From Myrmaecium sp. VS I D KN 1 (Eukaryota > Ascomycota > Dothideomycetes > Valsariales > Valsariaceae): 64,000 nt of DNA. Below the pieces are notes generated by a model. It searched no databases and was not told where the DNA came from. It saw only the letters and a list, made by a program, of their open reading frames with translations. Made by a program: the position numbers and the translations under genes. Shown piece after piece: positions 1 to 64,000 of the stretch. The stretch's first letter is position 1; every line of letters begins with the position of its first letter. The DNA lies in contig JADQAV010000002.1 of assembly GCA_019775845.1 (NCBI GenBank), positions 124,001 through 188,000 on the forward strand, read 5' to 3'.

Positions 1-356
1 ACGTCGTGAGGAGGATGGGCGAGGCGGGTCTTGGCGGAGGCCAGACATTCCGCGGAACAACATTCATATCACTAAGGAATGAATATATACAGTTTTAGAA
101 ATTAGTAACTGAGATATTCGATAGTCTATACAGATCACAATCATGATATCAAACCAAAGATTTCGAAAATGCTAGATCACTGCTTTTCCTTCAATAACTT
201 CGCTCATATGCTGCGTATCTTCCTGATATAACCACGGCTCCTTAAGCACGTATATACATCCCACCATCCCCACGAAACAAAAGCATATCAAAACCAACAA
301 AACCATGCAATGAGTACAGAAGAAAAAAAAAAGAAGAAGGATATCCCCTCTCCCCC
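1..356. other. left-edge intergenic stretch, possibly with the tail of a neighbouring gene
   Basis: No complete gene is visible. The first 82 bases have one open + strand frame (from base 2) ending in TGA at 80-82, with Arg/Gly-rich codons; this could be the last codons of a gene to the left. It is too short to support. Bases 83-356 are AT-richer and look like the shared 3' region of that possible gene and the convergent transporter. Confidence 0.3.
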
Positions 357-2333
357 TCAACCCTCCCCCTCCCCAAAATACCCCCCCTCAACCAACCTCC
401 TCCGCACAACCGCAAACTCCCTCGCCTTCGCCCTCCTCTCAAAAAGCACATCCAACTCCCAGAAAGTCAACCCGCGCGGCTCCGGCAGCGCCCTCCAAAG
501 CAGCACCCAACACGCCGCCGCCGCCGCCGCCCACAGCAGCGCCGCACGCGCACGCCAATCCCATCCCTCCGCCACGCCACTCCCACCTCCACCTCCCCCT
601 CCACTTCCCCCTCCACTGCCACTGCCACTCCCACTCCCACCCCCACCCAGCAACCGACCCATCAGCACGTTCGTCGCGAGCGAGGTCGCATTATACGCCA
701 GCCGCGCGAGGACCATGGTTTTGAGCCGGAGCCGAGTGCCGGGGAGCTCGGCGACGAGCGCGAAGCAGGTGGGGCCGATGGAGGCGTCGTAGGCGAAGGT
801 GCAGGCGACGACGAGGGCGCCTTGGCTCCAAGCGATCGCCTCGGAGCCCTCCCCGTCATCCCCGGAGACGAACCCCAGCACCCCCAACCCCGCGAGGGCA
901 AGCGCGCACACCGCCGTGCCCCAGAGATACAGCGTGCGCCGGCCCAAGCGACGCATGAGGAGGCAGCTGAGGGCGAAGCCGAGGAGGCCGGCGGCGTACA
1001 TGCCCACGGAGAGGGAGAAGCTGGCGCGGCTGGAGAGTCCCGCGCGGGTGTAGAAGTAGGTTGCGTAGCCCGTCATCGTGCCGCAGAGGGCTTGGGTGGT
1101 GAAGACGAGGGCGCAGAGGGCGGTGCGGCGGCGGTTGGCGCCGGTGAGGCAGGCGGTGTAGGAGAGGCTGCTGTTGTGGTGGGTGGAGGCGGAGGTGGAG
1201 AGGTGCTTTTCCAGGGCGTTGGTGTGCTGCATCAGGCTGATGGTTTCGTCGACGGTGGCGCGGGCTTGCGCGGCGGCGAGGTCGTCGTCGTTGTCGCCGT
1301 CGCCCTCTTTGTCGGGGCGGGAGCGAACGGCGCCGGAGGTGAGGCGTAGCAGGCTGCGTCGCGCCTCTTCCGGGCGGTCGTGGCGGATGAGCCACCAGGG
1401 GCTCTCGGGGACCAAGAGGACGCCGAGGAGGATGGGCACGACCCACACCCACTGAAGCGCGAATGGGACCCGATAGCTCCACGGGCCGGGCACGTTGATC
1501 ATGCCGCGGAGCAGGCCGACGCTGATTAGCTGGCCGACCAGCCAGCAGAGGTTGATGCCGCTGGTCAGGTAGCCCCGCAGGGCCACCGGCATACACTCCG
1601 CCGCGTACGAGGTGGCGAGCGTTTGGAAGACGCCCCATGGCAGCCCGATCAGCACTTGGAACGCGATCAGCATGGCCATGTTGGTCGCGAAGAAGGCGAG
1701 GAAGACGGTCAGGCTAAGGAAGCCGAGGGAGAGGGCGAGCGTCTTTCGGTTGCCCAGCTGGTCGACCAGCCAGCCGTTCAGCACGAGGCCGATGCACTCG
1801 CCCGCCAGCGCGCCGTTCGTCAGCGCGGACTGGTAGGTCGTCGGGATCGTGTAGCCGGCATCGGCGGTCGGGGTGCCGAAGCGGCGTTGGAAGCTGGGGA
1901 AGGCGAAGAAGGAGCTGATGAGCGTGATGCTGAAGCCTTCCATGGTGATGGAGAGGGAGAGGAGGATGGAGTAGAGGATGGCGCGGCGGTAGAGCCAGCA
2001 CGCTTGTCGGAGGGTCATCTGCCGTTCGGAGGCGGTGGCGGCGCGCGCGCAGGGCGGGAGGGGAGGGAGCGCGGGCTGCTGGCTCGTCGTGCGGATGATC
2101 GGGTCGAGCGATGTGTGGCTGTTGAGACTCGTCGGGCGGGAACGAGCCTTGATGATCGGGGATGCGTAGATCTCGGCGGGATCGACGACGCCGGCCAAGT
2201 TAAGATGCACAGGCACGGTCGCGAACTCGAGGAACTCCGATGGGTGTGGTCGGGCTTGTGCGGGTTCTGGATACGCCACCTGCTCGCATGATGCGGAGAT
2301 GGTGGAGGTCGTCGACGGGCGCTTGTCGTCCAT
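357..2333 (-). CDS. MFS sugar transporter, alpha-glucoside (maltose) permease type
   Basis: A 658-residue single-exon protein with twelve hydrophobic segments, so a plasma-membrane sugar:H+ symporter of the major facilitator superfamily. Family marks include the loop 2-3 motif DQLGNRKT, PESPWWLI after TM6, the second-half motif MRRLGRRT, a PTCFALVAELPGTRLRLKT stretch typical of Mal-type permeases before TM10, and PEPRGLTFWELDVLFE after TM12. The N-terminal ~110 residues are cytosolic and unconserved. Residues of about 561-585, in a loop between late TM segments, are almost pure Gly/Ser. The ATG at 2333 is the first in frame. The family is certain; maltose as substrate is inferred from motif resemblance. 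Loops between segments are longer than usual, also around residues 335-375 (acidic). Confidence 0.9.
   Translation of the reverse strand: MDDKRPSTTSTISASCEQVAYPEPAQARPHPSEFLEFATVPVHLNLAGVVDPAEIYASPIIKARSRPTSLNSHTSLDPIIRTTSQQPALPPLPPCARAATASERQMTLRQACWLYRRAILYSILLSLSITMEGFSITLISSFFAFPSFQRRFGTPTADAGYTIPTTYQSALTNGALAGECIGLVLNGWLVDQLGNRKTLALSLGFLSLTVFLAFFATNMAMLIAFQVLIGLPWGVFQTLATSYAAECMPVALRGYLTSGINLCWLVGQLISVGLLRGMINVPGPWSYRVPFALQWVWVVPILLGVLLVPESPWWLIRHDRPEEARRSLLRLTSGAVRSRPDKEGDGDNDDDLAAAQARATVDETISLMQHTNALEKHLSTSASTHHNSSLSYTACLTGANRRRTALCALVFTTQALCGTMTGYATYFYTRAGLSSRASFSLSVGMYAAGLLGFALSCLLMRRLGRRTLYLWGTAVCALALAGLGVLGFVSGDDGEGSEAIAWSQGALVVACTFAYDASIGPTCFALVAELPGTRLRLKTMVLARLAYNATSLATNVLMGRLLGGGGSGSGSGSGGGSGGGGGGGSGVAEGWDWRARAALLWAAAAAACWVLLWRALPEPRGLTFWELDVLFERRAKAREFAVVRRRLVEGGYFGEGEG
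577..650. repeat. low-complexity Gly/Ser-coding tract in the transporter
   Basis: The + strand reads as short CCT/CCA/CTG runs that encode alternating Gly and Ser on the minus strand. It is an in-frame expansion within a loop of the sugar transporter, not an independent element. Confidence 0.8.
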
Positions 2334-4011
2334 CGTGGGGTTTCGGGGAGGAAATGCGGCCGGCTATTCAAAGGATCCTCGGAATGACGGGTAATGTGCG
2401 CGATCATCCCTCATTCATCGGCCATGCCAGCCGGACGAAGCCGCGTCGGCGAGGCGAAGTGAAGAATGCTGGATGGATGTGCGGAGTATGACAGGCGGCC
2501 GGAGGAAGGGTGGAGTGAGAGAATCGACCAGAGAAGTGAGAGCAAGAGAGGAGAGCGGAGGACTTAGAGATTGAGGTGAGAGCGAGGAGAGTAGAGAAGG
2601 AGAAGTAAAGATGAGGGGATAGACGGATAGATGATGTGAGAAGAGAAGAGCATCACGGCGGAGAAGTACGGAAAGAAGACAGGCCCGGGCTGGTACCTGG
2701 GGGCCGAGGGGAAGTGGGAGGGATGAGAGAGAGGGGTGGAGATGCATGGGGGAGGGGGAGGGGGAGGGAGACAGGGAGCGGGAAGGGTGGTGAATGGGGA
2801 AGAAGATGGGGTAAAGCAGGGGGGTGAGAAGGAAGGTAAGGTAAGGTAAGGTAAGGTAAGGTAAGGTAAGGTAGGATGTGATCGCGGTGATCCTGGTGAT
2901 GGTGATGGCGGAGGTGGTGGTGACATGCTGTCTGTGATCCCACAGTGCATGCATACCATGCCATGGCGTCTTCGCTGATGCTTCTGGAAAGTCTCCCCTT
3001 CACACCCTTCCCCTTCCCCCGCCTTTGTGGAGAAAAAAGAAAAAGACAGACAGTGGCGGGTGTGAACGGGAAACAAATGTCCCCACTAAGGTTGGGCCAC
3101 CATGGCGCGGGGAGGAGTGAGGAGGAGGAGTGAGGAGGGGAAAAGGATGCTGCCACCACTGCAAAATGCACAGAATAGTAGCATCAGGTAATGCACGACC
3201 GGCCCAGCCTTGCCCGTTTCCACCCTGGCCGTCCGCGGCATTTTCCCCGCATCCCTGCACTTTGCAGTAATAATTCACACCCCATCACACGCATCGTCCA
3301 TCGCCCATCGATCGAGCGGAAGGAAGGAAGAAAACGCGGGGAAGGCTGGCTGTTTCGAAGCCCGCTTTGGAAGACGAAGAAGGAAATAAGATGTGACCAC
3401 CAACATTAGACGTGCTACAGATGCGCCTCATACATTTGTATGTACGCCGTTGATGGCCACGAGATGGCTCTTTCCCCTTTCCCCACACTCTCTCCTTGTG
3501 CTTTTTCTAAGCCCGTGAACAGGCCATGGCCTTCGTAGGTTGGTAGGTGCTGCCTGGTCTGAAGCCATACCAAGCAACCTCCGTCCATGCACCGTCTCCA
3601 GAAAGTAAATCCCAGCGAGTGGATTATTTATGCCCGCGCGAGCACGCCGGTCTGTTCCCCTTTCCCTTTCCCCGCAGTGCCATCGAAATCGGGCGTCGTG
3701 CAGTGTCGCAAGAGAGAGGGAGAGGGAGAGAGAGACGAGGGTTTCCGCTCCTTCTATTCCCTCCCCGTGACCAGTAGCTGCAGGTCCCGCAGTGCAGAAG
3801 TAGCTTCCCCAGATTCACATCGTCGTGATGTTGACGGAGCAGCCCGCGTGTGATCCCCAGCGCCCATTTCTGTTCGATTCCGTGCCACACAGCGCCATTC
3901 CCCTCTCTCCCCCATTCCTCCCCCCCCCATCCCATCCAAAAGCAGTGATCCAGCCAGCCAGGCAGCATACCAGCCAGCCAACATCCTCAAACCCACCCCC
4001 TCAGCCCGCCA
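2334..4011. other. 1.7-kb intergenic region: transporter promoter and IMP2 3' side
   Basis: No supported gene. Both flanking genes are on the minus strand, so this holds the transporter's upstream region and the IMP2 3' region. It contains long purine-rich or pyrimidine-rich tracts and the AAGGT microsatellite at 2833-2873. Long open frames here consist of low-complexity Pro/Ser/Leu and have no coding character. Confidence 0.6.
2833..2873. repeat. (AAGGT)n microsatellite, about 8 units
   Basis: A near-perfect 5-bp tandem repeat lying about 500 bp upstream of the sugar transporter start. The unit differs from the TTAGGG telomere repeat, so it is a plain simple-sequence repeat. Confidence 0.9.
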
Positions 4012-4668
4012 TCAATCCACCAAAAACCCCGGCCGTTCCGGCCTCCCAGGCACAACCCTCGTCCGCACCGCCTCCTCCCGCAAGCCCGGCACCTCCCCCC
4101 AGCGCTCCGGCGGCCACACAATCCAGTTCGCCCTCGCAACCACCAACCCGACCGACACCGGTCCAAAATCATTGCTATCCACCGTGCAGCGCCAATTATC
4201 CCCCTCCACCCACACATGACCCCACGGCACATACGCCGCGCGCCACGGGTACGCCTTGCGGCCCCACCCCAGCGCGTTGCCGCGGCCCCGCTCCGCCTCC
4301 GCGCGCGTCATCACCGTGTCCCCCGGCAAGCCGATCACGCGCTTCACGCTGAGCTCCTCGGGCCGGTGGGGCTTCCAGAACGCGATCACGTCGCCGCGGC
4401 GGAGGCCGTGGGCGCCCGTGGGGCCTCCGTCCCCCTTGTCCCCCTCCTCCCCGGCCCGCCAGCTGCGGAAGAAGACCAGGTCGCGTCGCCCGGTGCTGGC
4501 GAAGTCGGGGGAGAGTGCGGGTGACATGGATTCCCCGGTGACGAAACGCACGGCGCCGAGGAGGTCGTTGGCGGTGATGGCGAGGGCGAGCCCGGCGGCG
4601 CTGGCGAGGGCGAGCCCGGCGGCGCTGGCGAGGAGGGCGGGGCGGAGGATCGGGGGGATGGGTGGCAT
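4012..4668 (-). CDS. IMP2: mitochondrial inner membrane protease subunit 2 (Imp2-like)
   Basis: A 218-residue S26 signal-peptidase-family protein, one of the two catalytic subunits that trim intermembrane-space sorting signals in the mitochondrial inner membrane. An N-terminal hydrophobic segment (about residues 10-32) is followed by the catalytic serine motif GESMSPAL. The catalytic lysine lies in LSVKRVIGLPGDTV, followed by the S26 box E-x-VPxGHVWVEGDN with Asn where Imp2 is expected to carry it, and a DSNDFGPVS motif. Length fits Imp2. About 25 residues (GEEGDKGDGGPTGAHG region) extend the loop before the RGDVIAF motif. The TM segment carries an exact 24-bp duplication. The next minus-strand gene upstream is another mitochondrial membrane protease. 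Confidence 0.88.
   Translation of the reverse strand: MPPIPPILRPALLASAAGLALASAAGLALAITANDLLGAVRFVTGESMSPALSPDFASTGRRDLVFFRSWRAGEEGDKGDGGPTGAHGLRRGDVIAFWKPHRPEELSVKRVIGLPGDTVMTRAEAERGRGNALGWGRKAYPWRAAYVPWGHVWVEGDNWRCTVDSNDFGPVSVGLVVARANWIVWPPERWGEVPGLREEAVRTRVVPGRPERPGFLVD
4580..4627. repeat. exact 24-bp tandem duplication in the Imp2 membrane anchor
   Basis: Two identical 24-bp units (4580-4603, 4604-4627) encode the 8-residue unit LALASAAG twice. The copy lengthens the N-terminal hydrophobic segment by eight residues while keeping frame. Confidence 0.9.
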
Positions 4669-5829
4669 TTTTGTTCTCGATTGTTCGTTTTTTCGGTGAT
4701 GAGTGTGCCTTTTTCTGGCGACGGGTCGGGTTGGGTGGAGCGTATTCGAGGTTTACGAGGAGAGCGCCGGGTTACGTCTTGAGCCTGAGCCGAGGGAGAG
4801 GACGCGAGAGAGCTTCAACCGCGTCTATTAGTATGCGATTATCCAATCTCGTTCCGCTCGCTGGATTCGTTGGCGGCCGTAGAACAAACTAAGCCGAGAG
4901 GGTGCGGCGAAGAAAGAAGAGGAGGATGAGCGTGAATGTGGAGAAGTAAAAAGAGGCGATCTGAGAGCTGTATCTAGCCGGTCAAAGCAGCTGTGGTTGA
5001 GGATCACTGAGGATGAAAGACGAGCTGAAATCAAGGGCTCGGGCCCAGGGCCCGGGGAGCATCGGAGGTTTACATAAGCACGCGCGGAGCACGGGCGTTG
5101 GAAGGCGGGGAATGGGGACGGGAGCTCCCGAGCGGACTATCAATGCTTTAACGAACGCTCTTTATGTTGTTACAGTATACATACAAGTCCCAAAATTTCA
5201 GGTACATTATATGTCCGTTTGGGTGTAAATCTCTAAGATGCTCGTTACGAGACCGCATCTCATGACAGAGAGCATGGTCTATCGGAGTATCATCGCTATC
5301 ACATAGTTTCCAGCTCCCTCGCCTTATCCTCCTTCCTTTCACCAATACCCCCTATTTCCCTGTGGCACTTCGTCGGTCTCGACGGCGGCCCCGGCCTTGA
5401 CACTCGTCCAAATACATCCTGTCCGCCTAGAATCTCTCCCCTCAAACCTTCATTCAACATGCTATGCTACTAGGGCGCGCGCGGGAATATACAAGCCGTT
5501 CATAAGCCTCGCAGTGACATTTCGAAGGAAGTCCATGTGGAAAAGAGAAAGCGCTGCATCTCCCAGAGGAAAACAGTGGCCCCGCCGCGGCTGGATGGAG
5601 GGTAAAGGTTGTGAGATAGTTAGTTCGAACAAAACCACATTCCCGCCTTGCACTATCTCCGTGATAAGACGAAGTGATTCTCCGGGAACCTATGCGGAAG
5701 CCTCCGGAATATGACGGACGGCGAGTCATGCTGCATCTTCTGCTAACGTGACAAACTCGCCCCTTTCTATAACATGAAAGTCGCGTGATGCATGCGTGAT
5801 GTCTCCTGAATCACCGCGGACGATCAAAC
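4669..5829. other. 1.16-kb intergenic region between IMP2 and the rhomboid gene
   Basis: Upstream of IMP2 and downstream of the rhomboid gene (both minus strand). Short open frames on both strands have no recognisable domains. I see no RNA gene or repeat in it. Confidence 0.55.
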
Positions 5830-6714
5830 TCACCACCTGCGCCCGCCGCGTTGGCCGAACACGCCTCCGAAGCGCCTCAGCCTCAACATGTAGAATGCGG
5901 CCCCAAAGAGTAAGCCACCGAGGTGAGCAGAGTGACCAACGTTGCTGCGCTCGTTGTCCAGCATAAACGCGTCGAAAGCCGCGTATCCCAGGACAAGCGC
6001 CCACAGCGGCGCGGGGACGATGCCAAACAGCAGGAAGCGCGTGCGGGGCGCGAGGAGGGCGGCGGCAGCGCCAACGCCAGAGACCATGCCGCTGGCACCC
6101 AGAGCCGGCTTGTCTCTGCCCGGTCGCTGCTGCGCGTTGTACGCGAGGTGGACGAAGCTGGAGGAGAGCAGGGAGCCGCCGCAAAGGGCCAGGAAGTAGC
6201 GCACGGGGATGTAGCACGAGGCGAGGACGATGCCGAAGCTGTAGAACGAGACCATGTTGGCGATGAAGTGGCCGAACTGGATGTGGGAGAAGGCGGAGCC
6301 GATGACGCAGTCGTAGTTCCCGGCCGCGAGGTTGCGGGCGGAGAGCAGGAAGTGGTCGTTCATCCGCTTTAGGAGGGTGTAGTCGCGGCTCTCGGGGAAC
6401 ACGCTGGGTCCGTGACTCGGCAGCGCATATTGCCAGGTGAGAAAGACGGCCGTGTTGATGCCGACGATGCCCCAGATGACGGTCTTGATCTGGTTATATT
6501 CGCCATCCCAAGAGGAGGAAAACGGCCGACGGCCGCAGACACGGATAGGTTGGCTGAGTGGGGAGAGCGGACGGCGGGCGGAAGTGAAGAAGGTATTCGG
6601 TATGCGCGGCGGTCTGTTGGTGTGGAGAGCCCGGAAAAAAGGCGGAAGGGAGTGACATACACAAGGCTGTGGCCGTAGAAGCGGGATGCGGAATGAACGC
6701 GCAAGAAAAGACAT
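5830..6714 (-). CDS. rhomboid-family intramembrane serine protease, probably mitochondrial
   Basis: A 294-residue protein read as a single exon. The first ~70 residues are rich in Arg, Ser and Pro with few acids, as in a mitochondrial presequence. The membrane domain has the TM2 motif GHFIANM (His and Asn of the oxyanion region), the catalytic serine in GASGMVSG, and the catalytic histidine in HSAHLGG in the last TM segment. With these the protein should be an active rhomboid cleaving TM substrates. It is shorter than typical filamentous-fungal Pcp1, so it may be a second mitochondrial rhomboid rather than the Pcp1 orthologue. The C-terminus is a short basic tail. DHFR lies immediately upstream on the same strand. 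Confidence 0.85.
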   Translation of the reverse strand: MSFLARSFRIPLLRPQPCVCHSLPPFFRALHTNRPPRIPNTFFTSARRPLSPLSQPIRVCGRRPFSSSWDGEYNQIKTVIWGIVGINTAVFLTWQYALPSHGPSVFPESRDYTLLKRMNDHFLLSARNLAAGNYDCVIGSAFSHIQFGHFIANMVSFYSFGIVLASCYIPVRYFLALCGGSLLSSSFVHLAYNAQQRPGRDKPALGASGMVSGVGAAAALLAPRTRFLLFGIVPAPLWALVLGYAAFDAFMLDNERSNVGHSAHLGGLLFGAAFYMLRLRRFGGVFGQRGGRRW

Positions 6715-6979
6715 GGTGAGCTGCTGGAGAAGGTTGCAGGGCTCAATGAGCCAACCGCTGATGAGACAACGTAATGAGGTCCAAGAGGTGCCAAGGCCTT
6801 GCTGACTTCAAGGTCCTGCCTGACTTTACAGCCTGAGGCATTGCTAGTAGTTGTTAGCGGAAGGCTATCACCGAAAACACAGCAGGCACTGTATAATACC
6901 TACTCGCACAGGCAATGAGCAGCATCCCCGAGAGATTATCCGTGCAGATACTAGGAAACTACTCCAAGCCTGTCTGCAC

Positions 6980-7735
6980 TTATTTCCGGCTAAACAAACA
7001 GAATTCCCACGGCACGACCCCTTCGGCCACCTGCACTCCCTCTTCCACATTCTCCCCAACCAAAGCCTCCAAGTCCTTCTTTCCCGACCTGCTCCAGCCT
7101 TGCTTTCTCCCCTCCTCGCCCTCCAAATCCACCGGGAAAAATGTATCGCACTCCCACTCACCGCCCAGCTTCGTCAGCAGCACATGTTTCGACTCCTCCA
7201 TCCTCAGCGCTGCCTCATAGATACTCTTCCCCCCAATCACAAACACATTTCCTATAGGCGGAAGCCTTTGCTCGCCCTCGCCCGCCCTGCCCCGGCTCTC
7301 CTCCGCCGAGCCCGCGTTCTCCAGCCGTCTAACCGCCTCCTCCACCCCCCTCACCACGACGACGTCCTCCCCCTTCGCGCGATCCTCCGTAGTCACAACC
7401 TCCGCCGGCTCGCTCCGGCTGACGATCACATTCACGCGGCCCTTGAGCGGGCGAAAGCGGGGCGGGATGCTTTCCCACGTTTTGCGACCCATGATCACCG
7501 CGTTCTTGGTCGCGGGCGCTTCGGACGAGCTGATGACCGTCGTGAGAGGAGAGGTGCTCGAGGAGGTGGCGGGGATGCGCTTGGTGACGCGGGCGAAGAA
7601 GGACATGTCCGGTTTGTGCGGCGGCCATGGGAGGGTGCCGGCGCGGCCGATGCCCAGGCTGGGTGTGGTGGCCACGATCAGTGTGAGGGGCTTGGATGCT
7701 GGTGGCGGCATGGCGGAGGTGTCAGAGGGTGACAT
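6980..7735 (-). CDS. DFR1: dihydrofolate reductase
   Basis: A 251-residue single-exon protein that reduces dihydrofolate to tetrahydrofolate with NADPH, for thymidylate, purine and methionine synthesis. The N-terminal strand LIVATTPSLGIGRAGTLPW gives the Met20-loop region, followed by PHKPDMSFFARVT. Then come AVIMGRKTWESIP (NADPH and substrate contacts), VNVIVSR, the cofactor motif VFVIGGKSIYEAAL, and the late segment ECDTFFP. The stretch TKRIPATSSS...PATKN is a fungal-type insertion before MGRKTW, and there are acidic inserts around residues 110-150, which make it longer than bacterial enzymes. It starts 375 bp from the divergent MET8 gene, so the two may share a promoter region. Confidence 0.93.
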   Translation of the reverse strand: MSPSDTSAMPPPASKPLTLIVATTPSLGIGRAGTLPWPPHKPDMSFFARVTKRIPATSSSTSPLTTVISSSEAPATKNAVIMGRKTWESIPPRFRPLKGRVNVIVSRSEPAEVVTTEDRAKGEDVVVVRGVEEAVRRLENAGSAEESRGRAGEGEQRLPPIGNVFVIGGKSIYEAALRMEESKHVLLTKLGGEWECDTFFPVDLEGEEGRKQGWSRSGKKDLEALVGENVEEGVQVAEGVVPWEFCLFSRK

Positions 7736-8109
7736 TGACTTGTGATCGCAGAAAGTTGGCGGGCCCGATGAGGATGAGAGTCAAGAACGCGTGGAGACGC
7801 GTCAGGCTCAAATGTTGACACGCGAAATTCTTTGTTCCTGAATTTGAATAGTCTTAGAATCGTAGACCGCTTTGGACAGACTCCAGAGGCAGTAGCAGGG
7901 CGAGGTGCGGAGAGGTGAGATTGGCGGCCGACACGAACAGCTATGCGAAGGTCAAGATGTCGCGGTTCTGGTGGCACATTTCCTAAAACGTCGTGATAAG
8001 ATCTTACGGCCTCAGGCATCAATACTTGGCTCGCGTCATCCAGCAGCCGCAAAACTTCGGTTGCGGCTCATCACATGCAGACCATCTCCGCTGCTTCGCC
8101 GCAACAACC
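7736..8109. promoter_or_regulatory. divergent promoter region between DFR1 and MET8
   Basis: This 374-bp spacer separates the divergent starts of the DHFR and MET8 genes, so it must hold both promoters. I can point to no specific factor site with confidence. An in-frame ATG at 7993 could extend Met8, but the ATG at 8110 gives the usual length. Confidence 0.5.
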
Positions 8110-9031
8110 ATGGCGGACAACAGCAGCGCCACACAGTCACAGTCGCAACCGCCCTCCTCGCAGCCGCAGCCGCAGCAGGAGCGGCATAAGTTCCCCGAGG
8201 TCCAAGGTGGTGGCTCTCTGATCTTGGCCTGGCAAGTGCGCGGGAAGAATGTCCTCGTCATTGGAGGCGGAGAGGTACGGTCCATCTCGTACTCTTCCGC
8301 TTGTCGCAACAGCGCTCCAGGAAGTCACAACTAACACAGTCCTTGCGCGATCGCAGGTAGCAGCAGGCCGCATCCTGAACCTCCTCAACGCCGATGCCGT
8401 CGTCACCTGCATCTGCCCCACCTCCGGGCTCAATCCCGAAGTCGCCTACCGTGTCAATCAAAACCAAATCCGACACGTGCCACGGCCGTTCGAGCCCTCC
8501 GACCTCGACACGTTCGATCCCAGCATGGTGCTGTGCGCCGTCGACGATCCGGAGGCGAGTTCGGCGGTGTGGCGGCTGTGCCAGGAGAAGCGGATCCCGG
8601 CGAACATCGCGGACGTGCCGAGCGAGTGCGATTTCTACTTCGGAAGCACCTTCCGCGATGGCCCGTTGCAGGTTATGGTGAGCACGAATGGGAACGGACC
8701 GAAGCTGGCGAATATCATTCGGAGGAGGATCGGGGAGAGTCTGCCGTCGAATGCGGGGAAGGCTATAGCCAAGGTTGGTAACCTGCGGAGAAGGCTGAGG
8801 AAGTTGGCGCCCGAGCCGGAGAGAGGAGCGAATAGGATGAGGTGGATGAGCGCTGTTTGCGAGGCCTGGTCGCTGGAAGATCTGTGTGAGATGGGCGAGG
8901 AGGATATGAACTCGCTGCTGGAAGGCTTCGAGAAGGGCGAGGTCAAGAAACTGTCGGATATCAGAGGGCCGAACGCGCAGGCCACGTGGGAATTTGACGG
9001 AAGCTGGGGCTGGTCCATTGGCTGGGGTTAG
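8110..9031 (+). CDS. MET8: siroheme synthase Met8 (precorrin-2 dehydrogenase/sirohydrochlorin ferrochelatase)
   Basis: Exons 8110-8274 and 8357-9031 (intron 82 bp, phase 0) give 279 residues, close to yeast Met8 (274). It oxidises precorrin-2 with NAD+ and inserts iron to make siroheme for sulfite and nitrite reductases. Exon 1 ends with the Rossmann turn VLVIGGGE, which continues in exon 2 as VAAGRILNLL. The segment NIADVPSECDFYFGS holds the Asp equivalent to the catalytic Asp of Met8, and STNGNGPKLANIIRRRI lies in the dimerisation/catalytic half. A Gln/Pro/Ser-rich head precedes the fold. The splice restores the glycine motif exactly, which supports the model. Confidence 0.93.
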
Positions 9032-9579
9032 GACGGACATGATATTCGAAGTTTTTCTTTTGCATGTTTGGGGACAGTTTTGCCGTCTTTGTCGGCGCTC
9101 GCCTTTGGTTGTGCTGATGCTAGATGGTTTACATATGGTTGGACGAGGCTTTGAAGACTGTATATATGTACGATGAGGACGACGCGGGTGCAAGGGCGTT
9201 TGGTTCGGAAGCGTGCTGCACGAATGGAAATCTTCTCGTTTTGGCCTTACTGGGTCGCGTTTATGTATCACCGCGTATGAATCTCGTCTTCGACTTACTA
9301 TTTTCAACTGAACAACCGTCATATGCGCAGAAGTTCTATATGCAATTGCGCTCTGCGGACCTGGTACCGATTCGCTCGCGCTTCCCCGAACTGTGGCTGG
9401 TAAGTAGCTATTGTGGCGCTCATGACGCACCTCTCTGACTCGTGTGGCAGATCGTCGAAGATTCTCTCCGCCGGAGGAAAACACCCTGGGATACGCACGG
9501 AATACTCGACTTCGCCCATTCTACAGTTTCATCGCCCAGAACATCGTGACGGGACTGCTCTGCAGCGCGCATCGTCATC
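9032..9579. other. intergenic, MET8 3' side and promoter of the hydrolase gene
   Basis: 548 bp of moderate AT content with T-rich stretches just after MET8. Open frames are short and featureless, and no RNA gene is seen. Confidence 0.55.
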
Positions 9580-10723
9580 ATGCAGACGCCTTTGCGGATC
9601 CTCCGCCCTGCGGCCTTCAAACCCTCCACCTTCGCTCCGATCTCCTGCCGCGCCTTCTCGATATCCCGCCCGTTGCGCGAGCTCGAGCTCGCCTACGATC
9701 TCTACGAGCCCCCGACCAGTTCTTCCGCAAGCAAAGAGGCGTCCAGCAATGCCGATCCGATCATATTTCTCCACGGGCTGTTCGGGTCTAAAAAGAATAA
9801 CCGGAGTATGAGCAAGTAGGTGACGACTCGTCGCATTCTACCCGACGCAGCAGCTCCCTAACGGTTGTGTGCTTAGGGTACTCGCTCGCGACCTGAACCG
9901 ACCCGTGTACGCCCTCGTGAGCATCCCCTGGCCCCTTCTCTCTTGAAAGCGCCCCAATTGACATCTGTCCGCCTTCCCAGGACCTCCGCAACCACGGCGA
10001 CTCTCCCCATGACCCCGTGCACGACTATACCGCTCTTGCTGCCGACGTCGAGCACTTCATGACCACCCACGAGCTCTCTCACCCAACCATAATCGGACAC
10101 AGCATGGGCGCGAAGACCGCCATGTGCGTGGCCCTCCGCTCGCCATGGCGGGTCAAGGACATCGTGGCGGTGGACAACGCGCCCGTGGACGCGGCGCTGA
10201 AGAGCGACTTCGGCAGATATGTGCAAGGGATGAAGGAGGTGGAGCGCAAGGGCGTCAGCCGCCAGAGCGAAGCGGACGAAATCATGAAGAAATACGCCGA
10301 GGTGGGTCGAGCATTGCATTGGTTTCTGACTGCCACCCCCTCCCTTCCCCCCCCCCAACAAGGCTGACGATATGTCCGAAGGAACTCCCCGTCCGACAAT
10401 TCCTCCTCACCAACCTCGTCCGCTCCAAGCATAACCCACACAAGCTCCACTGGCGCGTGCCCGTGACCTACCTTGCCAATGCGCTCGACAACATGGCCGA
10501 CTTCCCCTTCAAGGACCCGGAGGAGGCGCGCTTCAATAAGCCCGCCCTCTTCGTACGGGGCACCAAGAGCCACTACGTCCCCGACGAGACTATCCCGATC
10601 ATCGGCCGGTTCTTTCCCCGGTTCAAGATCGAGGATGTTGAGGCGGGCCACTGGGTTATTTCCGAGAACCCGGAGCGGTTCCGAGAATGCGTGGTGGATT
10701 TTTTGAAGAGGGACGAGGAATAG
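9580..10723 (+). CDS. mitochondrial alpha/beta hydrolase (ABHD11/Imo32-like)
   Basis: Four exons (9580-9815, 9877-9916, 9981-10301, 10382-10723) give 312 residues. The N-terminus (MQTPLRILRPAAF...SCRAFSISRP) looks like a mitochondrial presequence. The fold shows the oxyanion motif IFLHGLFGS, DLRNHGDSPH, the nucleophile elbow IIGHSMGAKTA, a late FVRGTKSHYV strand and the catalytic His in AGHWVI. This is the set seen in ABHD11 and yeast Imo32. The last intron uses an AAG acceptor just after a good CTGAC branch site; the nearer AAG would break the frame. Exon 2 is only 40 bp. Substrate is unknown; ABHD11 is linked to protecting lipoylated enzymes in mammals. Confidence 0.9.
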
Positions 10724-11085
10724 AGGTGGACGGATTTGATGGGGCGTAATATAGACAGGATGCTATTGTCGGCAGGGGCCAGGCGTAACTAAGAAGAGCT
10801 AAGAGGAGTGTACATGTGATGTGTCTCTGTAGATGAATACTGGGTCGTTTAGACGGAGTTCGGCGTGCCGAAGGCAGAAGCTGGGGATGCCTTAGCTCTG
10901 CGAGCTTGGATGTCTGCCGATTGGTCCGACAGGAATGGAGCTGCGTGGCCTGAGGCCCAAGCTTCCTGGCCCCACCTCAGCATCAGTGGGGAGAGCTTGC
11001 CGTCGAGCAAATATTCACAGCTTCATACCTCATCACCGTGAACTTCAGGGCGAGTTGCACCGAACCCGGCGCCGTAACTGTGACA
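10724..11085. other. 362-bp spacer between two alpha/beta hydrolase genes
   Basis: 3' region of the ABHD11-like gene and promoter of the next gene, same strand. No feature is recognised. Confidence 0.5.
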
Positions 11086-11882
11086 ATGCCGCCGCGTCTT
11101 CCCACCGCCAACGACTTCCCCTCATCCATCACTCTCACCATTACGCCTCGTAAGTCTCCCTGCCTGCAGCCTGCCGTGAGCGAACACCCGCCAACACGCA
11201 GCCAGCCCCTCCCTCCCACCCGCCGACCAACGTCCTCATCCTCCTTCATGGCCTCGGCGACTCCATAGGCCCCTTCACCTCTCTCGGCCGGCAGCTTAAC
11301 CTGCCTGAGACGGCATGCATAGCCATCCAAGCGCCCAAGCCACTCCCGTTCGACCTGCCCGGCTTCCACTGGGGGGACGATCTGGAGTTCGACGAGGCGA
11401 CCGGTGAGATGGATTTCGACACGGGCTTCAAGGGTGCCTCCACGCTCGTGCTGGACGAGGTCATCCGCCACGGTCTCCTGGCCAAGTGCGGCTACCGGCC
11501 GCGGGACATCTCGCTCTTCGGCCTGGGCCAGGGCGGCATGGTGGCATTGCGGGTGGCGGCGGAGCTGCAGGGCCCGGAGGAGGAGCTCGGCGGCGTGGTC
11601 AGCATCGGCGGGCCGCTGCCCGGTGACGCGCCGTTGCAGCCGGCGGGTACGAAGAACCGAACGCCGGTAATGCTTTGCAAGGGCGACCGCGGGAGCAAGG
11701 TCACCGACAGCAACGTTAGCCGGCTGAGGGGCGCGTTCGAGTTCGTGGAGGTGGTGGAGTGGAGGAGGAAGGGCGACGCCATGCCCTCGAACAGGGAGGA
11801 GATGCTGCCGATCATGAAGTTCTGGGCGCGGAGGCTCCGGAGCGTGCGGGGCGTGCCGGAAGGGGCCGTGGAGTTGCGGTAG
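11086..11882 (+). CDS. acyl-protein thioesterase-like protein lacking the catalytic triad (predicted pseudoenzyme)
   Basis: Exons 11086-11149 and 11206-11882 (intron 56 bp; the second of two nearby AGs keeps frame) give 246 residues. The fold is that of the phospholipase/carboxylesterase family: LILLHGLGDSIGPF, then IQAPKPLPFDLPGFHWGDD, then the nucleophile-elbow position. There the family's GFSQGG reads GLGQGG, so Ser is replaced by Gly. The Asp loop (family GDxD) reads GDRGS, and the His position (family EGMMHSS) reads KGDAMPS. All three triad residues are therefore absent, while the surrounding motifs and the tail REEMLPIMKFW are intact. A binding or chaperone role is an inference. Confidence 0.85.
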
Positions 11883-13419
11883 GCATGATGAGGTCACGGA
11901 CTCTGAATCCTCTTGGAGAAGAGAGAAGTTCCTAGTCGAGTCGTCCGATGGCTGGCTACATATGCTCGTACGGCAGGGCTGGGCGCCCAGCTTGTCCTCC
12001 AAAACTCGACAGGACGCGATAGTCACCTTAAGAGCATCGCGGCGACGCACTGATCGCTCCCAGCGCCCGCTCAATTCCAAATGGGCTGGCGGTCTCGAAC
12101 GGGCCGAAGCTGGTGCGTTTGCTTATTACAACATGTCGACCAACCCCCCTTTCTACAGAAATGGGCTTCATTCAACGCATCTTTTATGTTGTGTTGGCGC
12201 CGCACGCACGTACATAAGGTTGTCTTGCAGCATCCCACGGATACATAACAGTTCGAAGTATCATTATTTGACCGTCTGGCCCAAGCTCCGCCTCATGAAA
12301 CATTGCCGATCACTTCGTGGACAACATTGTCCCATACAGTCACGGTCAATTGAGGTCACAATTCTCCCGTCAATCATTCCTCTGCTCGCGACAAAGTCTG
12401 CCTGATCGACTGGCGCTCTGGAAACACCGCCGGAGCACCCAAAACCCCGGGTAGGATTATCTGTCGATGGCCAAGGAGACACGCGGCCGGGCTTCGCTGC
12501 CCAGCCGGAGATCCGCGTCTTGTCGTGCAGAGATGGCTTGGCGATGCGAAGGCATGCACTACAGCTTCCCTGTCGAGATGGAGACTCTGTGATATCGGCC
12601 TTGGCGACAAATGCCCAGAGCGGATACGCAATGACCTACCTTCCGCTTTCGCTCCCTGCGGATGCTCACCGGCGTCAATGATTTGATGGTTCGACTTCTT
12701 ATCTTTCCAATGCACTCTGCCCTGTGCATCTTGCCGCACATACTCCTGGGGCTTAGGTATGTATAGCCCAGCCCGGCCAATCGGACTCCGAGCTACAGGA
12801 CATCCTTCTATCACGGTTATGTGTAAACCCGAAATCCGACATATACGACTCTTCACTCGATTCTGCCTTCCCTCCTCGATCGAGCCTTGGCGGGCGGAGC
12901 ACATCTGACAAGAACTCCCAGGGCGGAAAGCCTTACAATCTGTGCTATCTCTTTCCAAGGCTGTTATGTGGTATTGTACCACCCACGTGCAGCGGAAGGC
13001 CCACCGTGCACGACCCCAGAAGGTGTCCGTTTGGATAGTGATCGGCAAGCACACCATTCCCCGACACAGCCTCAGGTCTTGTCGACCCAACACCGCGCAG
13101 CTTGCGGGTCACTGCTTCACCATTGATCGCCCCACGGAAGATGCTGATAGGCGTGGGTGCATGCAGTCACCATTGCCAACTGCTGGACGGGGTGTTAAGG
13201 GGGTTCCAGACCGAAGCATCATTTTAACTGAACCTCTCCCCCCCCAAGCATCCCCTTGACTTGTCCTCGTTTCTTTGTACTCCAGTCGCTCCTTACCGTC
13301 TTCGCTTCTTCTATCCCTCTTGGATATCTTTCTGCCGTCGTGGCGCTATTTCAATGATCTTCATTCACCCTTCACTTGGTCTATGCCCCATTTCTTTCCC
13401 ATTGTGAATCAAGAGCAAT
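11883..13419. other. 1.5-kb intergenic region
   Basis: Between two + strand genes. It contains a 239-codon open frame on the minus strand (12374-13093), but its composition (many Arg, Ser, Cys and His, with no hydrophobic pattern) and its lack of any domain argue against coding. No tRNA B-box, inverted repeat or transposase remnant is seen. Pyrimidine-rich sequence just before 13420 suits a promoter and 5' leader. Confidence 0.5.
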
Positions 13420-14448
13420 ATGACCACCATCCAGCCACCAACAGAAGTGGAGAAGAAGTCTCTGGACAGCGGAAACTCGGCTTCACGCCCCTCCACATCC
13501 AACAGTAAGGACTGGGTCTCAGCACTAGTCATCCCATACGAGCAGGATCCTCACGGTCATTCAGATTCCCAAACCCCACCAGTTCTGTCATTCGAGGATG
13601 TCGAGAAGGGCGAGACAACCAAACGACACTCGATCGAGAACGTGCGTGCCATCCTCACGCAGCCGTTCTCCCGACGTGCTCAGCACTATCTCGCCGAGGA
13701 CCTCAGCAACGACCGTTACCTGCACGCCCAGCTGATCTTCCTGACACTGGTGACGGGGGTCCTGGACGCGGTCACCTTCCACCGGTACCGGATGTTCATC
13801 TCCAAGCAGACGGGCAACATCATCCTCCTGGCGCAAGTGGCCCTCCACGGCGAGGCCGTCGTCCCGGACGAGCCCAACGTGGCCGCCTCCCTCCTCTTCT
13901 TCCTCTGCGGCGCCGCGCTGTTCGGGCACGTGGGGAACCTGCTCGGATCCCGGCGGCGGGCGTGGGTGCTGCTCTCGAACCTGACGCAGACGGCGCTGGT
14001 CGTCGCCGCGCTCGCGATCCACGGCCTCGTCAGCCAGGCGCCCAACGACGGGCCGGCGGTCGGGGTGCTGGGCCTGCTCTCGTTCGCGATGGCGGGCCAG
14101 ATCGCCATGGCCATCGGCCTCGGCATGCCCGAGCTCAACACCACCATGATCACCGGCGCGGTCGTGCAGATCGCCATCGACCCGAACCTGCTCCGCGTCC
14201 GCAACGTCGCTCGGAACCGCCGCGTGCTGTTCGTTCTTGCTTTGTTTGCGGGGGCTTGCGTTGGCACTGCGTCGAATCGCTGGGTGGGCGCGTGGGTCCC
14301 GCTGCTTGTGGTTGCGACGTGCAAGGCGGCGGTTTGTTTGACTTTTCTTTTGAACCGCGGACGCGCCCCGGAGCGGGCGGACTCGACGGGGAGCGAGGCG
14401 GAGAAGGGCGAGGCGTTGTCGCTTTTTAGAGTTATCTGGGGTGATTAG
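13420..14448 (+). CDS. DUF1275 (YoaK-type) membrane protein
   Basis: A 342-residue single-exon protein. The first ~100 residues are hydrophilic and cytosolic. Six or so hydrophobic segments then follow, with the DUF1275 marks TLVTGVLDAVTFHRYRMFISKQTGNI in the first, GHVGNLLGSRRRAW, the fifth-segment block GLGMPELNTTMITGAVVQIA, and a last pair of segments before a polar tail. In DUF1275 proteins the N-T-x-x-T-G block is the most conserved. The family is widespread in fungi and bacteria and has no established function; transport is only a guess from the topology. Confidence 0.88.
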   Translation: MTTIQPPTEVEKKSLDSGNSASRPSTSNSKDWVSALVIPYEQDPHGHSDSQTPPVLSFEDVEKGETTKRHSIENVRAILTQPFSRRAQHYLAEDLSNDRYLHAQLIFLTLVTGVLDAVTFHRYRMFISKQTGNIILLAQVALHGEAVVPDEPNVAASLLFFLCGAALFGHVGNLLGSRRRAWVLLSNLTQTALVVAALAIHGLVSQAPNDGPAVGVLGLLSFAMAGQIAMAIGLGMPELNTTMITGAVVQIAIDPNLLRVRNVARNRRVLFVLALFAGACVGTASNRWVGAWVPLLVVATCKAAVCLTFLLNRGRAPERADSTGSEAEKGEALSLFRVIWGD

Positions 14449-15128
14449 AGAGAGTGTTTAAGAACGGGGATAAGCAAAAGGTTGACGACACGAGCTTGTG
14501 TCGTAGCCCGAGGTGAAAAAAGGGGGAGGTAATGCATTTCCCTCCCCCAGGCTTGCTGGAGTTGAGAAAGGCGGCGTTGTTTGGAGTTTTGGACTTTCGC
14601 TTGATGTCTTCTTTTTTTCCGCTGTTCTTTGCTGTCGATACCACGACCACGAGTCCGCTCTCTGATATATGGCGTTCTCTGGGTTGGGGAGAGATGACTG
14701 ACCGACCGGATGTCCGTCGTTTTTCATACTGGATGTTCTCTTTTCTTTTTAACCCTACGTCTAGTTTAGACAGTACGTACACAAAATGTTTTTGTAGTTG
14801 TTAGTTACCTATCTGCTTCCGCAGATTTAACACGTGAAAAACATTCACATCTGTATATATTTTGGTGGCTATGCGTATTCAAGCTGCGAAAGCGGTTTTC
14901 TTGCAGTGAAAGCGGCTGGCTGAAGCCTTGTGACCGATGCCTTAATGCCTGATCACGGGTCCATCCGACGCCGGCCTCCCGGCTTTAAGCGGCGGATCCC
15001 TTAGTTCCGACGCCACTGATGGATGGACGCATCGCCACCTGAACGACATCCATCTCAAGCCAAGATGACTTTCTCACCTACTCCCTCCTCACTTCCCACT
15101 TCACCACGATCCCGCTCAGCTGCCTGTC
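14449..15128. other. 680-bp intergenic region
   Basis: 3' region of the DUF1275 gene and the RAD14 promoter. T-rich, with no supported feature. Confidence 0.5.
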
Positions 15129-16436
15129 ATGACCACTAAGGCTTCGACACCTCCGCCGCAGACCGCCGCTCCCGGCAGTATACCCAAGGCGCCTTTGACG
15201 CCTGAGCAAGTGCGGCGACTGGTATAGCCCCCGATACCCATCCATCTGATCTCTCAAAGAACCGTCCTTTCTAACCCTCCATCCTCGCCATAGGAAATCG
15301 AGCGTCTCCGCGCCAAAGCCCGCGCCCAGCAAGCCTCCGTCGCATCCGCCAGCGCTGGGCCCTCCCCCTCCATTGCCGCCGGCCACAAACGCCCTCACAG
15401 CGCCATCTCCACGCACCCACCCGCCAGCAACCGCGATGCGCGCAACCCGCCACTCGGCAGCGGCGGCGCCATGTCGCAGCCGCGCGACAACGCCAACGTG
15501 ACCCGTCCGCTGCGGAAGCAGCAGCAGCAGCATCATCAGCATGTCGTCACGCGGGACTCCTACATCGAGTACGACTTCTCGAAGATGACGGACACGAAAG
15601 GCGGTTTCCTCAGCGCCGTCGACGACCCGCACAACCGGGCGATGCAGCACCCGACGGCTGGACGCAGCGGCGGTCGGGGAGTCGCCGTGGAGGAGAAGCC
15701 GGCGCACATGTCGCTGGCAGAGTGGGAGCGGGCGCAGACGATCAAGCGGCTGAAGGCGGCGCGGGCGGGACCATTCGAGCCGGGGATCACGGCGCTGGGG
15801 GCGAAAGAGGGGGAGGGCAAGGCCGAGGCGGCGAAATGCGAGGACTGCGGCAGTCTGGAGATCGACTGGCAGTGGGAGGAGTGCTTCCGGGTGCGGGTGT
15901 GCGGGGCGTGCAAGGAGCGGGGGCCGGAGCGGTGGAGCCTGCTCACGAAGACGGAGGTGAAGGAGGATTATCTGCTGACGGATAGCGAGCTGCGCGATGT
16001 GGATCTCCTGCCTCGTCTTTCTCGGCCGAATCCCCATAAGAGCACTTACCATGATATGCAACTCTTCCTCCGCGGCCAGGTGGAGGCGTACGCGTTTAGC
16101 GACCGCAAGTGGGGCAGCCCCGAGGCGTTGGATGAGGCGTTCGCCGAGCGCAAGCGTGAGCGCGAACGCCGCAGGGAAAAACGGTTTCAGGAGAAGCTTG
16201 GGGAGCTCAAGCGGCGGACGCGGGTGGAGGCGTTTCGTCGCGGGAGGAAGACGGGGGATGGGGAGGAGGCGGTGGATGGTGGGGGGGAGGTGCTGGTGGG
16301 GAGGCGTGGTGGCGTGGGACGGCGGAATGGGAAGCATGAGCATGTTTGGGGTACGGCGGTGGTGGATCCGGCGACGGGGATGGAGCGGAAGGGCTGCGTG
16401 GAGTGTGGGATGGAGGTTGAGGAGCTGACGTTTTGA
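15129..16436 (+). CDS. RAD14: nucleotide excision repair protein Rad14/XPA
   Basis: Exons 15129-15221 and 15294-16436 (intron 72 bp, branch CTAAC, phase 0) give 411 residues. Rad14/XPA binds damaged DNA and positions the NER machinery in the nucleus. Exon 2 opens with EIERLRAKARAQQ, a short helix typical of the family. The conserved block YIEYDFSKMTDTKGGFL precedes a Cys4 zinc finger (C-E-D-C and C-G-A-C pairs) and the DNA-binding core KTEVKEDYLLTDSELRD, PNPHKSTYHDMQLFLR and VEAYAFSDRKWGS. A very basic helix follows (about residues 330-360). The C-terminus has a further CVEC pair after HEHVWG, also seen in fungal homologues. A CAG/CAT-rich stretch adds a Gln/His run near residue 105. Confidence 0.94.
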
Positions 16437-17131
16437 GGTTGTTCGTGGCTTTTGCTTTTCTTGAGCGCTGCGGTCGGGTCGTTTTGATGCTGCTATTTAT
16501 CGTCGGAGCTACTGTGCAGCTCCGTATAGATATTTATAGTTATATATACCCCTTTCATATACCTCATAAACGATACCGGCTTTCCGTTTCGAAATCAAAG
16601 CAGTGAAGGCTTCGGCATCGCTGCATCCGATCATTCTCCAACTAGTCTTACAAAATGATAGCCTTGCACGCGGACGAGAGCAAGGTGGGGTCTGATGAAG
16701 ATGGGTGATTTGTATGCTATATGAAGCGGCCAAACCAGTTCGAGGGGAATCTGCGTGGTGAACATAACGTGAGCAAGGGAACAACCGGTACTTGAAGCGT
16801 TCTCAATGAGTTCTCAATAGGTCTCAATGGACTGACGGACGGTGCTAGTGATGCCATACATGGCGTCAATATGTGCGAATCGCCCATCTGTTCTCTTTAT
16901 TTCCCTTTTCGAATTCTAAACGCCATGTCGTATCTCCACCCAGCATGACTGACCAACTCCTTTGCTTCGCTTTTTTCTATAACCGTCTATGTCCCATGTC
17001 CGGAACCCCCCACGACATATTTCTCCAAACGCCGACATTAGGAGCCGAATATGAGAATGATGCTTTTCACCCCTTCCTCAATCTCTCCACCCGCCTGGCA
17101 CCCAGTTGCTCATTCCAATAAGCCTTCCAAA
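16437..17131. other. 695-bp region between convergent genes RAD14 and SER2
   Basis: 3' regions of both genes, AT-rich with TATATA runs near 16540. It contains no promoter by orientation and no open frame of note. Confidence 0.55.
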
Positions 17132-18229
17132 TCAAGCGTCATCAAAAACGCCCAACTCCCTCAGATCCTGCGCAGTCAAGCCCATCAACCACAGCAACTC
17201 CCACAAATCCCTCCCATTCACCCGCGCAGGCGCTTGCTCCTGCACCAGCTTCTTCGCCTTCCACGCGACACCCAACCCCGCCACCTCCATCATCTTCAGA
17301 TCATTCGCCCCATCGCCCACGCAAACCACCGACTCAAGCGGCACATTCTCCTTCGCAGCAATCTCCTGCGTAAGCAACGCCTTCCGCTCCGCATGCACGA
17401 TCTCGCCCTCCAGCTCACCCGTCAGGGTGAGCCCATCCTCACTCACAACCAGACGATTGGCAAAGAAGTAATCCAGACCGAGCTCCCCCGCCAGCCAGCC
17501 AGCCAGGGGCATAAAGCCGCCGCTCAGCACCGCAAGGCGAAGGCCAAGACGCTTGAGCGCGGCGGTGAGGGCGCGGGCACCCGGGGCGATGGTGATGCGG
17601 GGCCTGATGTCCTCCCAGACGGCGCTGGAGACGCCGGCGAGGAGGCGGCAGCGGGCGCGGAGGGAGGCGCTGAAGTCGAGCTCGCCGTTCATGGCGCGTT
17701 CGGTGATGGCGCTGACCTGGCGTTGGAAGTCGGGACCCAGCTGCGCGGCGACTTCGTCGATCACTTCTTGCGCGATGAGCGTGCTGTCCATGTCGAAGAT
17801 GGCGAGGCGGCGGTGCCGGCGCCAGATGGATTCGCGTTGGAAGATGAGCTCGAGGTGGTGGGTGTGCTCGAAGGTGGTGATGGCCGGGTGGGTGCGTAGG
17901 GCGGTGGGGGTGGTGGTGGGGGCTGGGAAGGTGGCTTCGATCACTTGGGGGTAGAGAGGGTGGTCGAGTGGGCGGAGGGTTAGGGCGGAGAGGTCGCTGG
18001 ATGAGGGACCGGCTTGGGAGAGGGCGGCGCGGAAAGCATCGAGGATGGGAGCGGAGAGGTATGCGCCGTCGCGCTGGGCGGAGGCAGGGGCGTCGGGAGC
18101 GGCGGCGGGAGCGCTGGTGAGAGTCGGCGGGAGGATGGCGGGAGGGGGGACGGCGTGGTTGCGGCGGGAGTAGAGTAATGTCGCGACGATGAGGTCGGAG
18201 CTGGCGGGATTGGGCTGGTTCGCGGCCAT
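17132..18229 (-). CDS. SER2: phosphoserine phosphatase
   Basis: A 365-residue single-exon HAD-superfamily enzyme for the last step of serine synthesis (phosphoserine to serine). Motif I is FDMDSTLI (nucleophile and acid Asp). A cap segment EVIDEVAAQLG...ITERAMNGELDF follows, then motif II LAVLSGGF, motif III Lys (HAERKALL) and motif IV CVGDGANDLKMM. The N-terminal ~130 residues form the extra domain common in fungal SerB-type proteins and are here stretched by Ala/Pro-rich sequence. The C-terminus ends DLRELGVFDDA. It starts 250 bp from the divergent Fta7 gene, so the short spacer 18230-18479 should be a bidirectional promoter. Confidence 0.94.
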   Translation of the reverse strand: MAANQPNPASSDLIVATLLYSRRNHAVPPPAILPPTLTSAPAAAPDAPASAQRDGAYLSAPILDAFRAALSQAGPSSSDLSALTLRPLDHPLYPQVIEATFPAPTTTPTALRTHPAITTFEHTHHLELIFQRESIWRRHRRLAIFDMDSTLIAQEVIDEVAAQLGPDFQRQVSAITERAMNGELDFSASLRARCRLLAGVSSAVWEDIRPRITIAPGARALTAALKRLGLRLAVLSGGFMPLAGWLAGELGLDYFFANRLVVSEDGLTLTGELEGEIVHAERKALLTQEIAAKENVPLESVVCVGDGANDLKMMEVAGLGVAWKAKKLVQEQAPARVNGRDLWELLWLMGLTAQDLRELGVFDDA

Positions 18230-18479
18230 TGTGTTTGTGGTGGTGATATCCCCCGAGCGAAGGTACTGGCGTTGTCGGATGGAGGTACGCAGTTCACTGA
18301 CGCGGGCGGAAATTCAGCGGGGCGATGTCGGTCCCGCGCCCTTTCATGCCTGAGGCATTAAATGCTGGGTTGTTTATCTGATGACGGAGTGATCACGGCT
18401 ACTAGGTAAACTCCCATCTCCGCGCGCGCGACCACCTCCGCAACAATCCATCACGCCCAGCTCCAACAACCATGACATA

Positions 18480-19664
18480 ATGGTACATTTCCCAATCTGA
18501 TGATCGCACCTGCACTCTCTGACGTCCGACAGGTTCTACCATCCTCACAAGGGCCCCGAAAGCGCGGTCGTCCCCCAGGCGTACCGCGTCAGGACAAGGC
18601 CGCGGCCGCGGCCGCATCCTCGCGCTCCACTGCACGTAACCCTTCCGGAAAGGGAGGCAGATCTTCTGGTCAGGGAAAGGCGACCAGAATTGGCGAACCT
18701 TCAAAACCCTCCAGTCGATCAACCCGCACAGCTGCGCCGGCACCTGCTTCATCCGGCGCGTCGGGAGAGCCACGGCAGAAGCAGAAGCCAGTACAGACGA
18801 AGCGCAAACGCAAGGCCTCCGATGCCGACCTGTCCGACCGCGAAGACGAGCTGGCCTCGAATGATTACGCATACATGAAAGCACGCACCAGGCACATCCC
18901 GCAGGAGATCATCAAGACGAGTTGGGGGGCACCGACGGCTTTGGTTCAGGGGCGGGTCAACGAGATTCTCAGGGAGGCGAAGCGGGCTGTGGTGGCTGAG
19001 AGGCGGGATGCGAAGAGAAGGAACGAAGCTGAGGTGGTTCTGGGGGCTTTGGTGAAGAAGCTGGAAGAGAGGCTGCCGAAGATGCCTTTCCCGCCGCGAA
19101 CGACGGAAGTGCTGTTTGATTTGAACGGGTTGGTGGGCCGGAATGTGAGTTGTCTTCACCGCCCCCCGGGCCAAATTCCCAATTTGCGCGTCCAGAGATG
19201 CTGATATCACGCAGAGAGGATTCGAAATGGAACTTACGCCGGCATTGCATTCAGCTGAGCTGCTCAAGCTGGAAATCGAGAAGGAGGAACGCGCGTTGGA
19301 GCGGGATCGTGCGATGCTGTCCACGCTGGAAGCGAACGCCAAGGCGGAGGAGAGGAGACAGAGGCAACACGCGACGAAGGCGCACCCGCTCCTGAAAGGG
19401 CACGCTGTGTCGCGTCAATTCAGGGACGATGCACAGAGCATTGGCTTACTCCCATCAGAGGAGCCCACGGACCTGATGGATCGACCGGACAAGGATCTAG
19501 CACCATTGCTCATGCAGCTGCGCAACCATCTGGATAGTATGCAGGCGAACCGCGAACAGGCAGAGGGCGCTGGCGATGCCATCGACGGAGCACGTGCCGC
19601 TCTGGACGAGGTATTATATACGTTTGCAGAGCCGCAGAAGTACCGAGCGTTAGCAGGTGTGTGA
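18480..19664 (+). CDS. CENP-Q/Fta7-type inner kinetochore protein
   Basis: The main body is in exons up to 19144 and from 19215 to 19664 (intron 70 bp). Two starts are possible. One is ATG at 18480, with A at -3 and G at +4 and an intron directly after the ATG (18483-18532, branch CTGAC), giving about 354 residues. The other is an unspliced ATG at 18500, giving 364 residues. The N-terminal third is basic and Ser/Ala-rich with an AT-hook-like KRGRPPG. Residues of about 125-210 hold a conserved block (TRHIPQEIIKTSW, then FPPRTTEVLFDLNGL). The C-terminal half is coiled coil (AELLKLEIEKEERALERD) with a HPLL motif. This pattern fits CENP-Q in the CCAN/Sim4 complex. Family assignment is by pattern memory and less certain than its neighbours. 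Confidence 0.72.
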
Positions 19665-20429
19665 CGAGTACATGGATTCACCACGGTCAGGCGTCTATCT
19701 CAGGTACGAAAGAGGAATTCTAGGGACGGGCAGGGCGACAAGGCGTTTGGTGTTTGGGTAGGGAAGTCCTGTACGGAGTAGTGCAGTCCTCAGATGCGCA
19801 CAGGATCCCGGAGGACTGGTTCGCTTGCCAGGGGGTTAAATGCTCTGAACCCATCCGGAGGCGCTGCTGTTATTTATATCGCGATGCAGTGCAGGCATCA
19901 TATCGAGATGAAATCCCGTCAGATGATTGGTGTCTACCGTGCTTCGGATGGTTGCATTGAACAGGGGAGGCCGCGGCATTCGAGCGCAAACTGAAATCCC
20001 ATAGAACTGTGCAAAATCGCCACTGTGTCTGTATACGGCACGGCATCAGTGCGTACATGAGTAAACGCCTGGAGTACCTCACTATGTATCTTAGTATGTG
20101 AGGGAAGACGGGGATATGATTACCTTCACGGAGTACCGTTGCTGGCTACTACGGATACGCACCCCGCATTTCCCACCACTCTCGAATGCCTCAGGCCGCC
20201 ACCCGCTCATCCGCCGACGAAGTGGGACTTGGGACCTCGCGTGCGACCCTTCGGATTACCTTACACAACTCCATTGTCGCTGCAACATCCAAAGAAAACG
20301 TGGACCAGAGCGAATGCCGTGGCCGTCCGCCCTTCCTCCCCACCAGCGCGCTTCCAGCTGAACTATCCGTCCCGTCCGCTACGAACCTCCCTTGCCCATG
20401 CCTGGCGACCTGCAGACGCCCGCACCTGA
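19665..20429. other. 765-bp intergenic region upstream of the AcuM-like gene
   Basis: 3' region of Fta7 and promoter of the Zn2Cys6 gene. Short open frames only; no feature is recognised. Confidence 0.5.
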
Positions 20430-21090
20430 ATGACCCGAGTCTCACCAGAACCCCCCACCGAGGTTTCTAATGGAGCTTCACCACGGGACATGACGTCCAC
20501 CGCTGCGGAACAGGGGGGCGACACCGAAAAACCGGATGCGCCAAAGGCTGAGCCCGCCGCGACGAGTGCGCCGTCGCCTCCAGCTCCTGGTGCGGCCGAC
20601 AACAGGGCCGTCGCCGCTGAGGATGCCGCACCGCCGCCGGCAAGCAAGAGCCCGCCCAGAAAGCGAAGGAAGGTGAATCATGGTCAGTTTGCACCTTTTT
20701 GCGCCTTTGCGCCTCAGCATATGGCGACCGCGCTGCTAACTTCCTCTCTTTGCAATCTAGCCTGCATCTACTGTCGACGTTCGGTGAGCCTCAGCTCCTT
20801 CCATCCACCTCCCCGAGTCGCTCGATTCGCATAACGTGCAGAGAGCATTTCCCCCCCATACGTACACAGCAGGCTAACCGGCTCTTCAAACATCCCTGTA
20901 GCATATGACATGCGATCTGGTAAGGCGCAGGTCCCTGCTGACTGGCCCTCACACCTCACAAAGCCCACGCTGACCGCTCCCATTGTCCCTCTCTCCCAGA
21001 ACCGGCCCTGCACACGATGCGTGAAGCGCAACATCGGCCACCTTTGCCACGACGAACCGCGGGAGCCCACGTCCAAGCGGCCCAAGTCCG

Positions 21091-21121
<31 letters not shown>

Positions 21122-22546
21122 CTCGAAGAACGCCGACGCGTCGCCCGCGACCGCGACCGCCAAACTCGAATCCCACACCCCGGAACCGGCGACCCAGGCG
21201 ATCAGCCATCGCACCAAGTCGCAGGATGCAGGGCTGACCCGTGCAGCAGCAGCAGCTGCTGCTGCTGCTGCTCCTTCCTTGCCTCAGAACAGCATTGCCA
21301 GCACACCGGCCATTGCTCAGCCAGCCTTGGATAGTAGCAACAGTCATTCCTGTCGGTGACACCTTTTGATCGCTTGCTTCCCCAGTAACGTGACTGCTAA
21401 CCCGATCTTTGTGAGGGACGCATGTAGATTATAATGACTGGAATCCTAGCTCCGATCCGCAATTTCAGGATATGCACGCCTTCCACCCTTCCTACATGTT
21501 CAACACCTCGGAAGTCTCGAATGAGTACAATTTGCTCAACGATTTCCTGACCAACTCTCTAATGGACGATGGTTCCCTCTATCCCGGCGACGATATCCAG
21601 CAACTCTTCACCGACCCTTCCCTGACCAACACCATGGGTCTCTCAACCGGTAACCCCACGTTCCTGGGCCAGCCGGTCAACAATGACCACATGCCCGCCG
21701 ATCCCGCCGTGGTCGGCCGGCAAATCGCCCGGCCAACGAGCGGGATCCCGGACAAGATGCGCGAAAAGTACTACCTGACCGCTGCCGATCCGGCCGGCAC
21801 CGACTCCCCGGAGGAACGCATGGAGAAGCTCCTGAAGGCCAAAGTCGAGGCGGGGATGCTGAAGCCGTTCAACTACGTCAACGGGTACCAGCGGCTGAGC
21901 CAGTACATGGACAAGCACATGGCGGCGCACTCGCGCGCGAAGATCCTGCGGGAGCTGGGCAAGTTCCGGCCCAAGTTCCGCGAGCGCATGCAGAGGTTGA
22001 CGGACTACGAGCTGGTGCGGGTGGAGATGTGGTTCGAGCGGTGCTTGATGGATTACGATCGGGTCTTCTCCAGCATGGCGATCCCGGCGTGCTGCTGGAG
22101 GCGGACCGGGGAGATTTTCCGGGGGAATCGGGAGATGGCTGAGTTGCTGAATGTGCCGATCGAACAGCTTCGTGATGTGGGTTTCCAGAAGTCTCCCGGG
22201 GTTGTTTCATTGTGGATGTAAGGCTGACAGCGTGTATAGGGCAAGCTTGCGGTGCACGACATCATGTCCGAAGCCTCCGTCGTCAGTTACTGGGAGAAAT
22301 TCGGCGCCATCGCGTTCGATAAGGGCCAGAAGGCGATTTTGACCAGCTGCTTTTTGAAGAGTACGGATCCGAACTCGACGGCGCCTGAGATCCGGTGTTG
22401 CTTCTCTTTCACGATCAAGCGGGACAAGTATGATATGTGAGTTTCATGCCTTGGACGGGAGTTGTTGCGTTGTTGGTGTTAACGAGTCGTGTAGCCCGGC
22501 TGTTATCGTGGGGAACTTCTTGCCGGTCAAGTTGAGAGAGTCTTGA
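20430..22546 (+). CDS. Zn2Cys6 transcription factor of the AcuM/Rds2 gluconeogenesis type
   Basis: Seven exons: 20430-20682, 20761-20783, 20902-20919, 21000-21351, 21428-22176, 22240-22436, 22495-22546; about 547 residues. AcuM/AcuK and yeast Rds2/Ert1 activate gluconeogenic genes on non-fermentable carbon. A basic PRKRRKVNH leads into the zinc cluster ACIYC-RRSHMTC-DLNRPC-TRC-VKRNIGHLC, which is cut by three introns. Poly-Gln (9) and poly-Ala tracts follow. The C-terminal half has the family block YNDWNPSSDPQFQDM, then a PAS-like region with MEMWFERCL-type sequence, IPACCWRRTGEIFRGN, RDGKLAVHDIMSE and YWEKFGAIAF. The exon-4 donor is uncertain: three donors (21334, 21343, 21352) keep frame. 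An alternative start is the in-frame Met 20 codons on. I favour AcuM over AcuK because AcuK has ACFACQRAHLTC. Confidence 0.85.
21093..21119. repeat. CAG tract encoding nine glutamines
   Basis: A pure CAG run inside exon 4 of the AcuM-like gene, encoding poly-Gln between the zinc cluster and the PAS-like half. Confidence 0.9.
21243..21268. repeat. 26-bp perfect palindrome from a GCA-to-GCT codon switch
   Basis: The poly-alanine tract is written first with GCA codons and then with GCT codons. This makes a perfect inverted repeat with 13-bp arms (21243-21255 and 21256-21268) able to form a hairpin in DNA or mRNA. Confidence 0.85.
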
Positions 22547-23103
22547 GTGAGCTCCCAATTATGACACCACTGGTAAGGAGATGAGATGCGGCCAACGTGT
22601 GGCGAAATGAGACAGATGGGCCCGGAAGGCCATGCGGGCACGTCCACGAAGAAGTGAGACATAGAGTGATGTTGTCCAGATCCTTCGTATACCCTGCTAT
22701 CTTATTTTTCCTTCTGGATGCATGGCTCGGTGGTAGGGGGTTTTCGTCATGCGTTTTACTGGTTTTTCCGTCTTTGTATGAGTTTTCGTCAAGTTTTCTT
22801 TTCGCTGTACATGCTTATTTCACGCTCATCGTCTTTCTTCTAGTAGTAAGACTCCTCGCCGCTTTTGGCATAATTTACACCACACCTCTCTCATTCTGTG
22901 CTCTACTCTCTACTTCGTATTTAGATTTCGATCTTTATTGTACCATTTGTTCTGCAATGGGAAGTAACCTACCTACTGTAGGCAGAGCATGAAGGGGTCT
23001 CTCTACTGCCCCGCACCGTTCGCTCATCCAGAACGTCCACGGTCCTGCTTTCCTTCACCTCCCATCCTTCTGCTGTACCCACGGTCAGACCTGGGGAGTC
23101 CAG
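22547..23103. other. 557-bp intergenic region
   Basis: A T-rich 3' region of the AcuM-like gene, followed by the Spo22 promoter. The open frame at 22597-22992 lacks an ATG start and is hydrophobic only because the DNA is T-rich; I do not call it a gene. Confidence 0.5.
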
Positions 23104-26100
23104 ATGGGTCCCGCTAACATGGCACGGTCAGAGCGTGACAAGAAGTTCAAACAGCTCTATGGTACGTCGCAACACTGCGTTTCTCTCACCAGCATCAACC
23201 TGCGTCTCCCTCGCCTGACCATGGACACGTTCCCCATATCCCACAGCATTCGCCAAATCGATCCCATCTCGTATCAAAGGCGTCTCCGAAGACGTCTACC
23301 ACGCCGACCCCCAACTCCTCCACGATCTACAAGAGCACATCTACGGACTCCGCGCGCTCTCCCCTTCCATGACCGCCGCCAAAGCCGACGAAACCGACGC
23401 GCTGAGCTCCGAGATATGGAACCTTGCTATCCGGTGGAACCGCCAGGAAGCCAATTCGGGTCCCCCAGCAGCAGATTTCGGACTCCGCAAGGCAGCAGAC
23501 GGGAACCGACGAACTATCTGTCTCCTTCGGGCGTTTGCGTTCTTCCTCATCGACCTCTCCTTCGCCCAGCAGCCCACCGTGCACCGGCAGCTGCGAAGCC
23601 GCACGCGGACGCGGTCTGGCGAGGCGAAGCAGAGCGATCCGTCGAAGCAGGGGAGGGGGGAGAAGCTGGTGCGGCTGCTGAAGGTCGGGTTGAAGGCGGC
23701 GAAGTTCTGCCTCGATACGGAGGAGCTGGATTTGTGTTCGAAGGTGGTCGAACGGGTGGCGGCGGCGGTCGAGGAAGCGGGCGATCCGATGCGGCAGGAG
23801 AGCGATGATGCGGATATTGAGGTCAAGGCGAGACTGAGGATGGAGTATTTTGTTATGAGGACTGCTTTGGTTGGTTCTTCCCCTCTCCCCTACCTGTTCA
23901 TGATGCGGTAAGAGAGATAAGCTTACCTCGTCGCGAACCAGGCCTGGAAGCAAGGTCGCATGGATATCGCCGAGCACATGTTCACCCAGAGTGCGGTCAC
24001 CGAGCGGCACCTGCTCACGCCGCAGGCTGCGGAGCAGTTGGCGGATGTGCTGTTTGAGATGGGGAGGGAGTTCCTCAAGAACAAGAAGTATAGCACTGCG
24101 GTGCGTTGGCTGGAGAGGTCTTACAGTATCCTTGGGGATCAGCAGCCGGATCAGATCAGTGCGGATTCTGGGGAGCTGAAGTTGAGCATTCAGCAAAGCT
24201 TAGGTGAGGGCTTGCTTGGAAGTGCGGTCGCTGAAGGAGGCCAGCTAGCTAATGTGGTCCGCAGTGCGAGCGCTTCTTGCGATTGGTGATGAACCGTCAT
24301 ATCGGCGTGCTGCTGATTTGGTGGAGTTGATGGAAACTGTGAGTACTATACCCTGCAGTGAAATCCCTGTGCTCATCATAGAAACAGGATTACGTGGATA
24401 AACTGGTTGTTTCTTTATTGAGACTCGAAGTCCTCAGCAAAGCACCGGCTCTGGACAATGATCTATACTATTCCGGTATACATGAAGCGCCTCTGTCCTA
24501 CTTCCATCAAGTACCGCCTTCCATGAGTGTACTAACCTCACATAGTGATCCTGAAGATTATGCGTTCTGCTGTTATGAGCCAGAAAGTCTTTCGCACGTA
24601 TGGTATCTCGCTGCCGTATCGCCCGGATACTAACGGGTCTCTATAGCATTATATACCATGTCCGGCAATTGAAACAGTATGTTACCGTCACTGAAGGTGT
24701 GCAGACTGACCCAATCCGCAGCGAAATCCTTGCCTGTAAGGCGCTGGACGACTTCATCGAGCTACGGCTGCTGTCCGCCGACTCGGAAGAGTATCTCGAG
24801 AAAGCCTTTACGGCAAGGATATTCATCACCACGAAGATGCATGAGCACCCCAATCTCGAGCAGCTCCAGGAAGTCATGGACTTGATTTGGAGAAATACAA
24901 AGAAGGCTTTGGGTACAGCATCTGCCCATGCTTCACAAACCGTACGTCCGCTTCTGCTGTTCTTCTATAGCTTACATTAACCCATCCAGCTCATGTGGAA
25001 ACGGGTCGAGCTAGCCTACAGTCAGGCTCAGCTTCAGACGACCGAGGCATGGTGTCGGCTCTGCCTGCATGACATCTTCGAGAAATGCGGCGAGGTGAAC
25101 AAGGCGAAGATATCCAGGTCGATCCCCGCGATAAAGGCCCCGTTCGTCCGTCGCATTCTAACGGATCGAGATAGAAAACTGATGCTCTGCGCCCTATCCC
25201 GTCAAGACTACGTCGCTATCCGGAAAGCCTTCTACGAGATGTCGGAGTCCAGTCGAGCAGCGCCTCTGTCGCAGTACTTGATGTACCGCGCAGCGATACG
25301 CAGCGGGGATGCGGAGTCCGCCTCCGAATGTCTCGAAGCCATCTTTCAGCGTTCGTCGGAGGATGCTACGATTCTGTATGCCTGCGTCCTGGAGGCGCAA
25401 CAGGCGGGACAGAGAGAACAGGGCGCGCTGGCGTTTCAGAAGCTTATTGAGCGGTTCGACAGTGGGAGGCCGGAGGGCATACATTTGCCTGCTTTACTCC
25501 GGTATGGCATCTGGAAGTTCGGCTTCTGCTGGCCATCCTACCTGACGATAGATCTTGTATAGGTGCACGACACGCATTCTCATAACGTCCCTGAAGAAGG
25601 AGAGTCAATCTTTGAAGGACGTTGAGGAAACCCTGTGTAAGAGTTTTGAATACGGTACATCTACCCCTGGATCTGGAATACAGCTATTTCTACTAACTGA
25701 ACAAGCTGCCGAGCAAGCGAAGAAACAGAGACGTCCGGTTACAGACGGTCAGGCTTGCTTCGCCATAGGGGACTTGCAATGGTTTTCTAAGAATGCTTAC
25801 AACATCTGCGTTCAATACTGCGATGCACTGCAGCCAGCGCAACTTTCCCGGCTTCTCGCTATTTGCTTGGCTGTAGGTAGCGCGTCCAGTGACTTCGGAT
25901 AAAACTCACGTTTCGCAGTTCATTGAGCTTCTCCGTGAAGACCATAATCTTCCAAAGCAAGAAGAGGAAGATCTCGTCCTTCGGCACATCTTTTGCGAAT
26001 TTCTCGCAGCTTCGACATCCGTGACCCTAGCCCGAGCAGAGGATAGCGTGCAAGTGTCGGTACGTAAAAGAGAACACCATATGCTTTGGTACCGATACTG

Positions 26101-27026
26101 AACAAAGCAGCTGCAACACTACCTTGCAGTCCGCAAGCACGGCGAGAAGCTCAGGGAACTGGCTTGTGACCAGCTGAGCACCGACAGGTTTGACGATGCA
26201 ACACGCGAAGACCTGGTTGCCAAGCACTTCCACATGATCAACCTTGAGCTGGAAGCCGTGTTGATGCTGGAAAAGTGGGATGAGCTAAACGGGTTGTTCG
26301 AGGTAAGACAGACGACTGCCAGGCGAATGGGGCCTCGCTGATCAACGCTTGTGTCAGGAGTGCTGGAAGTATGACAACCCTGGCCATTGGGGAACGCTTG
26401 CCGACCTCGTGCTGGTCATACAGTCACGCGTTTCTGCGAAGCCGGAGCTTGGTGTTGCGTATCAAGAGAGTAAGTCACGAGATTTACACCTACACTGGAG
26501 AAGTTTGGGCTAACTCGTCTGTCCAGAACTTCTCACAGTCCTTGAGGCAAGTATGAGTCCCAGTGCACGCGGTATACATGACTAACGAATTCCAGCGGAT
26601 CATAAATATCACGTGGAGGGAAGACCGAGATGATGTCGAGCGGCTCGCCCGCTGGATACGTTGTCTGTTCCAGATTTCCTTCACCTTCAACGAGGCGACC
26701 AGCTTGAAATGCATGGATCAAGCCATCGCCATCGCGAAGCGACGTCAAGCTGTGAGTAAGCCACGCCATTTTTCTGGCCATGGAAACTGATCGAGGCCCT
26801 GGAAAATCAGAAGCCAGGCGCGACGCCATATCCGGCCGACGAGATCGAATGGCTAGCAGCGTTTGGTTTCAATCGTGCAGTCGACTACTTCAGCATGGAT
26901 GATCGCAGCAACTGCTGTACGTGGGCGGAGAAAGCCATCTCGTTGGCGGGGCTGTTGGATGACGGCGGCGCGCTGAAGAACACGCTTGTGAGTAAGTACT
27001 CAGGCCTGGTCTGGGACGAGAAGTGA
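23104..27026 (+). CDS. meiosis protein Spo22/Zip4-like (TPR scaffold)
   Basis: About 17 exons give roughly 1,004 residues: 23104-23161, 23247-23869, 23942-24203, 24265-24338, 24388-24475, 24546-24597, 24647-24676, 24722-24941, 24990-25501, 25563-25654, 25706-25872, 25919-26059, 26111-26302, 26358-26469, 26527-26546, 26596-26751, 26811-27026. Zip4/Spo22 is a TPR protein of the synapsis-initiation complex that promotes crossovers and synapsis. Helical repeat segments run throughout (EMGREFLKNKKYSTAVRWLE; VRALLAIGDEPSYRRAADLVE; CKALDDFIELRL). The Spo22-like middle is followed by a C-terminal block with KLLTVLE-RIINITWRED, WIRCLFQISF and EWLAAFGFNRAVDYFS. One intron (26547-26595) has a GC donor. 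The 45-bp intron 24677-24721 is in frame and stop-free. The last exon may be spliced further at a GTGAGT near 26992. Confidence 0.88.
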
Positions 27027-27235
27027 TGGGATACGCATGTGGGATCGGGAAATTGGGGTCGAGGCACATTAGCAGGGCCAGATCGCGGAAAGACCGATGC
27101 TGAGTGGATCGCTGAGGGAGATGGATTAGCACCACGAAAGAACCAGAGGGGGTGAAAGACCATACTTCGACCAAGAGCGATGTTCAAATTATCTATTAGG
27201 ATCAACAACGTTTACCATTTGCACCACCACCACCC

Positions 27236-28210
27236 TCAAAGCCTGACCTTCTTCGCCGGGGGTATATTGGAAGCGGGTAATGACCGCTTCTTGGCCATCT
27301 CCTCCTTCATGATGCGCTCTGCTTCCGACATCTTCTTCGGCGGTTCCTTGACAGCCATCTTCTTTACGCCGAGAGGATTCTTAAATGCCGAGAAGGCATT
27401 CTTCGGTTTTGGCTTCGCCGCAAACGACATCGAGACGGATTTCCCTCCCGGCTTTGCCGTCTCGGGAGCGGAGGCGTCGGTCCCCTCGCTCTGTTGTTCC
27501 GGAGAAGCAGACTTGTCCTCCGCGGCTTTCTCCCCCGCCCCATTCGCAGCCTTCGCATTCGTCTTCACCGCGAAGTTCAGCTTGACCTTCTCCCCTTCCA
27601 CGCGCTGCAACTCTCTCTTCCGCTCCTCCTCTTCCCACTCCTCCGCGGTCTTAGACGCCAGTTCCGCCTTGGCCCGTGCCACTTGCTCCTTGATCAACCG
27701 CTGCTCCCTCTCCTCATCGCCTTTATCCTGCCTCTCCCGTTTCCGCAACGCGTCCTGCCTCCGCAGCGCTTCGGGGCTGTTATCGATCCAGCTAATGAAG
27801 AGCCCCTTCTCCTCCTCACTCACACGGCAGATCCCCTCACGGCCGAGGTACTTCGCCAGCTCCGTCAAGCTGGGCCACTTGGTCGCGTTCATATGGATGT
27901 GCTCCTTATTACTGATGTACTCCTGGTAGAACTGGTTGACGTGGACCTTCTTCTCGCCGTGGGCGGTGCGGAGGAGCTGGACGAAGTCCCGGAGGAACTC
28001 GCGGCTGTACTGCTCGATGTACTTTTTCGGGTCCTCGCCGACGATGGCCATCTGCCGCACGTGCGACTCCGACTGCGTGTGGCACTTGAACCCGTTCTCG
28101 TCCCGGCATTGCTTCTCGCACACTTGGCAGTACCATCGTAGGCGTTGGAGGCCTTTGGATTTGAGCTTGTTGGAGAGGTGTTTGGTGCTGCCGACCTCGG
28201 CGCGCGGCAT
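27236..28210 (-). CDS. Kin17/Rts2-like zinc-finger nuclear protein
   Basis: A 324-residue single-exon protein. Kin17 is a nuclear DNA/RNA-binding protein linked to replication, DNA damage response and the spliceosome. The start MPRAEVGSTKHLSNKLKSKG and the C2H2-type finger WYCQVCEKQCRDENGFKCH...ESH are diagnostic. The winged-helix Kin17 domain runs to about residue 150 (FVQLLRTAHGEKKVHVNQFY, HMNATKWPSLTELAKYLGREG, ISWIDNSPEALRRQ). The rest is a charged coiled coil with Ala/Lys/Glu-rich linkers, a conserved ERIMKEEM helix and a basic tail. The C-terminal SH3-like/KOW tandem of animal Kin17 is absent, as in many ascomycetes. It is convergent with Spo22 (209-bp gap). Confidence 0.92.
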   Translation of the reverse strand: MPRAEVGSTKHLSNKLKSKGLQRLRWYCQVCEKQCRDENGFKCHTQSESHVRQMAIVGEDPKKYIEQYSREFLRDFVQLLRTAHGEKKVHVNQFYQEYISNKEHIHMNATKWPSLTELAKYLGREGICRVSEEEKGLFISWIDNSPEALRRQDALRKRERQDKGDEEREQRLIKEQVARAKAELASKTAEEWEEEERKRELQRVEGEKVKLNFAVKTNAKAANGAGEKAAEDKSASPEQQSEGTDASAPETAKPGGKSVSMSFAAKPKPKNAFSAFKNPLGVKKMAVKEPPKKMSEAERIMKEEMAKKRSLPASNIPPAKKVRL

Positions 28211-28683
28211 GGTTGGGGAGGGAGGGGGTTGGTGAGAAGGTAGGGGTTGTGGCGACGGCGCAGAGAGCGATGGGGGATGTGTGCGCTTGAGTGCTCGTGA
28301 ATCGGTAAGGTCGTATCCTGGTTTATGCGGGTTTCTAGGCGCTGGATCAAACGAGCGAGGACGGGTCTAATGAATGTCGTGGCTGAAGGCTGCTTGCTGA
28401 TTCTTTTGGATGCTGTTCGAGGACGTGCGGACAACCCGATCGCAAAGGGCGGAGGACATCCTGAGTGCTTATGTAATGACGCCACATTATAGTGGCTGAA
28501 GAAACGCGGGGTGAGGCTGACGGGCTGCACCATAATCATCTCGGAACATATTCGCGCTCCCGGGTCCAAGCTCCCATCTTGCATCATCGTCCAGGTACAA
28601 GCGGCCCGTCAACCGACCTCTAACACCTCGATTCCTTCCGCCTTGCTTTCTATTCAGCTTTTTACTCGTCCGGAACTGTCACA
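28211..28683. promoter_or_regulatory. divergent promoter region between KIN17 and frataxin genes
   Basis: This 473-bp spacer lies between divergent starts and so should contain both promoters. A pyrimidine-rich stretch precedes the frataxin ATG. No factor site is named. Confidence 0.5.
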
Positions 28684-29414
28684 ATGCTCTCTCGTTCCTC
28701 TAGCCGCTTGACTTCTGTCGTTCTCCGCCGGGCCGGTTCGCCTAGGAAACTGCCTGCCTTCCCCGTCCGCGCACATCATGGACTCACCAGACTCCACCAC
28801 CATGCTCCTGGCGCCTGTCGTTTCTCCTCGGTCCCCCGTTCACAAGGAGGCATCATGCCGGAGTCCGAAAATCCCGCACCCAGGGATGCGCAGCCTCAGG
28901 AGCAGGTCACCGAACCTACGGAATTGAGCATAGAGGAGTACCATGAGCGGAGCGACGCCTTCTTCGAAGAACTGCAGGAGAAGCTCGAGGCTCTGCAAGA
29001 GAGCCGGACTGATATCGAACTTGAGTACTCTGTCAGTCAACCCTGCTACCAGTTCCATCCGTCTCTCCGGCGTGTTCCTGCGGACCCTCTCCTCTAACCG
29101 CTGCTCCTCCATCTTAAGGTATCCTGATTGCTGACATCTTTTTCCTACAACTACAGCAAGGCGTCCTTACGCTCGAAACTCCGAAGGGCACCTACGTCCT
29201 CAACAAGCAGCCGCCGAGCAAGCAAATCTGGCTTTCCTCCCCCGTGTCCGGGCCCAAGCGATTCGACTGGGTGGTGACAGGCGAAGGGATGGACCAAAAA
29301 GAAGGTGCTGGTCAAGGGGACTGGATCTACCTCAGAGATGGGACCTCGTTGACCCAGCTGCTGAGAAAAGAAGTGGGTGTCGACGCGGGTGTTGATGCAA
29401 GCGCACCGCAATAG
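28684..29414 (+). CDS. YFH1: mitochondrial frataxin
   Basis: Exons 28684-29031 and 29157-29414 (intron 125 bp, phase 0) give 201 residues. Frataxin acts in the mitochondrial matrix as the iron/desulfurase regulator of Fe-S cluster assembly. The first ~75 residues are an Arg/Ser/His-rich targeting region. The acidic ridge helix is [20 protein letters not shown], followed by strands [13 protein letters not shown] (joined across the intron), [19 protein letters not shown] and GPKRFDWV, and the C-terminal helix [12 protein letters not shown]. The conserved Gln/Asn-Lys-Gln-x-P-x-x-QIWLSSP patch that contacts the desulfurase complex is intact. Confidence 0.95.
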
Positions 29415-29835
29415 GACATCGTACCTCTAGAGCGATAAGAGAGCGATCCATTGGGGAGATGATGCTTTGTGTATTTTATTGGAGCAATGCTCCCTTCTGT
29501 CAATTAAGAAGAGCCCTCTCCGAAGTCGTTAAGCGGGCGAGCCATACTTTGGCCAGAATCTTTATTGCAAACTCACGGCATTGAGTCCATTCGCAACAAC
29601 GCCGTCCAGGAACCTCTTTCCCCATTGATCTAGTGCCCTCTTCGAACATCCACACGAACAGGAGGCCCACCAAGTGTGGACGACCACAGATATCCGAGAG
29701 CAAAGCGTCAGGCGATCGCACCCTCAAATCGACCTACGTGAAGCACCGGGCAATTCAACCGCCAGCCCCCGATGTGCTGGTTGACTTGTTGACGCTTTAT
29801 AAGGTGATGAAAGTCACACCTCCAGCCACACCACT
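29415..29835. other. 421-bp region between convergent frataxin and AP-3 sigma genes
   Basis: 3' regions only. No open frame or RNA gene is supported. Confidence 0.5.
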
Positions 29836-30528
29836 TCATCGAGCTCCCCATACGCCATCACCTCTTCCCAAGCCGCCTGCCCAGCCACCCATGCCCATAC
29901 CCATGCCCATACCCATTCCCATTCCCAATCCGCCCTTTCCCTCATTGACTGGCCGCTTTGCCACCTTGCCCTGTGCCCTTACACCTTCGACCACCTTGTC
30001 CAAGCCCGTCTCGACCACGACGCCGCCGACGATGAGTTCGCCGAGAGTGGCATGCAGGGTTTCGAAGTTGAAGATGAGATCGAGCTCGCAGACGTTCTCG
30101 AAGAGGCGGTCGAGCGCCTCGACGAAGACCTGGATAAGGTCCAGCAGCGCGAGCGGGGACTCGGTCGCGGTGGAGATGACGATGAAGTAGAGGGTGGCGT
30201 AGTGCCGGTACGTGACCAGCGAGGGCGTGTCATTGTAGTGGTCGGCAGCGGGCGTCGACGACGCGGACGGGGCGTTGGAGGCGAGCAGCGGGGGCAGCGG
30301 GAGGAAGTTGCAGCTGCTGGCCGGCCGGTTCGAGACGAGGGTGAAGATCTCGGAGATCAGCCGTTGTTGGACGGAGGTGTCCTGCGACGGGGTTTGCGAT
30401 CAGCGGGAGGTGATGAGAAGGCGGATGCTTGCATCGGGGCTTTCCGGAGGGAAGCGTACCAGCTGCGTGTAGAATTTCGTCAGGCGCGGCTGTCCGTTGT
30501 TGTTGAAGACGAGCACGGCATTGATCAT
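29836..30528 (-). CDS. APS3: AP-3 adaptor complex sigma subunit
   Basis: Exons 30528-30460 and 30381-29836 (intron 78 bp, phase 0) give about 204 residues. AP-3 sigma is the small subunit of the adaptor that carries cargo from Golgi/endosome to the vacuole. It starts MINAVLVFNNNGQPRLTKFY, the signature of sigma-type subunits. Then come QQRLISEIFTLVSNRP, a Ser/Ala-rich insertion (about residues 50-68), TYRHYATLYFIVISTATESPLALLDLIQVFVEALDRLFENVCELDLIFNFE in pieces, and LGELIVGGVVVETGLDKVVE, where the sigma3-type ending is seen. The final ~30 residues are a Gly-Met repeat plus Gly/Arg-rich tail not seen in standard sigma subunits. Confidence 0.92.
29884..29930. repeat. CCCAT(A/G/T)-type repeat encoding (Gly-Met)n
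   Basis: Six-base units on the + strand (CCCATG, CCCATA, CCCATT) encode alternating Gly and Met on the minus strand near the C-terminus of AP-3 sigma. Confidence 0.85.
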
Positions 30529-31389
30529 GGTGGGCTTGAAGAGTGATGAGTGGTTTGAAGGAGCGAGGAGACTCGCGCGCATGTCATGTTGAGACGATAC
30601 CCCGGCGGAGCACGACGGGAGTCCTGGAGGACGGTTTACGATAAGATAACGGTCGGATTGCGGGGTTGCTAACGTCTCGCAATAGCGCCTTACTATATAT
30701 ATTTATGGACGACATCTCATGGCGCATCCAGTAAATATGTAAGAAGTAATTCTATGTGACGACTTGCTTATGGATAACTCCAGTACGTCTCAACCGCTCT
30801 CATGCTTCACCATCTTCAATCAGGCCAAGAGTGCACATCGTACCCTTCCAACGCCAGCGCCACTTGCCAGATCCAATATCCCGGAATTCCATACCCGACA
30901 AAGGAATTGTGAGCGGCATACAGTATGGTATCCGGATAGCTTGTTCTGGCCCGTTGTCCGTCTTTCTATATCCCTACCGGCGCCTCATCCCCCCGCCCCT
31001 CCCGCCCCTTTCGATCCATCGCTCCTCCGCCTCGTCCTCTTGCTCTTCCACTAACTTCAACTTCCTCCAGGCTATGAACGGATCGATTGAGAGATTGCAG
31101 AGTAATCGATGCAACTGCCGGCTTTGGTATAAAGTCTAGAACGTTTCCGCGGCCCGGGTAACCCTAGCTTATTCGTCCCGCCCAGCTGTAACCTCCAGAT
31201 TTACAGCGCAATTAATCGGCAAGCGAGACCGCCAGCTCAGTTACGACCTGGAGGGGGGCATGCAAGCCACGCAATGCTCTGAAAGCTGACATCGGGGTGG
31301 GAACCAAGCGTCCAAGCTTTGATGAGGAATGTACTCGCTGAGACAGCCGGTGGCGGATGTGATAGCATAGCGCGCTGTGGTCCGAGCAT
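30529..31389. other. 861-bp intergenic region
   Basis: Promoter of the AP-3 sigma gene and 3' region of DPH3 (both minus strand). It contains a TATATATATTTAT run near 30695. Open frames are short and unrecognised. Confidence 0.5.
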
Positions 31390-31688
31390 TCAAGCAGCCA
31401 CTTGCACTTGGTTTGCTGTCTCTCCTCCTTGATCGTGTTTCTCTAGGTCATCCTGCACAGTGTCAGTCCACTCCTCTGACGCACAAGCCGAAGTGCTCCG
31501 TCACATACCACGTCAAAGACCACACGGATCATCAGGCTGCAACTGGGACAAACAGCGATATCCTCGCCGTCCTTCAGGTCCCCAAGAGAGATTTCGAAAC
31601 GGTCACCGCAAGGACACGGATAGTGATACAGCTGCAAAGTCGGATCATACGTCATGTCTTCGATCTCTATTTCGTCATAGAGCGACAT
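31390..31688 (-). CDS. DPH3: diphthamide biosynthesis protein 3 (CSL zinc finger; Kti11)
   Basis: Exons 31688-31509 and 31452-31390 (intron 56 bp, phase 0) give 80 residues. Dph3/Kti11 is the iron-bearing electron donor for the first step of diphthamide synthesis on EF-2 and also supports Elongator tRNA modification. The CSL finger is complete: [11 protein letters not shown] with Cys25 and Cys27, and [11 protein letters not shown] with Cys47 and Cys50. The join across the intron gives FDVDDLEKH, as expected. The total length is normal for the family. It is divergent from the GNAT gene. Confidence 0.95.
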
Positions 31689-32236
31689 CTTGTCCTATGG
31701 GGCCGGGATGACTTGACTTTCGAAAGTTGGACTCGAGAGTTTTTGAAAGGCTGCGGATTTGGAGTGCGGGACAGACGGATGAGTTGGTTGCGGGAGCGGC
31801 AAAATCCACAAAAAAGTATGGGTTGGTCTGTGCGCACAGATCCGTATACCGATAAGATATCGGACTTCCGTACTCACAGATCACTGCACGCTACTACCTG
31901 AGATTCGTGTATAACTCCTAGATTCTACACGTTATATGCAAAGTAAATGCAGTCCTTGCGGTTGATGGCCGCCATGTTTGAAGGCACCATTGTCACCTAT
32001 TCGTCTCTGTCTTCCGGCATGCGTCCCCATTCTGAGTTGTGCAAGCGGAACTCGATTCCTTTCGCGCTCCACGTCCAATGAGTCAATAGCGCCCTTTGAG
32101 TCATGATCTATCAAGAAACAATGTGAATTTGCTTCTTAACAGCCAGGCCCGCTAGCACTTTTGGCCAGGATGTCTCCGTACCATTAGACTCAACGTTGCT
32201 GGAAGGGAGCCGGTCGTCATCGTTTGATAGGCAATC
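31689..32236. promoter_or_regulatory. divergent promoter region between DPH3 and the GNAT gene
   Basis: A 548-bp spacer between divergent starts, AT-richer than the flanking genes. No specific site is assigned. Confidence 0.45.
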
Positions 32237-32923
32237 ATGACTTCTTTCTCTCCTGCTTTCACACATCGCCTATCTCTCCAGGTCATCGATTTATACGATT
32301 CAGACCAGTACAGCCGACTCAAACAACAAAGAGAAATCTGCGGCTGGGCGAGTGCTGATTCCGACCTGCGCAAATGGAGAGGCTTTCAGGAGAAAGGATT
32401 AAAGTCCTTCTTTTGGATCATCATCCCGGAGACCGATACCGGCACGGCTTCATCCGGTTCTGAAGGCAAGGATGCGGTGTATGCAGGCCATGTATCCTTG
32501 GATGCGTACGCAGATCCGCCGGATCTCGAACTGGCCAACCCTGACAAGTCCGTCTTGACTATTCAGAACTTTTTTCTGCTCCCCCAATACCGCTCACGCG
32601 GACTTGGTCGAGCAGTGATGGACATGATGGAGTCCATAGCGAAGAAGGAACCATATGGGTCTCCGAACTGCAAATGGGTCACAGTCACCGCGCTGAACAA
32701 GAAGTATTTCGAGCAAGAAGGCCCGGAATGGAGGGGCTTGTTCGAGAGATGCGGACTTCAGCTACCGGAAAGGGCGAACCAGGTGTGGTATGAGAGACGA
32801 GGGTATGTCAAGTGGAAGGAAGAATTGAGGTTCGATGAGCCGCTACCAGGTGGAGGGACAGTACGAGTTAGTGCCAGCTTCCTCAGGAAAGCGGTGGCAT
32901 CTGGACTCGAAACACAAGGTTGA
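32237..32923 (+). CDS. GNAT-family N-acetyltransferase
   Basis: A 228-residue single-exon protein. The acetyl-CoA-binding motif A is visible as LTIQNFFLLPQYRSRGLGRAV (R-x-x-G-x-G/A form), followed by the helix MDMMESIA. The late strand and loop KWVTVTALNKKYF and the motif B-like NQVWYERRGYVKW follow. The N-terminal half has an RLKQQREICGW helix, an FWIII strand and a YAGHVSLDAY strand, as in the GNAT fold. It resembles uncharacterised fungal acetyltransferases; the substrate cannot be read from sequence. No introns are needed. Confidence 0.85.
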   Translation: MTSFSPAFTHRLSLQVIDLYDSDQYSRLKQQREICGWASADSDLRKWRGFQEKGLKSFFWIIIPETDTGTASSGSEGKDAVYAGHVSLDAYADPPDLELANPDKSVLTIQNFFLLPQYRSRGLGRAVMDMMESIAKKEPYGSPNCKWVTVTALNKKYFEQEGPEWRGLFERCGLQLPERANQVWYERRGYVKWKEELRFDEPLPGGGTVRVSASFLRKAVASGLETQG

Positions 32924-33557
32924 CGAGGCAGTCCTGTAGCTCCAGTGGAGGTTTACTCTACTCACTGTCCGCGCACCCGCTGTAGCCTACTGTGCTTGGA
33001 ATCGCTTCGAGGTACCTCAACGGATATTCAAGCACACCAATGGAAGTAGCACTGAGCCTTCGGCGTTCCTAATGATATAATGACGGTACCTACCTACCTT
33101 GAAGAGCACGTCCAGTTCGTACACACTAGGTACGGTACTGTAGGTATACTCCCATGTGATTCATGCCATGGCACCATAAGTACACTTAAAGGCGTTGAAA
33201 TTTTTAGCAACAACTGGAACAAGCCTACATAGTAACTAAATCCATGTCGTTTTCATGCCGCCCAACATGATAGTTACAAGCTGCCTTCCTTCCAAACTTT
33301 CGTATGCCAGGCTCAAGCTGCCAGCCATGTCATCTGCATGTAGTATAGGTTACACCGAGTTTCGAACCTTTCAAACCTAGTAAGGCATACTATGATCCGA
33401 ACCCTCTGGTACACCGCTTTCCCTTCATTCTTCTTTCTGCGGACAGAATACTTTCTTTACATCTTCCTGAATGTTTTGCTACTCGGCCGGCGCCGTCCAA
33501 CCATTCCCGAAACGCGCGCCCCACCGCAACCCTCGCGTAACCAGTGCCACCTGCCCA
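32924..33557. other. 634-bp intergenic region with GTACCTACCTA-type motifs
   Basis: Rich in short GTACCTACC/TAGGTA words (near 33085 and 33125), common in ascomycete intergenic DNA. The upstream in-frame ATG at 33471 falls here if the next gene starts at 33558. No tRNA was found. Confidence 0.45.
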
Positions 33558-35948
33558 ATGTCAACGAACAACAGCAGACGTCGATGGCCGCCGCCTCCAA
33601 CTGTTGAAGATGAGCCCGTATCATTGGCAAGAGAACACAAAGTTGCTGTGCCTTCAGAAATCGTTAGAGATGAACCTCACTCAAACGCACTCATCGATCA
33701 AGATCTCACCACCTTGGTGGGCAGTATCAAGCCACCCTTGAATGGAGGACGCGACGATGAACCGTCGATTTTGCATGACACAAGCCAATCAGCATGCACG
33801 CCTGTAGAGGCTGCAAACGGTGGATTCAGTGCCGAAGGCCCTCATCCGGAACCTACGTTGAATCAGCCGTTCGTATATCTTTCAAGAGAACGGAGCCCTT
33901 ACGCATACCTCAAGCCTTCAACTACAAGCGATGCGGGTAATGGCCGTGAAGACAGGGTATACAAGTCCGCAACCAACTCCGGCATTCCTCTTCCCCTAGA
34001 GCAGACATTATGCAGTAATTATCCCGAACGTATGGATGAAGATAGGCGCAACGCCTTGGACCACATGGAAAGCTCAAGTTCCTACCGCAGGCCCGGATCG
34101 TACTTGCTAACTGAAGCCGATTTGTCGTCGCCAAACGAGATGCCTGCGGATTCACTTACTACGAGTTCTTCCAGACACTCTTCTCGTGCTAGGCAGGCCA
34201 GGTTGGGCATTATCAACCTTCCAGGAACGGGAAAAGATGCGTCTGCGGAGCAAAGCAACCGAGGGTCAAGCGCGTATGTCTTGTTTCCACCCCTTGATAC
34301 AGCTTTGCTGAGCAGATCAATGCTAATATTCTTGGCCCCTAGGGACAGCATTGAGCCGGGGCAAAGTTATCATCTGCCGCCACACAGCCGTACCTCGCTG
34401 TCTGGGTCAAAATCTTGTTTGAGGCCTGCATCACCCGGTCGATGTTTTCCAAAGGCTGGTTATCATGCACGGTTCGAGAAATCGCTATCTTCACATCCTG
34501 GCATGGACAACAACCAGAGCCAGCGAGTAGGCGTCTTCTCATTGCCATTGGGGGACTACGACGAACGTACATCTCCACTGCGGCCTCTCACTGAGACAGA
34601 CACAGGCCGGTTTTCTGTTGAAGCTGACCCTGCCTCGTCGAGAAAGCCGGCCACATCTTTACCTTACCCGGTAAGGGGCATTCGTGTTCAAGCTGTTATG
34701 CCGTCGGAAAGTGACTACGCCTTCCGACCCCATAGTGTTATGCCAAAGCCGTCTATAAAATTAACACCAGTAACGCTCAAGGCGCCTCATACCCAGCGTA
34801 CCCCGGCATGCTTCAGGCCACCGTCGCCTCTAGAAGATTCGCACACAATGTCGACACATTTCCGATCAGTACCTGAGAAAACTAATGCGGACCCAGACAA
34901 GATACGGAACCCCCTACCTCCCTGTCCAAGGCGAGAGTTCAGCACCCTTTATAATGACTGGTTCGCGCTTGATGGTTGTCCCGGGTTTGACATCTGCCCG
35001 ACGTGTTTGGACGCGAATTTTGCCGATACGTCATACCACTCGTTATTCAAAACTTCCACTCGCGGTTTGCAAGGAGCTGTCCGGTGCGATTTTGGTTCAG
35101 CATGGTTCCGACTGGCCTGGCTACTTTCTCGACACTCAGGCACCAGCCCACTCGACCTCTTTCGGAAACTAACGATCATCGAAGCGACCGAGCAGTCTTG
35201 TCTCGGAACACATAGTACAGCTGGTGTCTGGTACGGCCTTCTAGACACCACGGGCTATGTTCTTCCCGGCTTCATGGTATGTTCGGGCGACGTCCGGCGA
35301 CTTGAAGTCTTGTTTCCGACCTTGACCTTCTGCTTCTGTCGCTTACCGGTCAGTCATCTGCAAAGTGGGTACACATGTGCGCTTCGGATATCCTCATGGC
35401 GCTTTCCTTTATACTTAGATCTGCTTGTCGATATCGTGAACGCTGCAAGGTCAAGACATCAGCCACCAGATGTTCGTCCGTTCATCGACTTGGTTAGGAC
35501 TGCTGATTGCCAGGAGTGCCCACGCGATAATTTGATGGTCAACCAGAAATGGCACATCATCAGAGGAATTCCCGACCTCACAATCTGTGAAGAATGCTAC
35601 CGAGAAGTGGTAGTGCCGCCTGCGAGGTACGGTAACAAAGTGGCAATGTCGGTAGGACAAGTCGCTGTGCCCGTACCCGAGGAGCGAGGGCATGGTGTGG
35701 TTGGAAACAGTTGTTGCCTCTATAGCTCTAGAATGAGACGGATTTGGGATCGAGCTCTAAAGGAAGGTAACCTGGAGTATCTGGCCCGTAAAGCACGTGA
35801 TAGGAAGGCTGCAGAGACTGAGCTGCAGAGAAAACATAAAGAGCTCAGGAAAATGATGGAAGATCCGTCAGGCCCCTGCTCAGGCACCGCGGAGAGGGTT
35901 AATGGAGAGATTGAGAGAGTATTGGCTGAATGGCGAAAGTGGGAGTGA
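33558..35948 (+). CDS. Cys-rich fungal-family protein of unknown function
   Basis: 796 residues from ATG 33558 (825 from the in-frame ATG at 33471; the first 29 residues look like leader sequence). The N-terminal ~440 residues are Ser/Pro-rich and disordered. The conserved half starts near residue 450 with LPPCPRREFSTLYNDWF, then GCPGFDICPTCLDANF, then VRCDFGSAWFRLAWLL. Later come CTCALRISSWRFPLYLDLLVDI-like sequence, FIDLVRTADCQECPRD, WHIIRGIPDLTICEECY and SRMRRIWDRALKEGNLEYLARKA. The tail is coiled coil. Cys pairs (CPTC, CQEC, CEEC) suggest metal binding, but no named domain fits. I recall similar unnamed proteins across Pezizomycotina. It lies upstream of the GHKL-like gene on the same strand. 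Confidence 0.7.
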   Translation: MSTNNSRRRWPPPPTVEDEPVSLAREHKVAVPSEIVRDEPHSNALIDQDLTTLVGSIKPPLNGGRDDEPSILHDTSQSACTPVEAANGGFSAEGPHPEPTLNQPFVYLSRERSPYAYLKPSTTSDAGNGREDRVYKSATNSGIPLPLEQTLCSNYPERMDEDRRNALDHMESSSSYRRPGSYLLTEADLSSPNEMPADSLTTSSSRHSSRARQARLGIINLPGTGKDASAEQSNRGSSAYVLFPPLDTALLSRSMLIFLAPRDSIEPGQSYHLPPHSRTSLSGSKSCLRPASPGRCFPKAGYHARFEKSLSSHPGMDNNQSQRVGVFSLPLGDYDERTSPLRPLTETDTGRFSVEADPASSRKPATSLPYPVRGIRVQAVMPSESDYAFRPHSVMPKPSIKLTPVTLKAPHTQRTPACFRPPSPLEDSHTMSTHFRSVPEKTNADPDKIRNPLPPCPRREFSTLYNDWFALDGCPGFDICPTCLDANFADTSYHSLFKTSTRGLQGAVRCDFGSAWFRLAWLLSRHSGTSPLDLFRKLTIIEATEQSCLGTHSTAGVWYGLLDTTGYVLPGFMVCSGDVRRLEVLFPTLTFCFCRLPVSHLQSGYTCALRISSWRFPLYLDLLVDIVNAARSRHQPPDVRPFIDLVRTADCQECPRDNLMVNQKWHIIRGIPDLTICEECYREVVVPPARYGNKVAMSVGQVAVPVPEERGHGVVGNSCCLYSSRMRRIWDRALKEGNLEYLARKARDRKAAETELQRKHKELRKMMEDPSGPCSGTAERVNGEIERVLAEWRKWE

Positions 35949-36366
35949 GCCAGGGCCATGGTAAGCATTTGGCTAAGTTTTTCTATTCTCTTTCTGTCTT
36001 TGTCAAGAGCCGTGCGAGTTTCCTATGGTATCAAACTACTTTTTCCACCGAGGAGCAATGTTCCTGCGCGAGTTCCTGGCCTTTTCTGCTTGCTCAATCA
36101 CCCCGTGGTATATCGGCAATTCTAGTCTTTGAGAAAGTGCTCGCCTATTAGTTGTGGCCCTTCTAATTTCATTAAGTCTGTGTGTGCCTTGTATTGCGAG
36201 CTCTGGCAAATGTGAGCATGGTTTGTTTGCCAAGAAACCGCCAGTTTCCTTTCTTACTCTCCTGAGAGGCGCGTTGCAGTCGTGACCATTTATACCTTGA
36301 CCTCCGTATCCTTCACCATCTGTTACCGCTTCCTGACATCCTTCACATTACTTCACTGATCTGACA
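35949..36366. other. 418-bp spacer before the GHKL-like gene
   Basis: 3' region of the Cys-rich gene and promoter of the next, same strand. No feature is recognised. Confidence 0.45.
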
Positions 36367-39300
36367 ATGGACGGAGTAGCGGGTCAACACGACGGTCTCG
36401 GCTACTTGGAGCCGAATGGCCCACGAAGCTTACTTACGAACGACCTAATAGGCCTTCATGAGAAGCTAATACACTTGAACGTGGATACAAATTATGTTAA
36501 GTCATGGGGAACTCGAGAAGCATTCCGTGAACTTTATCAAAATTGGTTAGTACTCCATTACTTCTAGGATGAACAGAACCAACTGCGAACTCCTAGGCGC
36601 GACGCCATGTTAGTCACAAATCAGATCAAGCTCACAGAGTTCACGACCATGCTCAACGAGAGCAGACATGAAATCATCATTCAAGCGGTCTCTCTGTCTA
36701 CTGGTTCAATCATGGGTTATATTAAGTTCGTTTGGGACGACGAGGACTTTGGGGTTCTGCAAATGACCAACTTTGGCTCCCGACTGCAACGTCACCACCT
36801 TGCTATTGGTGACTCCAGCAAACGCGCTGACCCAATGCAGGCGGGTCAGCACGGGGAGGGGTTGAAGCTTGCTATCTCAGTACTCCTTCGGAACCCTCAT
36901 AACTTCAGTGTTCGATGCGCCTCTGACAGCCATTATTGGGACTTCTTACTCGACTATGACTACAACGTGGTTTGCAGACTGCAAATGCAGCCTCAGGCCT
37001 ACATAAAGGAGAGCATGAGCAAAGCAGCCCATCGCGAGGCTCACGGTGTACCCAGGGGATGCGAATCCCATGATTGGGAAGACGTCACCTTTGAGATTGG
37101 AATACCTAGAAAGGTCAAAACTGCATTTGGCTCCGCTGCTCAGACATCGAAAATCCCTCTAAAAGACTTTAGGGAGTGGCTAACAGTAACAACCGATATT
37201 TGCAAGCCTAACTCTTTCATTAGCACCCAATACGGCTTTCTAATTCTTGATGAGCATTTCAAGGGCAAATTCTACTTGCGAGGGCTGCTGCTACCAGGCG
37301 GTAGCCTCTCACGGAAAGAAGCAGAGTATAGCTACAACTTCTTAAAAGGCGGTACCTCTCGCAACCGCCAACGTCTAGAAGATGATGATAATGCTCTGGA
37401 TACCGAAGCGAAATTGATGCTCAGCATCTGGAGAGAAGCCATTCAGTCGGACAAGAAGATGCAAATCAAGTTCTGCGATATGCTTCTCCAGAACTCTTCC
37501 TCCGCTGAGTTGCATTGGTTGAGAGAATGCGGCATCTCTGATGTTGTCCAGTCTCTGTCGGGGCTATGGAGCCAGCTTCGATCTAATAAAGACCATGAAA
37601 AAAAGTCTTTCTTCTTTGAATCTGGACGTAAGGATGTAAGTGTCAGCTCCAGGGCCTTCCCGACTCATGCTGACATGGTATTCAGGAAATGAGAGCTATC
37701 CAAGAGGTACTGGGTCGTACTGCAGTGTCCTTACCAGCGTGGCTTTGGGATGTGTTTCGCAAAGAAGGCCTATGCTGGACTGTTAATGAAGAACTAGGCC
37801 GTCGGTTCTATGCCTGCGATATTATCGAGCCTCTAAAAACTTCATTCAGCATGCACATAGTAAATTCGCTCAAATCATGTCTCCTCGAACATGAAGTCAC
37901 GAAAGATGCTCGGCTGACGTTCTGCGATGGTTCCCTGGAAATGCCAACAGCTCTTTGGGACAATGAACTCAAAGAATTCCGTGTGAACGGCCGTTTTCTA
38001 TGTTACAAAGACTCTCATGCTATTCTCCCGTGCGGAAGCACTGTGCATGACTCCGCAAACGAGACCGGTGGAGAAGACAAAGATGTGACTTGCGACCACG
38101 TCACACAGTACATCTGGGGAGAGATGATACGAGCCTTACCCTTACCCGCTGATCACAAGGGCAGGAAGCTGCAGGCCAGTCTGGTCAATATTGCGATGAC
38201 CAAGTTGGATTTACTTCCGCGATCTCTTAATCTCATACCAACACTCCTGAAAGGGGAACTGATGCTACAATGGGATCTTCCAATTTCGCAGCGTATAAGC
38301 ATCACGAGCATGAACACCATAATAGAGATACATATGAAAGGCAAATGCGCACGAGTGCATTTCTCTACTGATTGCTGTAAGATCCCCTGATAAGTTCAGA
38401 TAGAAGAACTCGCATTAACAGCACTGTTGCAGGCTCGTGTGGAATAACCCCCGCAGAGGTTCCATTTCGTCAAACGCAGCACACGTTCAAGAATTTGGAG
38501 ATTTCCGATTGGTTTGCACAGGTATACTTACAAGATAGTCCAAGTTTCAGAAGCCTCGAGTCCAACACGGCTAGGCCGTCAACCGAGAATAAGACACTTT
38601 TCCAAACTGTGGAGACTCAGACGGGTATCGTGAGGTCTGCCGATGACCCAATGGCCAAGCTGTTCAAACAGATCGGTTATGGTCCACTCGAGCCTTCGGA
38701 TCCATTCGAGATCAGCATCTCGTTGAAGAATACGAAGACACAGGAGGAAAGCACTTACCCCCTTGGAGGTGGGAATATCCCCCACGAAGCGTTTGTAGTC
38801 CCTGCTAACTCCTGGAAGTTCACGCGGTCTCCGTAAAGGTTCAAGATTTAGGTTGGGACCGTGGATTTCCTGGAAATCATGAGTGGTATACACTGCCACC
38901 GTCGTCAGGCACGGGACAGACCATGCTGCTGGCCTACAGAACGGGAGCTACCTTAACTGTGGGGCCAAAAGGAGTACTCAAGAAGAGGGGCGGTGTGACC
39001 TTTCAGCTTCCCGCACAACGTACTACCAAGAGACCATCTCAAGGACAGAGGGTTCAGCCTGATGAACTTGAAGGCGAAGATCCTTGGGATTCTTCAGATA
39101 TATTAGACGAGCAGCAGTCGTTGTCTGCACTAGGCGGCGCACCAGGACCAGCGGGTGATCCCGCCAAATCGGCCAAAGATGTCCCGATATCAAAGCGTAT
39201 GAAGTCAGCCACTGGTACGGAAAAGACTACCTCCGGAGACAATACGCCAGCCTCATCTGAAGCTGTTGAAACAGCCACGCCGACTCCAGCTCCTAAAAAG

Positions 39301-39399
39301 AGGAAACTGGGGAAAGACTATCACCCCAAACCTCAGCCCAGAAAAACCTCGCCTGCCACAGAACATGCTTTAAAAACATGCTTCCCGAGTAGGAAGTGA
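36367..39399 (+). CDS. GHKL-fold ATPase-like nuclear protein of unnamed fungal family (one apparent frame break)
   Basis: Exons 36367-36545, 36597-37635, 37686-38376 and 38433 onward. Residues 50-63 (REAFRELYQNWRDA) give the GHKL N-box E-L-x-x-N-x-x-D-A. Residues 117-120 (TNFG) stand where DxGxG is expected. LAIGDSSKRAD leads into GQHGEGLKLA at residues 143-152, matching the glycine motif of Hsp90/MORC-type ATPases. The Mg-binding Asn and the ATP-lid glycines are kept; the adenine-contact Asp is not. The frame closes at 38836, but the next frame reads on at once (HAVSVKVQDLGWDRGFPGNH) into a basic tail with KKRKLGKD and KPQPRK. No intron fits that 20-bp interval, so a one-base indel near 38810-38822 is likely. 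The function is unknown; a chromatin role is a guess. Confidence 0.75.
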
Positions 39400-40160
39400 C
39401 CATATTAGAGCGGTCATTTAGGGTGGCATGGTGGAGTCTTGAAGAGTCTTTGATTTCTGTGCTCGCAATTCAGGTCAGATATGGAACTCTCCATTTTATT
39501 GGTTGCGTTTACTTCCAGGATAGTCCCATCAAGTTCTGAGGAAACGGGTTATTAGGGCATGGCAGAGTGCGAACGAAGAGCATGTCGCTCAGTCCCACCG
39601 ATTTGGGAGTCGAAGGTCATTAGCAGCCTATTTATGTACTGCTCAACTACTATAACCATGGTAGCACATTCAAATAACATCACCCGATGACCCGTTGTGA
39701 TAACATCCTTCAAAATATCAATGACATGTGCCGTAACCAATCACATTCCCACGATATTTCTAGAAATTGCTATGACCTCCCTCATGAGAGGCTCAGTACT
39801 TCAGGGCAAGCTCGCTGTGCTCCCATGACTAGGCGTGCATGCGTAAACCCAAGCCCGTGTCACCAGGCATGCAACGCATTAGGTACTTCAGTACACCGAC
39901 GCGAGGTTCTGCTTTGGGGACTGACACGCGGGGTAGGTACGGTAGGCGCAGGCCGAACCCCCATGTCACAAGGATGAGTAGGTATTGCCTTCGGCAGAAA
40001 GACAGTGGCAGAAGGCCACGACTGCAGGAAACTTCACTTTCCCAGATCATTGCATCCAACATCCCCTCTCTGCGATACCTTCCGACCTCACGACAGCAGC
40101 AGCAGTTCTTGAAGTTGTCGAAAAGACTACACCAAACGCCCAAAACAAAAGAGAGTTGCA
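39400..40160. other. 761-bp intergenic region
   Basis: 3' region of the GHKL-like gene and promoter of the BLOC-1 gene, with another GTAGGTACGGTAGG cluster near 39932. Overlapping open frames are short and show no domains. Confidence 0.45.
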
Positions 40161-40544
40161 ATGGAGAACAGCGCCGACGAGAATACGCGCCGGACCAGAG
40201 AAGCCCGCGCAGCCGTCGAGGCATCCCTCGCCATCGTCGGCAAGTCCGTGGATGCCGAGTTGCGGACCCGTGCAGCAGACCTGCATGATAACTCAACCGT
40301 CATCGCTCAGCAAGAGAGGGAGCTCGCCAACAACACGAAGGCTCTGGCGAAGGAAGCAGACAAACTGCAACAGCTAGCGGATACCAGCATGAAGCAGCTA
40401 AACGAAGTGGGCCATGTTCAGAACTGGGCTGAGATGATCGAAAGAGACCTCCTGGTGATCGAAGAGACCATTAGACTGGCTGAAGGAAGAGCGTCGTCGC
40501 CGCATATTACTGATCACACTGGCGGAGCAGGGACAAACGAGTAA
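40161..40544 (+). CDS. BLOC-1 complex subunit 1 (BLOC1S1/GCN5L1) homologue
   Basis: A 127-residue single-exon coiled-coil protein. The block IAQQERELANNTKALAKEAD followed by QLADTSMKQLNEVGHVQNWAEMIERDLLVIEETIR matches the BLOC1S1 pattern (long heptads, then a G-x-V-x-NWA-x-x-IE-x-D motif). In fungi the BLOC-1 complex acts on endosomes in cargo sorting and Rab5 regulation. The N-terminal 40 residues are polar, and the C-terminus is a short disordered tail. Length matches the family. Confidence 0.85.
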   Translation: MENSADENTRRTREARAAVEASLAIVGKSVDAELRTRAADLHDNSTVIAQQERELANNTKALAKEADKLQQLADTSMKQLNEVGHVQNWAEMIERDLLVIEETIRLAEGRASSPHITDHTGGAGTNE

Positions 40545-41374
40545 CAGCAAAGCAGGTGTGGCGTCATTGTATGTACGTATGTATCCGTAACTAACTGCGT
40601 GTGCTTCACACATCGTAAAGACCCGTTGTCTGGGAACGACTCGTAGAGCTGTAATTTCCGAGCTGCGACTGGCGCTGGTCATGCAGCGACGTGCCGCGGC
40701 ACATTTATGGCATCGTGATGGAAGTATATGTTTATAAGTTGCGTAGTAGAGTACCGTACCTATGTAATTCGTGGGTATAGGGTAAAAGACAACGTTGGGG
40801 TACAACGGCCACCGGTAGATCTTCGGTGGTTAGCTAGCCCGAAGCTCCAAAGTGACATCTTCAAGAATCTCATTCACCGACAGCACGTTCATCAACCACG
40901 GCTCAGGCTTCGCGCCTTTTGTCACTATCTTCCTCCCAGTCTCTTCCCATCGGTTGCTCAGAGCATATACCCATCCCCACGTCGGAATCCGACTCACCCA
41001 CGACGCTTGCGCGGCCCAAGAAACTGCGACCTGCACCGTTGTTTCTGCCCGCCCAGCATCCGTCTACGACTACTCACTATAGCCGTATCTTTCTCACTAC
41101 CTTCTACCTAACGTCGCGGCTACATATACCTCTACCCTTGGGACCCTCTGAAGAACTACACTTTCTTGCAAAGTTAAAGTCCTTGACGCATATTGAACCG
41201 GTGGCGACTGCGGTATTTCACGGCCTGTTTGACCGCTCCTGCGGTTGCCAACCCGCCATACCAGGCTGGACATTCGGGATCCCGCAGGGAACACGCCACT
41301 CAGTGGATTCTGCGTACTGCAGTCTCAGTCTGCCATCACTTTTGCACATTCTCCTCTAGGGAAGAAGTGTCGAG
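40545..41374. other. 830-bp intergenic region upstream of TOM1
   Basis: Promoter and probable 5' leader of the HECT ligase gene. A 146-codon + strand frame (40919-41359) is Pro/Ser/His-rich with no domain and is not called. Confidence 0.5.
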
Positions 41375-44300
41375 ATGGTGAAGATCAAGAAAACGGCCAC
41401 ATCCAGGCATGAGGCGACCGTAGTAAGTGACCTCAGCGAAGGGTTTTCTTTTCTCGCACATCGTAAATGCTAACACAGCATAGTCTAGGTTCATATCAGA
41501 TTTCGCTGAGGCGACTAGCTCGATACCCCTCTATCAACTTCCCAAGCATCTGGAATCGTTTCCGACACAGTGGCCATTCCCGAGAGGTGATCTGTATCAC
41601 TGGATCCCGGTTCTGAACCGCTTCGATCGTATACTGGAGCTTTTCAATGCCGAATATGGTTTGGACAAGGGACCCCAAGTCAGACCGTTCGAGAGGAGAC
41701 TTTTGAGAAGCGGCGATGCGGAAGAGGGCGCTAAAGACCCTGCGCAAGAGACAACGAATGATGTTCTGGATACGCTGGGGATACCACCTGACGGTGATCG
41801 TCTCCTCATCCAAAATATACTGGAATTCAGCCGAGTGCTTTTGGAGAATTGCGGTAACCGGAGCTTGTACGCCAGTAGTGGACATCTGAACAATCTTCTG
41901 AATACAACGTCTCTCCCGCTCCTCAAGTTCACTCTGCGCCTCGGGCTTCGCTTATCTCAACGGTACCATGCATCCCGGCAGCGGTCTACATCCAGCCATT
42001 ACAACATCAACCTGGACAAGGTCCATAAGCTTGCCATGCCGTTTGCAAAAGGGTCAATCGCATTTTCCTCAACCTTTGCTACGCCGGCCACCAAGGGCAA
42101 GGAGAAATCATCGACAGATACGGGCGGTCGAAGGAGGCGGCAAGTGATTAATCCCGCTGAGCTTGTCTCAGTTGCTCGGGCCGAAGAGGGCACGCCCTTG
42201 GTGGGTGAGGAATGGGGCAGCGTGCTCGTTACTTACTACGACACGGCAAGCGCTCGAGGCGAACAGCCCCAGACAAACACTTCAGAAAGCCCTATGTCCC
42301 CAGAGTCGCCTATGTCACCTACTCCAGTCCGTAGGACGTCAAATCTCGGTCCTAATCAGACGCCGAGGCCGCATCGGACGCTGACTTCGGATGATTCTCC
42401 TACAGCAGCAAGCGCTTCCAGCACAAGGACCCGTGAAGGGCCGCATCATTCCGGACCTAGAACTCTGGAAATACCGCGTGATAAAGTTGTTGGCGCGTCT
42501 GCGTATGACCTGATCAGCAGCAGCCTGGCGCAGCTTCCGGAGAGCTCTCACTATGAGTTCCTCCAACGGTTTCGCGTGGCTACAGCTTTGAACGGTAGCA
42601 AAGAAGATCGCCAAGATATGGTCGCTATACGGTTACTTGCTATTGCAAATCTTGCCTACGCGCACACTGAGTCGACATTCCAGATCAAGGTTTCGCAGCA
42701 GGATTCGGACGAGCCGCGCCGTTTACAACTCCCTTATCAACTCTCCGAAATGGTCCAGCCCCCAGCGCCCGGTGCAGGTGAAGTGTCACGAGAGCTTGAG
42801 ACGGTCGCATTATGGACTCTTGAGGCGCTGTCAAAACACAAGTCAAAGTCAAATGACGTTTGCAGTGCCTTGAGCGTTAATGTCAACCACGGGGTGCTGT
42901 TTTACGTTGTACGCAAAGCGGTTGCCGAACTGGGCATTGAAGAATCTCCTTCTCCTCAAAGGACTACTGAAGATGAATGGCGTGATGCTTTGTTCTCCTT
43001 GCTAACGAGTCTCCCTCCTTCCCAGCCTCGGACAGGCGAAGCTATGGTGGCAGCTGGCTTGCTCGAGATCCTCGCCGAGGTTCTCAAGCTACGCACTACT
43101 AAGGCTGAAAGGAACCACCCGCGCATTCTCAACTTCCTAGACACATTTATATACAATCTTCGTGATGCCTTCCAGGCGTTTGTCAACGCAAAGGGTCTTG
43201 ATATCGTCGCAGATTTAACCGCATACGAAGTCTCATCTGCGATGGAGAAGGCGAATCAAGGAATGGGGATGCCAGACAACTTTAAGACTCAGCTCACGGA
43301 CTACCAAATACCTTTCTATCACCAACAAACCCTCAGGTGGCTCTTCAAATTCATGAACCACATGCTCTCTCACACCGGAACCAATTTCGATAGACTTCTC
43401 CGTAATCTCATCGATTCTCCGCAGCTTCTCAGCGGCTTGCGCGCCGTGATTGAGAATGCCAGCATATACGGATCCCAGGTGTGGAGCATGGCTGTCAATA
43501 TTCTCACGAATTTCATTCACAACGAACCCACCAGCTACCAAGTTATCGCAGAGGCCGGAGTAAGTAAAGCATTCTTGGAGTCCGTTACGCAGAAAGTCCT
43601 TCCGGCTCTCGACCAGGCTACCGAAGGTCAAAATGATGACTCTCCCACTGAGACTGCTGCGTCCCCTACAAACCCTGAAACTCAGTCTGAGGCTTCGGTG
43701 AATGTATCGGAAAACCTGGAGCCTCCTGCTGGCCCACTTGCTCCTGGTATCCTACCTGTAGCGGAAGCAATGTCTATCATTCCTCAAGCTTTCGGTGCAA
43801 TATGCCTGAACGGAAACGGAATGAAGTTGTTCAGGGCCTCCACGGCCCTGGAGAGCTTTTTTGAGATCTTCCTCAGTCCCAAGCATGTGAAGGCGTTGGA
43901 TGCCGATGTCGAGGTTTTGACGATCATTGGAAATTCATTCGATGAACTCGTTAGACATCATCCCCCTTTGAAGGAGAGCATCCTCCGCTCCGTCGCCACG
44001 ATGATCAGAAGAGTAGCCGACTTATGTTACCGCCGTTCTGTTGTCAAAGGTGCTGGCGCGAAGCTCTTGATTGAAGGGGAAGACGGCAGGCCCGCCGTTG
44101 CCGGTGGGCGAGCGGCCCTTCGCGGCTTACAGGGGCAGATGCACAAGGCGCTAAAGGAGGCACGAGCAGCAATCTCAGGGTCGCAGCAGGACGTCGAGAT
44201 GGAAGATGTGACTACGAACGCAGAAGCTCTACTCAGTGATGTTGTCGAGACCGAGGACCCGAAAGATGGCCCCACCAGCACTCAATACATCGGCACTGCA

Positions 44301-47300
44301 TGCCGCTTTCTCTCCGGCTTCTTCAGTCACTCCGCGCTGTGCGCGGCCTTCGTGGAAGAGCATGGCATAGAATCCATTCTAGACTTCGCTACTCTGCCAT
44401 GCTTGCCGTATGATTTCGGCGAGAACATGGCATCCAGCTCTGAACTCACCCAGGTCATCCAGCTGTTAGTCGAGCAGAAACCGCATCTCACCCTTCCATC
44501 CTTGGTTAGGCGTACCCAAGACGCTCTTGATAATCTAGAGCCCCTTCTCAACCATTCGAGCGGAGCGGCCTTCTTTGCACCCTTCACTAGCAAGTCAAGC
44601 CTCTCGTCAGAGACAAGCAGCATCCTCCCGGAGGGCACCACATTGGTTAAAGCACTTGTTTCGGTGCATACCTTGTGCAAGGCTCTATCAGACACCTTTC
44701 AGGGACAGATGTATGCCCACCGCAGTGCTCATAACCTGTTGACCCAGGTGAATCTCACTGATGCGTACCTGCGTCTTGTAGACTCCCTTGGTCGCCTGAA
44801 TCGTACTTGCCTTTGGGAAGAACTTCTTTTGCAGAAGAACATGTCGGCTGAGTGGGAAAAAGCGACACGCGTCAAAAGCGACGGCTTTGGTACTCATGAA
44901 GCTGACCATGTTCTCCACTTACAAAACGAAGAGAGCCCGGCGGAACAGGATGGAGCAGCTGTAGCAATTTCTGAGGGTAACACTGAAGTTCCAGGAGCGA
45001 CAGATGCAAGCCAGGCTCCTCCGTCTCCTCAGAATCGTCCTTCAGAGACCCACAGCACACCGGACACAAGCGAGGGTTCTCCTCTGGATGTTCGCAGTGT
45101 ATACTTCAAGAACACCCAGGTTCTGCGCTATCTGCTGAGTAAGCTTCCTATGGCAATCCATCCATTCCTGCAGGCACTTGGAAAGTCCGTCCTCTCTCGG
45201 CGTACCAGCGATTTGTATCAGAAGCAATGCGCCAACAGTATAGCCGAAAAATTGGCGAAGGCTGCCATCGACCAGCTAACGTTCGAACATCCTAAGACAT
45301 CTGAGTCTACCAAGGATCGTTTCGCCTATTGGATATGCGCGCTGTCAACTGTCTTCCAACTGCTGATGGATAATGGGGTGGATCGGGGCTTCGCTCAGGC
45401 CCTCACCATGGTTCTTCAGTCCTTCAAATCACAGGGCGGATTTACCATAATTGGGGAAATACTCAACGCGTTTGTGGATGAAGCAATGTCTCTCCCATCT
45501 TCCCGTGATAATGGCGATACGCTTCAACCAAATGAGGCCACCGAGGCCCGCGTGAGCATGGCGGGAATCAAGATTATCCTGGACTTCTTCGGTCAGGTCA
45601 CAAACTCTAAGTTTATCAATGACTCCACCCAAACTCAGGCTATGCATCACCGTGACAGGGATCGCGAGAGGCCTGACTTCTTCTCAACCCCGCAATTCCT
45701 AGTCGAGCTGCGGTTGGCTACTATCGAGCCTGTGCGGAAGATTTGGGACTCGGACGTTGTAGACAAACTCAATACTGGGACCGTCAAAGCGTTGCTGAGA
45801 TATCTCAAGCAGACGCTTGAGGGCGAGGGCGAAAACGGCGCGTTCAGGCTTGATGACCGGCCCCAAGTGCGGATCAAATCTGCGTGGAAGCCATGGAAGC
45901 CTAGGAATTCTGAAAACATCAATCGGCTGAAGGCAGCAGATTACGACGACGAACTCATCATGGAGGCCCTGTATCGTTGTTATGATAACGCAGCTTTAGC
46001 CCGCGAATACTGCGCAGCTCAGTCCCGTAATTCGCGCATGCCCAGGAACCCAATTCCTCTTGAGGAACGGCCCACGCAGTCCAACGATACAGTTACTGGC
46101 TCTGGCTCGCCACCGATCGGAAGTACATCTACTGGAGATGTACCAGCTGGGTCTTTACTCATGAATGAACCTGGTAATGGATTCGAGGGCACGGCCGTTG
46201 CACTTCAACTTCTTGCGAATGCGGCCGCAAGCGCAAATCCTCTTAGCCATCCATCTTCAGCAAACCCATCCACGGATCACATCAGTGAAGCTGTAGAGTA
46301 TGTGACCCTCGATGACCTGAATGATCAACGGGAGGAAATGCGCCTTGAGCTCGTCGATAAATGTCTGAATATTCTGCGTGTCCACGAGGAAGTCTCTTTC
46401 GAGTTGGCCGATCTCATTTTTGCCTCCATAGTACAGATGGATCATGTGCGTGACAGCGTTCATGCAGAGGTTACAGAAACCCTGGTTCGTACTCTGCTCT
46501 CCTTGCAAACGGATGACCTTCGGGAGAACGGCAAAAAGATTGCGTCTTATGCACACCTCCTTGCGCTTGTCATCCAGGATGATTCGCTTTTCAAGGCGAG
46601 TGTAGATGACCTACAGAGCAATTTCGGAACTTTGCTCGAATTCATCAAGATTCCCGATCGAAGCCAAGACGAAAGCGCGCCCTGGGTTGCAAATGTGCTT
46701 TTGATCATCGAAAAATTCCTCGCTGAAGATGCTCAACCGAAGCTAATCAGATGGTCTCCGCCTTCCGTCGAAACTGCCGCAGTCGATGAAGATATTGCTG
46801 AGCTTCCCAAGCCGCTAATATCGGATGAGGACAAGTCGCGGCTGTTCGATGCCTTACTGGAGATCCTCCCGCGCATAGGGAAAGATGATGCACTTGCTCT
46901 GTCTGTAGTACGTGTGCTAGTTATTCTAACCCGCAACCGCGAGATCGCTCGTCGACTGGGTGAGAGGCGTAATCTGTCTCGACTTTTCGTTGCTGTCAAG
47001 CAGATTGCCGGCGTGTCGAGCCAGCGTCTCCAAAACTCGTTCATGCTTATTTTGCGCCATTTGATTGAAGATGACGATACCATCAGGCAGATTATGAAAA
47101 CCGAGATCTTGGAGAAATTCGAGAACATCGAACGCCGATCTATCGACACCACCGCGTACACACGTCAAATGTGTCATCTCGCCATTCGCTCGCCAACAAT
47201 CTTTGTTGAGGTGACGAATGCTACATTGACTCTTCCCCGCTTTGACTCCAATCAGCGGCCACAGGTTCTAGCGCTCAAGAAGGAGCAGAAGGCAGAGGAA

Positions 47301-50300
47301 AGCAGCGCGACCAAGGAGCCTTCGCAAGAATCAGTCAAGCCCTCCACGGAAGCGAGTGTTGTTGCCGAGGATCAGAAGCCTAAGGAAGTCAGGCACCCTA
47401 CTGTCGAGCATCCTGACGGAGTGATCCATTTCTTGCTCTCTGAGCTACTGACATACAAAGATGTCGAGGACAAACCTGTGCCGACAGCTGTTGAAAAGGA
47501 GAAAGAGCCTACGCCTGCGGTGGACGCTGATATGGCCAATGGCGATGAAAGCACTCCAGCACCCTCAACAGAATCTGGAAATCCCTCCGAGGTACGAAAG
47601 CCGGAAAAGGTCGAGTTCAAGTCAGAACAGCATCCGATATTTGTCTATCGTTGCTTCCTGCTCCAGTGTCTCGCTGAACTTCTCCAATCCTATAATCGAA
47701 CCAAGATCGAATTCATCAACTTCTCGCGGAAGGCGGACCCGCGCGCCATGACACCATCAAAGCCTCGTTCCGGTGTTCTTAACTATCTGTTGAATGCTCT
47801 CGTTCCGATCGGCACGCTTGCACACTCCGATGACCTTGCTTATAAGAAGAAGGCTCAAATCTCGAACTGGGCGATGTCGGTGGTTGTTGCTCTTTGTGCA
47901 AAGACTGGAGAGCACCATATTCCGAAGAATCGGGAAGCCCGTGAACAGGAGGAAGACTCTGACCTTCTTTATATCCGACGTTTCGTCCTCGAGCATGGGC
48001 TGAAGGCTTACAAAGATGCTATGTCATCGGCTGATCCGCTTGATCTCAAATATTCTCGTCTTCTTAACCTGGCAGAGTTGTTCCAGAGGATCCTTGCAGG
48101 CAAAGCATCTTCGAGCAATAATCAAGCCGCCATGACCAGTCTGATGCTATCACAGGAACAGATCGCGAAGATCATGTATGAGAAGAACTTCATTTCAACT
48201 TTGACGAGCTCAATTGCGGATATTGACCTCAACTTCCCCAATGCCAAGCGCGCCGTTAAGTATATCCTGCGTCCTCTTCGAACTCTGACCCAATCTGCGT
48301 TGAAGCTCTCAGCACAGTCTGAAATTCCCGTCCCGCCCGGTCAAACCGAGGACGACCAAATCTCTACGGCAAGCTCTGGTTCCGATATTGAAGAAGATCG
48401 TGAGGAGACTCCGGACCTGTTCCGCAATTCGACTTTAGCAATGTTTGAGCCGCCTCGTGAGGACGAGTCTGACGATGAGGACGACGATGAGGAAGACGAG
48501 GACGGCATATATGGGGATGAATATGGCGACGATATGGATTATGATGAAGAAGACATGGAGCTCGATGAGCACGCTGACGAAGACGTTGTGAGCGATGTCG
48601 AAGAAGACATGGGCCCAATTGAAGGTCTGCCTGGCGATGTCGGAATGGACGTTGAAGTCATTGTCGATGAAGATCAGCACGGCTTGACCGACGACCCGGA
48701 CGACTCGGACGACATGGATGAGGATGAAGACGACGAAGACGATGAGGATGATGAAGGCGATGACGAAGATATCGAGGACATCATGGATGAAATGGAAGCT
48801 GATGAAGAAGGGGGGAGCCTTATGGGGGCTGAGGATGAAGAGTGGGCTAGCGAGGGAAATGAGGATGAAGAATATATCATTGAGGAGGATCATGATCATG
48901 ACGATGGCCGCCCAGAGGGAGCGTTCGACAATCTAGTGCGAGTACTCGAAGGCCAAGGACCTCGAGAATTGCTCGGCCATCTTGAGGATGCTGATGCCCA
49001 TCTGGATCCCGACCAAGATGAATATGTGGATGAGGACGATATGCCGGACGATGGTAAGCAGCTAAGAACGGAAATTGCTTGACCCTGTGCTAATGCTCTC
49101 TCTTAGAAGAAGATGATGAAGAAGACTACGCTGATGAGGAGCTTCACTATGATCTTTTCCAACCCGGTCTCGAGGATGATGACGAAGGCATGGGTGGGGG
49201 TTGGGGCTGGGAGATCGACCGACCAACAATTATCGGCACACACCGTGGCCACCACCACCATCACCACCGCGGAATGAGCTCTTGGATGTTTCCTACTGGC
49301 GGTGATCGCATTCTTGGTAAGTCAATTTCTATTTTCCTTTCCCAACCTCTTTAACCACTGACCACCCTCAAAAAGCGGCCTCTTATCGCTCACATCGTCC
49401 AGCAGGTGGCAACCGCACACAAGATGATGGCATCAACCCGCTTCTGCAACATCCCGGTCGCTCGGCTAGCTCTGCTGCACCTGGTCGCGCCCGTGGAGCC
49501 ATGGGTGGTGAGCTGGCGGGGCCAATGGACACAATGCAGCCTGGCCGCCTGTTCGGCGGCAACGGTCCCGTCTCCTTCATCAGCAATATTCTGAATGTAA
49601 TGGGCCATTCTCCAGCGCTTCATCAGGGCGGAGCATTGCATTTCTCGTTTGGCCCGGGTGTACCTGGAGGCGCAGTACATATGGCCGATCTCCGGCAGTT
49701 CCGCCGTAGTGACGCGCTCGCATCTCGTCCCTCGAACGACCTGGCCGCGATTGGCTCGTTTGTAGTACAGAATACTCCTTTCCGGTGGCAAGAAGAGGCT
49801 CGACTCCTTTATGGCGCGCATGCTCTTGAGAAGGCCCAGCGAGTCATTAACTCTCTCTTCAAGATCATGGTGCCCCCCGCAATCGAGGCTGCCAAGGCTC
49901 GGGCCAAGAAGGAGCAAGAGGAAGAAATCGCACGCCGTAAGGAAGAAGAAGAGCGCAAAGAACGCGAACGAAAGGAGCGAGAGGAGCGCGAAGCCAATGA
50001 AAAGAAAGAGCATGAAGAGCGTGAAGCTAGGGAGGCTGAAGAGGCTGCTGCTCGTGATCGTGAACAGGCTGAATCCCAGCAAGGTCTTGCGACAGCTAAC
50101 GCCCCCGAAGTTACTACTGGAGACCAACCGATGGAAGGTGTTCAGCCTACCCAGCAGTCCAGTGCGACCAGCGCCGGAACAGCCGAATCGACTCAGCGTA
50201 TCACAACTGTTATACGTGGCCGCGAATTCGATCTGACCGGCTTGGGTGTGGACCTGGATTACCTTCAGGAAATTCCAGAAGAATTCCGCGAGGAAGTCCT

Positions 50301-53300
50301 GATGCAACAGGTGCAACAACAACGCTCCCAAGCCGCACAGGCGGCTCAGTCCGGAGACGAACCTACCGACATCAGTCGTGAATTCCTAGACGCTCTACCC
50401 CCTGATCTACGAGAAGAGCTTCTTGCACAGGAAGCTACTGAGCGCCGCCGTCGCGAACGTAGCGAACAACGGCGCCGTGCTGCTACAGAAAACAATGATG
50501 CTACCGCCAGAGCCGAAGATATGGATCCAGCAAGCTTTCTCGCATCCCTTGATCCTGCCCTTCGTCAAGCCGTCCTCATGGAACAGGATGATGATATGCT
50601 TGCGCAACTTCCCCCGGAAATTGCAGTCGAGGCAAGAGCACTTGCAGGCGATCGTCGTTTGAACCAGCTGAATGATTATCTTCCTCGTGTTGGTCGAGCT
50701 GCGCGCCCTGGCACGCAAGATCAGCTCGATGAACAAGCGAGCAAAAAGCCGAAGCAGAACAGGGCCGCTGTTCAAATGCTGGATAAAGCAGGCGTGGCAA
50801 CTCTTTTACGTTTGATGTTCGTCCCACAACAAGGCAGCGCCCGAACAAGCCTGCTGGGTGTCCTGAAAGACATCTGTGAAAATCGTCAGAATCGCGCAGA
50901 GGTCATATCCATTCTGCTCTCAATACTCCAGGATGGCAGTGCGGATGTCAACGCCATCGAACGAAGCTTTGCTCAGCTATCTCTTCGCGCGAAGCAACCA
51001 GCACCACAAAAGCCTCCCCAAACGCCTAAGAGGACTCTGACTGGACAATTTCCCAACAGTTTAGACATGTCACCTCTCATGGTTGTGCAGCAATGTCTTT
51101 CCACGCTTTTATACCTCACTTCTTCAAATCCGCATATGGCATCTTTCTTCCTCTCCGAGCATGAAACCTCGGTTGGCTTCAAATCCCGCGCTACACGCAA
51201 GGGCAAAGGCAAGGAGACGAAAGCTAGCCGATTCCCTCTGAATGCCCTTATGAGTCTGCTCAACCGCAAGCTCATTATTGAGAGCTCATCCGTCATGGAG
51301 CTTCTTGCTGCCTTACTCGAGAAGATCACCAGCCCGCTGAATGCATTGTTAAGAAAAGACAGGGAAAAGGCGGTTGAAGAGGAGTCCAGCGACGCAGCTC
51401 CGGCGCCCGCTAGACCGGACAATAGCACAGAAACGGAGCCTGCCGATGTTGATGCACCAGCCGCCCCTGAAGTTGCTGCCGAGCAATCTTCTGCTGCCGC
51501 TGCGGATGAGAACACGGACGACGCTAAGCAAGAATCGGCCGCGAACGCAAAGCCTACTAAGTCTCGCAACCTGGTCCCTCCAGAAGTGCCTGATTACAAT
51601 TTACGACTTGTGGTCCACATCCTTGCAGCTCGCGAATGTAGCAGCAAGACGTTCAGAGATACTTTGACCGTAATCAACAACTTGTCGGCAATTCCAGGCG
51701 CCAAAGAAATATTCGGTAAAGAACTTGTCAAGGAAGCAGAAGCACTTGGGCAGCTTATACTGCAAGATCTCCAAGACCTGAACGAACAGATCTCCAAGGC
51801 CAAGTCAGGCACCGACGTACAGGGAATGGCTCTCTCCAAGTTTTCGCCTGCCAGTTCCGATCAAACAAAACTCCTGCGTGTTCTTACCGCTCTCGACTAT
51901 CTATTTGACCCCAAGCGTTCTGAATCCGCGGATAAGCCCTCTAGCACAGCTCTAGAAGGTCTGGCACCGGCGCAGAAAGAAGACATTCTTACGACGCTCT
52001 ATGAGAATTCCACCTTTGGTCTTCTCTGGATCAGGCTCAGCGACTGCCTGACAGCCATCCGTCAAAGGGGTAACATGTTTAATGTCGCAACCATTCTTCT
52101 GCCGCTTATCGAGGTTCTGATGGTTGTTTGCAAAAACACGACCCTCAAGGATGTACCGTTGTCGAAGGCTACGCAAAAGGAATTTGCATTGTCTAGTCCG
52201 CCACCCGAGTCCCGTATGGAGAACCTCTTCTTTAGGTTTACGGAAGACCACCGCAAAGTACTCAATGAATTGGTCCGCCACAACCCTAAGTTAATGAGCG
52301 GCTCCTTTTCCCTACTTGTCAAGAATTCCAAGGTACTGGAGTTTGACAACAAGCGGAATTACTTCAGTAGGAGGCTACATAGCCGTGGATCTGAAACGCG
52401 ACACGCCCATCCGCCGCTGCAGCTTTCTGTTCGCCGGGACCAAGTCTTCCTTGATTCATTCAAGTCGCTTTACTTCAAGAGCGGCGACGAGATGAAATAT
52501 GGCAAGCTCTCTATCCGCTTCCATGGCGAGGAGGGCGTCGATGCGGGTGGTGTCACTCGTGAATGGTTCCAAGTGCTTTCTCGTCAAATGTTCAATCCCG
52601 ACTATGCATTGTTTGTGCCTGTTGCCTCTGATCGCACGACCTTCCACCCCAACAAGCTCAGCGCTGTCAATCAAGAGCACCTTTTGTTCTTCAAGTTTAT
52701 CGGACGTATCATAGGAAAGGCCCTCTACGAAGGCCGTGTCCTGGACTGCCACTTCAGCAGGGCTGTCTACAAGCGCATACTTGGCAAGCCTGTCAGCATC
52801 AAGGACATGGAGACTCTCGATCTGGATTACTACAAATCTCTCCTCTGGATGCTCGAGAACGATATCACTGACATCATCACCGAGACCTTTTCTGTGGAAA
52901 ATGAGGCCTTTGGTGAGATACAGATAGTGGATCTGATCGAAAATGGACGCAACATCCCTGTGACGGAGGAGAATAAACATGAGTACGTCCGCCTGGTTGT
53001 CGAGTACAAGCTCACGGGATCCGTGCACGAGCAACTTGAACATTTCCTCAAGGGATTCCATGAAATTGTTCCTGCGGAACTTGTCTCCATCTTCAACGAG
53101 CAAGAACTCGAGCTCCTCATTTCTGGTCTCCCTGATATCGATGTTGATGACTGGAAGAACAATACCGAGTATCACAATTACACCGCAGCTTCCCCGCAGA
53201 TCCAATGGTTCTGGCGAGCAGTGCGATCCTTTGACAAGGAGGAGCGAGCCAAGCTTTTGCAGTTCGTGACGGGAACCAGCAAAGTCCCTCTGAATGGATT

Positions 53301-53493
53301 CAAAGAGCTCGAAGGCATGAACGGGTTCAGCCGGTTCAACATCCACAGAGATTACGGCAGTAAGGACAGATTGCCGAGTTCGCACACTTGCTTTAACCAG
53401 CTTGACCTACCCGAATATGATAGCTACGAAATTCTGCGGCAGCAGCTCTACACGGCCATGACAGCTGGTAGCGAGTACTTCGGCTTCGCGTAA
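41375..53493 (+). CDS. TOM1: giant HECT-type E3 ubiquitin ligase (Tom1/HUWE1)
   Basis: Exons 41375-41422, 41484-49053, 49107-49316 and 49403-53493 give 3,972 residues; all phases agree. The start MVKIKKTATSRHEATV and the segment WPFPRGDLYHWIPVLNRFD are those of Tom1/HUWE1. An armadillo-type N-terminal half (DUF908, DUF913 regions, about residues 80-1100) is followed by a long helical middle. Then come a very acidic stretch (about residues 2340-2540), a His cluster in exon 3, a charged helix (about 2720-2790), repeated LDALPPDLREELL-type ubiquitin-binding motifs (DUF4414, about 2850-2990) and the C-terminal HECT domain. The HECT domain shows DAGGVTREWF and LFFKFIGRIIGKALYEGR, and the catalytic Cys is at residue 3939 (HTCFNQLDLP). 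The enzyme ubiquitylates misfolded and unassembled proteins and histones. Confidence 0.96.
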
Positions 53494-54489
53494 TCCTGGA
53501 CCGAAATTCCTCTTCCCCCTGTTGGCCTGCTTTGCGTCAGCCAATATTGGGTCTTCCGATGCTCGATTCATGGTCTCTGTGGATTTGACATCTTTCCTGA
53601 AGTTTTCAGGTAGGAAGATCCCGCCAAAATTTTGCGCCTAGGGATATGGGTGGCGTTCTTTGTTCTAGTTCCTGCTTCCATCATTATCCTCTCTTTTTTC
53701 TTACGAGTCTTACGAGGGAATACCGGCAGCCCTAGTTTGCTACTTGTGTGATAAATTGACCTCTTCCTCGGGGCACCAGCGCATCGATTACATAAAAGGA
53801 GGGTCGTACAGAGATTGGATTCGAGGCTTTTCCCGCAACTCGCGCGGGGGGCGAGATCACAGTGAAGCTGCGAAGTGCAGGTCGCAGATATCTCTGTGCT
53901 CGCCGCCAGCAAGGAGATCATGGGATTAGCAATGGCCTGGATGATAATCTGCTGCAGTAGGTAGATTCAATAGACCTTTATCTTGTTTTCTATCGTTTGC
54001 CTTTAAGTTCTGGGTCCTTCCTACTTTGGTGTCTTGTGAAACATTAAACTTCCCCCCATTCGTTGCATCACCGAGGCACCTTGGTGGTGTTGGTGGCACT
54101 GTACAAGCTGAACTGGCGTATCTTCAGCCACAATCCTTCCTCTTGGCCCCCATAAGCAGAGGCTAAATATAGAGGGGGTATTTATTGTATCTGTTATCCA
54201 TGCTTTTCACCTTCATTCTAGGCCACTTTTTCAAGCCGGTAAATTGTACTGGATTTCGCTTTTCCACCTGAGCGCAAAGACTTTTGAACTGCCCTAATCT
54301 GCTCTCAATCTCAGATTGATATACTTTTGACCGGTCTAATCATTAGCCCACATTGTCACGCGGCATTGTCTGTGGTCGGCGAACGTCTGACCTGGAGACG
54401 TGTGCTAGCGTACGGCGCAGACGTTGAACTTCCTCAGCGCTTAGCCCTTGACAACCCAATCCATCAGCTTCACTCGCTTCCAGTATACG
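53494..54489. other. 996-bp intergenic region
   Basis: 3' region of TOM1 and promoter of the glycoprotein gene. AT-rich, with a TAAATATAG...TATTTATTG stretch near 54165. No open frame or RNA gene is supported. Confidence 0.5.
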
Positions 54490-57400
54490 ATGCCTCCCAC
54501 CTCTCCGCCGCTGACGTCCTCTTCATACATGTGCGACACCACTGGCAACGAGGGGGAGAAGCTTCTTTCGACGTCCGGCCTGGAAACGGCCACAGCCTAC
54601 CAAGGTCAGGGCTATATGCAAATCGGCGCCCAGCCAACCTGCAACGACGAAGCGATCGATCATGGTGAAGTCGCCGACACCTTTTCTTCCGAACGAGCAG
54701 AACCTCATGGCCTGGGAATTGGACGGAGCCGCCCTTCTTTAAGCTCCATCAGCCGGCGCGCTTCTACGCAGTCCGCTTTCCGGGTGCCTCTGGAGAGCGA
54801 AGGTGGCTCTCGTCGAGAAACGGCCAGTAACAGTTTCGTGGCATCCTCCGCAAACGCGCCGACGCAGTTTCCGCTTTATTCGCAGATCCCCAGTCCAGCT
54901 TCGGCCGGATTCGATGCTCAAGGCGGACCGAACAGCTATGAGAATTCACCGTGTTCAGTATCGAGTGTTCATAGCGACCTCGATCAGCCCTATCATCACT
55001 GTTCCCAGACGGAAGTGCTGACGAAAGAGGGCCCAAATCCTTCTGTCAGATCAATTCGATCAGCTTATGACGGTAAGTGCAGGCCCCACGCTCACGATTC
55101 TGTTTTGTATATTGAGACTTCTGCTCACGGAAGGGGCTTCTACAGATCAGTCCTTCGTCCCACAGACCGCATGCCCTACCAACCGCCATTTCTTCAAGGC
55201 CCGACAGAATTACCTTGCCATCACGATTCTGGTCTGTTCTATATTTTCAACGGTCTTCTCTCTCATCTTCCTCGTTCTGGCGCTCATTGCGCCCCGCTAT
55301 GGCCGACATGTTGGATCATTCTCTGGCGCAATCAGCCCTTCCAATGCCATCCTACTCACCTCGGTTATGGCCAAACTGATCGAACTCTCGTTTGTCACCT
55401 CCGTGGTGGCGTTCCTGGGCCAAGCGTTGAGTCGCAGAGCCATGAATAAGAACGGCGGCGTCAGCATCGCGGAGCTGAGCATGAGGAACTGGATCATGCA
55501 GCCTGGAACGTTGATGACCCATGCAGCCGGGTTGCGATATGCAGGGCGTACGATTCTGGGCGGGTTGAGCTTGTTGGCTGTGGCTGTGAGCATGTTCTAT
55601 ACCGCTGCCGCAAGTGCATTGGGTAGGTGAATTGATTCTCGTCGGATAGCCGGCGCTCGCTGACCGCAGACTGCTGCCAGTGCAACCACATTTGAGATAC
55701 GGGGATTATCAGGCGGCCCTCATGGTAGGAGACGTGTATTCCTCCTGGGCGAACCCAACCTACCTTGCACAGCAATGTTCGACGCCAATCACCGCATCAA
55801 TGGACGCATATAGCGGCACCACATGTTTGCAGATCGAGCATGCTGCGCAGGGCTACCACAACTACCAACGCTACCTCAGTTACTGGGAAGAGCTAGCAGG
55901 ATCCGGCGTAGGAACGACCGATCAGAAGCAGCGACCTCCCGGCTTTGGTATATTCCATGAGGATACGCTGATCAACGCTTCGTGGGTGGAGACGGTGGAC
56001 ACGAACCAGGTCTCGCAACTCTACAAACGCATCATCAACAACGTCAGCCTCGCCATGCCCCACGCGGGGATATACCAGGCGGCCCGGCACCCGGACAACC
56101 ACATCATGCAGCCGGAAGATCTGGACGGGCAAGGACAGTACAGCCTCCACGCCTCGGTGCCGAGCCCAGTCGTCAACGTCATGTGCGCGAACATGGAAGC
56201 AGAAGAACTTGCACCGTTGGTGTACGAGATGTGGCCGAACGCCGTCACGCCGGTGAATCTCACATGGGAAACCACCTACGCCCAGTCTCACAACAACCGG
56301 ACCGTCGTCGACAGTCTGTTCGGCTGGAACGTGTCTTCTGACGCTCCTGCGCAGCGTCCTCCGACGTTCGCGAAGCTGCCACACGAGTACAATACGATAC
56401 TGAACCACACGGCCTGGGCGTATGGCAGATCGTCGATCTACCTGCTCGGGAGGGGCGGGGGCGCCTTGCGAGACATATACGTCCTCTGCGCGCTCAAAGC
56501 CAGCCTCACGCCTTTTTGCTCGACGCGCTACAATGCGACCGCTAATGGCAGCAGCATGGAAGCCATCTGCGAGGTCCCGGGCGATAGCTTGAGCTACAAC
56601 AACAGCTTGCCCGACGCGACTTCCGGCGCGGCGGCGGTCAGTGATGATTGGTTCAATGTCGCCTCTGAATGGGGCAACAGCCTTTCCCTTCACGCCGGGA
56701 TCAACGATAACAATGCCAGCAATGCCCGCCTGCTCACTCAGTATATTCTGAGCGGGGATTACGAGGAAGCGAAACTGAACCCAGCACTCCCATCCGTCGC
56801 AGAGGCCCTCGCCGTGCTCTCCGGCTGCACGCTCCTCCAATCCACCGAGAACACCCCATTCGTGACGTTCTGGAACTACACGACGACCATCCTCGACGAG
56901 CCGCAGCAGCAGTACTTCAACGCGAGCCTGCGCACGCTGTCCTACTCCTCCGGCCCGTCGAACGAGGCCAACAAGGCCTTCTTCCCCATCCTCTTCCTCG
57001 CCTTCGTCATCAACCTCTTCGTGCTGATCTACCTGCTCGTCCAGGGCGGGCTCGTCACCGACTTCTCCGAGCCGCCCAACCTGTTCAGCCTGGCGGTCAA
57101 CAGCCCGCCGAGCCGGGCGCTGGCGGGCAGCTGCGGCGCCGGCCCCACGGGCCCTCAGTGGGGCGTGCCCTTCGGCGTCGCCATGATCGGCGAGCACTTC
57201 TTCGTCGCGGACAAGGCGGACCGCGGGGTGGTGGTGGATGAGGCGAGCCGGGAGGAGAAGGAGCAGGATGGCGGCGCGCGTGTGGAGCCGAGCCCGGGGG
57301 ATGGGTGGTGGGCCGGCTGGCGTCGGATGTGGCACGGTCGTCCTCGTCGTCGTCGTGGTTGGAGCACGGGACGTAGCGAGGCGGCTGAGAGCGTCCCCAT

Positions 57401-57596
57401 GAGCGGGAGCACGGCGTACGATGGACCTGCGTCGGCGATGGCGAGCCCGGTGCTGTCGCGGTATGATGCGGGGGAGAGTCGGTTGCCGACGTGGCAGAGC
57501 TGCGCGCGCAGCCCGGATGCGGCGACGTTGGTGAACCGTGATTCCCCGATTGTGAGGATGTATAGCAAGTTTAGTAAGAGGCGGAGCTTTCTGTGA
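54490..57596 (+). CDS. four-TM membrane protein with a large glycosylated external domain, unknown function
   Basis: Exons 54490-55072, 55146-55622 and 55681-57596 give 991 residues. The first ~210 residues are Ser/Pro-rich and cytosolic. Three hydrophobic segments follow (about 217-243, 261-284, 325-352), then a loop of ~430 residues, a fourth segment (about 786-810) and a 180-residue Arg/Ser-rich tail. The big loop carries at least twelve N-x-S/T sites (for example NLT, NRT, NHT, NAT, NGS, NYT) and scattered Cys, so it should face the cell exterior or an organelle lumen. A late motif FSEPPNLFSLAVNSPPS right after TM4 and NPTYLAQQCSTPIT after TM3 are likely conserved family marks. I recognise related unnamed fungal proteins but no function. 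Confidence 0.75.
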
Positions 57597-58900
57597 GGAT
57601 GGATGAGTGCTTTTGTCTGGCTCTTGGGAGATGCCCACGCGCGACGAGAGGTAGTTCGAGGTTCACATCAAGCGATGTTCGTGGTGAACGTCTGAGGCTC
57701 CAGGGTGACGATGGTCGGATGGATTCATTTTAGATGTTCTTTTTTCTTCTTTCTTCTTAACTAGCGGGCATGAAGAATGCTCCTCTGCTCGAATGAGCTT
57801 TTACCGTCGGCGGATGTCTGGGGAAAGTGAATGATTTTATCATGAAATAATGACCGGACTTAATATGAACATGATCTATTGCAATCCTGAGCCAAAAGGC
57901 CTTCGAAGTATGTTTTAAGAAGATGACAGGCATGCCTACCGTGACGGAATCAGGATGCGAAAAAATTCTGAATCATGGCACTCACGTCGCCAGTACGGTT
58001 GCTGCAAACGGAGGAAAGACAAGAGTGAATATCGAGGAACGAACAAAGGGAGAGGTGAAAAAGTGAACAGCAGTTTGAGGGATGAGCCATTATGCGTGCA
58101 GCGTCGACGGGCGTTCCTTGTTCAATCAGTGGGAGGAGATACTACTGCATGTCATTCATTCACTGAAATCCTACCGCTCTCATCGTCCTACTCCTACCCG
58201 TTACGGGCAAGGTCCATCGCTGCAGGTTGGGCAGTTCGAGGCAGCCAAGGCAGACACGGCAGCCCACGGCAAGCCAAGGGAGTCCGGCAGCTCCGTAAGG
58301 CAAGGCAAGGCAAGCCTCAGGCCCCCTGACTGATGGAGAACGGGCAAGGCCGTCCACGCCGTCCAACAGCTGATGATTGATGATTCCCGCCGGCGCGTCA
58401 TATTCCCAGCCGCTCAGCCGCCAGGCCACCAGGCTAGCCAGTCCCCATGACCAGCCCAGACTGGATCCCAAAACTCCCCCGGCCCTGATGCCCAGATGGA
58501 TGCCCTGATGCCCTGATGCCCTGATGCCCAGAGATGCCCAGAGGTATGCAACACCCACACTCATCACCACCAACTCTAACCACTGCACTTCCTCCCACCA
58601 ACTTCCATCCATCCATCCCTCCGCAACCACCACCACCGTCACACCCACCACCCCGCTCATCCTCGACGTCCTGTACGCAGACTGCCATCGACCACCAACC
58701 TTCCACAACCCTCCATCGCCTTGATCCATTCGCCTTCGCCGTGATCCTCAATCTCACCTCCCCGCGCGCCCAGCCTGACTTTCTTACCTGAAACGTCGCA
58801 TCCACGCAACAAGCACGACAACCTCCCGCCTCTTAATCTTCCTTGCGACGTAGCCTGTCATAGCCGCTCTGGCCCTCATCTCACTCGTAGGAGCGCTCAA
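57597..58900. other. 1.3-kb intergenic region with short tandem repeats
   Basis: Between two + strand genes. It contains GGCAA repeats near 58297-58315 and an 8-bp repeat cluster at 58485-58543. Open frames over the C-rich part (58524-58800) are low-complexity Pro/Ser/Thr and are not called. Confidence 0.5.
58485..58543. repeat. 8-bp repeat cluster (CTGATGCC units)
   Basis: Four copies of CTGATGCC, three of them head-to-tail, plus related GATGCCCAGA words in 59 bp, about 360 bp upstream of the next start codon. Confidence 0.75.
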
Positions 58901-60067
58901 ATGAGTGCCACTCTGGATACACGCGGCAAGGTCGCGCAAACGGACGCCGCCAACCCGCGCGATTCCTCCGTCCCTCTGCTCGACGACCGTCAGGGAGAAC
59001 AGCCTCGGGTGCGAGAAGGCGAGAAGCAAGTCAACGGCCTCAAGAGCAAGCGCCGGTTGTTCGGCTTCGGTAAGAAGAAGGACGACAAGTCCGCAGACAC
59101 CAACAACAACAAGGACATGCCACCGCCTCCAGCACCGAAAGCGTCTGCCACTTCCGCTCCTTCCACGACAGCGAGGCCTGTGTCCCCATTGCAACCCTCT
59201 GCTCTCGAACGCAAACCGCAAGCAGCGTCGCCGCAGAGAAGCCCGCGGATCTATCCTGCCATGCCCTCGCCTAGCCGCCGTTACCGGTCCTCCTCTCCCG
59301 GTCTACACTCCCCCGCATCCTCCCAGATATTCGAGCGCAATGTCCAGGAAAGTCTCTTGCCTGGTGAGGTTTCGCCGGCGATACCGTCACATATCCAGAC
59401 CGAAGACCACATCCCGCCTGTCCTTGAGGCCTCGTCAATCGCAATCACGGACGACCATCTGAATCCGGATGAGGTGGAGATCGTCATGCACGCCGCTCAT
59501 CAGCCCGCTGTTGTCGCCGTGAGCGGGAGCATGGAGGGCTCCATGGTCTCTCCGTCGGTGCCTTCAGCTCCCTCGGCTTCGGCGGACGACATCAGCGCTC
59601 ACCAGCCCGACGCCGACGATTCCGCTTCCAACTACGGTTCCCTGGACGCCGCAGACATCCGCCGTCTCAGCTTCATCTCCTTCGCCGACGTGGTGCAGGC
59701 CGAGCACGCGGAGACCAACCGAGAAGCCATGCACTTGCTCAGCATGTCCTCCGCAAACAACCGCTCCCCCTCTCCCGTGCGCTCACCCGCCTCGTCCCAC
59801 GGCATGAGCACGTCCCCGCCCACGAGCCAGGCGACCTCGCTGAAAGGCTTCGACGCCGTATCCCCCAAGTACGCCCGGACGCCCGGCAGCCCGGTGGCCG
59901 CGCAAGGCACTCACAGTCCGCCTTTGGGTGGCGGAGATCTCCACGTCGAGACGATGCGTCAGGCGCTCCGCAAGACGGGCAGTGGGGATCTGAGCGGTGC
60001 GAGGAGTCAGCCTTTGAGCGCGGTTAGTTTTGAAGATACGCCTGCGGATCGACCGCCGTTTAGGTGA
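58901..60067 (+). CDS. Ser/Pro-rich fungal protein of unknown function
   Basis: A 388-residue single-exon protein, disordered over most of its length. Two ordered-looking blocks stand out. One is around residues 145-200 (FERNVQESLLPGEVSPAIP, HIQTEDHIPPVLEASS, ITDDHLNPDEVEIVMH). The other is around residues 245-275 (YGSLDAADIRRLSFISFADVV). The N-terminus has a basic patch LKSKRRLFGFGKKK. Many SP sites suggest phosphorylation. The block pattern is one I associate with unnamed conserved ascomycete proteins. No domain, signal peptide or TM segment is seen. Confidence 0.7.
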   Translation: MSATLDTRGKVAQTDAANPRDSSVPLLDDRQGEQPRVREGEKQVNGLKSKRRLFGFGKKKDDKSADTNNNKDMPPPPAPKASATSAPSTTARPVSPLQPSALERKPQAASPQRSPRIYPAMPSPSRRYRSSSPGLHSPASSQIFERNVQESLLPGEVSPAIPSHIQTEDHIPPVLEASSIAITDDHLNPDEVEIVMHAAHQPAVVAVSGSMEGSMVSPSVPSAPSASADDISAHQPDADDSASNYGSLDAADIRRLSFISFADVVQAEHAETNREAMHLLSMSSANNRSPSPVRSPASSHGMSTSPPTSQATSLKGFDAVSPKYARTPGSPVAAQGTHSPPLGGGDLHVETMRQALRKTGSGDLSGARSQPLSAVSFEDTPADRPPFR

Positions 60068-60670
60068 TTGCTGCCTGCTTGGGCACACGTAGGCACGGGC
60101 ATGCCCTCCCTTTTCTTTCATGGCTTATGCCCTTGGTTCGGCTTTCCACCGTCCTTTTTTTCCTTTTCTTTTTCATACGACTTCAGTGAGCCCCGATATT
60201 GGTTATGCGTTTATCTCGTTCTCCTCTTTTCTTCTCCTTCTTCGCCTCACTTCTCCTCCTTCTTCTCTCGGTGACCTCCGGGCTGGTTCTATTTTGGCGT
60301 CGTGCTCGCCTCCCACCTGTTCACGCCCTCCACACACTACCCACATTTACGAGTTGGAAGGTGTCCGTTGGGGCTTTTTTTCTTTCCTTTCTTTCCCCTA
60401 TTTTCGTCTTTTTATCTTTCCTTCCTCTCCAATTCCGAACCGAGCAAATCAAATGAACAAGCGGAAGGCGCGCGCGATAACTGAACAGGAGGGCTGGACG
60501 GGGGGAAAGGGGGAAGACAATGGATATCCTTTTTTATCTTTTATTTCTTTTCACTTTTTCACGTTTTCTGCAGCTTTGATGGGATTGAGTTCCTTTTTTT
60601 TACGTAGGCGGGCGAGCGAAATATGAGGGGGTTTACTTTTTATTATGTTATTTACGTATATCTTATTTGA

Positions 60671-60694
60671 TACTGCTACTGCTACTGCTACTGC
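60671..60694. repeat. (TACTGC)4 microsatellite
   Basis: Four perfect 6-bp units in the long spacer. Confidence 0.9.
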
Positions 60695-60797
60695 GATTGG
60701 TCTACTGGTGTGTTGATATGTACTGCTGCTTGCTACTCGCTACGGCTCGTGAGCGAATGCGTTGAGGTTATATGCGGTTGGTCGAGCGACGAGTTCA

Positions 60798-60869
60798 CGA
60801 GTACACTTGAGACGGGCCTGACGTTGACTTTTACGAGTTCACTTGAGATAGGCCTAATATTGTCCTTTA
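60798..60869. repeat. 36-bp imperfect tandem duplication with one-way C-to-T and G-to-A changes
   Basis: Copy 1 (60798-60833) and copy 2 (60834-60869) match at 28 of 36 positions. Five of the eight differences are C to T or G to A going from copy 1 to copy 2, and both CpG sites at positions 16-17 and 25-26 of copy 1 read TA in copy 2. Confidence 0.8.
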
Positions 60870-61753
60870 TTCTGGGTAGGTATATTCATTATCAGATCAT
60901 ATACCGCATCTCTTGAGACGGGAAGCTCCGATGAATGCGCTGTATCCGTATATCCTCGGCGGAACGGATCGCTTCCTGCTTCCATATATATGCCTTACGT
61001 GGCGAGTGGGTACCGAATAAGGAATTGACGTGCCATCATTCGTCAAGGGAGAGAGCGAGATCGATCACGCACGCGCGCGCGCATCGGGAATCCAGTCCAG
61101 TCCAGTCCTGTCCCGTCTGTCAGGCTTCCAGAAGGATGATGGAAGGTGGGCAGCACACGTTGCTGCTGCGCGCTATCACGTTTGTTTATAGGTAGGTAGG
61201 TCAATAGGAAGAATGGGAAATAGAACAAAACCATGTGGATTGGTTGGATGATGGTTAAGCACCTAGTTATTTAAGATCTGACAGGTCCCGGTTATTGCCC
61301 GTTGCCGTTCGGAAACAATGAATGTGGGTTTTTTTGTTCCTTCCCTAATTTTTGTAGGAGGATCCATGGCGCGGACGCCAGGCCTGTCTTTCGGTGCTGC
61401 TTAGGTAGGTACTCCACTCTTTGTGCCTGCTTGCCCCGTCCCAACGTTCTTCGTGGTGGTGGTGGTGCCTTTTCCAATTGTTTGTTCAAGGGCACAGGCA
61501 AGGGGGGTTCAAAGTTTCCAATTGTGACCTTCCCACCACCCGACCTTGTCAACCTCAGGACCCGCTTACTCCCGCGGAACCAAAAGACCCTTTCCGTTCC
61601 CAATTCCCCCTAAACCGACCTCAATTCCCCTCCCCCCGTGTGGTCCCCCCCTCCTCACCCCCCTTTGTGTGAACAAATCCCCAAACCAATTCCACCCGAA
61701 CGGAACGGCAGTGGGAGAGAAGTGGAAGGCTCGACTCGGTTCTCAAACAGGAA

Positions 61754-61824
61754 CCCCTCCCTCCCTCCCTCCCTCCCTCCCGTCGTCTTCTCCGCACACC
61801 ACCACCACCACCACCACCACCACC
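61754..61824. repeat. adjacent (CCCT)n and (CAC)n simple repeats
   Basis: A run of CCCT units (about 61754-61780) is followed within 15 bp by a run of CAC units (about 61795-61824). Both lie about 550-600 bp upstream of the RasGAP start codon. Confidence 0.85.
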
Positions 61825-62362
61825 GCGCGCGCGATCCCCCCTCCCCGGGCACGCTCCGCGGCGACGTCCCTGCCACTGCTTTCGAAACACCCAAGAACAT
61901 GGGCCGAGGAAGCGAGGGAGTCCTGGAAACCACCACCTTGTCCTCGCCCTAGGAGAGTCGCTGTCACTGTTCACCGTTCACCGTCACTGTCACCGTCACC
62001 CTGCCGCCCTCCTCCTGCTACTCTTCAATCCGCCTCGCGATCCTCCTGCTCCCGCTCCCGCCCTCCCTCCCCCTTCGAACACCCCGGCCTTTCTTCAAAC
62101 AACTCTCCCGCCGGCTTTCATCGCAACGCAGCAGCAGTTCGGACCGGGCGGTCTGGCCCTGATGCCGACGACCATTGAACAATCTTGATACTCCCCGTCC
62201 CCCTCAGCTGTTCGTTTCGTTGGGGCTCAGAAAAGTTTCGGCGCGGGAAAAAAGGTCCTCGCGGTTGGTGTCTTCGACCGTTGCGGATAGCCACGACGGC
62301 CAGCCGGTCTGAAACAATCTAAGACATATCTTTACTAGGATCCCAGGTCCAACCGTCTCGAC

Positions 62363-64000
62363 ATGGACGCCACCCCTTCCCGGCGGAGGAAAGGGTCCGC
62401 CAAGCAGGAGCCGCCTCTGCCCGAGGATGGCGGCCGCGACGAGGCCGCGCAGCAGAGCTCGACCGTACGAGCGGTCACGCCCGAGCATCCGTCCGAGGAG
62501 GTGCCCCCGGAGACGGCGACCGTCACCTCCGCACCCGCGTCCCCCCATCTCGCCGCGAGGAACAAGGTGTCGGCCAGCTCGTTGGTGGCCCGGTCAGCGT
62601 CAGGCGAGAGCGGATACTCGGTCAGAAGTCAGAGGGATCCCGCGTCGCGGCCGCGGACACGCACGATGGAGGAGCGAACGTTGCGCGACCGCTCCCCAGG
62701 TACACTTTACATGATGGCCCGCCATCGCCTCGGCCCGGCGCGTTCCACAGGCTCACCGGCTTATCAAGCCGTCGACGAAGCGCTCACGTCCGTCCCCCCG
62801 CCGCCTCTTCCGCTCCGCGTCTCCGCCTCGCACTCCGGCAAAGGCGGCAAGCAGCAGCGAGAACAGCCGTCGCGAGCGTCGTCGCCGACCTCGCACGCGA
62901 GCCCGACGACGTCCCAGCCGGACTCGTGGGTGTCGCCCGTGCCGTCGTCGGATGCTCGCAAGGTCCTTCATCTCATGCGGTCGACGTGCGGGAAGATGCA
63001 GGGGATGCTGGCCTTTCGGCGTGGCGAGGGACATGCGTGGGCTTTGTCGTATTGTCACATCAACGAGGAGACGGGCAGTTTGGTCTACGAGCCGAAGAGT
63101 GATAATTCATACCACAAGACGCTGGTGCCGGACTTGCGTGGCTGCAGAGTGAGGAGCGCGTTCGATGCGGAATCGTACACGGCGTATATCGATGTCATGT
63201 CGGCCAACGTCCGGCTGGGTGTGCATCTGCGCCCGCCGACTCAGGAGGAGTATGACTCGTGGTTTGCTGCCCTGCTTTGTTGGCAGCCGATCGCACCGAA
63301 AGGGATTCAGAACAAGATGGCGAAGCCACAAACGTCAATCGTCACGGAACGGCGCCTTGCGGACATCCGAAGACATTCCGAAGTGTCCCTGTTGAAGGAA
63401 GCTCCGATAATCAAGGTGGGCAAGATGATCTACTGGGACAACCACGTGTCGTATACCGGCGCCGGCGTCAAATCCACCGCGCGACCGCCGGTGTACCGCA
63501 TCCAGACCTACGGGTCGCGGCGGTGGCGGCGGGTGTCGTGCACGTTGCGGGAGAACGGCGAGCTGAAGCTGTACTCGGAGGACGTCAGCCTGGTGTCGGT
63601 GGTGCAGCTGTCGCAGCTGTCGCGGTGCGCGGTGCAGCGGCTGGACCCGTCCGTGCTGGACAACGACTTCTGCATCGCCATCTACCCGCAGTACACGGCG
63701 GCGTCGTCGTCGGTGTCGCTGCTCCGGCCCATCTTCCTCTCGCTGGAGTCGCGCGTGCAGTACGAGGTCTGGATCGTGCTCCTGCGCGCCTTCACCATCC
63801 CCCAGCTCTACGGGCCGAAGCAGCCGACGGTGGCGGAGGATCTGAGCTCCTCGCAGACGTTCGCGGCCGCCTCGCAGGACATGTTTCGCATGGAGCGGCT
63901 GCTGCAGGTGCGCGTGATCGAGGCGAGGATGCTGCCGCCGATGAGTCCTAAATTCAACGAGACGGAAGGAAGCCGGCGGCCGGTATCTGGACTCAACCCG
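62363..64000 (+). CDS. Bud2/Cla2-type Ras GTPase-activating protein, 5' part (runs off the window)
   Basis: 546 codons are visible from ATG 62363 without a stop or intron; the frame is open at the right edge. Residues 1-200 are disordered, Ser/Pro/Arg-rich. Residues of about 205-330 form a PH-like block (GKMQGMLAFRRGEGHAW, YHKTLVPDLRGCRVRSAF, PTQEEYDSWFAALLCWQPI, PKGIQNKMAKPQ). A second PH/C2-like block follows (YRIQTYGSRRWRRVSCTLRE, RVQYEVWIVLLRAF, PQLYGP). A C2 domain seems to begin at LLQVRVIEARMLP. This order is that of filamentous-fungal Bud2-like RasGAPs, which switch off a Rsr1-type GTPase in polarity control. The catalytic GAP domain should lie beyond the window, so the assignment rests on the N-terminal pattern. 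Confidence 0.72.
   Translation, partial: MDATPSRRRKGSAKQEPPLPEDGGRDEAAQQSSTVRAVTPEHPSEEVPPETATVTSAPASPHLAARNKVSASSLVARSASGESGYSVRSQRDPASRPRTRTMEERTLRDRSPGTLYMMARHRLGPARSTGSPAYQAVDEALTSVPPPPLPLRVSASHSGKGGKQQREQPSRASSPTSHASPTTSQPDSWVSPVPSSDARKVLHLMRSTCGKMQGMLAFRRGEGHAWALSYCHINEETGSLVYEPKSDNSYHKTLVPDLRGCRVRSAFDAESYTAYIDVMSANVRLGVHLRPPTQEEYDSWFAALLCWQPIAPKGIQNKMAKPQTSIVTERRLADIRRHSEVSLLKEAPIIKVGKMIYWDNHVSYTGAGVKSTARPPVYRIQTYGSRRWRRVSCTLRENGELKLYSEDVSLVSVVQLSQLSRCAVQRLDPSVLDNDFCIAIYPQYTAASSSVSLLRPIFLSLESRVQYEVWIVLLRAFTIPQLYGPKQPTVAEDLSSSQTFAAASQDMFRMERLLQVRVIEARMLPPMSPKFNETEGSRRPVSGLNP

What the first reader, a model, noticed from the sequence alone, without database searches (positions are those of the whole stretch)
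36367..38400. GHKL-type ATPase-like fungal protein outside the named families
The N-box ELYQNWRDA at residues 55-63, the LAIGDSSKRAD segment and GQHGEGLK at 143-150 are in the order and near the spacing seen in Hsp90/MORC/MutL-type ATPases. The motif II position (residues 117-120, TNFG) lacks the adenine-contact Asp, which implies unusual nucleotide binding. The ~600 residues downstream match no domain I know, and the end is a basic NLS-like tail. A nuclear GHKL machine of unknown role is the best candidate for an undescribed system here.
Basis: partly seen in the sequence, partly recalled or inferred. Interest (0 to 1): 0.75.

Follow-up and report, generated by a model that had tools for sequence, protein, structure and literature searches.

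The report
Phage-like GHKL protein in a fungus
A fungal gene makes a protein whose first third is an Hsp90-like ATP-binding domain of a kind found in these searches mostly in bacterial viruses, joined to a long tail with no recognisable relatives and a possible nuclear address.

Summary
The GHKL motifs are real, in order and not chance. The gene is longer than reported: five exons, 36367-39399, about 941 aa; intron 1 falls inside the N-box and a PKKRKL NLS-like motif lies near the true C-terminus. Pfam, NCBIfam and PDB sequence searches find nothing for the domain, but it matches a large unnamed phage family, PHROG 6077 (E 2.4e-17). A profile built from 99 phage or prokaryotic relatives scores it 124 bits; the best of 201 controls scores 1.4. 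A phage member folds at pLDDT 94 and its listed solved matches are all Hsp90-class; the poorer fungal model matches MORC2, weakly. The missing motif II Asp is not peculiar to this protein: Asn fills that place in 61 of 99 relatives, Asp in 10. The same change (D79N) blocks ATP binding in Hsp90, yet the catalytic Glu, the N-box Asn and a conserved arginine pair are kept. So this is a GHKL protein outside named Pfam families, belonging to an uncharacterised phage family, with a ~560-aa extension without relatives. Best mechanism: a nucleotide-switched nuclear clamp (inferred). Nucleotide use, direction of transfer and occurrence in other eukaryotes could not be tested.

The parts
36367..36545 (+). 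exon 1, residues 1 to 60 (last codon split): start of the GHKL domain, N-box E55 and N59
   Evidence: PHROG 6077 positions 2-30 match here on their own, E 0.0013
36546..36596 (+). intron 1 (51 nt, GTTAGT...CTAG), splits the N-box; in frame with one TAG; no CTRAY-like branch motif found
36597..37635 (+). exon 2, to residue 406: D62, motif II (N118), G-box GQHGEGLK 143-150, G289, Y306, R317 and R319
   Evidence: PHROG 6077 positions 44-106 match, E 2.7e-9; profile match over residues 32-367
37636..37685 (+). intron 2 (50 nt, GTAAGT...CAG, CTGAC branch-like motif)
37686..38376 (+). exon 3, residues 407-636: no relatives found
38377..38432 (+). intron 3 (56 nt, GTAAGA...CAG); removes the stop at 38388-38390
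38433..38768 (+). exon 4, about residues 637-748
38769..38818 (+). intron 4, preferred model (50 nt, GTGGGA...AAG, CTAAC branch-like motif); other boundaries possible
38819..39399 (+). exon 5, to residue 941: tail rich in P, T, G, K, S with PKKRKL NLS-like motif from residue 907

Best explanation
The gene encodes a nuclear, nucleotide-switched clamp. Residues ~32-367 are an Hsp90-like GHKL module of the phage family PHROG 6077: a Bergerat ATPase domain followed by a short middle-like segment with a conserved arginine pair. Residues ~370-941 are a part without known relatives that carries target binding or dimerisation and an NLS-like motif. Most likely cycle, by analogy with Hsp90 and MORC: nucleotide held by N-box and G-box closes two N-domains, the R317/R319 pair reads the gamma-phosphate, and hydrolysis through E55 reopens the clamp around a nuclear target. 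Shown by computation: family membership, motif retention, predicted fold. Inferred: nucleotide use, dimerisation, nuclear location, target. The Asp-to-Asn change at the base-contact residue suggests altered base recognition, shared with most of the relatives found.
For: PHROG 6077 E 2.4e-17; tblastn to 20 phage records at E up to 0.1, best 2e-6; 99-member profile 124.3 bits against 1.4 for the best of 201 controls; hhalign probability 99.5, E 1e-22 over residues 32-346. Kept in relatives: E55 in 96 of 99, N59 in 95, D62 in 98, K135 in 99, R317 in 97, R319 in 98 of 99. Phage model pLDDT 94.1, the 50 PDB matches shown are all Hsp90-class, best E 7.3e-11; RIIA proteins appear among viral models from rank 10. 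Fungal model pLDDT 71.1, pTM 0.72, top two PDB matches MORC2, E 3.1e-4 and 6.7e-4. The family profile aligns to this genome's own Hsp90 at N-box, motif II and G-box, probability 88.7. PKKRKL tail motif.
Against: N118 is the equivalent of Hsp90 D79N, described as nucleotide-binding defective (PMC10148809, passages). The fungal arginine motif is R-Q-R where 97 of 99 relatives have Asp in the middle, and the last Gly of DxGxG is Arg. Fungal fold matches have TM-scores of only about 0.3 and rmsd about 12, and non-GHKL proteins appear from rank 9. That model carries 17 intron-encoded residues in the N-box helix, and in its alignment an intron-encoded Asp took the place of D62. A sequence profile of the family against PDB ranks an unrelated FakA domain first (E 0.02), ahead of Hsp83 (0.039) and MORC2 (0.38). 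No evidence for a dimer, a target or expression; an NLS-like string is weak evidence.
Confidence: 0.4

Rival explanations
1. A captured phage-type GHKL fold kept as a scaffold: a pseudo-ATPase that neither binds nor turns over nucleotide and acts through protein contacts.
For: N118 in place of the base-contact Asp, R122 in place of the last Gly of DxGxG, Q318 in place of the Asp of RDR; D79N is nucleotide-binding defective in Hsp90.
Against: E55, N59, D62, K135, G143, G146, E147, G148 and K150 are all kept; the Asn state is shared by 61 of 99 relatives, a set in which 96 of 99 keep the catalytic Glu, which is odd for a dead fold.
Confidence: 0.3
2. A diverged eukaryotic GHKL protein (MORC, Hsp90, MutL or sacsin type) descended vertically, its likeness to the phage proteins being no more than shared superfamily membership.
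For: The fungal model's best PDB match is MORC2; all share the Bergerat fold. Eukaryotic genomes other than this one were not searched.
Against: No Pfam family matches the protein at E up to 10, while the phage-family profile scores it 124 bits, with YVxxWG, SSKR, GxxYxxGL and RxR motifs outside the generic GHKL signature.
Confidence: 0.07
3. A gene in decay: the conserved letters are left from a functional past.
For: No intact second copy found; a short relic of another copy elsewhere in the genome (C64) lies between stops. No expression data.
Against: Four GT-AG introns leave one open frame of 941 codons; the catalytic motif set is intact although identity to the first six aligned relatives is only 22-29%.
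Confidence: 0.13

Closest known systems
PHROG 6077 (phage proteins of unknown function; in records called 'histidine kinase-like ATPase', 'sacsin-beta sandwich' or 'hypothetical protein')
   Same: N-terminal ~335 residues: YVxxWG, RExxQNxxD, (N/D)xG, LGxSSK, GQFGEGxKLA, GxxYVxGL, Y306, RxR
   Different: 94 of the 99 relatives are 329-498 aa (range 179-808, some cut by contig ends), and 29 of 99 have HExxH after residue 250. The fungal protein has no HExxH, longer loops (49 residues against a median of 16 between N-box and motif II), R-Q-R, and a ~560-aa C-terminal part without relatives
Hsp90 / HtpG / TRAP1
   Same: All 50 PDB matches shown for the phage model; N-box, motif II and G-box aligned by hhalign to this genome's own Hsp90
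   Different: Motif II Asp absent in the fungal protein and most relatives; alignment stops after the G-box; no Pfam match of the fungal protein
T4 RIIA and relatives
   Same: Phage GHKL proteins, frequent among viral structural matches from rank 10; T4 RIIA shows REL..N..D, SSK and IGGFGxGxK
   Different: T4 RIIA scores only 6.9 bits with the family profile and keeps DFGPG
MORC ATPases
   Same: Eukaryotic nuclear GHKL proteins (recalled, and PMC2292703 passages); top PDB match of the fungal model
   Different: No MORC-type Pfam match anywhere in the protein; reported as absent from fungi (PMC2292703, passages)

Membership tests
GHKL superfamily | N-box ExxxNxxD | tested here: met
   E55, N59, D62; kept in 96, 95 and 98 of 99 relatives
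GHKL superfamily | Motif II DxGxG with base-contact Asp | tested here: not met
   N118-F-G-S-R; in 99 relatives N 61, S 18, D 10, T 9, gap 1
GHKL superfamily | G-box GxxGxG | tested here: met
   GQHGEGLK 143-150; 94 of the 99 relatives were found through a pattern on this motif, so its conservation there is by construction
GHKL superfamily | Bergerat alpha/beta fold | tested here: met
   Phage member pLDDT 94.1, Hsp90-class matches; fungal model weaker, TM about 0.3, with an intron-encoded insert
PHROG 6077 | Significant profile match | tested here: met
   E 2.4e-17; in the own genome only this gene matches
PHROG 6077 | RDR motif after the GL motif | tested here: inconclusive
   R317 and R319 kept, middle Asp is Gln
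Hsp90 or MORC, as a member | Match to a family profile or solved member by sequence | tested here: not met
   Pfam 0 families at E up to 10 for residues 1-636 and at E up to 1 for 407-941; PDB 0 matches for residues 1-406. A Morc6_S5 search of the whole genome was empty, but its controls rang nowhere, so it proves nothing
T4 RIIA | Sequence match to the same family profile | tested here: not met
   6.9 bits for T4 RIIA with the 99-member profile
Hsp90 or MORC, as a mechanism | Nucleotide-dependent dimerisation | not testable with these tools
   needs purified protein

The most novel reading that the evidence does not exclude
Phages and this fungus share a GHKL lineage that has naturally fixed the 'binding-dead' Hsp90 D79N state while keeping the hydrolysis residues, because its nucleotide is not ATP: the Asn (or Ser/Thr) reads another base, such as guanine or a signalling or modified nucleotide. 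The fungus took this phage switch into the nucleus, in a kingdom reported to lack MORC, and fitted it with a new effector part.
Probability: 0.12. Interest if true: 0.88.

Novelty: new variant of a known kind. Interest (0 to 1): 0.6.

Why it matters
It links an uncharacterised but widespread phage protein family to a eukaryotic, possibly nuclear protein. It also shows that the Asp-to-Asn change used as the binding-dead mutant of Hsp90 is the natural state of most relatives found in a GHKL family that keeps its other catalytic residues, which makes base recognition by the Bergerat fold directly testable. And it gives fungi, from which MORC was reported lost, a candidate nuclear GHKL protein of another origin.

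Tried and rejected
Fungal domain (residues 1-406 or 1-636) against Pfam, NCBIfam, PDB and PADLOC: nothing. Plasmids: no match. Viral contigs with the fungal protein alone: no match. C-terminal part: no Pfam match for residues 407-941, no PDB match for its first 343 residues, no second copy in the genome (one 35%-identity match at E 0.13 on contig C66 taken as chance). These genome searches give lower bounds.

Phage gene neighbourhoods: of 165 neighbour frames found, I picked 113 by hand (dropping short, opposite-strand and near-identical ones). 45 Pfam families matched, 25 were shown; the commonest, DNA ligase, was in 3 of 113, so no conserved partner was seen.

T4 RIIA as the same family: rejected, 6.9 bits. 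Tree: the fungal protein sits beside one Vibrio phage protein with support 0.70 on a branch about 4.5 times the median, so its origin is unresolved. Fungus identity by 5.8S RNA: no match. Zincin domain: single members match DUF6782, SprT-like or YgjP-like weakly, but the C-terminal parts of three other HExxH members (L020, L025, L056) gave no zincin match.

Literature: no paper of the library names PHROG 6077. Seven other searches listed no title or abstract start that describes this family; these were capped listings, not full reading, and the library holds open-licence papers only. Passages were read in PMC7824862, PMC5336643, PMC2292703, PMC10148809 and PMC12280139. PMC5336643 reports 150-aa phage 'histidine kinase-like ATPases', whose relation to this family was not tested.

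Weaknesses of the counts: the 99 relatives include near-duplicates (L023/L037, L044/L060, L045/L079, L047/L048, L068/L102, L093-L096), and 94 were found through a G-box pattern. The genome scan used a pattern one residue longer than the viral scan, so the two hit numbers are not strictly comparable. PHROG 6077 also rang in 2 of 14 named control genomes (Thermus composti, Deinobacterium chartae), so the family is not confined to phage records.

Full report
The observation. A pattern for their order and spacing is found in 0 of 20000 shuffles. The N-box exists only after removal of a 51-nt intron at 36546-36596. Open frames and GT-AG borders extend the gene to 39399: exons 36367-36545, 36597-37635, 37686-38376, 38433-38768 and 38819-39399, 941 aa. 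The fourth intron has alternatives, the nine combinations listed giving 920-944 aa. Three of the four introns have a CTRAY-like branch motif 10-14 nt before the acceptor; intron 1 has none. The tail is rich in P, T, G, K and S and holds PKKRKL from residue 907.

The genome. The window lies in a 25.66-Mb, 66-contig assembly. It holds an Hsp90 of 704 aa, and beside the gene lies a Tom1/HUWE1-type HECT ligase (the name is recalled from the domain set). With ~50-nt introns this is most likely a filamentous ascomycete; that is inference, and the species is unknown. No intact second copy was found. A 22-residue stretch on contig C64 (82% identical, 54 of 66 bases, 6 synonymous and 4 non-synonymous codon differences) lies between stops and is probably a relic of another copy.

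Relatives. Pfam, NCBIfam and PDB sequences give nothing at E up to 10. tblastn finds 20 phage records at E up to 0.1, best 2e-6, and PHROG 6077, of unknown function, matches at 2.4e-17. Five phage proteins and the fungal domain were aligned and used for scans: of 149 pattern stretches in viral contigs 83 were relatives and 80 were kept; of 22 stretches in the 84,980-species genome collection 14 were relatives. In these scans the family is chiefly a phage one; whether the 14 are prophages or stray phage contigs was not tested, and PHROG 6077 also rang in 2 of 14 named control genomes. Eukaryotic genomes other than this one could not be searched. A profile built from the 99 non-fungal proteins scores the fungal protein at 124.3 bits over residues 32-367; 200 shuffles and the reversed sequence reach at most 1.4 bits. 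hhalign gives E 1e-22.

Conservation. Among the 99 relatives: Y43 95, W47 96, E55 96, N59 95, D62 98, K135 99, R158 97, R317 97, D318 97, R319 98. The fungal protein keeps all of these except D318, where it has Gln. The G-box is 99 of 99, but 94 of these sequences were found through a pattern on it. Motif II is the striking place: position 118 is N in 61, S in 18, D in 10, T in 9 and a gap in 1. Eight of the 10 Asp members also carry a C-terminal HExxH, against 29 of 99 overall. Single members match metallopeptidase families weakly, while three other HExxH members gave no such match, so 'zincin-like' rests mainly on the motif. By Pfam, HATPase_c_3 matches 11 and HATPase_c 8 of 63 members at E up to 0.01, which ties the family to GHKL by sequence.

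Fold. The phage member L016 is predicted at pLDDT 94.1 and pTM 0.85. The 50 PDB matches shown are all Hsp90-class (HtpG, Hsc82, TRAP1, GRP94, Hsp90), best E 7.3e-11; TM-scores are 0.22-0.38 by query length, so the match is to parts of those proteins. Among viral models the first nine are mostly unnamed, and RIIA proteins appear from rank 10. The fungal domain, folded with intron 1 read through, reaches pLDDT 71.1 and pTM 0.72. Its two matches at E up to 0.001 are both MORC2, followed by topo VI and topo II at E 0.004-0.03; TM-scores are about 0.3 or less and non-GHKL proteins appear from rank 9. A sequence profile of the family against PDB is inconclusive: FakA 0.02, Hsp83 0.039, MORC2 0.38. 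hhalign of the family against this genome's own Hsp90 (probability 88.7, E 2.6e-6) pairs N-box, motif II and G-box, with Asn opposite the Hsp90 Asp.

Meaning of N118. In Hsp90 the equivalent D79N is described as nucleotide-binding defective and E33A as hydrolysis defective (PMC10148809, passages). R380 of the middle domain contacts the gamma-phosphate (PMC12280139, passages). I suggest by eye, not by a tool, that the family's LxLxRDRxxV stands for the Hsp90 PLNLSRExL segment; hhalign did not extend that far. A family that keeps Glu, Asn, Asp and the arginines while replacing the base-contact Asp is, I think, more easily explained by altered base recognition than by loss of nucleotide use, but this is not shown.

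Known background. [quoted passage not shown] The arrangement here, a GHKL module with differing C-terminal parts, is similar in outline. MORC is reported in most major eukaryotic crown groups except fungi (PMC2292703, of 2008, passages).

Verdict. What checking adds is that it is a eukaryotic member of an uncharacterised phage family with a natural Asp-to-Asn site, and that the gene is longer, with two more exons. Whether it is an active nuclear clamp, and which nucleotide it uses, needs protein.

Noticed in passing
33471-35948 (+): An 825-aa open frame just upstream of the GHKL gene without any Pfam match at E up to 1.
   Followed up: no
41484-49082 and 49321-53493 (+): Two long open frames of a Tom1/HUWE1-type HECT ubiquitin ligase (DUF908, DUF913, UBM, HECT): ordinary.
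   Followed up: yes
24001-56000: G+C is 47.7-56.5% per 2-kb bin here, against mostly 56-64% outside (exceptions 55.3% at 22001-24000 and 52.1% at 60001-62000); the GHKL gene lies in the lowest bin (47.7% at 36001-38000).
   Followed up: no
G000 contig C64:111144-111221 (-), in L004: Isolated 22-aa stretch 82% identical to the GHKL protein, between stops: probable relic of another copy.
   Followed up: partly
L009, L016, L019, L020, L025 and others: 29 of 99 family members carry HExxH after residue 250, a possible GHKL-metallopeptidase fusion of unknown role.
   Followed up: partly
L016:2989-4323: Weak match to PADLOC TmtA models around the N-box and G-box (best E 2.8e-4), perhaps generic GHKL similarity.
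   Followed up: no
27236-28366 (-), 17132-18313 (-), 357-2363 (-): KIN17, a HAD hydrolase and a sugar transporter: ordinary genes.
   Followed up: no
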